Below, piece by piece: positions 1 through 64,000 of a stretch of 64,000 nt of DNA (position 1 is its first letter; each line of letters opens with the position of its first letter). The position numbers were made by a program, and so were the translations under genes. The notes under the pieces were generated by a model. It ran no database searches and was not told where the DNA came from. It saw only the letters and a list, made by a program, of their open reading frames with translations. The stretch spans positions 24,132,747 to 24,196,746 of the forward strand of contig NC_091941.1 in assembly GCF_041260155.1 (NCBI RefSeq). Direction: 5' to 3'. The stretch comes from Ptychodera flava (taxonomy: Eukaryota > Hemichordata > Enteropneusta > Ptychoderidae).

Positions 1-448
1 GAATAACTAAATAAATCATCGATGCTTAGCACTAAAACTGTCTTTGAAACGTTTATACATGAATCTGCCTTCCACGGCAGGATTTTAGCAAGTATTGTAT
101 CTCTCTTTGTAGTTGATCATATCACACAAAACGAGATACCAGAGACGAAAACACGGAAAAAAGTAATCGTGACAAGGTCAATCATATCTGTTGGTGGGTT
201 GGACAGTCCGTTATCTTAGTATCGCCCAAGCTTATCAATATCAGTGTGGTTTATTTGATGTCTGTGAATACCACAGAGGTCATATAGCCTGACCCGGCCC
301 TCATTGCAGCGACATACAGGTAACTGATAGGTGGACTCGCAGAAGAGGCACGGGTTCAGAGAGCTTCCAGCACACCCAGTAACCGTCCCTTAGTACAACT
401 GCACAAAGTTTACAATCGTTGTCGACCATCAACTTGATAGAAATTACG
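1..448. promoter_or_regulatory. Upstream region of gene A, conserved at 11279-11723 upstream of B
   Basis: The whole stretch from 1 matches 11279 onward at well over 90 percent by eye, up to the start codon. It is the likely promoter and leader region, copied with the A/B duplication. No convincing TATA box or other promoter element was identified. A minus-strand frame here is a shadow. Confidence 0.4.
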
Positions 449-560
449 ATGGTTGACGCTGAGACGATCGAAAACTCGGGGACGGTCATTGACGTGGAAA
501 AGGTCAGGAACTTTGAAGTTCGATCAGACGACATATTCGTTTTGACGTATCCAAAATCTG

Positions 561-3500
561 GTAAGTCCATGTGCTTGCGGGGTCCATGCAACAGAACAAC
601 GCTAACTTCTGCAATTTTGTAGCTTTCAAGGTTTGGGCAGACCTGAATAGGCCATACTGATAGATACGACGACGTGCATTATCCACCATAATAACTGTGC
701 ATTCACTCATTATCAAAGCTCGGCGTTCATGGTAAAAAAGAGTCAACAAGTGACCTGGTCAGCACCTAAAATACATGGACAATGAGGCATGTCGGCCAAG
801 GTGTTGTCATCATGATTACTTTTAATTAGTTCAGAACGACCTAGTAATGTGTCGCAATAGGGTGCAAAGGTAACACACGGCTGTAATGTTTGCTTCACAG
901 TGCAGCGTAAAACACGTAAACACCGTTATCATGATATGATCTCATCCTGCGTGACAAAACACCACACTGTCCACATTCAACACCGGGGTCAACATCCGAC
1001 ACGCACACAATTTATATAAAATGAAGTTGTCGTCACTATACACCGTCTATATTATAAACATGACTATTTAAATAGACGTCAACAGAACCACCAGTGGATT
1101 GTTAAGAGTTTACGGAAACTGCCCAGTGTTTTCGTCACTGTCTCTGTTGTAACTTGAAAATGTGGCCGTATGCAAGTCTCGCGAATTGTGGTTCGTACGT
1201 GTGTGTACCAGATGTAACAACTCAAAATAGCTCTGGTTGACCTTTGAGCACACTCCAATGAGTTACGACGGTGTTCGCCGGTTTGAATGCTGACTTTATG
1301 CTATTTTATTATTTATTTATTTTGCACAAAATAGTAAACAGAACAGTATAAAATAATACAAACAAAGATTAGCAATAGTATAACAATACTTGTCACTTAT
1401 TGGATAGTGGGTAAAGGAGAATTTTGAACCCAAGTATTGCAGACCATAATATCGGAGGACAATTTTATATAAAATAAAAGGGGAAGTTTTCTCCTCCCGT
1501 ATACAGGCCGGCTTCGCGTAGCGACGGTTTAAGCGCCTGTGCAGATAGAGGTATATATATATATATATACAGATAGAGGTGAAATTGCCATATGCTATAT
1601 TTGTAATTAGAGACATTTGACAGTAATCAAGATTGGAGACATTTCCTCGTGGTCATTGTTAAGTTCTTTATTGGTTTTCATATTCGTAGATATCTGTTCG
1701 GCAGATTTCATTTTCAAATGCCGCATACGCTTACGGTACACTGCACTACAGTACACTCGATGATTGGCAGAGCCCGATAGAAAGGGTGAACGTTTGCGTC
1801 TGACGTAAACACAAAATTGATCGGGCTTCGCTCTATGGGCAATCACATACACGATCCCTCAGACAGGAGACACTGTTGCGCTCGTAGTTAGGGGAATTAC
1901 GAGTTGAGAGGTACCAGCCTGGATCGTAATGCTTTCAGTAACTGAAGCCGACACACCAAGATGTAGATTTAACACAACCTTGTACTTTATTGCAAGATGG
2001 CGACCGTAACGTTCACTGTCAACGGTCTGATCTCAAGTCTCCGTCTCTCTCTAGTCTAAGCTCTCTACAAAGTTAAATACATCTCTAAACTTACATAATT
2101 ATTAAAGTTATCACGTGGTAATTTTCCCGCCAGTCTTTGATTGATTCTTAAGATTAAATAAGATCACACCATGGAATATCCCATTCTCGATTGTTCTCAT
2201 TGAAATCTTAACCAATAATTAATTAAACTATCACACTATCTCTTATCTGCTTCTCGTACGATCTGAGTCAATGACCTTCACACGTCTTGGCCACGTGAGG
2301 GACGCTTCGAGATAAATCTCTACAGGGAGGGGCGTTACAACACTACAAAAGTTTTTGTGATCAGTTTATTGATTTCCATTTTCACATATCACGGTTCGAG
2401 CGCCTGTGAATTAATAATACCACTCAGGTCGGGAGCTGCCATATTGATTTAAGAAAGCGTGCGCAAAGGACTGTGGGATCGGCCGAAAATAATTCGAGCA
2501 AACACATATAATTAATTCGCCCCAAACTCATATAATTAATTCGAGCGAACACATATAATTAATTCGCTCAAACACATAATTCGAGCGAACACACATAATT
2601 ACTTCGACCGAACACAAAATTAATTCAAGACACTTGTAGAAATTAATTCTAGCACACATTAAATTAATTGCAGCACGTGAAAATATTTTGAACCAAAAAA
2701 TTAATTGAAGGAATGAAGAATTAAAATCTAGACTACATAAAATTAATTCCGGCACATAAAAACATATAAATAATTTGAAATGTTAGCAAAATTAATTCTA
2801 GACTACGTAAAATTAATTACAACAAAGATAAGCAGAAATAATTAATTGGAACACATAAAATTAATTCGGCATGACTACACAAAATTAATTAAAGCATATA
2901 AAAATTAATTAAAAGAAACATACAATTAATTCGAGATGCTAGTACATTAATTCCAGTCTACATAAAATTAATTCTAACATACTAAAATAATAAAACATAA
3001 TTTTGACCACAACGGGCCCCAAAAGTTCGATTTAGTGAAGTATTCGTAAAAGATAAAAAAGAAAATCGCTGCACTGGTACATGGAAACCGGGCCGGGCTT
3101 GGCTTGCATGTTAATTTTAGTGATCTCCTGTAGCTGCCGACCAGAGAGGGTTTACTGGCAATAGTTTTCAATGCGAAAGTAGACTTTTGACCCAGTTATT
3201 GCAGGTATGAACAAAAAAATTACAGGCATGAAATAAAAATTACAGATATGAAAAAATCACAGGTATGAAATAAAATTACAGGCATGAAATAAAAATTACA
3301 GGGATAAAAAAATTACATGTATGAAAAAAAATTACAGGTATGAAATATAAATTACAGGCATGAAATAAAAATTACAGGCATGAAATAAAATTACAGATAT
3401 GAAAAAAATAATTACAGGCATGAAATAAAATAATTACAGGTATGCAGGTACGCACACAAACAAGGTCGTAATATGTTAGAATTCGAACACCTGTCACCGT

Positions 3501-3644
3501 TCCACATTCTAACTCTACCCTTTCCACCATTTGATAATTGCAATAGTATTTTACGTCACTTCAACGGATAGCAGATGCTAAAAAGTTACATTTTGTTGTG
3601 GCTGAATTGTTCAAAATGTGCTTTGACTTTTGCTTCAAACGCAG
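561..3644 (+). other. Intron 1 of gene A
   Basis: A 3.1-kb intron. 561-1500 aligns with gene B. 1500-2480 holds nothing recognised apart from a short TA run at 1553-1570. 2480-2990 is a degenerate AATTAATTC-rich tandem repeat. 3195-3440 is a minisatellite of about 20 bp with the unit ATTACAGGCATGAAATAAAA. Confidence 0.7.
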
Positions 3645-4067
3645 GCACAACGTGGATGAAAGAAGTGATACCATTGGTGCTGAATGGAGGAGACACTGAA
3701 GCGGTCAACAGAGTGGCGCCAGACGTGAGGGCGCCATATGTAGAATTCGTCTACTCTCTGCAGGCGACCAAATCATGAGTAGGCTCCTAACAAACTTTGG
3801 CGTACCTAAAGGGTTCGACCTCGATGCCCAGCCGTCCCCGAGGGTCATGGTGTCGCATTTAAGGCCCGAATTTCTTCCGACGCAAATGAACGAGAAAAAG
3901 CCAAAGGTACCGCACACGATTAAAGCTCCATTGCTGTAACTTTCATTGCTTTCTACTTCTTTGTCCCCTCCCTCCAGTGCATGGAGGGAGTCTTCTCTTC
4001 TGTCTAGGGTATATCTCGCACGGCTTGCTAAGAGATACTCGAGATCTTCATTCAAAGTAGGGCTGTG

Positions 4068-4178
<111 letters not shown>

Positions 4179-4959
4179 AACATACCTCAGTGGCGGGGCT
4201 TAACCATAAAACAGATTAAAATTGATTTTTTCGATTAAGGTAATATCCGCCTCGAGATTGTAAGATAAACTTTCTCTCAAACTTTCTTCAATGAAACTTT
4301 CAACCATCCTGTCACCAATTCAAGAATAAAAATCAGGGATCAGCGAGTACCTAACATTTATCGATATTTTAAAGTCAAAACGGCCGCCATCCCCATATTA
4401 ACTCTTTTGAAAAAACTAAGAAGGTAAAACATCTGCGCTTTAAAATTATGCCCTCACAAGTGGTAGACCGCAAAAAGAATTGTAAAAACTTGAGTCCGAA
4501 TATCTGTCCCGAGGCGCATTCTCCCTTTATTTTATGAGTTCATGGGTAATGTGCAATTGAAGGAGAAAATGAATCCGTATCATCTGCAGGTGATATACGT
4601 GGCCAGGAATCCGAAAGATGTAGCTGTGTCCACCTACCACTTCGTACAGAAGGAACTACCGGCGATCAACAAGAAAGCGTATGATGGTTTTAGTGACTTC
4701 CTTCCGGACTTCATGAACGCCCGTAATGGAACCCAAACCGTCATATGTAAGTCTCATATCATTGCATTGTTATGCCCTAGAGTGGTCACCATCATTAAAC
4801 ACAGTAGCGAAATCGTTTCGCATGTGATTAGTGACGAGCTTTGTTTTTCACTCGCCAACCATTTTTGCAGGTTTTGCATTACTTTTCAGGGCTATAGTGT
4901 TAGAACAGTTGTATGGTTCGCTCCCTATGGAACAAATAAGCAATCAATTTTTCGTTCGA

Positions 4960-4993
4960 TTGATCGATCGATCGATCAACCAATCAATCAACC

Positions 4994-5059
<66 letters not shown>

Positions 5060-5060
5060 T
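4960..5060 (+). repeat. GATC then ATC microsatellite in intron 3 of gene A
   Basis: ATCGATCGATCG and a CAATCAACCAATC stretch run into about 22 ATC units. The same order occurs in B, C and D at the same intron position. It produces false frames of poly-Ile, poly-Ser and poly-Asp. Confidence 0.95.
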
Positions 5061-6153
5061 TAAGAACATTATGTCCATAGTGATGTTCTGCATCTGGCCT
5101 TGTATTCGCCCATGTTCAGAAGCTACCATGATACAGCATCGATCTATTATTCTGATCACTGTCATATTATGTGTATTCGTTACGAAGCGATGTACTGCCA
5201 ACCCTCATTAAAGTTATATACTCTTTTTTTTTGTTCATTACATTAGATGACGGTTCAACGTGGCCAGAACATGTCCTGGCATGGTGGAACAAGCGACACG
5301 AACCGAATGTGTTTTTCGTTACCTTTGAAGAAATGAAAAAGGTTGGTATCTACTATCAACTAATCGCGGCACTTTCCTTTACTGTCGACATGTGGAATAC
5401 GTGTTCAAGCACGGTAATAGTGTCGTAATTTCTCCATGCACGTTTTCACAGCAAACAAGATAGAACTAGCCCAATAGCCCATGACCACACGATGCGTTTT
5501 CAAATGACTTGCTTGGTGCATGCTATATAGATGTATGACCTAGTTAGCTACGGGGGTTTCAAGATGTGTATTAAAATAATGCGGATCAACATGTCACAAA
5601 GCATGTGATAAACTGGATACAGTACATTTATTTTGCATATTTATTCTTTTCCTCAGGACTTGGCAGGCAGTATATCGAAAATTGCGAAATTCCTCGAAAA
5701 GGAACTGGATGACGACACAGTGAAGAAAATCGCCGACCATTGCAGTTTTGAAAGTATGAAGAAAAACCCTACGGCCAGAAAGAATGACTATTGCGTCAAT
5801 GTCTTGAAGGTAGATCCGACACAGGGCTCACCGTTCGTACGGAAAGGTAAATACATCACCGTTTCCAGAACTTTATCCCTAGCAGTTTTCCGGAACCAAA
5901 CTTTTCGGAGTGTTCGTATTTTTAAAATAGATAAATACATGTACCACGGTTTGTAACGATATATACAGCTACAAAGAAACAAGCAAGTCGAATCGGCCTA
6001 CCTTAAATGTACTGATCACTTATATTTTCTGTGTCATCAGGAAAGGTTGGCGGATGGAAAGCGGTCTTCAGCGTGGCAGACAACGAGAAATTTGACCAAG
6101 CGTACACAGAATGGCTCAAAGGAAGTGATTTCAAACCGGAATTTGAACTCTAG

Positions 6154-7599
<1,446 letters not shown>

Positions 7600-7711
7600 A
7601 TGGTTGACGCCGAGACGATCGAAAACTCTGGGTTTGCCATTGACGTTGACAAGGTCAGGAACTTTAAGGTTCGATCAGACGACATATTCGTCCTGACGTA
7701 TCCTAAATCTG
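7600..7711 (+). pseudogene. Orphan sulfotransferase first exon
   Basis: A complete copy of the family's exon 1: ATG, 37 codons (MVDAETIENSGFAIDVDKVR... ending VLTYPKS) and one extra base, followed by a good GTAAGT donor. About 100 bp upstream and parts of the following intron resemble genes A and B. No exon 2-6 set follows before exon 1 of gene B at 11724. It could be the remnant of a fifth gene that lost exons 2-6 by unequal exchange, or an alternative first exon splicing to exon 2 of B at 17628, since donor phase 1 fits. The reading frame is open and the residues are family-typical, so it has not decayed much. Confidence 0.75.
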
Positions 7712-7732
7712 GTAAGTCTATGCACAGTCACC

Positions 7733-8247
7733 TCCCAGGGGGGTACTCCATGGCTAATAGTACCGGGGGGGGGGGGGGCTCCGCACGAACATGGAAACCC
7801 AAACTGTTGTGATACCAGTTTTGAGCAAAAAAACCTACCCTTTCTGATACCTAGTTGTGAAAACGCAGCTATCTCTTGGCGGGTAGCGTGAGTTGCTATG
7901 TGAGTGGCGGGTTGACCTTTGACCCGCATAGCAACTCACCTACCCCGCCAACAGATAGCTGCGTTTCCACAGCTATCTGATACCCACGCGTGCTGATACC
8001 ATACAATACCATACGTATACAGATACGACGCACTCGCCTTGCGTACCAGAGGTACCAACAGTCAAACTGACAGATCGGAAATATTGATGGTAGATCTGGG
8101 ATGTAGATAGGCCTACATGGGTTTCCAGTGTTGACAGCATGATTTTTTAACAAATGTCAGTTTGTGTTTTAAACCGGATCCTTTCTCATACCAACACCTC
8201 GTGAAAAGTATACCCTTTCTGATACCATGGGAGTTACCCCCCCGGGA
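7733..8247. mobile_element. 515-bp MITE, TIR TCCCAGGGGGGTACTCC, 6-bp duplication
   Basis: The ends TCCCAGGGGGGTACTCCATG and CATGGGAGTTACCCCCCCGG are inverted near-copies. GTCACC flanks both sides (7727-7732 and 8248-8253). Inside is another inverted repeat around 7860-7965 (GCAGCTATCT...AGATAGCTGC). It sits at the very end of the next small element, whose first bases are that GTCACC, so it is nested. Confidence 0.75.
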
Positions 8248-8392
8248 GTCACCTGTATTCTAAAATCCGCTCTGCGCCTATGCGCCCCATAGACGTGTGT
8301 GTACACCTGCCTGCGAAGAAGACTCAGGCATATATATGAACACACGTCTATGGGCGTAGAGGCGCAGAGCTGAATTTAAGAACACAGGTGAC
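8248..8392. mobile_element. 145-bp hairpin MITE
   Basis: Arms of about 54 bp: GTCACCTGTATTCTAAAATC... and ...GAACACAGGTGAC, with CATAGACGTGTGT/ACACACGTCTATG near the loop. It interrupts intron sequence after the orphan exon. Non-coding, superfamily unknown. Confidence 0.7.
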
Positions 8393-8861
8393 CGTGGTCC
8401 ATGTGTCGGGTTCATGATATTCACGGTAACACCATATCCCTACTTAATCATACTGATGATTTAAGTCAATGTGCATCATCCGTCTTTGTTATACTTAATA
8501 TTAGTATTACAAAGTTATTATGATTAGTATGATAGTATGAGTGTATTCACTGATTGTATAAGGGAATGCCCAGTCTGCGCCATAGCATGCACGCCCGTGT
8601 GGATGCAGCAGCGCCTCCAGCGTCAGCTTGTGACGATGATGTCATCATTGTAACGGTTCAAAGATACCTCTCGGCTGTGTCGTTTGCTTCAACGAGCAAA
8701 CGATAACGTCGTATCGTTCACGGTCCTTTGTTGAAGGACCATGTATCTTTCAATGTGTAACGGAATAATACGGTCACGAATCAACACACACTGAGGTCAA
8801 TATGCACCATGTAATGAAGTCGTCATCAAGAGAAAGACTACATATCAATAAGCGTTAAAAT

Positions 8862-10614
8862 TAGGAAGCGTTCAGTTATTACGGCCGGGTGTGGGTCGGC
8901 AAAATCTAGGGGGTCACCTAAATTTATAAAACCGCAGGGGATGGGTCATGTATTTTTTCAAAAGCACGGGGGGGGGGCGGGGGTCACTTCATTTTCATAA
9001 GTATCTGTCCCGTCAAAATGCAGTTTCTGTATTCAAAAATACTCTGGAAAATAAAAATGATTCTCCGCATGATTTCATTTTCTGAAGTCATTTAACTGCA
9101 AATCTGAATATTTATCTGTCACATGAACATCTTCCTTAGCAACTCTCAGGCTTGTCTTCTTGTAAGTTGAGCCCACTGAGGGCAATGAACGATTCCTATT
9201 ACTTACATATTAGAGATATAGCAAGTTTTGTCAGGGAAAATATTTAACAGTTACCTGTAGACTGCAATGAAAAGTGAAATAATACTTTTTGTGTTCACAT
9301 CGTAACTTTTAAACACCCTATTTGAATCAAGTACATTTGTATCAATTGTCAAACACCTATGAAGGCACAGATTTATTTAGTTTAGTATTGTAAAAAAAAA
9401 TAGTCATACTTTTCTTATATACTTACTGTATAGTAATCAACATTTCCGTGAAATTCCAAAATCTTGTTTCTTGCACACTCATCAACTTGTAACGATCCTA
9501 GTCTAATCGAGTACTTTAAAATGAATTATAAAACATCTATAAATACTCACACTTGGCTAGTTTTACGCTGGAAAAACATTATTCATAGTTTCCTCATAGA
9601 TTTCCACGTGTAGTGAATCTACATTTCTGTGAAATTCCAAAATCAAATTTCTTGCACACACATCCACTTTAACCACCCTATAGTCTAATCAAGTGCATTA
9701 AATGAATTATAAATGTCTATAAATATACAGATTTAGGTAGTTTTGAATTGGAAGGAAATATTCATAATTTCCTCATACACTACCATGTATGGTAGATTTA
9801 CATTTCGATGCTCGGAAAAAAAAAAATCAATTTTTTTGTACGCATACAAGTTGTAACCACCCTATTCCAATGAAGTACGTTTATGTCAATTATCAAACAT
9901 CTATAAATGCATAGATATTGCTAGTTTTGTATTGAAAAAGTATTATATAGTTTTCTCATAGACTACCATGTATAGTGAATCAACATTATCAATTAAATCC
10001 AAATATCAAATTTTTGTACACACACGCACTTTTTACCTGCCACTGCAAGCAAAGTACATTTACATGAATCATCAAACATATGTAAATGTACAAATATAGA
10101 TTGTTTTTTATGGGAAAATGTTAATAGTTTGCCCAATAGACTCCCATGTATTATGATTTGATACTCTAGGACGAAGCACTATATCAGCCACATTTTGCTT
10201 TCTAATAGTTGTGCAAAAACGGGTGACCTCCCCAAAAGGCATGCATGAAATTTCATGACCCTTCATAAATGCTTGCGCAAAAACTGCGACCAACCTGTAA
10301 TTTGTCCAATCTCTTTAAAGGGGATTTCAAAATTATAGCAATTATAGGGGAGATTTGAACGCATTGTGAGTTTGTTAAGGGGTGTCATTTGAAAATATCT
10401 GAGAATCTTTTTGGATTCTATTGCCCCCTCAAGAGGTGTTTGTCTGTGCAGTTTTACTCGAGCAATGGGGTGGGGTAGGGTTCCATGGAATTTTTGTCAT
10501 CTTAAAGGGGTCAGCAATTTTTTTGTGCAATGGGTAGGGGGGTCACTTATTTTGACTGATGCACAGGAAGAATTTGCCGGCCCACCCCGGCCATAATAAC
10601 TGAACGCTCCCTTA
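8862..10614. mobile_element. 1.75-kb transposon with G-rich ends after the orphan exon
   Basis: The ends TTAGGAAGCGTTCAGTTATT and AATAACTGAACGCTCCCTTA are inverted copies. The subterminal regions are G-rich, with GGGGGTCAC motifs. The middle (about 9200-10100) has around five degenerate copies of a roughly 183-bp repeat with landmarks CTAGTTTT and TTCTTGCACAC. The sequence on either side rejoins the intron 1 pattern of gene A (ACCACCAGTGGA near 1090). Non-coding. Confidence 0.75.
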
Positions 10615-11278
10615 ATAACCACCGCTGGACTTGTATGGAGTTTATGGAAACAGACAACCGCCCATACACTTTAATTACAGATACACTTGACATGGTACGG
10701 TGATTTGCTTTCGATATCGCCAAAGATTGGAAAGCCGGAGAATTTCTGACCTAAATAATCGCAATCATACCAATCCATAATCCAATGACAGTAGGTCAGA
10801 ATTCGTAAGACAATAGTTGTAAACATAGACACAAAACAGCACAGAACAGACAGTAAATAGACGGTACACAAACAAAGTCATATTCATGATATATGGACCT
10901 CTGGCCAGAAGACCAAGAAGTGATGTCAGGTGTTTCGAAAATAGTAAGCGCATCCTGCCCCACATGTGGCACCCGCCATATATCATAAGTCAGATAGGTA
11001 GTGGTCACTAACTAAGGCCCAATGTCACAGATGCCATCAGTGATCATTTGTCGAAGAGAGATATTGTATTTATCTACCAGCTAAATGTTGGAGACCATAT
11101 AATTATTTTTCTCTACAATTTAAAAGCGGAAGTTTTGATTCAGGGGATAAGTGAATGAATGAATAAATAAACAAATTAAGTAACTGAAAACTATAAATAA
11201 ATTAATAATGCGTAAATAAATAAAAAAATAAAAAAATTAAAATAAATAAGTAAATAAATAAACAATAAATAAATAAAT
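10615..11278. other. Spacer between orphan exon and gene B
   Basis: The first 60 bp continue the intron pattern of gene A. 10660-11010 carries overlapping minus-strand frames with no recognisable product. 11150-11278 is a degenerate AAAT repeat that ends where the A/B duplicated unit begins. Confidence 0.5.
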
Positions 11279-12283
11279 GAATAACTAAATAAATCATCGA
11301 TGCTTAGCACTAAAACTGTCTTTGATACGTTTATATATGAATCTGCCTTCCACGGCAGGATTTTAGCAAGTATTGTATCTCTCTTTGTAGTTGATCATAT
11401 CACACAAAACGAGATACCAGTGACGAAACACGGCAAAAAGTAATCGTGACAAGGTCAATCATATCTGTTGGTGGGTTGGACAGTCCGTTATCTTAGTATC
11501 GTCCAAGCTTATCAATATCAGTGTGGTTTATTTTATGTCTGTGAGTACCACAGAGGTCATACAGCCTGACCCAGCCCTCATTGCAGCGACGCACAGGTAA
11601 CCAATAGGTGACTCGCAGAAGAGGCACGGTTCAAAGAGCTTCCAGCACACTAAGTAACCGTCCAGTAGTACACTTGCACAAAGTTTACCATTGTTGTCGA
11701 CCATCAACTTGATAGAAATTACGATGGTGGACGCTGAGACGATCGAAAACTCGGGGACGGTCATTGACGTGGAAAAGGTCAGGAACTTTGAAGTTCGATC
11801 AGACGACATATTCGTTTTGACGTATCCTAAATCCGGTAAGTCTGTGTGCTTGCTTGGGTCCATGCAACAGAAGAACGCTAACTTCTGCAATTCTGTAGCT
11901 CTCAAGGTTTGGGCAGACCTGAATAGGCCATACTGATAGATACGACGACGTGCACCATGATAAATGTGCATTCACTCATTATCAAAGCTGTGCGGTCATG
12001 GTAAAAAGAGTCAACAATTGACCTTGCCAGAGCCTAAAATACATGCCAATGAGGCATGTGGACCAAGGTGATGTCATCATGATTACTGTTAAGTAGTTCA
12101 AAACGACCTAGTAATGTGTCGCAATAGGGTGCAAAGGTAACACACGGCTGTAATGTTTGCTTCACAGTGCAGCGTAAAACACGTGAACACCGTTATCATG
12201 ATATGATCTCATCCTGCGTGACAAAACACCACACTGTCCACAGTTAGCACCGGGATCAACATCCGCCACTCACACAATTATAT

Positions 12284-13818
12284 ACCAGATATGAACTGTA
12301 AATGCTCACGTGTTTCATTATATATTGAAGTTATGTGTAAATTTGAACCTTTGCCACATGTTTGTAACTTCATTGAAAGTATTATGATCAACATAATGAA
12401 AGATATTCACCACAGATTAACTTTATAGGTCATTAAGTATTCAAATACGCAATTAACTGAAATAGAAATAGTTGATTTCTTTGACTGCCGTCATTGTATC
12501 ACCACTTTATATAGCAAGTGTAATCGCCTTGGTCAAGTCCTTCAAACTATATATTCAAAACTTTGAAAGCTCATTAGATATGCAAACTATAAATTAGCTG
12601 ACACGAAAACTTAAGTGCAAAATGACTTTCAATATTGGTATAACCTTGTATAATCATCAATGTACATAGCATGTTATGCCAACTTTGATCAAATAAATCC
12701 AAGTATATATCCCTAATTAGGAAAGTTCATTAAATACACAAATTAGGAATTGGCTGAAGCAAAAATGCTTAATGCCTTTCAATAATGTTAGCCTACATAA
12801 TAGTATCTTTAATGTACATAGCAAGTTGCATCAATTTTGGTCATGTAAATTCAAATATACATCCCTAATTTTAAAAATTCATTAAATATGCAAATTAGGA
12901 GCTGGATGAAGTAAAATGCTTAATTACTTTTAGTAACGTCATATCATAGTATCTTATGTACATAGCAAGTTTCGTCAACTTTAGTCTAGTCAATACAGAT
13001 AAATATCCCTGATTATGAAAGTTCATTAAATATGCAAATAAGGAATTGGCTAAAGTTCAAATGCTTAATGACTTTCAATAATGTTCTATCATAGTATCTT
13101 TAATGTACAGAGCCAGTTTCGTCAACTTTGGTCTCGTCAATTCAGATAAATACCCCTAATTAGGAAAGTTCATAAAATATGCAAATTAGGAATTGGCTGA
13201 AGTAAAAATGCTTAATGACATTAATAATGTTTTATCATAGTATCTTTAATGTACATGGCAAGTTTAATCAATTTTGGTCATGTAAATTGAAATATATATC
13301 CTTAATTTCAAAAGGTCATTAAATATGCAAATTAGGATTTGGTTAAGTAAAATGCTTAATGACTTTTTTAAGTAATGTTAAATCATAGTATCCTCAATAT
13401 GCATACCAAGTTTCGTCAATTTTGATAGAGTAAATTCAGATATATATGCCTAATTAGTAAATTTCATTAAATATGCAAATTAGTAATTACCTTTCACGTC
13501 ACCCCTTAATAACTTTCACAGCTGATATATCTTGATGTGATCAACATTTGTAGCAAATCTCATCAAATTGTGTGCAGTCGTTCTCAATGTATATCCGGTT
13601 TTTCTAAATCATTAATTATGCAAATGAGCAAAAAGTAAGCAAGCCACACCCACCAAAAACTAATCAGTTCTTGCCATTTGCAAACTGAATCTATGTACCA
13701 GATTTGATTCTGATCTGATGAGCCGTTTTGAGATATTGAGCCCACAGACAGACAGACAGACAGATAGACACACAGACAGACAGACAGACATCGCTGCGAC
13801 ATATGCACATGTGAGCAA
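12284..13818 (+). mobile_element. Element with 145-bp internal tandem repeats, first copy in gene B
   Basis: It starts CCAGATATGAACTGTAAATG, then GCTCACGTGTTTC. It contains about eight degenerate units of roughly 145 bp around ATTAAATATGCAAATTAGG, then a conserved tail with CCACACCCACCAAAAACTAA, a GACA microsatellite, and ends CACATGTGAGC before A-rich DNA. GCTCACGTGT near the start and the end of the tail are inverted to each other. Gene A has the empty site near 1018. Non-coding and unclassified. Confidence 0.75.
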
Positions 13819-14302
13819 AAAATGAAGTTGTCGTCACTATACACCGTCTATATTATAAACATGACTATTTAAATAGACGTCAACAGAACCACCAGTGGAT
13901 TGTTCAGAGTTTATGGAAACTGACCAGGTGTTTTCGTCACTATCTCTCTTGTGAACTTGAAAATGTAGCCGGGTGCTATTCTCGCGAATTGTGGTTCGTG
14001 CAAGTGTGTAACCAGATGTAACAGCACAAAATAGATTTGATTGACCTTTGACCACACACAATGCGTCACGACGATGTTCGCTGGTTTGAATGTGGACTTT
14101 TGTTTATGTATTTATTTTGCAAAAATAGTAAACAAAACATTACACAATAATACAAACACAGATTAACAATAGTATAAAAAACTTGCGACTTGTTATTTGA
14201 TGATGGATGAAGAAAATTTTGAACTAAGGCATTGCAAGACAAGTTTCTATAGAATGAAAAGGGGAAGTTCGATTCAGTGAAGTACTCAGAAAAGATAAAA
14301 AA

Positions 14303-15761
14303 GAACCGGATATGAACTTTAAATGCTCACGTGTTTCATTATATATTGCAGTTATGTGTAAATTTGAACCTTTGCCACATGTTTGCAACTTCATTGAAAG
14401 TATTATGATCAACATAATGAACAATAATCACCGCCGATTAATTCTAAAAGGTCATGAAGTATACAAATATGTAATTAGCTGAAATAAAAATATTAAAGTA
14501 ATTTTACTGCTCTTATTGTCTCACCACTTTATCTAGCAAGTGTAATTACTGTTGGCCAAGTCCTTCAAGCCATATATGCCGAGCTGTGAAAGCTCATTAG
14601 ATATGCAAATAAATAAGCTGACATGAAAATGTGAAATGACTTTCGATATTGTTTTGATCTAGTACCTGGTATAATCATCAATGTACATAGCATGTTTTGC
14701 CAACTTTGATCAAGTAAATCCCGGTATATATCCCTAATAAGCAAAGTTAATTAAATATGTAAATTAGGAAGTGGCAAATGCTTAGTGATTGTCAGTAATG
14801 TTGTATCATGGAATCTGCAATATGTGTAGCAACTTTTGTCAACTTTGGTCAAGTCAATTCAGACATATATCTCTAATTAGGAAAGTTCATTAAATATGCA
14901 AAATAGGAATTGGCTGAAGAGAAAGTGCTTGATGACTTTCAATAATATTGAATTATAGAGTCTTTAATATACATAGTAAGTTTCATCAATTTTGATCAAG
15001 TCCATTAAGATAAATATACCTAATTATGAAAATTCATTTAATATTAAATTAGGTTTTGGCTGAAGTAAAAATGTCTTTTGACTTTCAATAATGTTATATC
15101 ACAGTATCTTTGATGTATATAGTAAGTTTCAACAACTACAATCAAGTTAATTCAGATATATATCCCTAATTGGGAAAGTTCATTAAATATGCAAATTCGG
15201 AATTGGCTGAAGTAAAAATGTTTAATGACTTTCAAAAATGTTGTATCATAGTGGCTTCAATACATGTAGCAAGTTTCATCAACTTTGGTCCAGTCATTTC
15301 AAATATATATTCCTAATTAACAAAGTTCATGAAATATGCAAATTAGGAATTGGCTGAAATTAAACGCTTAATGACTTTCAATAATGTTAAATCATAGTAT
15401 CTTTAATATACATACCAAGTTTGGTTAATTTTGATCAAGTCAAATCAGACATATATCCCTAGTTAGGAAAGTTCATTAAATATGCAAATTAGCATTTATC
15501 TTTCATGTCACCCTTAATGGTTCCCACTGCTGATATATGTTGGTGATCTTGGTGTGATCAACATTTGTAGCAAATCTCATCAAATTGTGTGCAGTCGTTT
15601 TTAATATATATCAGTTTTTCTAAAATCATTAATTATGCAAATGAGCAAAAAGTAAGCAAGCCACACCCACCAAAAACTAATCAGTTCTTGCCATTTGCAA
15701 ACTGAATCTATGTACCAGATTTGATTCTGATCTGATAAGCCGTTTTTGAGATAATGGACCA

Positions 15762-15812
<51 letters not shown>

Positions 15813-15868
15813 CACAGACAGACAGACATCGCTGCGACATATGCCCACGTGTGTCAACACGTGAGCAA
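14303..15868 (+). mobile_element. Element with 145-bp internal tandem repeats, second copy in gene B
   Basis: Same structure and same orientation as the copy 500 bp upstream: head CCGGATATGAACTTTAAATG, about eight 145-bp units, tail with a longer GACA run (about 15763-15828), end CAACACGTGAGC. The empty site in gene A reads AAAAAAGAAAATCGC near 3056. Filled, it becomes AAAAAAGAA, element, AAAAAATCGC, so an A-rich target was chosen in both insertions. Confidence 0.75.
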
Positions 15869-16235
15869 AAAATCGCCGAAACGGAGCATGGAAACCGGCT
15901 TGCATGGTTAGGTTTTAGTGATCTCTGTAGCCGCCGCCCAGAGCTGGGTTATTTGGCAATAGTTTTTAATGCTTTACTGATCCAGAAATGGGTTTATAAT
16001 TGATCACATAACATGTATTTATTAATGAAAGCATTGAAAATTGGCAAGAGTATACGGGATATATATCATGTTATTGTTTTAATGTGTTTGTAGTCTGTCG
16101 AAAGTGCAATGAACCTGTGAAGTTTCACCAACATTCACAAAATAAGATTGAACAAAAACCATGTATTCCACGAGCTTCTTAATGAGCCCACAAACAATGT
16201 CGTAAAAAATGTTAGAATTAGAACACTTGTCACCG

Positions 16236-17473
16236 CACAGGCGCTTGGCACATTGCTGGGATAATAATCGTATTTAATATGTAGAATGTCTATATACGAC
16301 TTGATTATTCAATAAAAGAATCACTGTACGTGATATTAGTGTAGGCCTATAGGCCTACATGTTGACTGGCATTATACACGAATGGCTATGGCTGCCTGGC
16401 TCGGGCCCGGCGAACGCAGCATAATCATCAATGTGTAGAATGTCTACATGACTTGATTATTTAATAAAGAATAACGGTGTGATATTACTGTACATATGAG
16501 CTAGCTTAACCGAGCGGCTGTAGAGCTCTGCAGGGCTTGGGCCCCGCTTGGGCCCATTGTCCACCGCTGCACAGACAGGATGGAAAGGTAAGAAAGCTTT
16601 TCACCGCCCGATTTCATAAATCAGCGAAATTCACGAACTCTGAGCGTTTCCGGTGATAAAAACTGGTCAACGGTCAGATGGTTGCATAAACAATCGATCG
16701 ACTGGTCTCTTTTGCCTAAAATCATACCTTACCCTATGCTACTGGCGAGAAATCGTCCTGAAATCGGCTGGGCACACCAACCCAGCGCCGGCCATTTTGA
16801 ATCAGCTGCATGCAATGTACGCGTCTGCATACAACCCTTCGCAGATGACGTATTGTCGTTCAATTGCTCTTCTCTCATTGGGCGCGTACATTGCATGCAG
16901 CTGATTCAAAATGTCCGGCGCTGGGTTGGTGTGCCAGCCGATTTCAGGACGATTTCTCGCCAGTAGCATAGGGTAAGGTATGATTTTAGGCAAAAGAGAC
17001 CAGTCGATCGATTTTTTATGCAACCATCTGACCGTTGACCAGTTTTTATCACCGGAAACGCTCAGAGTTCGTGAATTTCGCTGATTTATGAAATCGGGCG
17101 GTGAAAAGCTTTCTTACCTTTCCATCCTGTCTGTGCAGCGGTGGACAACGGGCCCAAGCCGGGCCCAAGCCCTGCAGAGCTCTACAGCCGCTCGGTTAAG
17201 CTAGCTCATATGTACAGTAATATCACACCGTTATTCTTTATTAAATAATCAAGTCATGTAGACATTCTACACATTGATGATTATGCAGTGCGTTCGCCGG
17301 GCCCGAGCCAGGCAGCCATAGCCATTCGTGTATAATGCCAGTCAACATGTAGGCCTATAGGCCTACACTAATATCACGTACAGTGATTCTTTTATTGAAT
17401 AATCAAGTCGTATATAGACATTCTACATATTAAATACGATTATTATCCCAGCAATGTGCCAAGCGCCTGTGTG
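16236..17473. mobile_element. 1.24-kb near-perfect foldback element in intron 1 of gene B
   Basis: The left arm (16236-16826) and right arm (about 16882-17473) are inverted copies of about 590 bp with very few differences. They flank a central loop of about 55 bp. The ends read CACAGGCGCTTGG and CCAAGCGCCTGTG. Each arm has an internal duplication (16261-16350 resembles 16421-16500). Gene A has an uninterrupted version at about 3495-3520. The bases next to the insertion, GTCAC on the left and CTGTC on the right, hint at an imperfect 8-9 bp target duplication. It ends 155 bp before exon 2 of B. Confidence 0.85.
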
Positions 17474-18070
17474 ACTGTCCCTCATTCTAACTCTACCCTT
17501 CCAGTCATTTGATAGTTTCAATAGTATTTACGTCAACATCACTTCAACGGATAGCAGATGCTTAAAAGTTACATTTTGTTGTGGCTGAATTGTTCAAAAT
17601 GTGCTTTGACTTTTGCTTCAAACGCAGGCACAACGTGGATGAAAGAAGTGATACCATTGGTGCTGAATGGAGGAGACACTGAAGCGGTCAACAGAGTGGC
17701 GCCAGACGTGAGGGCGCCGTATGTAGAATTCGTACTCTCTGCAGGCGACCAAATTTTGAGTAGGCTCCTAGCAAACTTTGGCGTACCTAAAGGGTTCGAC
17801 CTCGATGCCCAGCCGTCCCCGAGGGTCATGGTGTCGCATTTAAGGCCCGAATTTCTTCCGACGCAAATGAACGAGAAAAAACCAAAGGTACCGCAAACGA
17901 TTTAAGCTCCATTGCTGTAACTTTCATTGCTTTCCACTCCTTTGTCCTCTCGCTCCAGTGCATGGAGGGAGTCTTCTCTTCTGTCTGGGGGATATCTCGC
18001 GCAGCTTGCTAAGAGATACTCGAGATCTTTATTTAAAGTATGCACTGTGTGTGTGTGGGGGGGGAGAGAG

Positions 18071-18129
<59 letters not shown>

Positions 18130-18149
18130 AACAATACCTCAGATTGAAA

Positions 18150-18876
18150 TTGATATTTATAATTTGGTAAAATAATTTTTTCAATCATGAATATCAATAC
18201 AGCTCTTGAATTTATTGTACAAGCTACAATTTACTTGTCTCAATAATAATTGATAACTGACACATTACAAAACCATTATTTGAAATTCTCATTTCCAACC
18301 TTAAATTTATAGATCAAAACAAACTCGCAAAACGCAGTTAATTAAGTTAAGTCACTGATGGAAACATGCCGGTAAGCAAAATGGTGTCTTTATAGAAAGT
18401 GCATGTTTTGCATGCATGCCAAATCGACTTATGGCTGACATCCGGGTATTTCGATTGACAATATCGGATATGCTGTTGTGTCAATGACCACTAGGTTGAT
18501 TGGCCTCGGATGATGTATTTCGAAAGTCTCGGGGGAGTTAATGACCTCCGTTACACTACTACAAAAGTCATGTTGAAATGCTCTATGTTCAGACAATACA
18601 CCCTCCATTAATTTTATCAAAATTTTGTCACTGCCATATTTTAATGACGTGTGGCGACGAGGACCGAACGTGCATTCGTCCCCCTGCTCGACTTGTATAA
18701 TTCAAAACTGTTCATGGGGTGTACAATATATACAGAGCTGCAGACAGAGTCGAAGTCATTCTTCAGAATGATCGCAGATTTATACTAACAACGTCCAGTA
18801 TAGAATGCCATCTTTATTCGTTCGGAAAGATCCTCTTACAAAACCTTATCAAAGTTTCTCGCAGGTTTAGCGGATT
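18150..18876. mobile_element. Unclassified 0.7-kb insertion in intron 2 of gene B
   Basis: Gene A is continuous across this point (ATTGATTTTTTCGATTAAGG near 4219), while B has about 730 bp extra with no convincing reading frame, no clear inverted ends and no internal repeats. Seen only by comparison of the paralogs. Confidence 0.45.
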
Positions 18877-19484
18877 TTCGATTAAGGTACTAGTAGTATC
18901 CGCCTCGAGAGTGAAAGACAAACTTTTTCTTAAACTTTCTTCAATGAAACCTTCAACCATCCTATCACCAATTCAAGAATAAAAATCAGGGATCAGCGAG
19001 TACCTAACATTTATCGATATTTTAAAGTCAAAACGGCCGCCATCCCCATATTAACTCTTTGAGGAAAATCTCACTTTTGATTTTCGAAAACACAAAGACG
19101 GTAAACATTTGCGCTTTAAAATTCGCCCTCACAAGTGGTAGACCGGAAAAAGAATTGTAAAAACTTGAGTCCGAATATCTGTCCCCGAGGCGCATTCTCC
19201 CTTTATTTTATGAGTTCATGGGTAATGTGCAATTGAAGGAGAAAATGAATCCGTATCATCTGCAGGTGATATACGTGGCCAGGAATCCGAAAGATGTAGC
19301 TGTGTCCACCTACCACTTCGTACAGAAGGAACTACCGGCGATCAACAAGAAAGCGTATGATGGTTTTAGTGACTTCCTTCCGGACTTCATGAACGCCCGT
19401 AATGGAACCCAAACCGTCATAAGTAAGTCTCATATAATTGTCACGTAGCCTTTGCATCGTTATGCCGTAGAATGGTCACCATCA

Positions 19485-19705
19485 TTAACCCTTTGAGCGC
19501 CAAAGTCTATTTTTGTCCCTTTATAAAATAAACCCCAGTCAATTCTTCTCAGATTTTTGCCAACAGTTTGAGAAAAAACTGTAGCGAATGAAATGTGGTG
19601 CCTGTTTGGTCCAAAATTATCAAAACGTTACAGAAAAATTCATAAAAATTGGTAAAATTTTGCACCAACTTTTGGCAGAAGAAATTACGGCGCTCAAAGG
19701 GTTAA
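19485..19705. mobile_element. piggyBac-type MITE with TTAA duplication
   Basis: A 213-bp element lies between TTAA at 19485-19488 and TTAA at 19702-19705. Its ends are inverted: CCCTTTGAGCGCC on the left and GGCGCTCAAAGGG on the right. Gene A keeps the empty site with a single TTAA at 4795-4798 in otherwise matching intron 3. TTAA targets and CCC-starting ends are the mark of the piggyBac superfamily. There is no coding sequence inside, so it is non-autonomous. Confidence 0.85.
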
Positions 19706-19869
19706 ACACGATAGCGAAATCGTTTTGCATATGATTAGTCACGACCTTTGTTTTTCACTCTACGTCAAGCATTTTTGCAGGTTCTGCCTTCCCTTTCAGA
19801 GGCTATAGAGTTAGAACAGTTGTATGGTTCATTTTCTATGGAACAAATAAGAAATCAATTTTTCGTTCC

Positions 19870-19963
19870 ATTGATCGATCGATCAACAAATCAATCAACC
19901 AATCATCATTATCATCATTATCATCATCATCATTACATCATCATTATCATCATCACCATCATT

Positions 19964-20008
<45 letters not shown>

Positions 20009-20065
20009 GTCATCATCATCATCGACATCGTCATCATCATCATCGACATCATCATCATCATTATC
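19870..20065 (+). repeat. GATC then ATC microsatellite in intron 3 of gene B
   Basis: GATCGATCGATCAA followed by about 50 imperfect ATC, ATT and GTC units. This is the longest of the four orthologous arrays. Confidence 0.95.
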
Positions 20066-22090
20066 CTGGCCTTGTATTCGCCTATGTTCAGAAGCTACCA
20101 TGATACAGCATTGATCTATTATTCTGATCCCTGTCATATTATGTGTATTAATTACGAAGCGATGTACTACCAACCCCCATTAAATCTTTTTTTGTTCATT
20201 ACATTAGATGACGGCTCGACGTGGCCAGAACATGTCCTGGCATGGTGGAACAAGCGACACGAACCGAATGTGTTTTTTCGTTACCTTTGAAGAAATGAAA
20301 AAGGTTGGCATCTACTATCAACTAATCGCGGCACTTTCCTGGACAGTCGACATTTAGAATACGTGTTCAAGCACGGCAATCGTGTCACAATTTCTCCGTG
20401 CAAGTTTCCACAGCAAACAAGTGAACGCCAATGTTAACTGTACTTGAACACCTACATCATATAGAAATTGGTACAATACCCCAATAAGCACACGATGCAC
20501 TTTCCAATGACTTGCTTGGTGCATGCTAGATGTATGATCAAGTTAGCTATGGGTTTTTCAAGATGTGTATTGAAATAATGTAGATCCACATGTCACAAAG
20601 CATGTGATAAATTGAATACAGTACGTAGTGGTATTGTTGTTTTGTCCTTTTGCCCAGGACTTGGCAGGCAGTATTTCGAAAATTGCAAAATTCCTCGAAA
20701 AGGAACTGGATGACGACACAGTGAAGAAAATTGCTGACCATTGCAGCTTTGAAAGTATGAAGAAAAACCCTACGGCCAGAAAGAATGACTATTGCGTCAA
20801 TGTCTTGAAGGTAGATCCGACACAGGGCTCACCGTTCGTACGGAAAGGTAAATACATCACCGTTTCCAGAACTTTATCCCTAGCAGTTTTCCGGGACCAA
20901 GCTTTTCGGTTTTGTTCGCATTTTTAAAATAGGCAAATACATGTACCACGGTTTGTAACGATATATACAGCTACAAAGAAACAAGCAAGTCGAATCGGCC
21001 TACCTTAAATGTACTGATCACTTATATTTTCTGTGTCATCAGGAAAGGTTGGCGGATGGAAAGCGGTCTTCAGCGTGGCAGACAACGAGAAATTTGACCA
21101 AGCGTACACAGAATGGCTCAAAGGAAGTGATTTCAAACCGGAATTTGAACTCTAGTGACAAATTATATTATCGGTGAGAAGTCGATGTGCACAATAGCAG
21201 GCAATCATAGACACATAATAATACGTGATGATAATAGTGTCTTACAGTGTTAAGAAACTACAGGACGCAGTTTCAGCAAAATATGGCGTTTTAGTTTAAA
21301 TTCTTTTAAATTAAAGGTTGGAATGAGCTGTAATTGTTTACGTTTGAATTCTAGTCTGGACCAGAATTCACTTATCAACAATAACAATGCAATCTACAAA
21401 TGTATATAAGCTTAGCTGGCGCAGCTGTACTGTATATCTCAACATGCTTTTGGGAATAAGACAAGAAAAAGTTGTTGACATTAAAAACCAAAATGGTGAA
21501 AAAACTCTGAATTTTCCAGCTACTCTCACGGACCAGTACGACCCTGCATGTACACATAAGTGCTTTCAATGCCGAGTTTCTAGTCAATTGCATTTATAGC
21601 GATTGTCAAACATCTATAAACGCACAGATGTAGCTAGTTTTGTGTTGGAAATAAATGATATTAATTTTTCTAGTAGACTGCCATGTACAGTGAATCAAAA
21701 TTTTCGGTGAAATTCCAAAAAATAAATTTCTTGATCACATATACACTTGTAACAACCTTCTTCTAGTCAATTAAATTAACATCCACTGTCGAACTCCCAT
21801 CAACTGACTTTCTGTCTGTCTATTCAGTGTGTACGAACTTACCGGAAGTAGGATCACAAAAGATAGCCCGAAAATCAGTTAAATTCTACTTGTCATCAGA
21901 AGATGAGTGAAAGACGTGAAACTTTGTTATGACTAAGTTTTGATCTTTACTCGATCTAATATATATATATAAGTATACAGATGTTATCATGGGGAAATTA
22001 CAGTGCTCGATGCTTAAAGCAGAGCGTTATAATAATTACACAAATTAAGTTTACTGCAAAGTAACTTTGTACTTGAAGTAATTTGCGTTA

Positions 22091-22092
<2 letters not shown>

Positions 22093-22151
<59 letters not shown>

Positions 22152-22152
22152 A
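22093..22152 (+). repeat. TA microsatellite downstream of gene B
   Basis: About 29 TA units. Just upstream, 22018-22033 (AAAGCAGAGCGTTATA) is the reverse complement of a word at 49007-49020 in the Penelope tail, which also borders a TA run. Possibly a second, inverted tail fragment. Confidence 0.85.
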
Positions 22153-22299
22153 ATAACAATAATAACACAATAAAAACAAAAATTACTGCAAGTACAAATG
22201 AACTTTGTATTTTATTACAAATACATATATCATAATGGCTGGTATCACATGTATATTTTAGTTTAGGGATTTCTTTTCATTATCAAGAGAAGAAAAAGC

Positions 22300-23180
22300 T
22301 ATTTTTCAAGATTCTGTCCATGAAGTGAATTTGTTAGTCATTTGATGTGAATATTTCCACACCTTTATTACCCAAAGGAAACTGGTAATTGGCAAACCGT
22401 TTCATTCTCAGAGTTGCATGCCAATTTTGATAGTCGTCATGGCAATGACCACCACCTTCTTAGTAGGGCTTAAAGCCGCAATTTTCAATCCCAGGTTCTC
22501 GCATAAGTGGAGTTCTCCTCCCAGTCAAACACTTGGCCAGTACTATGTTTGATTTCTATAATATTAATTACACAAACTGATCTCAACCTTTTGGCACCTT
22601 TTGCTAATCCTACAGAGTTTATACAAGCGTTTGATTGACGGTTTGTTCAAATCGTAATTGATCCCCCACCACCAACGCTCAAATTTCCTAAAAAGTCGTC
22701 TTTCAGTCGCGTTAGAATTTGAATATAACCACAGAGTTCGATCGGCAGCAGCTTCGCGCTTGGCAGTCTGTCTGCGTTTTTGCGGCCGGAAAAAAACCTA
22801 AAAAGTGGCATTTTCTGGAGCGTGTGCCCGCGTGTTGCCTGTTTTGTGTCCACTTAGACAATGAACGCCGCCATAGCTTCGCGCCCTTTTAAAGGGAGGC
22901 TCCGTCATGGGCTTTCTGTAGTAGGAAGGAATTTGTGATTGATACATTTTGATCAAAATGATATGAGAATACGTTTTCATAGCCATCATTTTCTGTGCCT
23001 GTCATCCAAGTGCATCAGTTGAGATATTGACACTTTGTTGCAAAGTTCCATTGCAAGGTCGTCTTTGTAATTTGCAAAACAAAGTCATAGTCTGGCCTTG
23101 CTGTACCCAGCTCGGGTTTGACTGCATTTAGCCCGTCCAAAAGTGAAAGACCGGACATGGCACGCCAGGTACTGACTGAA
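22300..23180. repeat. Dispersed repeat upstream of gene C
   Basis: Parts of this stretch match 39720-40130 in inverted orientation: GCTAAATGCAGTCAAACCC and its complement, TGTGCCTGTCAT, AATTTTGATAGTCG, TTCACTTCATGGACAGAATT. It has no reading frame. It contains short G/C-rich words but no obvious ends. Confidence 0.5.
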
Positions 23181-23287
23181 TTTCATGTCCCGCTTTGCTG
23201 GTCCATGTGGGCTACCCTTTCATGGACTTTGCTAGCCCAAGGGAAAAGATTGTAGTCTGTGGACGCCGGACTACGACTAATTTCGAG

Positions 23288-23292
<5 letters not shown>

Positions 23293-23338
<46 letters not shown>
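23293..23338 (+). repeat. TA microsatellite upstream of gene C
   Basis: About 23 uninterrupted TA units, followed by an A/C-rich stretch. Confidence 0.95.
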
Positions 23339-23340
<2 letters not shown>

Positions 23341-23344
23341 CCCC

Positions 23345-23631
23345 CCATAAAAAAACAACAAAACAAAACAAAAAAAACCCCGTAATTGCTGTCCAGTCTC
23401 TTACCGAAGGGGAACCAGCAACCGTGTAGGAACTTGTCAAACTGGTAGGGTGAATTTCGGATGACCTGTCTGTGAATACAAAAAAGGTCAAAGTGCCTGA
23501 ACTCGCCGGTTGTTGAAGGCAGCAGTGACGTGTTCGCAGCAGAAGGTACAAAACGCCTCGCACCCATTTCTTCACCGCGCAATTGTATCAAAGATCAAAG
23601 TTTGAATTAATATCAGCTCGACTCGTCCACG
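23345..23631. promoter_or_regulatory. Upstream region of gene C, conserved at 49390-49672 upstream of D
   Basis: CTTACCGAAGGGGAACCAGC through to the ATG is shared with gene D (CTTGGCGAAGGGGAACCAGC). The first 50 bp (CCCCGTAATTGCTGTCCAGT) resemble the right end of the 28.6-kb G-ended element, so an old transposon end abuts the C/D promoter region. Confidence 0.4.
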
Positions 23632-24079
23632 ATGGTTGACGCCGAGACGATCGAAAACTCAGGAATGTCCATTGACGTGGACAAGATTAGGAACTTTGAG
23701 GTTCGGTCAGACGATATATTTGTTCTGACGTACCCTAAATCTGGTGAGTCCATGTAATAGTTACGCAAATAAACCCTGAAGCGAGCACGGCCGCACATCG
23801 GCTGGCATACAATTTTCGTTCGAAACCGCGTCCTACTGGGGTACCTTTACCAAGTCGCTGTCATTTTGATTATGTTAAAGGGGTTTACATGTAAAATTGC
23901 CCAGTTTAAATAGGTCGCATCGATGGTAAAATGGTAACACATAGCTGTGTTGTTTGCTCGACATAGCAGTGTGAATGATACACAAATCACATCATGACAG
24001 ATAATGATGACGACTACGCCGGGGTCGATATTTTCGCTATGGAAACAATTGAATGAAGTCATCAGCGCACACATGAAAC

Positions 24080-24230
24080 TTAGGGACCGTTCAGTTTTTA
24101 CGGCCGGGGGGGGGCGGCAAAATCCAGGGGGGTAATCGTAATTTTGGAATCCGCGAAGGGGGGGGGGCATCGCTTTTTCACTGGTAGGAAAGGGGGGTCA
24201 CAACATTTTCAAAAACATAACACCTACAAT
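24080..24230 (+). mobile_element. Solo left end of a G-ended transposon
   Basis: TTAGGGACCGTTCAGTTTTT is followed by two runs of eight to nine G and GGGGGGTCACAACATTTT, like the left end of the 8.9-kb element. No partner right end was found downstream; the DNA passes into another repeat block at about 24230. Confidence 0.6.
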
Positions 24231-25200
24231 AAAGTTCACTTTATGCCATGGCCATGATCGACCCTCTTTACCAGGCGGGCCGCCTGTGGCGGCCCACTAC
24301 AATAAAATATACGTTATGTATTACCCATGACCCTCTTAATGGGTAGACGCCTTTGGCGGCACACTCCAATTAGGTTTACTTCACACAATGGCCATGATCG
24401 ACCCTCTTTACCGGCGGGCCACCTACGGCGGCCCACTACAATAATTGACTTTATGTAATACCCCATGACCATCTTAACGGCCGGACCACAGGGCCTCATA
24501 AGTGCCTATTTAAGTCAATATTACAGCGTTTTTCTTTCTTTTTCAATGTTACAAATAATCCAGCTGAAGAGCACAACACTTGTGTAGCTGTCTTTTTTGT
24601 AGCGTGTATTGGCATGTATAGTGCGTCCTCGTAAATGTGACCTTTAGTTCCGTGACCTCAAGGCCCGGCTCTAGCCATGCCTACTTCCCGCCTGCCCTCA
24701 CTATGCTTACTGTACTAATTTACAGTAAACACAGCGACGTCTGTACGCATGGCCAGTAGGCATGGCCAGAGGAATTGGCTAGAGGTCACGGAACTAAAGG
24801 TCGTATTTAAATATGATCACACACCCATTGAGGGCGCACTATACATGCCAATACAAGCTACACAAAAGACAGCTACACAAATGTTGTGCTCTTCAGCTGC
24901 AGTGGTTTATTTGTAACATTTAAAAAGAAAGAAAAACTCTGTAAGATTGACTTCAATAACCACTTATGAGCCCCTGTGGCCGGACGCCTTCAGCGGCCCT
25001 GTCCAGTAAAGTTTACTTTATGCAATGGCCATGATCGACCCTCTTTACCGGCGGGCCACCCTTGGTGGCCCACTACAATACAGTTTACCTTACGTAATAC
25101 AATAAATATATTTTATGTATTACCCATAACCCTCTTAACGGGCAGACGCCTTTGGCGAACACACTCCAATAAAGTTTACTTTATACAATGTCCATGGACA
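24230..25200. repeat. Foldback flanked by roughly 130-bp tandem units in intron 1 of gene C
   Basis: Copies of a unit containing CCATGATCGACCCTCTTTAC and GGCGGCCCACTACAATA lie at 24230-24478 and 24987-25200. Between them is an inverted repeat: arms 24478-24690 and 24748-24985 (for example CTGAAGAGCACAACA against its complement, and CCTTTAGTTCCGTGACCTC against its complement). Both halves carry the same flanking units in direct orientation. Probably one composite non-autonomous element. Confidence 0.65.
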
Positions 25201-25239
25201 TAAGTTGTCTATGGAAATGAAGTTAAAAATTGCCTTACA

Positions 25240-26402
25240 GTCGTAAATACTGGTGGAATGGTGGCGGATGGGGAAGGGAGCTGGAACCATTTTGTAGCAG
25301 TTCATGACTTTTATCTCGAAAAAATCTAAAAATGTATGAATCCCATTAAATTATCGCAAAAAGACAAATAGGCTTCGTAATGGGGCAAAAGCTGCAACTG
25401 TTGATAATAATATTTCTATGCAATGTATCAAATGCAGTTTCTTGCTATCTCCCTACAGCATGGTGAAGCAATATTCAGTTTGTCGACAAAGCCTGTACAT
25501 ATAAATATTGGATGATAATTGAGTTAGAGTCCAGACTGAAAGTTATATGTCAATGATACAAATGCACGCGACACATACAAGGGCTGTGTTGGCAAGCTGA
25601 ATACTGGACAGTTCAACATGGGAGTTTTGAATTCTGGCATATTAGAATAATCAAATATTGAAAAACGATGAGTTCAACATGCTTGATTTTCCACAAGGGC
25701 TGTGTTGGCACAATGAAAAGTCAACGTTTTTGACGGAAACCATATTTGAAACCGTTCAAGTCCATGCAGTATGAATGAAATGTTCACATTTTAATCTTAT
25801 AATGACACAAATTTAAGTAAAACTTTGAATGTTAAAGACTTTAATTTAAATGAAAAAATGTGTGACTAAATGTAATTATTTATTTTTTGTCAAATTTGCC
25901 ATGATTACACACAAAACTTCAGAGATCAAAACGTTTATTTGATGGAATATTTAACCTTCCTATATTGTCAATTTTGCAGAACTGTTGTAAAAGCATCTAA
26001 GTCACATGTCTTGTACTTTTGAAAAGAAATATTTTTTTCGATAGGTCACTGTGCTCAGTTTTTCAAGACTTTGCAAAAGGTAGGCAGGAATTCACAATTT
26101 GCATACTCTCTCATGATTGTCATTTTGTGTACTCTTCAGCAGGTGCCATTGACCTGACCTGAGTAGGATTAACTCAAGTCGGCTTCGACTGAAAAAAACA
26201 AAAAGTCCGCTGATGTATTCCAAATTAATCAATTTAAGAACTTGCCTAGGAATATGGCTCTACAAACTGGTAATAACATTTGAGCACATATATTGGGGAG
26301 GGGACTTCAATTTTTTTTTGGGTATTGGGGATCTGAAAAAAAAAAAAGATTTCAATCGCAATTACTCCAGCTCCCCATTATTTGTGATCGCAGCCTTAGG
26401 AC
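25240..26402 (+). mobile_element. Old copy of the G-ended transposon in intron 1 of gene C
   Basis: The interior matches the elements at 50.1 and 52.9 kb (GCAGTTCATGACTTTTATCT, TTGTCGACAAAGCCTGTACA). The right end degenerates to TTTGTGATCGCAGCCTTA at about 26382-26399. The left G-rich end is eroded (TACTGGTGGAATGGTGGCGG). No protein is encoded. Confidence 0.6.
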
Positions 26403-28204
26403 AGCCAAAGATTTTGAAGGCTAATAGTCATGTCTTATAGCTATCGGATTTCAAAGAAAAAGAAATACACAGAGGTTGGCGTGCAAAATCATCGTTCAGA
26501 TTAGGGATTCGGTGTAATAATAAGAGTTGAGGTGCTCAGCAGTGTCTCGCTCTTAAAGTTACATTCAACATACGTATAGAGAAGCTAAGGGACTGGGACG
26601 AAATAAAGCTCCACGTCCCTCGGATTCGAACAGTCCTCGAGGTGTAGACCAAAAAATGGCAACAAGGTCCTTATCCTGTATTCATGGAGTCAAAAACTAT
26701 TTATCAACGACAGACAAGGAAGCTTTACTGTAAAAAGGTGTTCCCGAGCTGGAAGGCGAGCCTATCTATCTCGCTTCCACACCGAAGGAGCAGGCGGGAA
26801 AATGTTTGTCGTATGTGGGAAATTTTGTCATTTTGCTTATCGGGGGAGGGGCAGTCGGATGGGCGGGGACAGGGGCAGGATTCGATTGATTTCGAGGTTT
26901 CCTCATGGGACTCCAAAATCATGATGTGACAGGTAGAGGCTGTGGGAACTTTTGTGATGGGAAGCAGGCAGCTTTTGTGACGGAGAGAGGAAAAGTGAGA
27001 AAAATTCCTGGTAGGGAATTGGGAACATATGTAGGCGGGAGGGAACTTGAAAATCATAACGGGGTATAGCTACAAACAAACCACTTTGCCCTCAAATTTG
27101 AATTTTGTATACAGCCTCAGAATGCTACGCCCCCTTTAGCTGTGTCTTTTCCATTTTTTCCCGACAAGATGGTTTGAGAAAGTGCACCTTTTGAGAAAAT
27201 GCTTACCTAAGTTTGACCACAGAGCGTTTATCAAACATTGGCGATGAACGCACAACTTAAGAACCAAATAATGTTCGTTTGGTATTATTTTGGTAAGTAA
27301 AATGAAATGGGGCTTTAAATGTAAGCTTACGTACACGTGGAGACACCGTGGCTGGTTACATTTCAGCTGGGCGGTTGCCTCTGATTTATTTAGTATTTAT
27401 TATTTTTCAATTTTCTTCGACCTTCACTTTGAGTGCAGGGACAACATGGATGAAAGAAGTTGTTCCCTTGGTGATGAATGGAGGAGATATTGACGCAATC
27501 AATAAAGTGCCACCAGATGTGAGGGCGCCCTACATAGAATTCGTAATTTCTCCGAACCAGCCTGGCATGAGTGGGGTTACCACATACTTTGGCCTGCCTG
27601 AAGGGTTCGACCTCAACACCCAACCGTCTCCTAGGATAATCGTGTCACATTTGCGGCCCGAGTTCCTTCCTACGCAAATTGAAGAAAAGTAAACCGAAGG
27701 TACAGAATTTGTTCAGGGGCTTATATTTATATTTATAGTCTACTGGCACTCGGATCTTCGCCAGGCCCACGGTACGAATACATTAATACTAAATCACTGA
27801 CTAAATGAACGTACACAATGGAAATAATGATGACTGCATTAATTATCCATGGTGGTAAAAAAGAATGTCTTTTTCACCTCCATGGTTCACCATGAGGGAA
27901 AGGAAGGGGCAGGCATACCCATGCATTGGGCTATAGATCATCTTTCTGTTCTGCAACAAGAGGATTGAGCTGCCGCTTGGATTAAGCTTTCTCACCCGCC
28001 ATTCGGCTCCATCACTAAAGAAAATACCCATTTATTGAGTGATCGATCCCCGGACATCTTGATCAAGGAGGCCAAGCAATGTTCTAGCCCGACGCTCCCG
28101 TTACAGAATAGAGAGATAATTGGCACCATGGGTGTGTCTGCTCCTTCCATTCCTTGATGCTAAACCGTGCATCGTTTTAAGCGCAGGGCGCTCTCGAGAC
28201 TGTC

Positions 28205-28327
28205 GACAGTCCCTCATGCCTTTTCCGTCTATTATTGATGTATGTGGGATTCGCAAGGGTAGCGCTAAAGGTGAGAGCTGGAAATGCCACAGGCATTACC
28301 GGGAGTGCGGAAGGCATGAGGACTGTC
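28205..28327. repeat. Small hairpin-ended repeat in intron 2 of gene C
   Basis: GACAGTCCCTCATGCCTTTTCC on the left and GGAAGGCATGAGGACTGTC on the right are inverted near-copies around about 80 bp. MITE-like; no empty site is available because gene D differs here. Confidence 0.45.
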
Positions 28328-28598
28328 CTCCTTAGCAGGATTTGGCTTGCTATTAATTATTCATGAGATATGATGTCGGGAACAGGGCGGAGGTAGAGGC
28401 AGCATAACCGTCAATAACTTGTCTCTGAAAGTCTTTTATTTGCAGCGCGAATACCTGAGTTCTACCAAGGCTTTGCTGTGGTCAAGCTCCATCGCCGTCG
28501 CCGTGCATGTCGCGTTGGTGTACTGTTTCCAGCAGACCATGCCGTGACTGGCTTACCAACGCCCCGTTTCACCAGTCAATCATTTTCTCTCCTTTGGG

Positions 28599-29972
28599 TT
28601 AGGGACTGGACATAAATTACAGGGGGGTGGGGGTGGGGGTGGGCCGGTGTTTTTCGAAAAACCGCTGCATCAAAATAATGACCCTTCAAAAGTTCATGCA
28701 CAAAATTAGTGACCCTCCCCCTTATCCGTGCATGAAAATAAGTGACCCTCCCCTGTTTCTCAATACCCCCCAACAAACCCGCAATGTGGGAAAGACCTCC
28801 TGACTTGCTATACTTTTGAAGTCCCCTCCCAAAAGAAGGCAAAATGCGGCTGATATAACGCTTTGTCCAAAAAATATCAAATCATAAGTGTGTGATAATT
28901 CATGTAAATGTACTTTGCTTGAAGTGGCAGGTAAAAAGTGCGTGCATGTACAAAAAATGTAATTTTTAGATTTCATCCATAATGTCCATTCACTATGCAT
29001 GGCAGCCTATGATGAAACTATGAATATTTTTTTCCAATACAAAGCTAGGTAAATCTGTGCATATATGCACACCTAATTATTGGTATTACTGTTCATGATT
29101 AGACTAGAGTGGTTTCAAGTCAATGGTTGTGCAACAAATTTGATTTGGAATTTCACTGAAATGTCCATTCACTACGCATGGCAGCCTATGATGAAACTAT
29201 GAATATTTTTTTCCAATACAAAACTAGGTAAATCTGTGCATTTATGTACACCTAATTATTAGTATTAATGTTCATGATTAGACTACAGTGGTTTCAAGTC
29301 CATGGTTGTGCAAGAAATATGATTTTGGAATTTCACCGAATGTTGATTCACTATACATTGTAGGCTATGAGGAAACTACAAATAACTCGTAGGTTATCTG
29401 ATCCTAAATTGTTATTCAAAAGTTGTTCGACCTGAAGCTTCCAGTTGTTATTGATGACATTTTGCACTATTCTGAATAGTTTGTATTCTGTCAATGTCCT
29501 CAAAAAATGAAAAATGTACATACAGCTTAATGAACATTTGACACCGACCTATACCCAATGGATTGTCAATGGAGAATGATATAAAATAAGTGATCTCCCA
29601 AATTGTTATTGAAAGTGTCATTATAGGGGCAGTTTATATGTACAATAGAGGAGAAGTAGAAATCATGACAACTTAAATAAATATGGGTGCTTGGATCATC
29701 AATACATTGTTTATTACCCTTAAACTTGCACCCGAAGGGCTTGCCGAAAATGGAAATGACAGAAAATGAGTGTCAGGAGGCATTTTTTCTTTTTTTCAGT
29801 ATTCCATATTCTTTAATACGTGCACATGCAATTTCAGCTTTGATGCATAAAAAGGTGACCCTCCCCCCATAGGCTTGCACAAATTTTATGACCCTTAAAA
29901 AATGCTTGCGCGAAAAATGGCGACCCTCCCCCAAAAAACACCGCCCCCCTGTAATTTGAGTCCAGTCCCTTA
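28599..29972. mobile_element. 1.37-kb transposon with G-rich ends in intron 2 of gene C
   Basis: The ends TTAGGGACTGGACATAAATT and AATTTGAGTCCAGTCCCTTA are inverted near-copies flanked inwards by GGGGGG or CCCCCC. GTGACCCTCCCC-type motifs repeat near both ends. Two good copies of the roughly 185-bp internal repeat lie at about 28970-29340, in the opposite orientation to those in the 8.9-kb element. Non-coding. Confidence 0.75.
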
Positions 29973-31508
29973 CAATAGGATTTTCCCTTTTATTGTCGTT
30001 GAGGGCGCAGCAGATGAGAACAGTCCCTTGTGTTTCAAGTTCTCAAGCTCTCGCCGTTGGCGCTTGCCAATCCCCAATCCTAGTATGTGCGACAGACTAC
30101 ACCAATGATAGACAAAAAAGGCACAATGTACTTTCGACAATCTAGCTCTCTAGTTGCAGAACAGACGGATACTCAGCACACGTACAATGGGTATTCCTGC
30201 CCCACAGTCGCTTGTCGTTAGGTTCTCCCTTTTCTCGGTTACTGAGGCCTTCGCCTTTGCCGTGTACCTGAACACAAGCACAGACAAATAGAAAAACAGA
30301 CTAGCAACAGGTATTGTTCAAGGTGTGAAGCGGTTACGTAACCATCTATATTCGCCTCGCCTCAGGTAGCTCTCGCCTCTCTTTTCCGAACAGTGCCGAC
30401 CATGCATTCGGTAATTTTCGGATTTTCGCCAATTGTTAAGCGAAAGTATGTTCGGCAAAGTTTGTGTTGTTGTTGTCCTGTGATGCTGAGCGGAATTGGC
30501 GTGCTGGCGAAAACGGGAGTGCTTTGAGCTTCAGGAAAGTGAGTTTTACCATTTTAAAAATTCCTCTCATATTTTTATGAATATATAATGAGTGCGTTTG
30601 AACCAAATTTGAAAGTCTTTTATCGATACTGTCTGGTTTTATTCAATGGTCAGTCATACCGTCTTTTACACGTTCGTCAAGGAAGGACATTTTTATTAAA
30701 CTGCTGGCGTGTTATGTTGTGATTGGCGTGAAGCAGTGATTCTGCCCTGAGAGCTCACAAAGTAACTATGGTTGCTTCGCGACTGGCAGCACGATGCCAT
30801 CTCGTCGTATTTTTTGCATAATCTCGTGCAATTATCAACCACAAACAAAAACTCCAAAAAGTTTAACACCTTTGAAGCTCATTTTAATATGAAAAGGCCA
30901 TAATCTACCGAGACGATCTTGGAACAAAAGGCATGCCGCGTTGCTAGTCTGTTTCTCTATTTGTCTGCCTTCATTGAAAACCGACCTTTATGATTTCCAT
31001 TTGCACGTTTATCGATCATAATGTATTCGAACTGTTGACTTCGCAATTGCCCTAGCCACAGTGGTTAAGTATTATCAGTGGTGACGAAGTCCTCCGCTGC
31101 AGAAACTTCAAAAAAGTGCTCATCAATATGCATACTAGTAATATACGAACCAAGTACTAGAGCCAGAAAAAAGACAAAAGGATACCAGAGATGTAAATGG
31201 GCTGTGAGTTACTTATGAAAAGTGTACATAATATGCTCTATGCAAAATGAAGTAAAAAGGGGTTCCCGTATTTTCTCCAACAGGCGAAGGCTAGTGCAAT
31301 ATAATTCAACTTTCTCGAGGTTTTACGGTGGCTCTTCGATATCTCATTCTTTTTACAACAGTCCGTTCAACGCAAGTAGAGGGACTGTGTTTTAGCGTCA
31401 GTGTATAACTCCAGAACGCGCCAACGAATTGAGCACAGGTTTTACAGTTCGGAAAACGAAAAGAAGTACTCTTACCATTTGCATGAAATTATTGATCCCC
31501 ATCTGCAG
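29973..31508 (+). other. Distal intron 2 of gene C
   Basis: 29973-30300 and 30965-31150 show nothing recognised. 31160-31508 matches gene D at 57530-57861 and is ordinary intron before exon 3. Confidence 0.5.
30300..30965 (+). repeat. Segment shared with intron 1 of gene D, here in intron 2 of C
   Basis: About 660 bp match 52185-52848: GTGAAGCGGTTACGTAACC, TTCGGATTTTCGCCAATT, GAATATATAATGAGTG, ATAATCTCGTGCAATTATC. Position relative to exon 2 differs between the two genes. No solid gene was seen in it. Confidence 0.6.
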
Positions 31509-31866
31509 GTGATATACGTGGCCAGGAATCCGAAAGATGTCGCTGTTTCCACCTTCCACTTTGTACAGAAGGAACTACCGCTGATCAACAAGAAATTATA
31601 CGATAGTTTCAGTGACTTCCTCCCGGACTTCATGAACGCCAGCAATGGAACCCAAACCGTCATACGTAAGTCACGATACAGTCTCATAATAATTTTCATA
31701 TTACTTTTGTGACGTTATGGCCTGGGGCGGTCACCATCACTAAACCGCGATCAGGCGACAGCGAAATCTTACTTGACGAGCTTTTTTGTAGGTTCTCTAT
31801 TCTTCCAAAGCTACGGTTTAAGAACAGTAATGTATGGGCTATTTCCCGCGTAAAACAACTCATTAT

Positions 31867-31908
31867 CGATCGATCGATCAATTATTATCATATCCATTGT
31901 CGCTGTAG

Positions 31909-31942
<34 letters not shown>

Positions 31943-31960
31943 GATCATCATCATCATCAT

Positions 31961-31997
<37 letters not shown>

Positions 31998-32030
31998 GTC
32001 ATCGTCATCACCATCATCATTGTCATCATA
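31867..32030 (+). repeat. GATC then ATC microsatellite in intron 3 of gene C
   Basis: ATCGATCGATCGATCAATTA, then about 40 ATC-type units with interruptions. Confidence 0.95.
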
Positions 32031-32399
32031 AACATCAACGGAATATGTGTCGTCAGTTTTAATATACATGTATCTTCACCTTAATCACAACAATCATTGT
32101 CTGATGTCACCCGTAATATTCGACACCCAAAATATCGCTTACTACTTGTCTGAACACCATAGATGTTCACTGGTCGCAATTATAACACAGTATCAATTAC
32201 ACTAGTTTATCATATTTGAAAAGTTCATTCACTTGCACCGCCCTCCTACACGATGACGATAATATGACAGCCACTGTAAAATTCATGTTGTCGATCATAT
32301 GTAGATGACGGGTCAACGTGGCCAAAGCACGTTCTGACATGGTGGAACAAGCGACTTGAACCGAATGTGTTTTTCGTTACCTTTGAAGAAATGAAAAGG

Positions 32400-33436
32400 G
32401 TTGGTATTCCTATTACTTTTTATATGTCTCGATTTACTAGCACGTCAAATGTAATGCTAATGGAGAAGCACCTTCTACGTTCATACATAATTGTTTTACA
32501 CATCGCGGACCGCTGGTCGGTTGCCCGTATTTGGATAAACTCGTTTGGGGTCTTCATTTGTGTGTTGTACAAAGTTTACTCTTGAATAGCGCTCATAGTC
32601 CACAAGTTGTCGCTTGTACCATAGACTCTAAACAGAAGGTCTATGCTTGTAATTACATGGCGGATTAAACTGTTCCATAGAGAGCGGAACTGTTTATATT
32701 AATGATTGGATATTTTCGACTGGCTTGGATATCTGAGTACATCAAGCGCAGTTCCTTGATAATATAGAGTGAGGCGATGTTGTGAATGTGTACAAAGTGA
32801 GAAACAAAATTCACGTATCTTTTTTCTGTTTTGGGCGTTTTATTTTTGCTGAGTCATTCACCGTAAATCTCGATTAAAATAATTTTTATTCATCATGAGT
32901 TTAACAGGGACATATAATTTAACCTTTTTACTGCAGATGTTCCTAGAGTTACCAATTCCCAATTTCGTATCAGTCAGTGATTTAAATTAAAAAAAAACCA
33001 CTGAATTCACTGCATCGGGGCACAACCAGATTTATTCTGTGTCTTTGCCTGGCAATTAAGATTTAACACTCTTGGTGGCACTGTGATACTAGTGTCTGAA
33101 TACCTTGGCCCCCCATTTCAGAGCAAACCAGAAAAAACTGAGTTCTTATTTATACCTCTTGAGGAAAATGACAGAGCTTATGTAAGGCATCGAAGGTACA
33201 CGATGCAAGTTTCTGTGATTTGCTTGATCAAATCTTCCAGCATGTGTGTGTGTCTGATTTCTCCGAGCATCGTTCTTCAACTCAAGGCGGTAGAAAATGC
33301 CTGATAGACGGTAGATTGAAGCGAGATCTCGCTTCTGATGTCTACGGTTGAAGCGACTGTTATGTCAATAAACACGTGTCGGTCACTCCATGAGCAGAAA
33401 ACTCAAAATGGTGTTTTTCTTTGCAATGTTCACCAG
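32400..33436 (+). other. Intron 4 of gene C
   Basis: Single-copy-like intron that matches gene D (58646-59676) along its length. No inserted element or gene was seen. The two copies differ by scattered substitutions and short indels. Confidence 0.6.
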
Positions 33437-34415
33437 GACTTGGCAGGCAGTGTTTCGAAACTTGCGAAATTCCTCGAAAAGGAACTAGATGACGACGTAG
33501 TGAAGAAAATCGCCGACCATTGCAGTTTTGAAAGTATGAAGAAAAATCCTGCAGCCAGAAAGAATGACTATTGCGTCAATGTCTTGAAAGTGGATCCAGC
33601 AGAGGCCTCACCGTTTGTACGGAAAGGTAAATACGTAATCATTTTCAGACCTCTGTCCCTAGCAGTGGGGTCCAAAATTCTGACCTGAAATTTGCAGGTA
33701 CATGTGTCGTCGTGACTTACAGTTTTACGTAGCCGACAAGCAATGGTGACAATATTGCATTTTTTTGTGTTGGTATATGATCTGTATAGCAGTGAGCAGA
33801 CCATCTAAATGTGATGAAAATATTCCATTCCCATCTAACCTTCTTCCGATATATCGCATAGAAATACATCCTACCCATTGATTTTATGCAGCTTCTTGGT
33901 TTTGAGCAATATTTTAGCGTTTATAGACATGCAGCCTGGAACCCAGCCACATTTTCAGACTCCAGGAACATACTGACGCAGTTTCAGACACCAGAAACTT
34001 AATGAAACTACGACTAGATCCTAGACTAAAGAAATGGGGAACTGGTTAAGACCGACGCGCAACCATTTCCTTCCCGCATAGATTTCTAAAACATTCATTC
34101 TGCAAATGACCTTCAAATACATGTGAGTACCTGACCAAGCTATGAAGATGCACAAATGATAGTAAATTATTTCTATAAACCAGTCGATGGAACTGGCTGA
34201 CACTGCACAACCACTAGGTACAGTCCGGCACCTCGATACCAATAAACTGACAACACACTCAAATCTTCAAGCATTTCATCAATGACATTTCTCTCTCATC
34301 AGGGAAGGTTGGCGGGTGGAAAGCGGTCTTCAGCATGGCAGACAACGAGAAATTCGACCAGGGGTACACAGAATGGCTCAAAGGAAGCGACTTCCATGCG
34401 GAATTTGAAATTTAG

Positions 34416-35060
34416 CTAAACGAGTCAGCTATCATCGTCCATCAATTATTTTTCCTTCCGTCTATAGCTCTACCGTGCTGTGTTGCTTGCTCTGGCAGTG
34501 CAGAGGATCTAGGAAAGGGTGATTGCAGAAAATATAATTACATTATATATGAAAGACGGTCATTTGAGCATGCTCTATCGGAGGGAGTTTGCATTTTCAG
34601 CCAGAGGTTCTTACAACTACAACAGAGTGTTTAGGTTCCCGTGCTTTTGATTACACGTGCGTACTTATCCACTCCGCACCTTGACAGTGCTTTGTTTTCC
34701 ATCGAATCATAAACATGTCTCTGATTGAATTTTCAAGCCAGCTTATAACGATTTCATTTCTCATCATGAAAACGCCTGCGAAACATGTCCGACGAAAATG
34801 ATAGATAATGTTATTTGATAATGTAATTCATACGCTGTTTTCCAAAACGAAGCCGTGAAATAAAAAGAAAATATAAAATAATAGGACTTTTATCTGCATG
34901 AAATAGCGACGAAAAATCTTCATAGATTTGTACAAGGAAGGATTTACTGATTCACTGTAGCCTTAAGAGAGCTATGATATCATGTATTTGATTTTCAGTA
35001 GAATGATGTAGTTCGTTGTTATTAACCTGGTAGACTATTGAGGGTACTTGTAACAGGTTA
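34416..35060 (+). other. Downstream flank of gene C
   Basis: Matches the flank of gene D (60677-61320) up to the SINE insertion. An AATAAA-type signal lies at about 34857-34864. No other gene was seen. Confidence 0.5.
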
Positions 35061-35441
35061 AATGTAAATACGGCTAGTTGTCAATCGGGTTCGAACCCAC
35101 AACATACGGCATCAGTCGCCCAGCGGAGAGGCCACAGAGAGAACCGCTCGGCTAAATCTCCACTCCCAAAAAGAGTGGTTCAATAGCCGGATAAGTTGTT
35201 ACATTTTTCTGACTGAGACCGCTCCACACGTTGTAGAGTTCGTGAAACACTCACGCACGCATGCTCACTATCACACATCGCACATACAAACTTTATCGAG
35301 GCGGAGAAACGAATTTCATCGCTTTAACTGGGCGAATGATAACCTTGGGGACAATTCTGTCCACCAGCAGAGTTACCAACCCAGGATAGAAAATACGGCT
35401 AGTTTTTAATCGGATTCGAACCCACAACATACGGCATCAGG
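35061..35441 (-). mobile_element. tRNA-derived SINE, apparently a dimer
   Basis: On the minus strand the segment 35162-35075 has the pol III A box TTAGCCGAGCGG and B box GGGTTCGAACCC at tRNA spacing. A second partial copy with the same B box lies at 35391-35441. Gene D lacks the whole insert: its 3' flank at 61305-61325 runs from ACTTGTAACAGGTT directly to GGTAAACATCATC. The tRNA-like head resembles Leu/Ser tRNAs. It is not a working tRNA gene, as it is continuous with a non-tRNA body. Confidence 0.65.
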
Positions 35442-35654
35442 TAAACATCATCATCGTCGTCATCATATCATTGTCATCGTCGTGGTCGTGGTCGTCGTTG
35501 TCTCTGTTGGCGGCGGCGGCGACTTCTTCGTAACGGCGTCATCATCGTTATCATCAACATGGATGTCTGTAAATATACGCAGGGCACACTGTGTCGGGCA
35601 TTTAAAACGATCTTCGTATTGCTTTTACATTTCGATGCAAGATACACCATTGAA

Positions 35655-35927
35655 ACAGATGAGGGATCGGGCCATGTCTGCAGGGCGCCCTCCTGGAGCG
35701 AGTTCAAAATCAAGTTGATGTCACTCAGTCCATTATTCGTAGCGTCCTTGGCCATAACTCTGCCGACCTCATCGTTGAATAGGTTCATCAGCCTCTCGCC
35801 GACGAGACCCATCGCACACATTTCGTAAGCGTCGCCGAATGACTTTGCTACGGCAGGTCCAAATTCACGGGTGACGCGGTACATCCAAAGAGCCTGGGTA
35901 AAAGCCTGGCTCTGTCCGTTTGGTTGC
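35655..35927 (-). CDS. DUF6973-like terminal exon, copy after gene C
   Basis: Minus-strand reading frame preceded by a good acceptor (pyrimidine tract, then CTGCAG). It contains QAFTQALWMYRVTREFGP, GERLMNLFNDEVGRVMAK and LSDINLILNSLQEGALQTW. The spacing of AFxxALW...TREFGPxxAKSF, NxxVGR and a final helix resembles, from memory, the bacterial-type DUF6973 domain, whose function is unknown. No earlier exons were found at higher coordinates in this window, where the next DNA is transposon sequence, so this copy looks like an orphan exon carried along when the C/D unit duplicated. Residues and length match the two copies after D, except at the extreme ends. Confidence 0.5.
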
Positions 35928-36137
35928 CTGCAGAGCAGAAAGATGAAACGTTACATAAAGATCCAAAACTTATAGTCCTGTATCGGCCTTTTTTCTCGAC
36001 CGGCCATAGAATCTTTAAATAAGATTGCTTCAGGTCCTTATAACCAGGAGCAGATATTTTCTCGAGACACTTAATACAGCAAGCGTTGACTTTCGCATCT
36101 TCTGAGCTCGTCTCCGAACGGATTTAACCGTTAGGGA

Positions 36138-36360
36138 GCTTTCAGTAATTACAGGGGGATGGGCTGGGGGAATTTCGCGCACACCTGTACCGTAAAATGT
36201 CACCCTCCCCCTATCCTCCTGTCTAAAATGTGACCCTCCCCCTTGTCCGACATTCTAAAACTTGACCCTCCCCCCAACCACTGCGGTATTCTCCCCAGAG
36301 ATAACTAAAACAGTATCAGCTAATTTACATAACAGTTGGTTCAATTGTTATGCTAGGGAC
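36138..36360 (+). mobile_element. G/C-rich end fragment of a transposon
   Basis: TTAGGGAGCTTTCAGTAATT followed by GGGGGATGGG and three repeats of TGACCCTCCCCC, like ends of the other G-ended elements. It runs into the 3.3-kb foldback, and no matching right end was found. Confidence 0.5.
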
Positions 36361-37756
36361 GAATTACAGCGGGGAGGGCTGGTGTTTTTGGAGGTGCAGT
36401 CCACAGGCGTACGGAATGTTTCCTAGATCGTCGTCGGATGGGAAGTGACTGACACTGTACTGTGAGGCCGAAGGCCGAACCTCGGTACTGTATAAGAATA
36501 CAAGGTATGTCACGGAAATATCGACCGATGGCCCGAAAACAAACGAAATAAGCATCTACCTCAAAAAAATCACATCGAGCGGTCGGAAATACCTTCAAAC
36601 TTTCAAATCTTTACTCTGGTTACAGAATTCTTTCAAATCTGCCAGTTATGGGCGATAATTGACTGTCCGGCGAATACTCGCACTTGCATTGCCACTCCGC
36701 CATTTTGAATAGCTGTTTTACTCCCGAAAGCCTTTGGGAGTGGACGAGTGACCCCGTGACCCCACAACCGCTAAATTCAACCGTTAACCGTTAGGTAAAT
36801 TTCATTCTCTCAGTGAATACAACTTCAGCTATCAGGCAACAAGACAATCAACGCAAACCATGGGAAAGTTTATGCTTGTGAATCTCGCCAGCTGACATTT
36901 GTAAACAAACTCTTCACGAATGCCGAAGACCCTGTGAGACCCTGTAACAGCACGAAAACGATTTCCCTTTAGCCGAAAACCTGAAATTTCATGAATTTTC
37001 ATTTTAAAAAAGTAAAAATATCAGTGAGATTATGAAGATGTTCAGATTTGGAGAAGTAATTTTTGCTTTAGTTGCCTTTGCATATTCCATTGCTGATATT
37101 TATGAGGAAAACATTAATTTTAAAGCATTTGGCAAGAAATCCCATACTTTCAAGTATGGTGAAAAAAATCAACACTGATCAATGGTGTAAACATTTTTAC
37201 AAATTACAAATGTAAAACTGATCACAAATTTGTTTAAAATTAAAATTCAAAAATTTCAAAGAAATGTTGATATCTGTACTCAATCACAGAAAAATTCACA
37301 ACGAAAAAATCACAATGTGACATTTATGGTTTTCAAACCAATATTTTTGTGTGTTATCTTACACTTAATGGGTTTTGTACTGGAAAGCCTATAATTGTTG
37401 CATAAAAAGCATCGATGGCAATTATGAAATAGATTTACAGGAATTTCCACTAAAACACATGGGACTTCTTTCGTTTATGTGGTCATTCAAAGTTAGTTCT
37501 CATACAAATCATAGGGAATTGCAACAAAGTCAGTCCCCAGGGGTAGGGGTGTCTTGTCTAAGAACAGGGTTCTTCCTGCTATGGTTTATTTTATTTTAAT
37601 ATGTTTTACTATGATATATATTGCCAATAAAGAGTTATATTACCAACCTTTCTTTGCAGCTTTGGTGTCTTTGTCTTATGTTAGCGCTGGTTTTGTAGCG
37701 ATTTCTTTTTTCGTATTTACGTCCTTTGACAATCTTTAGCGAAGTTTCGTCACTGT

Positions 37757-38112
37757 GTTGCGTCTATTATCTTACCAGTTTGATTGCGTAATTCGCTAAG
37801 GCAAGCAAGGGTAGTAATTTAGTCTACCGGTATTATCTGAGGAGTTTGAGTGCCTAATTTGCCAAAGTAAACGAGGTAAATTACTAATCTGTGGACGCAG
37901 TCACCAGATTATCACCGGATTAACTTTGACAGAGTCAACAACGTACGCACCAGCAAGGTATAACTGAAGTTATACCTTGCTGGTGCGTTCGTTGTTGACT
38001 TTGTCAAAGTTAATCCGGTGATAATCTGATGAGAGCGTCCACAGATTAGTAATTTACCCTTGGTTACTTTGGCTAATTAGGCACTCAAACTCATCAGATA
38101 ATAGACGCAGCA
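37757..38112. repeat. Palindrome inside the 3.3-kb foldback
   Basis: Nearly perfect inverted repeat centred at about 37969, where the arms meet with almost no spacer (GGTATAACT/AGTTATACC). The inner arms span about 37830-37968 and 37970-38112. The outer left part contains an additional degenerate copy of the first 70 bp. It probably began as a separate foldback MITE. Confidence 0.75.
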
Positions 38113-38254
38113 TGTTGATAAAACGTATACGCAAGATTGTCAAGGGCAGTGCTAAGCTAAGACCGAAACACCAAAGGCTGGTAGAATATATCTTTATTAG
38201 CGATACAACGAAACACCTACCCACCCTTGGGGACGGACATGTAGACAACCCCCT

Positions 38255-38818
38255 GTGTACAAATCAAGAAATTTCTTGCAACAAACACAACCAACCATGC
38301 AAGAAATTTCTTACAAGGGACACACCCATCCATGCAAGAAATTTCTTGCAAGGGACACACCCAACCATGCAAGAAATTTCTTACAAGGGACACACCCATC
38401 CATGCAAGAAATTTCTTACAAGGGACACACCCATCCATGCAAGAAATTTCTTGCAAGGGACACACCCATCCATGCAAGAAATTTCTTACAAGGGACACAC
38501 CCATCCATGCAAGAAATTTCTTGCAAGGGACACACCCATCCATGCAAGAAATTTCTTGCAAGGGACACACCCATCCATGCAAGAAATTTCTTACAAGGGA
38601 CACACCCAACTATGCAAGAAATTTCTTACAAGGGACACACCCATCCATGCAAGAAATTTCTTGCAATTGACACCACCCATCCATGCAAGAAATTTCTTGC
38701 AACGGACACGGCTAACAGTTGCAGGAAATTTCTTGCAAGGGTGGGTGTGTCCCTTGCAAGAAATTTCTTGCAAGGGACCCACCCACCCTTGCAAGAAATT
38801 TCCTGCAACTGACAAGTT
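38255..38818. repeat. 35-bp minisatellite built on an 18-bp palindrome
   Basis: About 16 copies of a 35-bp unit. Each contains the palindrome TGCAAGAAATTTCTTGCA (or a one-base variant with TTACA) plus a spacer like AGGGACACACCCATCCA. The last four units are more diverged, and at about 38737-38757 the spacer is present in the opposite orientation. Because 35 is not a multiple of three and the unit has no stops, long reading frames arise on both strands. These are by-products, not genes. Confidence 0.92.
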
Positions 38819-39719
38819 GACACGGGTAAGAACCCAACAGATATTTCATAAAGAATGAACTTGTGGCAATGAAATAATGACTGTAATTTGACTTGAAAAA
38901 TAACGAAATGGCTTTTGCTTGCATATTTGCACATATTTCCATGGAAAATCATATTAAAGGATATATTATATATTAATTTAGTTATTTCCATAAAAATATC
39001 TTAAACTATCAAGAAAGTTCAACCACTGTTGATCAAATCAGAAATTCATGGTTAAATTATCAAGTACAGCAGAACTGAATTTTATAACCAGTTATTTAAG
39101 TGGAAATATTTGAAAAAAGTGTGGTTTTCGTTAATTGGGAAATTGTTTTCGTGCTGTTCTGTGAAGAGTTTGTTTACAAATGTCAGATGGCGGGATTCAC
39201 AAGCATAAACTTTCCCATGGTTTGCGTTGATTGCCTTGTTGCCAGATAGCTGAAGTTGTATTCAATGACAGTATAAAATTTACCTAACGGTTAATGGTTG
39301 AATTTAGCGGTTGTGGGGTCACGGGGTCAATCGTCCACTCGCAAAGGCTTTCGGGAGTAAAAATACTATTCAAAATGGCAAAGTGGCAATGCAAGTGCGA
39401 GTACTCGCCAGACAGTTAATTATCGCCCCTAACTGGCAGATTTGAAAGAAATGCTGTAACCAGAGTAAAGATTTGAAAGTTTGAAGGTATTTCCGACCGG
39501 TCGATGTAATTTTTTTTGAGGTAGATGCTTTATTTCGTTTGTTTCGGTCCACCGGTCGATTTATCCGTGACATACCTTGGTAATGGTAATATTAAGCTTA
39601 TACAGTAGTACCGAGGTTCGGCCTTTGGCCCCACAGTGTTAGTCACTTTCCATCCGACGACGATCTACGAAACGTTCCGTACGCCTGTGGCCCACACGGA
39701 CTACCAAAACCTGTGACAT

Positions 39720-40130
39720 GAAATACTTGGCGCGCGATGTCCGTCACTTTGGGACGAGCTAAATGCAGTCAAACCCAGCTGGACACAGAAAGGCTATGAC
39801 TTTGTTATGCAAATTACAAAGACGACCGTAAAAATGTTTCAATGTCTGAGCTGATGTACTATGACAGGCACAGGAAATGATGGCCGCGCGATGAAATGCA
39901 TTTTCATTGCATTTTTATCATAATATATTAGTCACAGTTACATAGTCTTTATGTCTCCTCCCTACAGAAGGTCCATTGCACAGCTACAGTGTGTCGTGAG
40001 CCGAGAGCCGGGAAGTTGTTGTCATAGCGACTATCAAAACTTCCACACAACTGTGAGTTTTCATATTAAATAACTAGAAAATTCACTTCATGGACAGAAT
40101 TTTGAGAAAAATAAGCTTTTTTTTGTCTGG
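39720..40130. repeat. Dispersed repeat, inverted relative to 22.3-23.2 kb
   Basis: The reverse complement of this segment aligns by eye with 22360-23140, with gaps. It lies between the 3.3-kb foldback and the 4.2-kb transposon. Non-coding. Confidence 0.5.
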
Positions 40131-40143
40131 TTAAAGAAAACAA

Positions 40144-43100
40144 TTAGGGAGCATTCGTTATTTACGGGGAGGGGGGGGGTCGGTGGAAATCAGGGGGGGG
40201 GTTGACTTTTACAAAACCGCTTTTCAGGGGGGGTCAAATTTTACAATCAATGATTGAAGGGGGGGTCAAATTTTACAAAGGTTTGTGTTGAGTTATGGAA
40301 AACAAAATTGACTTTGGAATTTCACCGAAATGTTGCTTGTGTAACCGATGTTTCGAGACGGCAGAATAATAACCGACCGAAGCTCAGCCAAATTTATTTC
40401 TCTAGCAGGGCCAACAAGTCCGAGACTGGCATTAACCTCTCTAGAGCAGCAACAGAGCATGTAGCCCTGAGTACAGGTCTGTGTGTTCCTGGCGTATACG
40501 GCCTCCACCACGCTGCCCTGCAACGGTCTGTGGAGATAACTGGGGTCTCTGCAGCGAGATTCAAAATGGGGATCGCCATGGGTAAACAACTTGTCGAGTA
40601 TGTTATGTTTCAGAAAATGAGCGGTTTTGGACGTTAGGAGAAGTCAATCGCATCTTTTCTGGGATTGTTAGGAGGTAAAGGTAGGCAGGGAAGGATTTTG
40701 CCCCAATAGAGCAGAATTTCGGCCAAAAAGACCGTTTAGTCTTCATTGCGGTCCAGATCCAGGCCGCAGAGACCTCAAGTCTGTTCAAAGACCATTGCAG
40801 GGCTGTGGTAGAGGCCATATAATGCTGGGAACACACGTGCACACACCTGTACGCAGGGCTACACAGCATGGGGCATGAAAAATTGCCCAAAATGAGGGCA
40901 CACAGTCCATGTAGCCGACAATGAGATGCAAATGATATGCGGTCAAGGTCTCCTCAACTAACTTTCAGCTGGTTCTTCACTTTCTACTATTTTTTTAGTA
41001 TTTTTTACAAAGGCACAGACTTATTCTACCTGCAACTTAAAACTGATAGTGATTTTGTAGCTCATTCTTTACTATTTTTCATAGTTTTTGATAGCCGGTA
41101 ACACACACTTCGTGTTCGTGTCGGCTACATGGACGATCTGCCGAAATGAGGAACCAACACACAGTCATATAATGTAACAAACAACTTCTGTATATATTGT
41201 GTCAAATATCGGGGTCTACATATAAAATAGTAAAACCGTACCCAAAACTATAAATATTACTCCATGGTAACAGTAACCGTACTGATCGACCTCCCGACGG
41301 CAGGAGTCGAACACACTTTCAGAACAAAACTCTGTTCAAACCCTTTCTAAATGCTTAACAATTTCTATGGAAAACTTAACGGTACCGCAGAGGTACCTCA
41401 GACTTGACGACGCGGCTGGGAAACACAAATAGTTCACATGCGACTTTAACTAATGTTCGATGATGAGCACAATTGTAAGTCCCGTGCATGTAATGTCTGC
41501 ACATGAAAGTCGGCGACAACACACGCAATTCACTGCTAAGCAGCGTCCAGTTCAGCTACCACGGGAGCAGCCATCTTACTAATATTCTTACATCTTTTGT
41601 TTACTTCCGGTCGGGACATGCCGAACTAATCTGAAGTCTTACTCTGCTAACTCCGCGCATCGACAAAAGTTCAGTGGAACAATCATAAATAATGTTCTCA
41701 TGACAATCTCAGACATCTGACTGAACTCATAAACGGAATAAAGTTCACAGTTAACACACAATTTGCTGCAGAAAGATCAGCTTTCAACTTGTGGTGATAT
41801 TATCATCTTAGCAGTGCGTATATTGCAAATATACGGCACGGCTTTCACTTGTGTGAGCATAGGGAATTCAGTCTCCGATGATGATGATCAGATGGTGACG
41901 ATGATGATGATTAAACATTAAAAATGAAGGAAAATAAAATATAATCGGACTCAGTAAAGTTGTTGTTGTTGTTATTGTTGTTGTTGATAGTATTTGATGA
42001 AAAGAACAAAGTATGGGTTGCAAATTCAATACAGCCAAACTATACACATGCACTGCAAAATTCAATACAGCCTTTATAGTATACTATACACATGCGCTGC
42101 AAAATTCAATACAGCCTAACTATACATGTGCGTTGCAGCCTAACTATACTATGCGTTGCAAATTCAATACAGCCTAACTATACATGTGCGTTGTAGCCTA
42201 ACTATACATGTGCGTTGCAAATTCAATACAGCCTAACTATACATGTGCATTGTAGCCTAACTATACATGTGCGTTGCAAATTCAATATAGCCTAACATTA
42301 CCCAAGGGTTGTCACTTCATTGCCACACACTTTTTTTCAATCGCCAAAAATGCACCTAGCAAGCATCGAAATTGGTAAAATTCGACGTAGGGTCAAAGCA
42401 CATTAGTCCTTCTCAATCATACTCAGACATTTTTACCTCTTGCCGATGAAAAGTCGACAAATCGGCAGGTTTTTCAATGCATCTAGTCGTCTCTTGATTC
42501 CAGATTTAAAAGGCCCCGCGAAAGATCTAGTCACGTGGGCGCATTTCAATTGAACCAATAGCAGAGCACGTACTGAACGAATGGGCCCGACGTGAAAACC
42601 CGGCAGTAACGTAAGTTTCTCACGTCTTTGGAAAGAACGTTCTCTTGCTATGGGTGAACTGGAACTGTTAAAGTTACCAGAATTTCATACGCAGACGCAC
42701 GCAGACAGTGTCACCCATAGTCTTCAAAAGACATAAGAAACTTACGTTACTGCCGGGTTTTCGCGCTGGGCCCATCCAGCTCTGCTATTGGTTCGATTTG
42801 AAATGCGCCCACGTGACTAGATCTTTCGCGGGGCCTTTTAAATCTGGAATCAAGAGACGACTAGATGCATTGAAAAACCTGCCGATTTGTCGACTTTTCA
42901 TCGGCAAGAGGTAAAAATGTCTGAGTATGATTGAGAAGGACTAATGTGCTTTGACCCTACATCGAATTTTACCGATTTCGATGCTTGGTAGGTGCATTTT
43001 TGGCGATTGAAAAAAAGTGTGTGGCAATGAAGTGACAACCCTTGGGTAATGTTAGGCTGTATTGAATTTGCAACGCACATGTATAGTTAGGCAACAATGC

Positions 43101-44384
43101 ACATGTATAGTTCGGCTGTATTGAATTTGCAACGCACATGTATAGTTAGGCTGTATTGAATTTGCAACGCACAGTATAGTTAGGCTGCAACGCACATGTA
43201 CATAGTTAGGCTGTATTGAATTTCGCAGCGCATACTTTGTTCTTTTCTGCAAATACTATCAACAACAACAACAACAATAATAAAAACAACAACATCATCA
43301 TCATCGGAGCCTGAGGACCCTTTGGTGTGAGCAATGTTCGTTCCATCGACTAAAGTAGAGCATGGCGTAGGGTTTAAATAAACTGTCCGATCCGCACAAA
43401 ATTCGATCTCTGCCACTCACCGGTTTCTTTACATATCTGCTGACTTGAGTAAGACTCAAAATAGAGAAATATCTGACTTAAAAAGCACACGCTGACACTC
43501 AAACCTTCCAGTGCCAGTGCAGCATGCAACGTAAAACACTCTCTGGAAAGTTCCCGTCTTGGACTCCCTAGGTATACAGTGATAACACACAAGAACTCCC
43601 AGGCAAAATAGAAAATACACAGGTCCTCCATACATAATCTATGAGAAGCTATGAATAATTTCTTTTAAATACAAAACTAGCTAAATCTGTGCATTTATAG
43701 ACTCTTGATTATTGATATTAATGTACTTGATAAGACTAGGGTAGTTACCAGTGCATGTGTGAGCAAGAAATTTGATTTTGGAATTTCACCGAATTGTTAA
43801 TTCACTATCTTGTCAGAGGAAACTATGAATAATTTTTTTCCATAACATAACTAGTTAAATCTGTGTATTTATGTACGCTTGATTATTTATATTAATTACT
43901 TGATTAGACTAGGGTGGTAACAAGTGGATGTTTGTGCAAGAAATTTGATTTTGGAATGTCACCGAAATGTTGATTCACTATCTTGTATATATGGAAACTA
44001 TGAATAATTTTTTCCAATATAAAACTAGCTAAATCTGTGTATTTATGTACTCTTGATTATTGATATTAGTGTACTTGATTAGACTACAGCGATTACAAGT
44101 TCATGTGTGTGCAAAAATTTGATTTTTGCATTTCACCAAAAATGTTGATTCTCTAGTATGTGAGGAAACTTTTTCAGCCCGGGGCCACAGGGTGCGAAGG
44201 GTTTAATGAATCAAATCTGATGAATTTTTTTTTTCATGGGGGGGGGGGGTCACATTTTACAATTGATGAATTGAGGGGGGTCAAATTTTAGAAATTTGAT
44301 TTGGAGGGGGGGTCGCTTTTTACGTTTCATTTGTCGCTCAAATTCCACCGCCCCCCCTCCCCGTAAATAACGAATGCTCCCTTA
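40144..44384. mobile_element. 4.2-kb transposon with G-rich terminal inverted repeats
   Basis: The left end TTAGGGAGCATTCGTTATTT and right end AAATAACGAATGCTCCCTTA are inverted copies, each followed inwards by G-rich (or C-rich) runs and GGGGGTCAAATTTTAC-type repeats. TA or TTA appears to be the duplicated target. Inside: a pair of inverted 120-bp segments (about 40450-40570 and 40750-40880), the nested foldback 41872-43309, and three to four copies of a roughly 185-bp repeat at 43640-44150 (GAAACTATGAATAATTTTTT...). No transposase is recognisable. Confidence 0.78.
41872..43309. mobile_element. Foldback element nested in the 4.2-kb G-ended transposon
   Basis: Inverted arms at 41872-42635 and 42718-43309. 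From outside in they hold a GATGATGATG/GTTGTTGTT microsatellite, several copies of a 30-50 bp unit containing CAATACAGCCTAACTATACA, and a well matched inner stretch of about 330 bp that includes GGCCCCGCGAAAGATCTAGT. The loop at 42636-42717 is unique. The number of short units differs between arms, so they have drifted since formation. Confidence 0.8.
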
Positions 44385-44932
44385 CCGTACTCGTCCGATT
44401 TTAACTCCTGCTCGTGTATAATCCCGCTGATTTTAGAGGATTTTTGAAAATGCTTTATATCCGTGTATAAGCCCCTATCCTAGTTTAACTCAAATACAGA
44501 AAGGTTAGGAGAGCATATTTGGTCGTTTAAGTTGGTAAAATTGCTTTTAAATTAAAGAAACTATTAGAAGCTGGTAAAACAATGGGAAACTGGTGTTCCC
44601 GTGACAGTATCGTAAAGAAATGACACGTTTTCCAGCACTTTCTTCATTCTTTGACCCTGGTCACCCCATCGCATAAATAGAATAGTCTTACTACACAGTC
44701 ACGGCCGCCATTGTTTATTTTCATTCACGACCATGATGTTAGTTTTCATTCTCTGAACATGCAGTTTCATTTGTTTGAAGCAATTATCCTTTCGTCTGTG
44801 AAGAGCTTTTTCTGGTCACTATTACAATTTTCACTGCTATGTTGTTGTTTTCACAAGATGCAGAGCGTTTGATACTAGAATGTTGAGTTGCTTTTCCTTG
44901 TAGTCTTTGCATACCAGTTCATACTATGCTGT
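44385..44932. other. Spacer before the LTR element
   Basis: AT-rich, non-coding. Contains two CGTGTATAA words (44413 and 44462) and nothing else recognisable. Confidence 0.4.
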
Positions 44933-47900
44933 AATAATTATTAAGTAAGGGCAGGGGTGCAGCTACGCAGTAACGTACGGCGACAACAGGTGTACGGTGT
45001 GGAACTTGACCAGGTTTATTGACTGTGGTGCCGTGCGGGAACGGCCTATCTCGGGCCGACCCTAGGCCTCCGTGAGAGATGGGGCTCAGTGTAAAACAGA
45101 ATCTCCAGTGAATACCCCTTAATCACGAAAGCAACCTCAATTTATACATTTACAGTTCTTTGTCGGCTCAATCGTCTTAGAAAGTACAATAAATATAACT
45201 TTGAGTTCTACCGACTTTTGAAAAGAAACAATGTACAAGTTATCAGTTTGCCCACATAACAATATTGTTTAAGATCCAAGCCAAGATCTATTGTCCAACT
45301 TTGTACACAAGGGAATCTATGAATAATCATGAGAATTCATACTATACGGGTTCCTGAACGGCGGCGCCATTTAATTAGAACAAAGAATTGTGAAAATGCA
45401 TCTTCGCGCCAATTTTGAAAGATATGTGGGACATAATCTCACGCCCGTGCGATTTTTAAGAAGGTAAAATTGCAGCAAATGAGAAAATTATAGAAATATG
45501 ACATCGTTCATTCTTCCACAAAGGCTTGCCCTCAAGCCTTAAAAAGTGTCTCAAATATTCCTTAATTAAGCGACTTTCTAGAAATTGAATTTTCGGTAAC
45601 TGAGAAAATTATAGAAATATGGCAAATATCAAAATACACAAGAAAATAGCATGTAAAACTTCCAACAATCGTAAAAATAGTCAGTGAAAAGTAAAGACAA
45701 ACTTTGTAATTGAAACGAAAACAGAACAATATATCTTTGCATACAAAACGCTAGATCGAATATATACAAGAACGCTCTCGCATCGGTGAAATGTTTGATA
45801 TCGCAAAAAAGGGAAATAAGAAAAAAGGGAATCTATATGTGATATTGTGTCGGCGACTAGAGATTAAAAAAACACGGCATGTTCTCAGTGTATGTTAGAC
45901 AAACTACTTGCGTTTATCCATTTTTCGGACGCCTATTCATTTATCATCGCTGACGAACACTGCATGTTGAACGCTTCAAAAGGAAAAATACTCTAAAATC
46001 TCGCAATATGGCAATATGTCTAATATTTCGCAACATATATAATATTTCTAACTTATTACTTCTTTTACTCTTACGCATTCTTCAGATTCAAAGAAAAGAT
46101 AAATTACTAGCGTTTTTCGCTACTCAAGGCCGCTTTCTTCATTTATCCCCCAGGGTCCGACTGGTCGCTCTGCCATCGGAATGTCGCTGGTGAATCCAAT
46201 GCTGTCTCTATAAATTACGCATAACTTACTCGGTATACATTTTAAAATAACAAAAAAGCCACGGGAAAAAAAAACGATGTCTACCAAAAATATCGCCACA
46301 TAGATTCAGGTAGAATGTTTCCAAGTAATAAAAAAGAATCGCGAAACGAATGGCTTGAAAGTAGCTCGTGTCATATTCATCAGAGACAGAACAAATTCAT
46401 AGACACTCGCGCATGAACAAAAACAATTGCGGTCAAGGACATGACAACAGTTTAAAGGTGCTCAAACGACAAAGATTGGCCCGCGCAATACCACCCTATC
46501 GGAGCAGCGACTAAAGACCGGCATCGTCATTCTAAGACGCAAAATGTAAATGCTTAATAGGCAACCAACAGAAAACCTTGTTTAGGTGCTCTAACAGACA
46601 TAAACCCCGCGCTTATAAAGTTGATGACTGGAGCATTTCATCAAAACAAAAAAAAATGCTGTCGGGAGTGTGAAGAATTTGCGATGAAATCCAACAAAAA
46701 GGCACAAATTAAAAAGTTTTTTTTTTTAGTAAAAAAGAAAATAACAGAATTTTCACCAATGGAGATACGTTGATGACATCATATAGCGTTTTGGCAAGGA
46801 CGAAAAAAAACTCAGAGTATCACTTTAAAAACACTCTATCAGCTTATACAAACTAAATTCAAACAAGTTCAATACAGACTATTGTCCGACAGTTCAATGT
46901 TCGTGTTTGCTTCTTTAGTTGAATATTTCATCTCATGGTTAAAGTTGGTTTCGCAGTGGAACTAGAATATTACCTTGTTGTCGGGGCGCTAGATGTACGG
47001 CATCTCTGGAGACGTTGGTCTACGGAAAGTTCTTGCTACGGATTCCATTCTGGGTTTGGTACAGCTGACTGGAGTGGACTTGGCCCTGCTTTGAGCGTCG
47101 AAGTGCGCTTGGTAAGGCATCTTCTTCAATTCGTCTGTATCGCTGCAGCCGTCCCGTTGAATCCTCTGATTTCTAGGATTTGACAGCGACTTCTGGCGAA
47201 TTAATTCGTACAGTCAACTCACTGTTCTTTTCGTGGATCGCTCGTGTAAGATGACAACACGGTCTTCGCTCAGGGAACAGCTTTAAACTGCAACTCACTT
47301 TGTAGATCTGGTTACGGGGATTACTGTCTGGTTACGGGGATCACTCACCCACTCGCTTAGCAGTCAAGAGACAGGTCGATTTTCCGAGCAGACTTTTAAA
47401 CCGGGTTTGGTCCTCCACCATGTAATATCTCCTTTAAAAAATACTTCATGTTCTCGGGGAATTTTCACTCCTCTGGTAGAGCTGTCTCGCTTGGCGACGA
47501 GAGGTGGCTGACGACCAAATGTCAGTCTTCTTACCGGAACTTCGGATTCTCCATCATGTCATAATATCAAAATAAGGGCAGGGGTGCAGCTACGTAGTAA
47601 TACGGCGACAACAGGTGTACGGTGTGGAACTTGACCAGGTTTATTGACTGTGGTGCCGTGCGGGAACGGCCTATCTCGGCCGACCCTAGGCCTCCGTGAG
47701 AGATGGGGCTCTGTGTAAAACAGAATCTCCAGTGAATACCCTTAATCACGAAAGCAACCTCAATTTATACATTTACAGTTCTTTGTCGGCTCAATCGTCT
47801 TAGAAAGTACAATAAATATAACTTTGAGTTCTACCGACTTTTGAAAAGAAACAATGTACAAGTTATCAGTTTGCCCACATAACAATATTGTTTAAGATCC

Positions 47901-48122
47901 AAGCCAAGATCTATTGTCCAACTTTGTACAAAAGGGAATCTATGAATAATCATGAGAATTCATACTATACGGGTTCCTGAACGGCGGCGCCATTTAATTA
48001 GAACAAAGAATTGTGAAAATGCATCTTCGCGCCAATTTTGAAAGATATGTGGGACATAATCTCACGCCCGTGCGATTTTTAAGAAGGTAAAATTGCAGCA
48101 AATGAGAAAATTATAGAAATAT
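44933..48122 (-). mobile_element. Non-coding LTR element (TRIM/LARD-like)
   Basis: Two direct repeats of about 550 bp (44946-45499 and 47573-48122), roughly 98-99 percent alike by eye, flank 2.07 kb without any long reading frame. On the minus strand the repeat holds a TATA-like TGTATAAATTG, then AATAAA near its 3' part, as an LTR should. The 13-bp word CATACTATGCTGT lies at 44920-44932 and again at 48123-48135, directly after the right repeat, and may be a target duplication longer than usual. The close match of the two repeats argues for recent insertion. With no coding capacity it would depend on another element. A segmental duplication is the alternative. Confidence 0.6.
45500..47572 (-). 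other. Interior of the LTR element
   Basis: No long frame on either strand, and no recognisable gag or pol motif or primer-binding site. Short words from the LTR edge (GAGAAAATTATAGAAATAT) recur at about 45602. Confidence 0.45.
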
Positions 48123-48530
48123 CATACTATGCTGTTGATCAGCAGCATACAAGACGTCTTTGTGTCAAGGTGTGGGGTTTTGATGCTGAAATTTCACAAA
48201 ACTGCCATTCTGTATCCAGAGATTGTTTAATCAGTTTGATTTGAAATAGCAATATAAAACACTGTGAAAATCATGGCTGAGTTTTGCTGTCTTTTATCTA
48301 TGGTTGTCGATCAGTATCAATGTATTGCGGTCTGTATAGAGAGACTCGGTGATGCCAGTTCATAAAGATCATGAGAATATTTTTCTGTTTTTCTTTACTA
48401 AAGTTACAATTCCTTTGCATGTGTAATCCGATTTTGAAAGTGATAGAAAGTATAAAAAACGTCAAAGGCGTGGTGTACAAGGCCAAAGTATCAACGAGGA
48501 CAACGGAGAGAGGGTTTAGGAGAGAGGGTT

Positions 48531-48855
48531 TATATCGGCCTCACTGATAACACCTTCAAGACGCGCTACACTAATCACACGAAATCGTTCCGTAACGAGA
48601 GATACAAAAACGACACCGAGTTGTCAAAATTCGTATGGAACTTAAGAAATAAAGAAATAAGAACCAAGACTTTGACATTTCATGGTCAATCATTGATAAA
48701 GCATTGAGCTACTCTAACATGAACGAGCGATGTAATCTTTGTATATCCGAAAAGCTCCTCGTTATCAATGCTGACAAATCTACACTGTTAAACAAACGCT
48801 CTGAGTTGGTTTCAAAATGTCGCCACCAAAACAAATATTATCTATCGAATTGTAA
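48531..48855 (+). mobile_element. Penelope-like retroelement fossil, GIY-YIG end
   Basis: Two blocks read like the C-terminal GIY-YIG endonuclease of Penelope-like elements: [20 protein letters not shown] at 48531-48590, and RCNLCISEKLLVI with LLNKRSELVSKCRH further on (about 48730-48830). The YIG, the Arg in FKTRY, the CxxC and the Glu after it are the conserved landmarks. The reverse transcriptase part is absent, so the copy is 5'-truncated as is usual for the family. It is an old, broken copy with a few interruptions. The tail runs through a hammerhead-like sequence into a TA microsatellite. Confidence 0.72.
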
Positions 48856-48910
48856 CACCACCTACAAATAGAATGGTTCGTTCCAATCATATATGTAAGA
48901 GTGTCGAGCT

Positions 48911-48976
48911 AGTAATCATTTCACTCTATCTGAGGATTGCAAGATGCATGAAACTTAAGTAATAGATTACATTACT
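48911..48976 (+). ncRNA. Candidate type I hammerhead ribozyme of the Penelope tail
   Basis: All core parts are present in order. Stem I strand TCTAT is at 48925-48929, CTGAGGA (CUGANGA box) at 48930-48936, and a stem II hairpin TTGCA-AGA-TGCAT at 48937-48949. GAAAC is at 48950-48954, a TTAA minimal loop follows, then GTA as cleavage triplet at 48959-48961 and ATAGA at 48962-48966 closing stem I. Beyond an internal loop, AGTAAT (48911-48916) pairs with ATTACT (48971-48976). The minimal stem III of one C-G pair plus the A-U core pair is the known style of Penelope hammerheads. One weakness is a U-U at the base of stem II where G-C is usual. The predicted cut is after 48961. Confidence 0.68.
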
Positions 48977-49029
48977 TTAAAATGTACTTGAAGTAATCTG
49001 TTTATTTATAACGCTCTGCTTTTGCTTTT

Positions 49030-49175
<146 letters not shown>

Positions 49176-49672
49176 CACAAATTACCTATATTAGGCCTAC
49201 ATAACACAAATAATTATATTGAACCCGTTTTTGAAAATTTCGAACTTGAAGCTGTCATTCCGGTTTGACTATACCGAACCACATCTTGCCTTTTTGGTTG
49301 CGCAAATATGGTGACCTTCCCCACAAGTATGCGCAAAATTACGCGACCCTTCAAAAAACCAAATACGAAAAACGGTAACCAACACATAACCCCGCTCCCC
49401 TTACGTAATTTCTGTCCAGTCTCTTGGCGAAGGGGAACCAGCAACCGTGTAGGAACTTGTCAAACTGGTAGGGTGAATTTCAGATTATCTGTCTGTGAAT
49501 ACAACACAGGTCAAAGTACCTGAACTCGGCGGTTGTTAAAGGCAGCAGTGACAATACGGGTCCAAAGGTACAATACGGGTCCAAAGGGCTTCCATTTATA
49601 CCACCTCGCACCCATTTCTTCACCGCGCTGTTGTATCAAAGTTTGAATTACTATCAGCTCGACTGGTCCACG

Positions 49673-52600
49673 ATGGTTGACGCAGAGACGATCGAAAACT
49701 CAGGAATCTCCATTGACGTAGACAAGATTAGGAACTTTGAGGTTCGGTCAGACGATATATTTGTTCTGACGTACCCTAAATCTGGTGAGTCCATGTAACA
49801 GTTACTATGAGTTGTGCAAATAAACCTGAAGCTTGCGAGCACGACCGCACGTCGGCTGGCATGCAAATATCGTTCGAAACAGCGCCTTGTTGGCGTACCT
49901 TTACCAAGTCGCTGTCATTTTGATTATGTCAAAGGAGTTTACATGTAAAATTGCACAGTTTAAATATGTCGCATCGATGGTAAAATGGTAACACATGGCT
50001 GTTGTTTGCTAAGCATAGCAGCGTGAATGATATTAATTCGCTGTTTGACAGAAGATGATGCATGATGAACGACTACGCCGCGCCGGTTCGGTACTTTAGG
50101 CTGCGTTCACAAAAAACGGTTAGGGGGGGGGGGGCTGGAGGAATTCAGGGGGATTCGAAAATTTTGGGGGTAGTGGAGGGGGGGGACTTGAAAATTTTGC
50201 TCTACCTGTAGGGGGGGACTTGAAAATTTTTGGGTCCCTTTTGAGTTTTACATTTTCCAATTCCAAGTTTTTGTAGGTAATTCAATGAAAAATGAATACC
50301 ATTTTTTATGTCATCAAAATGTTGTAATGTTAGTAATGATTTAACAAAGAACCATTTTGTCACATTTCATGACTTTTATCTCAAAAAAATCTAAACGTGT
50401 GATTTGTCGTAAAAAGCAAACGAGCCTCGTAACAGGGCAGAAGCTGCAACTGTTAATGATTTCTGCAATATTTCTATGCAATATAACAACTACAGTTTCT
50501 TGCTATCTCCCTACAGCATGCTCAAACACACAATATTTAGTTTGTCGACAAAGCCTGTATATATAAAGAAAAGTATGTATTTGGTGATAATTTAATTGGA
50601 GTCCAGACTGACAGTCAGCTGTCAGTGATACAAATGCATGGCACACATACATAGGCTGTGACAGCAAGCTGAATACTGGACAATTCAACATGGTGTAGGG
50701 AGTAGAACAAGAACGCAGTTGTAAAACTGAACAAAAATATTGCCAAAATTATCAAAGTTAATACAGCTACTGCCTACGGGTAGTGTCACTATCAGATACT
50801 ACCCTGCTACTGCAGTGTCACTGTCACTGCATACCTGAACAGTGACAGAGACAGCTCTGACTCTGATGTACATGGTAGTTGAAGAAGAGTTTTGGTCAAA
50901 TGACACTCATGACAGTGAAACTCACTTGTACACAAGATCAGGCCAGAGAGCAACACATGGAAGAAAACACATAGAAATTTTTGAATTCTGGCATATGAGA
51001 ATAATCAAATATTAAAGAAAAAAGATGGGGTCACCATGCTTGATTTTCTAAATTTTCACTCACTTATTATAAAATGATACAGAAGTAAAACTTTGAACAG
51101 TAAAGACTAAAAGAAAAAATATGTGACCAAATGGAATTATTTATTTTTTAACCAAATATTTAATTATTACACCCAAAATTTCAGAGATTAAAACATTTAT
51201 TTGATGTAATATTTTAACCTTCCAGTATTGTCAATTTTGAGTAGCATCTAATCCATATATGTCTTGTAGTTTTGAAACAAATTTTCGGTAGGTCACTGTG
51301 CGATATGGCAATTAGCCAGAATTGACAATTTTCCTACTCTCTCATGATTGCATTTTGTGTGCTCTTCAACAGGAGCATTGACCTGGCAAGAGTTGGATTG
51401 ACTCAAGTTGGCTTTTAGACCAATAAATCTAAAAAATCACTGATGCATTTAAACAACTTGCCTTTAGAATATGACTATACAAAGTGCTAATACAGGTAGT
51501 GTTGAACACCTGTGAGCAGAACGGCGCAATACATGTTTATTTTTTCTGCGCTCACATCCTCTATAAATATGCGAGCCTGTGATAGTTTGGGGGGGGGGAC
51601 TTGAAAAATTTTGACCACATAGAGGGGGGGCATTTGAAAATTTTTAGGGTACTTAGGGGGGATCTGAAAAAAAAAAAGATTTCGATCGAGATTCCTCCAG
51701 CCCCCCCCCAATCGTTATTTTTGAACGCAGCCTTATACGCTATGGAAACAATTAAATGAAGTCATCACCGCACACATGGAAATCCTCCTTGTTTAGCTTC
51801 ATTCCACGATTAAATGATATTGAACTTCATAGCTATTGGTCAACTTATTCAAATTTCATGTGACAACTGACAGACACTAATTACTTCGTAAAAGTTGAAC
51901 ATTCAACAGCGTTGAAATGAGTGGTATTTCTTGCAGCATGACATTTTAGTCTGACCTTTCAACTGACAGCTGGACACAGTTTGACCTTTTGAGGAGTGAA
52001 CCATTTAAAATGAGGGGGCTAACATTTTTTCGGGAGGGGTGATTTGTTGTCAGCCAAATGTGACAGAAGAAAGGGTATATGTTTGCCTTCAGGGAGGTGG
52101 GAAAAATTGCTACAATTGACATCGACCTTGGATTGGATACAAAGCAAGACTGGATTAGGCTGCATCACAGACAAACATGGACAGATTCGCAACGGGTATT
52201 GTTTAAGGCGTGAAGCGGTTACGTAACCCATCCATGTTTGCTTTGCCTCAGGTTGCTCTCGCCTCTCTTTTCTGAAGAGTGCAGACCATGCATCCTTCGG
52301 TAATTTTCGGATTTTCGCCAATTATTAAGCGAAAGTATGTTCGGCAAAGTTTGTGTTGTTGTTGTCCTGTGGTGCTGAGCGGAATTGACATGCTGGCGAA
52401 AATGGGAGTGTTTTGAGCTTCAGGAAAGTGAGTTTTACCGTTTTAAAAATTCCTCTCATATTTTTATGAATATATAATGAGTGTGTTTGAACCAAATTTG
52501 AAAGTCTTTTATCGATACTGTCTGGTTTTACTCAATGGTTTAGGGTCAGTCATACCGTCTTTTACACGTGCGTCAAGGAAGGACATGTTTATGAAACTGC

Positions 52601-55600
52601 TGGCGTGTTATGTTTTGATTGGCGTGAAGCAGTGTTTCTGGCCTGTAAACTATGGTTGCTACGCGACTGGCAGTACGATGCCATCTCGTCGTATTTTTCA
52701 CATAATCTCGTGCAATTATCAACCACAAACAAAGCCTCCAAAAAGTTTAACACCTTTGAAGCTCATTTTAATATGAAAAGCCAATAGTCTGCCGAGACGA
52801 CCATGGAACAAAAGGCATGCCGCGTTTCCAGTCTGTCTATATTTGTCTGTGGCTGCATTCACAATACTGGTGGGGTGGTGGAGGAATTCGGGGGGGGGGG
52901 GGTCGAAATTCTGGGAGTAGTAAGGTTGGGAGTAGTAGAGGGGGACTTGAAGGTTCTGCTCTGCGTATAAGGGGGGACCTGGAAATATTTTGGTTCCCTT
53001 TTATTTTTTTACATTTTCCGATTCCGAGGTTTGGTAGGTAATTCAATGAAACATGGATAACATTTTTATGTCATCCAATGGTTCTGATTTTGGCAATAAT
53101 TAAACAAATCTAGAACCGTTTTGTAGCAGTTCATGACTTTTATCTCGAAAAAATCTAAAAATGTATGAATCCCATAAATTATCGCAAAAAGACAAGTAGG
53201 CTTTGTAACGGGGCAAAAGCTGCAACTGTTGATAATAATATATCTATGCAATGTATAATATGCAGTTTCTTGCTTACTCCCTACAGCATGCTGAAACACA
53301 TTATTCAGTTTGTTGACAAAGCTTGTACATATAAATATTGGTGATAATTGAGTTAGAGTCCAGACTGAAAGTCATATGTCCATGATACAAATGCACGCAA
53401 CACATACAAGGGCTGTGTTGGCAAGCTGAATACCTGACAGTTCAACATGTTGTAGGGAGTAGAACAAGAGCGCAGTTGTATAAACTGAACAAAAACAAAT
53501 AATCAAAATTAATACAGCTGCCCTGCTACTGCAATGTCACTGTCACTGTCACTGCATACCGGCTGTGACAGAGATAACTCTGACTGTGATGCAGTTGTAG
53601 TTGAAGAAGAGTTCGGGTCATTTGACGCTCAAGATGATAGTGAAACATACTTGTACACAAGATCAGGCCAGAGAGCAACACATGGAAGACTAGGAGACTT
53701 GACAGTTATCAGGGATTTTTGAATTCTGGCCTATTGGAATAATCAGATATTGAAAAAATGATGAGGTCAACATGCTTGATTTTCTACATTTTACAAATGT
53801 ACGACAAAAAGGACGTTTTTGACGAAAACCACTCAAAATCAATATTTGAAACCTTTCAAGTCCATGCAGTATGAATGAAATTTTCACATTCTAATCGTAC
53901 AATGACACAAATTAAAGTAAAACTTTAAATGTTAAAGACTCTACTTTAAATGGAAAAATGAGTGGCTGAATGGAATTATTTGCTTTTTACCAAATTTTCC
54001 ATGATTACAGCCAAAATTTCAGAGATCAACATGTTTATTTGATGGAATATAAAATTAATAGGGCTTTAAACTTAAGCTTACGTACACGTGGAGACGCCGC
54101 GGCTGGTTACGATTCAATTGGGTGGTTGGCCCTGATTCATTTAGTACTTACATGTACTATTTAAATAATAACACATGAGAGCGAGGGCAAGATCACGATT
54201 TATTGCCTGCCCAAGGGATGGTGGTCATGATCGAAATATTGATGATGCCCGAGCCGTAGGCGAGGGCATCATCAATATTTCGATCATGACCACCAGCCCG
54301 AGGGCAGGCAAAAAATCGTGATCTTTCTCTCGCTCTCATGTGTTATTATTTTTATTACACCGAACAAACTTCTTCGAGTACAGTTCACCTTTCTGCATGA
54401 GTCCGGCCCTCAGCGTAAAATGTTGTCAGTGCCAAGTCTAGGGTTGCCGCTGAAAGTTTGCCGATCTCCTCGGTCGCGTATCCAAAATTTGTTGCTTGCA
54501 TAGTCGCTGAACACAGAAATTGCATTCCTGTTGCCATTTTCGTTCGTTTGCTGTTTACTTGCATCAAAATATCGTCTAACTGTGCCGGTGACAGGTCTGC
54601 ATGACGTTCGCAGCGATAGTAGCAAGTACAAGCGAACGACAATTTGTTACGCGCAGAAAGGATGCGCAGTAAGTAAAATGACGTCATCCATGTAATATCA
54701 AATGCAGAGGGCATCATCAAGTTCGCAGAGGGCATCATCACGTTCGCAGAGGCATCATCATGTTCTTTTACATGTCACGTGAGTCGTGTTTAACCAATGG
54801 CAGTGCACGCTGAATGAGTGAGGTGTAATAATTATTTTTTTTTCAATTTTCTTCGACCTTCACTTTGAGTGCAGGGACAACATGGATGAAAGAAGTTGTT
54901 CCCTTGGTGATGAATGGAGGAGATATTGACGCAATCAACAAAGTGCCACCAGATGTGAGGGCGCCCTACATAGAATTCGTAATTTCTCCGAACCACCCTA
55001 GCATGAGTGGGGTTACCACACACTTTGGCCTGCCTGAAGGGTTCGACCTCGACACCCAACCGTCTCCCAGGATAATCGTGTCACATTTGCGGCCAGAGTT
55101 CCTTCCTACGCAAATGGAAGAAAAGAAACCGAAGGTACAGAAGTTGTACAGAGGCTTATATTAGCTTATAGTCTACTTTATTTATGTATTTATACCTTAT
55201 TTATTCATATTTAGGCTGCGTTCACAAATAACGATTAGTGGGGGGGGGGGGGCTGGAGGAATCTCGATTGAAATCTTATATTTTTTGAGCTCCCCCTAAG
55301 TACACTTAAAAATTTTCAAATGCCCCCTCTATATGGTCAAATTTTTTCAAGTCCCCCAACTATTACAGGCCCGCATATTTATAGAGGATGTGAGCGCAGA
55401 AAAAATAAACATGTATTGCGCCGTTCTGCTCACAGGTGTTCAACACTACCTGTATTAGCACTTTGTATAGTCATATTCTAAAGGCAAGTTGTTTAAATGC
55501 ATCAGTGATTTTTTAGATTTATTGGTCTAAAAGCCAACTTGAGTCAATCCAACTCTGGCCAGGTCAATTGCTCCTGCCGAAGAGCACACAAAGTGATAAT

Positions 55601-58600
55601 CATTGGAGAGTAGGAAAATTGTGAATTCTGGCTAATTGCCATATCGCACAGTGACCTACCGAAAATTTGTTTCAAAACTACAAGACATATATGGATTAGA
55701 TGCTACTCAAAATTGACAATACTGGAAGGTTAAAATATTCCATCAAATAAATGTTTTAATCTCTGAAATTTTGGGTGTAATAATTAAATATTTGGTTAAA
55801 AAATAAATAATTCCATTTGGTCACATATTTTTTCTTTTAGTCTTTACTGTTCAAAGTTTTACTTCTGTATCATTTTATAACAAGAATGTGAAAATTTAGA
55901 AAATCAAGCATGGTGACCCCACCTTTTTTCTTTAATATTTGATTATTCTCATATGCCAGAATTCAAAAATTTCTGTGTGTTTTTCCGTGTGTTGCTCTCT
56001 GGCCTGATCTTGTGTACAAGTATGTTTCACTGTCATGAGCGTCATTTGACCCAAACTCTTCTTCAACTACCACGTAAATCAGAGTCAGAGCTATCTCTGT
56101 CACTGTTCAGGTATGTAGTGACAGTGACACTGCAGTAGCAGAGCATTAATGATAGTGACACTACCCATAGGCAGTATAGCAGTCTTAACTTTGATAATTT
56201 TGGCAGTATATTTGTTCAGTTTTACAACTGCGTTCTTGCTCTATTCCCTACAGCAAGTTGAATTGTCTAGTATTCAGCTTGCTATCACAGCCTATGAACG
56301 TGCACCATGCATTTGTATCACTGACAACTGACTGTCAGTGTGGACTCCAATTAAATTATCACCAAATACATATTTATATTTATATATACAGGCTTTGTCG
56401 ACAAACTAAATATTGTGTGTTTGAGCATGCTGTAGGGAGATAGCAAGAACCTGTAGTTGTTATATTGCATTGCAGAAATCATGAACAGTTGCAGCTTCTG
56501 CCCTGTTACTAGGCTCAAGTTTGTTTTTTACGACAAATCACACGTTTAGATTTTTTCGAGATAAAAGTCATGAAATGTGACAAAATGGTTTTAGATTTAA
56601 CTTACAACATTTTGATGACATAAAAATGGTATTTATTGTTCATAGAATTACCTACAAAAACTTGGAATTGGAAAATGTAAAACACTAAAGGGAACCAAAA
56701 ATTGTCAAGTCGCCCCCTTCAAGGAGGGCAAAATTTTCAAGTCCCCCCTCTACTACCCTCAAAATTTTCGAATCCTCCGAATTCCTCTAGCCCCCCCTAA
56801 CCATTTTTTGTGAACGCAGCCTTATACTGGTCATCTCCCTCAATCAACCAGATATAAACTGTAAATGCTCACGTGTTTCATTATATATTGCAGTTATGTG
56901 TAAATTTGAACCTTTGCCACATGTTTGCAACTTCATTGAAAGTATTATGATCAACATAATGAACAATATTCACCACAGATTAACTCTGTAGGTCATTAAG
57001 TATTCAAATACGTAATTAGCTGCAATAGAAATAATTAATTTCTTTGACTGCTGTCACTGTATCACCTTTTTATATAGCAAGTGTAATTGCCTCTTGTCAA
57101 GTCCTTCAAACTGTATATTCCAAACTTTGTAAGTTCATTAGATATGCAAACTATAAATTAGCTGACTTGAAAACTTAAGTGCGAAATGACTTCCAATATT
57201 GGTATAACCTGGTATAATCATCAATGTACATACCATGTTATGCCAACTTTATATATCCCTAATTAGGAAAGCTCATTAAATACACAAATTAGGAATTTGC
57301 TGAAGCAAAAATGCTTAATGCCTTTCGATAATGTTAGCCTACATAATAGTATCTTTAATGTACATAGCAAGTTTCATCAATTTTAGTCATGTAAAATCAA
57401 ATATATATCCCTAATTTCAAAAATTCATTAAATATGCAAATTAGTAGCTGCATGAAGTAAAAATGCTTAATGACTTTCAATAATGTCGTATTATAGTATT
57501 TTTAATGTACGAAATGTACAAAATGTTAAAAATGTACAAAAGGATACCAGAGATATAAATGTCTGTGAGTTATGTATGAGACGTGTACACATGCTCTAAG
57601 CAAAATGAAGGAAAAAGGATTCCCGTATTTTCTCAAACAGGCCAAGGTTAGTGCAATATAATAAAAATTTCTGGAGGTTTTACGGCTGCTCTTCAGTATA
57701 TCAGTCGTTTTACCACAGTCCTTACAACACAAGAGGGACTGTGTTTTACGTACAGTGTATGACTCCAGAATGCCCCAACGAATTGAGCACACGTTTTACA
57801 GTTCGGAAAACGAAAAGAAGTATTCTTAACATTTGCATGAAATTATTGATCCTAATTGCAGGTGATATACGTGGCAAGGAATCCGAAAGATGTAGCTGTT
57901 TCCACCTTCCACTTCGCACAGAAGGAACTACCGGCGATCAATAAGAAAGCGTACGATGGTTTTAGTGACTTCCTCCCGGACTTCATGAACACCAGCAATG
58001 GAGCCCAAACCGTCATATGTAAGTCACGATAGTCTCATATTAATTGCCTCATTGCCTTTTTAACGTTATGGCCTAGGGCGGTTACCATCACTAAACCGCG
58101 ATCAGGCGATAGCGAAATCTTACTTGACGAGCTTTTTTGTACGTTCTCTTTTCTTCCAAAGCTATGGTTTAAGAACAGTAATGTATTGGCTATGGGCTAA
58201 ACAACTCATTATCGATCGATCGATAACCATTGTCCTTGTAGTCATCATCATCATCGTCATCATCATCGTCATCATCACCATAATTATCAAAGGAATATGT
58301 GTTGTCAGTTTTAATACATATTCACCATAATCACAACAGTCAAACAGTCTGACGTCGCCCGTAATATTCGACACCCAAAATATCGCTATACTTCTTGTCT
58401 TAACACCATTGGTGTTCACTTGTCGCAATTATAACACAGTATTAATTACACTGGTTTACTATATTGGTCAAGTACATAAATTGCGCCGATTCTACACGAC
58501 AATTACAATATGACAGCCGCTATAAAATTCATGTTGTCGATCATATGTAGATGACGGTTCGACGTGGCCAAAGCACGTTCTGACATGGTGGAACAAGCGA

Positions 58601-60676
58601 CATGAACCGAATGTGTTTTTCGTTACCTTTGAAGAAATGAAAAGGGTTTGTATACGTATTATTGTTGTTCTATGCCTCAATTTACAAGCGTGTCAAATGT
58701 AATGCTAATGGAGAAGCACCTCCTACCCTCATACATAATTGTTTTACGCATCGCAAACCGCTGGCCGTATTTGGATAAACTCGTGTTAATGCGTCCCGAA
58801 TCTTCATTTGTGTGTTGTACAAAGTTTACTCTTGAATAGCGCACATAGTTCACAAGTTGTCGCTTGTACCGTAGACTCTAAACAGAAGGTCTATGCTTGT
58901 ACTTACATGGCGGATTAAATTGTTCAATAGAGAGCGGAACTGTATACATTAATGTTGGATATTTCGACTGCTCTGGATATTTGAGTACATCAAAAGCAGT
59001 TCCTTGGTAATATCGAGGGAGGCGATGTTGTGAATGTGTACCAAGTTAGAAACAAAACTGGCGTATCTTTTTTCTGTTTGGGGCGTTTTAGTTTTGCTGA
59101 GTCATTCAACGTAAAGTTCGATTAAAATTAATTTTAATGCAATCATGATGTTTAACAGAAACATATAATTTAACCTTCTGCAGATGTTCCGAGAGTAACC
59201 AATTCCCAATTTCGTATCAGCCAGTGATTTACAATTTCAAAGAACATTGAATTCACTGCATCGTGGCACAAGCAGACTTATTCCGTGTCTTTGCCGGGCA
59301 ATTAAGATTTAACACTCTTGATTGCACTGTGATAGTGTTCTTATACCCTGGCCTTCAATTTCAGAGCAAACCAACGAAAACTGAGTTTTTATTGTACCTC
59401 TTGGGGCAAATGACAGACCTTATGTAAGACATCGAAAGTACACGATGCAAGTTTCTGATTTGCTTGATCAAATCTTCCAGCATTTGTGTGTGTCTGATTT
59501 TTCCGAGCATTTTTCTTCAACTCAAGGCGGTAGAAAATGCCTGATAGACGGTATATTGAAGCGAGATCTCGCTTCTGATGTCTACGGTTGAAGCCACTGT
59601 TAAGTCAATAAACACGTGTCGATCACTCCTTGAGCAGAAAACTCAAAATGGTGTTTTTCTTTGCAATGTTCACCAGGACTTGGCAGGCAGTGTTTCGAAA
59701 CTTGCGAAATTCCTCGAAAAGGAACTTGATGACGATGTAGTGAAGAAAATCGCCGACCATTGCAGTTTTGAAAGTATGAAGAAAAATCCCGCCGCCAGAA
59801 AGAATGACTATTGCGTCAATGTCTTGAAAGTGGATCCAGCAGAGGCCTCACCGTTTGTACGGAAAGGTAAATACGTAATCATTTTCAGACCTCTGTCCCT
59901 AGCAGTGGGGTCCAAAATTCTGTCCTGAAATTTGCAGTTGTACATGTGTCGTCGTGACTTACAGTTTTACGTAGCCGACAAGCAATGGTGACAATATTGC
60001 ATTTTTTGTGTTGGTATATGGTCTGTATAGCAGTGAGCAGACCATCTAAATGTGTGGAAAATATTCCATTCCCATCTAACCTTCTTCCGATATATCGCAT
60101 AGAAATACATCCTACCCATTGATTTTAGGCAGTATTTTGGTTTTGAGCAATATTTTAGTGTTTATAGACATGCAGCTTGGAACCCAGCCACATTTTCAGA
60201 CTCCAGGAACATACTGACGCAGTTTCAGACACCTCAAACTTAATGACACTACGACTAGATCCTTGACTAAAGAAATGGGCCAGGGGAACTGGTTAAGACC
60301 GACGCGCAACCATTTGCTTCCCGCATAGATTTCTAAAACATTCATTCTGCAAATGACCTTCAAATATATGTGAGTACCTGACCAAGCTATGAAGATACAC
60401 AAATGATAGTACAATGACCTGTTCTTGCATTTCTATGTACAAGTCAATGGAACTGGCCGTCACTGTACAACCACTAGATACAGTACAGGCACCTCGATAC
60501 CAATAAACTGACAACACACTTAATTCTTCAAGCATTTCATCACTGGCATTTCTCTCTCATCAGGGAAGGTTGGCGGGTGGAAAGCGGTCTTCAGTGTAGC
60601 AGACAACGAGAAATTCGACCAGGGGTACACAGAATGGCTCAAAGGAAGCGACTTCCATGCGGAGTTTGAAATTTAG
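49673..60676 (+). CDS. Cytosolic sulfotransferase gene D, six exons, intact
   Basis: The only array member with every exon in frame: 49673-49784, 54875-55134, 57862-58018, 58551-58645, 59677-59866 and 60564-60676, giving 308 residues (about 295 is usual for animal SULTs). Visible motifs in order: TYPKSGTTW near residues 34-42 (PAPS 5'-phosphosulfate loop); SHLRPEFLP near 107-115, whose His aligns with the catalytic base of SULTs; VIYVARNPKDVAVS near 125-138 (3'-phosphate binding Arg and Ser); HCSFESMKKNP; and PFVRKGKVGGWK near 267-278. KAVFSVADNE matches the KxxxTVxxxE dimer motif with Ser for Thr. There is no signal peptide or membrane segment, which fits a cytosolic enzyme. Intron 1 (5.1 kb) and intron 2 (2.7 kb) are mostly transposon sequence. 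Donors are GTGAGT, GTACAG, GTAAGT, GTTTGT and GTAAAT. Substrate is unknown. Confidence 0.93.
50096..51735 (+). mobile_element. 1.64-kb G-ended transposon upstream of exon 2 of gene D
   Basis: Ends TTAGGCTGCGTTCACAAAAA and TTTTTGAACGCAGCCTTA, with TTA or TA at both borders. The subterminal DNA is GGGGGACTTGAAAATTTT repeated. Gene C keeps the empty site near 24030 (TTTTCGCTATGG against TTATACGCTATGG here). The interior is non-coding. The same element in reverse orientation lies 3.5 kb away, after exon 2. Confidence 0.8.
52185..52848 (+). repeat. Segment shared with intron 2 of gene C, here in intron 1 of D
   Basis: Direct-orientation match to 30300-30965. The reading frame at 52477-52776 is not preserved in the other copy and is not proposed as a gene. 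At its right edge a G-ended transposon has inserted. Confidence 0.6.
52850..54056 (+). mobile_element. Truncated G-ended transposon in intron 1 of gene D
   Basis: The left end GGCTGCATTCACAATACTGG, a G-rich stretch, and an interior resembling the 50.1-kb element and the copy at 25.3 kb (TTTTATCTCGAAAAAATCTA). The right end is missing. The sequence switches at about 54056 to intron DNA that matches gene C near 27300. Confidence 0.65.
54166..54836. mobile_element. Composite hairpin MITE 38 bp upstream of exon 2 of gene D
   Basis: It opens with an inverted repeat of about 85-bp arms (54166-54252 and 54265-54350) with AATATTGATGATGCCC and its complement. About 480 bp follow, including three copies of a GCATCATCA-GTTCGCAGAGG unit at 54700-54765. 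It ends GAGGTGTAATAATTA. The outer ends TAATAACACATGAG and the complement of CTCATTCAGC..GGTGTAATAA are loosely inverted. Gene C lacks it: TTTAGTATTTATTATTTTTC is continuous there. The pyrimidine tract and acceptor of exon 2 survive intact just beyond. Confidence 0.65.
55211..56824 (-). mobile_element. 1.61-kb G-ended transposon downstream of exon 2 of gene D, inverted
   Basis: Ends TTAGGCTGCGTTCACAAATA and TTTTTGTGAACGCAGCCTTA. The interior is the reverse complement of the 50.1-kb element almost throughout; for example CTTGTAGTTTTGAAACAAAT is found in the other orientation at 51260. It starts only 77 bp after the end of exon 2. Confidence 0.82.
56848..57522 (+). mobile_element. Partial element with 145-bp tandem repeats in intron 2 of gene D
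   Basis: The head CCAGATATAAACTGTAAATG and about four units match the two elements in gene B. It stops without the GACA tail at about 57520 and joins DNA that matches gene C at 31160 onward. Confidence 0.7.
58210..58285 (+). repeat. GATC then ATC microsatellite in intron 3 of gene D
   Basis: ATCGATCGATCGATAACC followed by a short run of about 12 ATC/GTC units. The array is strongly shortened compared with gene C. Confidence 0.9.
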
Positions 60677-61701
60677 CTAAACGAGTCAAGCTATCATCGT
60701 CAATGCTTATTTTTCCATCAAACTCTAGTTCTACCGTGCTGTGTTGCTTGCTGCTGCAGTGATTGCAGAAAACGTAATTACATGACGGTCATTTTAGCAT
60801 GCTCTATCAAAGAGAGTTTGCATTTTCAGCCAAAGGCTTTTGCCGCTACAAGAGAGTGTTTTGGTTCACCGTGCTTTTGATTGCACGTGCGTACTTATCC
60901 ATTCCTCACCTTGACAGTGTTTTGTTTTTCATTGAACTTTTAAACCAGCTTAACGATTTCATTTCTCATCATGAAATGCCTCTGAAACCTGTACGAGAAA
61001 AATGACAGATAATGTTATTTGATAATATAATTGATACGCTGTTTTCCAAGAAGAAGCCACCAAATAAAAAGACGACATAAAATAACAGGACTTTTATCTG
61101 CATGAAATAGCGACAAAATATCTCCTTAGGTTTGTACAATGAAGGATTTACTGATTCACTGTAGCTTTTAGAGAGCCATTTCGGCCATGGGTCATTAACA
61201 TAAACGTAAGTCGTCAAGGTTTTCTCTGTGATATCATGTATTTGGTTTTCAGTAGATGTAGTTTGTTTGTTATCAACCTGGTATACTATTGAGGATACTT
61301 GTAACAGGTTCAAGGTAAACATCATCGTCGTCGTCATCATATCATCATCATAGTCGTCGTTGTCGCTGTCGGCGGCGGCGGCGACTTCTTCGTCACGGCG
61401 TCATCATCGTTATCATCAACATATCAAATGAGCCGTTGTTTCAAAGACAAAGCCCTGCATACGCATTATGAAATGGCAGTATGCAGTGCAGACGAATTTG
61501 ACTATCGTTGTTGCACAAAATGTTAGGCGATATCCACAGAACTGGCGAACATATTTACTAAACTGAGTACATTATACTATGGGGGAGGGGTTACAAGAAA
61601 TTAAGTTCGTTAGATTGTGTTGTGTGTTGAACTTACTTTACACTAAGTCTTTAGGTTGAAATTACAAGAATCCGTGATACTTTCTCGCACCAACTGTCGT
61701 C

Positions 61702-61985
61702 TTATCGCTCGGTATCGGTGCTACGACTGATCGACCCATGTCTGCAGGGGCCCTCCTGGAGCGAGTTCAAAATCAAGTTGATGTCACTCAGTCCATGGTT
61801 CGTAGCATCCTTGGCCATAACTCTGCCGACCTCATTGTTGAACAGGTTCATCAGCCTCTCGCCGACGGTACTCATCGGACGCTCTTCGTAAGCGAATGAC
61901 TTTGCTAGGTCAGGTCCGAATTCACGGGTGACGCGGTACATCCAAAGAGCGGGAGTAAAAGCCTGTCTCTGCCCGTTATGGTTGC
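61702..61985 (-). CDS. DUF6973-like terminal exon, first copy after gene D
   Basis: Same domain as the exon after gene C. It opens after a CTGCAG acceptor with NHNGQRQAFTPALW, then MYRVTREFGPDLAKSF, GERLMNLFNNEVGRVM and NLILNSLQEG. Its last dozen residues differ from the copy 1.4 kb downstream. It lies in the left half of a tandem duplication (61657-63062 repeated from 63063). No upstream exons are seen between it and 63062, so it is probably a duplicated last exon that is unused or used alternatively. Confidence 0.5.
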
Positions 61986-62275
61986 CTGCAGAGCAGAAAG
62001 ATTAAACGTTACATTAAGATTCAGCGCCCACAGTCCTTTATCGGCCTTTTTTCACGACCAGCATAGTATCTGTAAATTAGATTGCTTTAGTCAGTTTAGT
62101 TCCCTATAACCAGGAGTAGATATTTTCTCCAGATATTAAATACATGAAGCGTTGATTTTTGCATCTTCTGAGCTCGTCTTCAAACGGATTGAATCGTTAC
62201 ACTAATAGAAATATAATATAATGCGACATTTCGATCATCGAGGTGTTTTACTCGAAATCCTTCTACAATCTACGC

Positions 62276-62324
62276 CTTTGACTTGACAGTTACCCATGAA
62301 GGGTAACTGTCAAGTCAAAGGCAT
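62276..62324. repeat. Perfect 22-bp-arm hairpin, first copy
   Basis: Arms GCCTTTGACTTGACAGTTAC(CC) and (GG)GTAACTGTCAAGTCAAAGGC with a 5-base spacer. It is repeated identically at about 63682-63730 in the tandem duplicate. Perfect pairing in both copies points to a young hairpin element or to a constrained structure. It is not next to a visible gene end. Confidence 0.8.
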
Positions 62325-62429
62325 ACAGTGCATTTCACCTAAGTACCGCAACTCAGCGTTTGAGACGGACACAATCCACATACAAAACACACGATTAGCT
62401 TGGGTATCACGGACACATTTCAAAGTCAC

Positions 62430-63062
62430 AGACTCGTAAACCAGCATGGGGTAGCCGCTCTGTCTAGACTGAGAGATATATCTTGTTCACACTGGCAACC
62501 CAACTGAAATTTGGGCCGACGCAAAATAATTGTCCTTTTGGGATTAAATTTGGTCGTGTCCACACCTACCGGTACCAGAATTAGGGCCGACGTAACTTTA
62601 CCTTCCTTTGTGACCTCTGACCTGTCAAAGTTCAAAATTGCGCATTTGAATATGGCATGCTGTTTCTACTGTTCATGATTTTCCTGTGTTTTTACGCACA
62701 AGAAGGGCAAATATGACTACCACTCACCCTTTTAATCATCGGAGAGATCTTCACCATTTATTGGATGAGCATATGGTATATATAAGACCGCGGTGGAGAA
62801 ATAACCAGTGCGCGGCATTTTTGACATGCCTCTCTAGTCTATTACGTGCACTGTGGAATCGAATGACATGGTCTCGTTTGCGGAACAAAGGTTGGTGGGA
62901 AGTTCAGCGTACATGGGATGATATTAAAATGTAAAGACTGGATTGAAAACTTTCGATAGGTGTAAACTTTAGTTTCAAACGTCGTTTGTTTTGTGCGAAT
63001 AGGGTGACTAGTTCAACTTCGATCCATAGCGAAGGCCTGGTCAACTGGGACCAGGGCCGACG
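62430..63062 (+). mobile_element. PIF/Harbinger-like DNA transposon fragment
   Basis: A reading frame from 62686 to 62934 ends NKGWWEVQRTWDDIKM, and just beyond it another frame gives KDWIENFR. Together these resemble the start of Harbinger-type transposases, where a WW segment is followed by DW.ENFR. The flanks contain repeated GGGCCGACG motifs (about 62513, 62583 and 63056) and begin near ACTGGCAACCCAACTG, typical of terminal regions of such elements. Only the N-terminal part is present, and it is broken by stops. The beginning of the same element reappears at 63889-64000 in the second copy of the tandem duplication. Confidence 0.4.
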
Positions 63063-63125
63063 GAAATTACAAGAATCCGTGATACTTTCTCGCACCAACT
63101 GTCGTCTTATCGCTCGGTATCGGTG

Positions 63126-63391
63126 CTACGACTGATCGACCCATGTCTGCAAGGCGCCCTCCTGGAGCGAGTTCAAAATCAAGTTGATGTCACTCAGTCC
63201 ATGGTTCGTAGCATCCTTGGCCATAACTCTGCCGACCTCATTGTTGAACAGGTTCATCAGCCTCTCGCCGACGGTACTCATCGGACGCTCTTCGTAAGCG
63301 AATGACTTTGCTAGGTCAGGTCCGAATTCACGGGTGACGCGGTACATCCAAAGAGCGGGAGTAAAAGCCTGTCTCTGCCCGTTATGGTTGC
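63126..63391 (-). CDS. DUF6973-like terminal exon, second copy after gene D
   Basis: A 266-nt exon giving about 87 residues, NHNGQRQAFTPALW to LQEGALQTWVDQS and a stop. This is the cleanest of the three copies. The acceptor at 63392 is preceded by a pyrimidine tract. The rest of the gene would have to lie beyond 64000, since the remaining 600 bp of window repeats the intron and transposon sequence of the first copy. The family call rests on the AF..ALW / TREFGP..AKSF / NNEVGR pattern recalled from DUF6973. Such domains are widespread in bacteria and patchy in animals, so lateral origin is possible but not shown here. Confidence 0.55.
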
Positions 63392-64000
63392 CTGCAGAGC
63401 AGAAAGAGTAAACGTTACATTAAGATTCAGCGCCCACAGTCCTTTATCGGCCCTTTTCACGACCAGCATAGTATCTGTAAATTAGATTGCTTTAGTCAGT
63501 TTAGTTCCCTATAACCAGGAGTAGATATTTTCTCCAGATATTAAATATAGGAAGCGTTGATTTTTGCATCTTCTGAGCTCGTCTTCGAACGGATTGAATC
63601 GTTACACTAATAGAAATATAATATAATGCGACATTTCGATCATCGAGGTGTTTTACTCGAAATCCTTCTACAATCTACGCCTTTGACTTGACAGTTACCC
63701 ATGAAGGGTAACTGTCAAGTCAAAGGCATACAGTGCATTTCACCTAAGTACCGCGCAACTCAGCGTTTGAGACGGACACAATCCACATACAAAACACACG
63801 ATTAGCTTGGGTATCACGGACACATTTCAAAGTCACAGACTCGTAAACCAGCATGGGGTAGCCGCTCTGTCTAGACTGAGAGATATATCTTGTTCACACT
63901 GGCAACCCAACTGAAATTTGGGCCGACGCAAAATAATTGTCCTTTTGGGATTAAATTTGGTCCGTGTCCACACCTACCGGTACCAGAATTAGGGCCGACG

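Follow-up and report, generated by a model that had tools for sequence, protein, structure and literature searches.

Does the short AU-rich motif at 48911-48976 represent a hammerhead ribozyme, and if so, to what kind of element does it belong? The window, i.e. the whole stretch of 64,000 nucleotides that was analysed, contains it on the + strand, between the end of a broken open reading frame (ORF) and a long (AT)n array. As far as the DNA itself can tell, the motif is very probably the minimal type I hammerhead of a Penelope-like element (PLE), of which an old copy, 5'-truncated and frame-shifted, has its 3' end here. That PLEs carry hammerheads is already known and has been in print since 2014. 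The features on which the following account is built are listed here, with the kind of evidence in brackets.

48446-48871, + strand: end of a broken ORF whose pieces alternate between two frames; it has GIY-YIG-like motifs and the stop TAG at 48869-48871 (frames; reading of the motifs)
48505-48532, + strand: 14-bp tandem duplication without mismatches, located at the YIG motif of the broken ORF (repeat scan, frames)
48911-48976, + strand: entire motif of a minimal type I hammerhead, including the outer stem I as proposed (letters, single descriptor match, Markov null)
48924-48967, + strand: stretch aligned to positions 1-45 of Rfam RF00163, Hammerhead_1 (19.1 bits)
48925-48929, + strand: 5' strand of stem I, TCTAT, whose partner is ATAGA at 48962-48966 (letters, descriptor)
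48930-48936, + strand: core CTGAGGA, canonical CUGANGA (letters, pattern)
48937-48949, + strand: stem II, with U-U at its foot (48937/48949), TGCA/TGCA (48938-48941/48945-48948) and the loop AGA (letters, descriptor)
48950-48953, + strand: core GAAA (letters, pattern)
48953-48960, + strand: ACTTAAGT, an 8-nt perfect palindrome forming a stem III of 2 bp with a TTAA loop (palindrome check)
48961, + strand: predicted cleavage position, H17 = A, cut 3' of the A (by analogy with hammerheads)
48962-48966, + strand: 3' strand of stem I, ATAGA (letters, descriptor)
48977-49022, + strand: proposed 3' tail of the element past the hammerhead (weak match to 22064-22016 on the - strand)
49032-49171, no strand assigned: (AT)n array following the tail (repeat scan)

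The hammerhead letters and their rarity

The core of a type I hammerhead, CUGANGA...GAAA...UH (H not G), is present in the form of CTGAGGA, GAAA and TA. It is surrounded by three helices in an arrangement that is open at stem I, with 5 bp in stem I, 4 bp in stem II above the U-U and only 2 bp in stem III. The last of these consists of C-TTAA-G (48954-48959) followed by T at 48960, an A-U and a C-G pair being formed around TTAA. Farther out, AGTAAT (48911-48916) faces ATTACT (48971-48976). All core and stem letters claimed in a preliminary description of this DNA indeed lie where it had placed them.

Such an arrangement is rare in DNA of this composition. The pattern CTGANGA-N(5-30)-GAAAC-NNNN-GTH has one match on the two strands of the 64-kb window and none in 100 shuffles. 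A descriptor that combines the core with stems I and II of at least 4 bp each, and tolerates a mismatch at the foot of stem II, also finds one site on both strands of the window. When a single core mismatch was tolerated, with at least 5 bp in stem I and at least 4 bp in stem II, the scan returned this same site and no others. In a second-order Markov null fitted to the window, the core together with stem I of at least 5 bp and stem II of at least 4 bp was matched 75 times in 2.72 billion bases, corresponding to 0.0035 per 64-kb window on both strands; the loop of stem II may be slightly tighter in the null script than in the descriptor scan, a difference which favours the null. Real DNA provided a second control: CTGANGA-N(8-30)-GAAACTTAAGTA matched 26 stretches of IMG/VR, several of which are copies of one another. 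A stem II of at least 4 bp exists in five of these 26, all five with a stem I of 0 bp. Since stem I falls short of 3 bp in all 26, the letters of the core alone do not entail the fold.

Could the motif nevertheless be a hammerhead-like string that arose by chance in AT-rich repeat DNA and never was a ribozyme? A scan of many windows would meet such matches at the rate of 0.0035 per window, and both the Rfam score below gathering and the unremarkable folding energy (see below) are what a fortuitous string might show. However, neither the position just 3' of the stop of a PLE-like ORF nor the palindromic stem III was demanded by the descriptor, and if the match is confined to the ~200 nt found there and to that strand, arithmetic on the Markov null brings the expectation down to ~5e-6. 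We therefore regard a chance origin as improbable.

Covariance models give a more nuanced picture. Scanned against Rfam, the whole window contains no family at its gathering score, and a scan of 301 bases with E-values up to 10 produced 21 matches with no hammerhead model among them. These 21 matches were discarded: 16 concern microRNA models, 18 overlap the (AT)n array and all are under gathering. When the input was reduced to 76 bases, for which the filters are laxer than for longer input, Hammerhead_1 (RF00163) came out as the top of two matches with 19.1 bits and an E-value of 0.011 over 4227 families. The other match, ohsC_RNA, was rejected (15.3 bits vs a gathering score of 50). Rescaling the E-value of Hammerhead_1 to a single family and 64 kb gives ~0.002, which is close to the Markov null. 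Within the alignment, the 14 model positions corresponding to stem II are skipped and 13 bases stand in their place, leaving stem II unscored, and stem I has a non-standard pair at its outer end. The model represents stem III as an unlooped, self-complementary ACGcgCGU, to which ACUUAAGU conforms except for two pairs that differ on both sides.

The covariance evidence speaks for the hammerhead but stays under the curators' threshold, as the gathering score of Hammerhead_1 (34 bits) is not reached. The preliminary description had named a covariance score below threshold as an outcome that would count against a hammerhead, and on this point the result (19.1 vs 34) goes against it. More generally, this one example of a minimal AU-rich motif under the Rfam type I gathering score is a hint that searches of this kind may overlook others.

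Putative Penelope-like surroundings and rival origins

Three pieces of reading frame make up the ORF remnant: GVVYKAKV in the frame of 48440, a piece ending in FVWNLRNK in the frame of 48441 and a last piece, FDISWSII...CNLCISEK...LNKRSELVSKCRHQNK...TTYK, which is in the frame of 48440 and runs into the TAG. The 14-bp duplication coincides with the frame break at the YIG motif. The motifs GVVY, VYIG, KTR, CNLC-SEK and LNKR are presumably those of the GIY-YIG domain and the C-terminus of a Penelope-like polyprotein. The hammerhead motif begins 39 nt 3' of the stop, which corrects the distance of 100 bp from a GIY-YIG remnant given in the preliminary description; the GIY-YIG identity of the remnant is a reading of these motifs.

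Profile searches with the remnant were negative. Pfam returned no family for two of the three ORF pieces and only SMIM43 for the third (E 0.084, under the cut-off), and none for any of three further queries; NCBIfam returned no family, PHROGs only two weak families of unknown function (E 0.089 and 0.39) and the PDB only TetR proteins (E 0.17-0.19). Peptide patterns of the ORF matched 7 and 10 stretches in viral_contigs and 75 and 70 in genome_contigs, none of which was confirmed. For the second ORF piece, the sole query used there, neither phages nor plasmids contained a match, and a DNA pattern with the exact stem I matched no stretch of viral_contigs. The gene content of the window suggests an animal host, and none of these collections is expected to hold animal PLEs.

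Toward the 5' side, the listed open stretches between 44000 and 48440 do not exceed 86 aa, and no reverse transcriptase was seen. Another repeat occurs just upstream of the remnant, with two copies (44930-45499 and 47557-48122) that are 97.7% identical over 570 nt and 2.6 kb apart. Since the second copy ends at 48122, the remnant begins between this position and about 48460, and we infer that it is 5'-truncated.

On the 3' side, ~45-55 nt separate the motif from the (AT)n array. The segment 48966-49025 resembles 22064-22016 on the - strand (74.5% over 51 positions, E 2.85e-4), an E-value reached by 2 of 300 dinucleotide shuffles; within this match TTATAACGCTCTGCTTT is exact over 17 positions, and 22064-22016 adjoins another (AT)n array. 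The second locus may be a tail-only insertion that lacks the hammerhead, or the two sites may share a palindromic AT-rich repeat. The match is weak evidence for an end of the element near 49022. According to excerpts of two papers, PLEs insert preferentially into AT-rich DNA, and a tail signature is left behind (PMC11167929, PMC3846280).

The locus around 22 kb is itself a foldback: 22016-22207 surrounds an (AT)n array with arms (22057-22089 and 22175-22207) that are 82% complementary, both of which resemble the post-hammerhead tail at 48983-49010. It could be composed of truncated PLE tails in opposite orientations, or be a palindromic repeat. Other repeats are scattered through the window. 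In one inverted repeat (50964-51592 / 55353-55983), possibly a foldback element or an inverted duplication, the complementarity of the arms is 97% over 386 nt and 98% over 216 nt, and ~4 kb separates them. In another (42195-42549 / 42798-43152), arms of 355 nt are 98% complementary, lie 248 nt apart and overlap short direct repeats. At 38201-38858, a repeat array that reads as the CKKFLARDTPIHARNFLQGTHPSMQEIS type is open in all three + frames, being a short-period DNA repeat without stops, and an ORF on the - strand (35474-35950) matches Pfam DUF6973 (E 2.3e-9).

PLEs are not the only carriers of such motifs. Retrozymes also bear type I hammerheads and share animal genomes with PLEs, as stated in the available part of PMC7229834, and the motif might be what is left of a non-autonomous animal retrozyme that came to lie beside the ORF remnant by accident. 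Animal retrozymes, however, are described in the same excerpt as tandem repeats of ~150-450 bp (PMC7229834), and a second hammerhead is absent from the window. Between 47500 and 50500, the reported tandem repeats are limited to units of 14, 2 and 19 bp; this interval contains a single motif, and no array of ~150-450-bp repeats each with a type I hammerhead. In addition, a 2-bp stem III with a palindromic loop suits the PLE type better, even if amphibian retrozymes can also be very short in this respect (PMC7229834, in part). A retrozyme origin is accordingly considered highly improbable.

A different possibility is that the hammerhead was retained by the host and cuts transcripts that enter the sulfotransferase-like gene downstream. 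The motif is on the same strand as this gene, ~700 bp upstream of the probable first coding exon at 49670. However, homology to a paralogous gene begins only at 49404, and the paralogous upstream region, which has an (AT)n array, contains neither a hammerhead nor the ORF remnant. This absence of the hammerhead from the paralogous upstream region puts the motif outside what the gene copies share. The fold is weak, and the ORF at 49499-49798 has no Pfam match. A clean empty site near 23.3 kb could not be shown, since nothing in the paralogous upstream region convincingly corresponds to the far flank of the remnant. Overall, a host function of this kind appears most improbable. Just as slight is the prospect that the hammerhead has survived the decay of its element and continues to cut read-through RNA 5' of the sulfotransferase-like gene, alone or with a copy at another place; if true, a PLE relic would serve the host locus as a site of RNA processing.

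As to the gene itself, the probable first coding exon (49670-49805, no Pfam match) recurs at 446, 7597 and 11721 and within 23381-24021. Sulfotransfer_1 (Pfam) was detected in 4 of the 8 ORFs queried, the gene copies being at 17555-17905, 31380-31712, 54832-55164 and 59560-59928.

Folding, dimers and the prospect of activity

The hammerhead of a PLE thus remains the preferred reading, and the question becomes whether this copy can be expected to cleave. Free folding with ViennaRNA does not prefer the hammerhead fold. Within 48905-48985, the hammerhead structure including the outer stem has a free energy of -1.7 kcal/mol vs an MFE of -10.6, i.e. the competing fold is better by ~9 kcal/mol. Pair probabilities of stem I are ~0.01 in the 66 nt of 48911-48976 and 0.54-0.82 in the trimmed 42 nt of 48925-48966. 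The preferred pairing in the longer RNA is GTAATC (48912-48917) with GATTAC (48965-48970), which takes bases of two stem I pairs. The preliminary description had extended stem I by AGTAAT/ATTACT; its letters are present, but the shifted GTAATC/GATTAC pairing is favoured and conflicts with stem I, and the outer stem was therefore dropped as solid evidence. Free-energy folding was likewise abandoned as support, a 91-nt stretch folding no better than its shuffles (z = 0.42, 116 of 200 at least as good). These results count against activity, although not decisively, because ViennaRNA omits the tertiary contacts of hammerheads.

The U-U below stem II, which had been feared to weaken activity, is present and less damaging than supposed. 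It is a known variation: HHR_Amex2 of the axolotl, an active hammerhead, has a U-U at the base of helix II together with a helix III of 2 pairs and a tetraloop (PMC7229834, in part). For the genomic repeat of HHR_Amex2, the same excerpt reports 22% cleavage after one hour and far better cleavage by the dimer (PMC7229834).

Dimers are also what the stem III of the present motif would permit, as ACTTAAGT at 48953-48960 is a minimal stem III and perfectly palindromic. Two copies could share a stem III of 8 bp; the resulting double hammerhead has -14.8 kcal/mol vs -29.2 for the co-fold MFE, and the best co-fold of two separate copies likewise includes the 8-bp palindrome pairing. PLE hammerheads are described, in the part of PMC7761336 available, as minimal type I motifs, some of them mapped to pseudo-LTRs, which are arranged in tandem and possibly cleave as dimers. 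Cutting as a dimer, according to an excerpt of another paper, requires that the motifs be in tandem and that the stem III loop be palindromic (PMC6466107).

In a functional element, tandem copies would give rise to read-through RNA bearing two hammerheads. Each of them by itself would be weak, with only two pairs in stem III, but ACUUAAGU of one copy could pair with that of the next to create a shared stem III of 8 bp. Cleavage by each core would then take place 3' of the A located just before stem I and would set free RNA of unit length, its ends being a 2',3'-cyclic phosphate and a 5'-OH. We infer this dimer mechanism and its role from the literature by analogy; the available part of PMC7761336 describes the role of PLE hammerheads as unknown. 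At the present locus, the tandem arrangement of two motifs was not found, there being one motif in 64 kb. Little or no activity is expected because the window holds no partner copy and the competing fold is favoured. The broken ORF also speaks against activity, and this copy of the hammerhead is probably inactive or weak.

Comparison with known hammerheads

The proposal that a minimal type I hammerhead marks the 3' end of a PLE fits both the sequence and the published descriptions, with the PLE part depending on the reading of the ORF motifs. The locus adds one more case to the hammerheads of Penelope-like elements and leaves knowledge of the ribozyme itself unchanged.

The closest known counterparts are the minimal type I hammerheads of PLEs (Cervera and de la Pena 2014; Lunse, Weinberg and Breaker 2017; both via excerpts of PMC7761336, PMC6155905 and PMC6466107). 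The present motif has in common with them the type I order of the stems, a near-absent stem III, a palindromic loop and a position beside the end of a PLE-like ORF. In contrast, it occurs here as a single copy with no tandem partner seen in the window, its stem II has a U-U foot and the ORF is broken.

PAc, the hammerhead of Poseidon in Anolis, is similarly situated in a repeat region of a PLE with a C-terminal GIY-YIG domain and an AT-rich target, as far as the excerpt of PMC11167929 goes. Insertions of that element which end beyond the hammerhead are also described there (PMC11167929), a likeness to this copy. According to the same excerpt, PAc differs in that its ORF starts at stem II and in that cleavage is only observed with added protein (PMC11167929). 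For a PLE hammerhead, this paper cites Mg2+ concentrations of 3-25 mM (PMC11167929). At the present motif, unlike PAc, the two ATGs (48944 and 48948) reach stops within five codons.

HHR_Amex2 shares the helix III of two pairs with a tetraloop and the U-U at the base of helix II, and it performs better as a dimer, in the account given by the available part of PMC7229834. It differs from the motif described here in its genomic setting, being part of 350-bp tandem repeats that comprise about 60,000 motifs (PMC7229834, same excerpt). It is also credited there with a loop-loop contact, likely less stable (PMC7229834).
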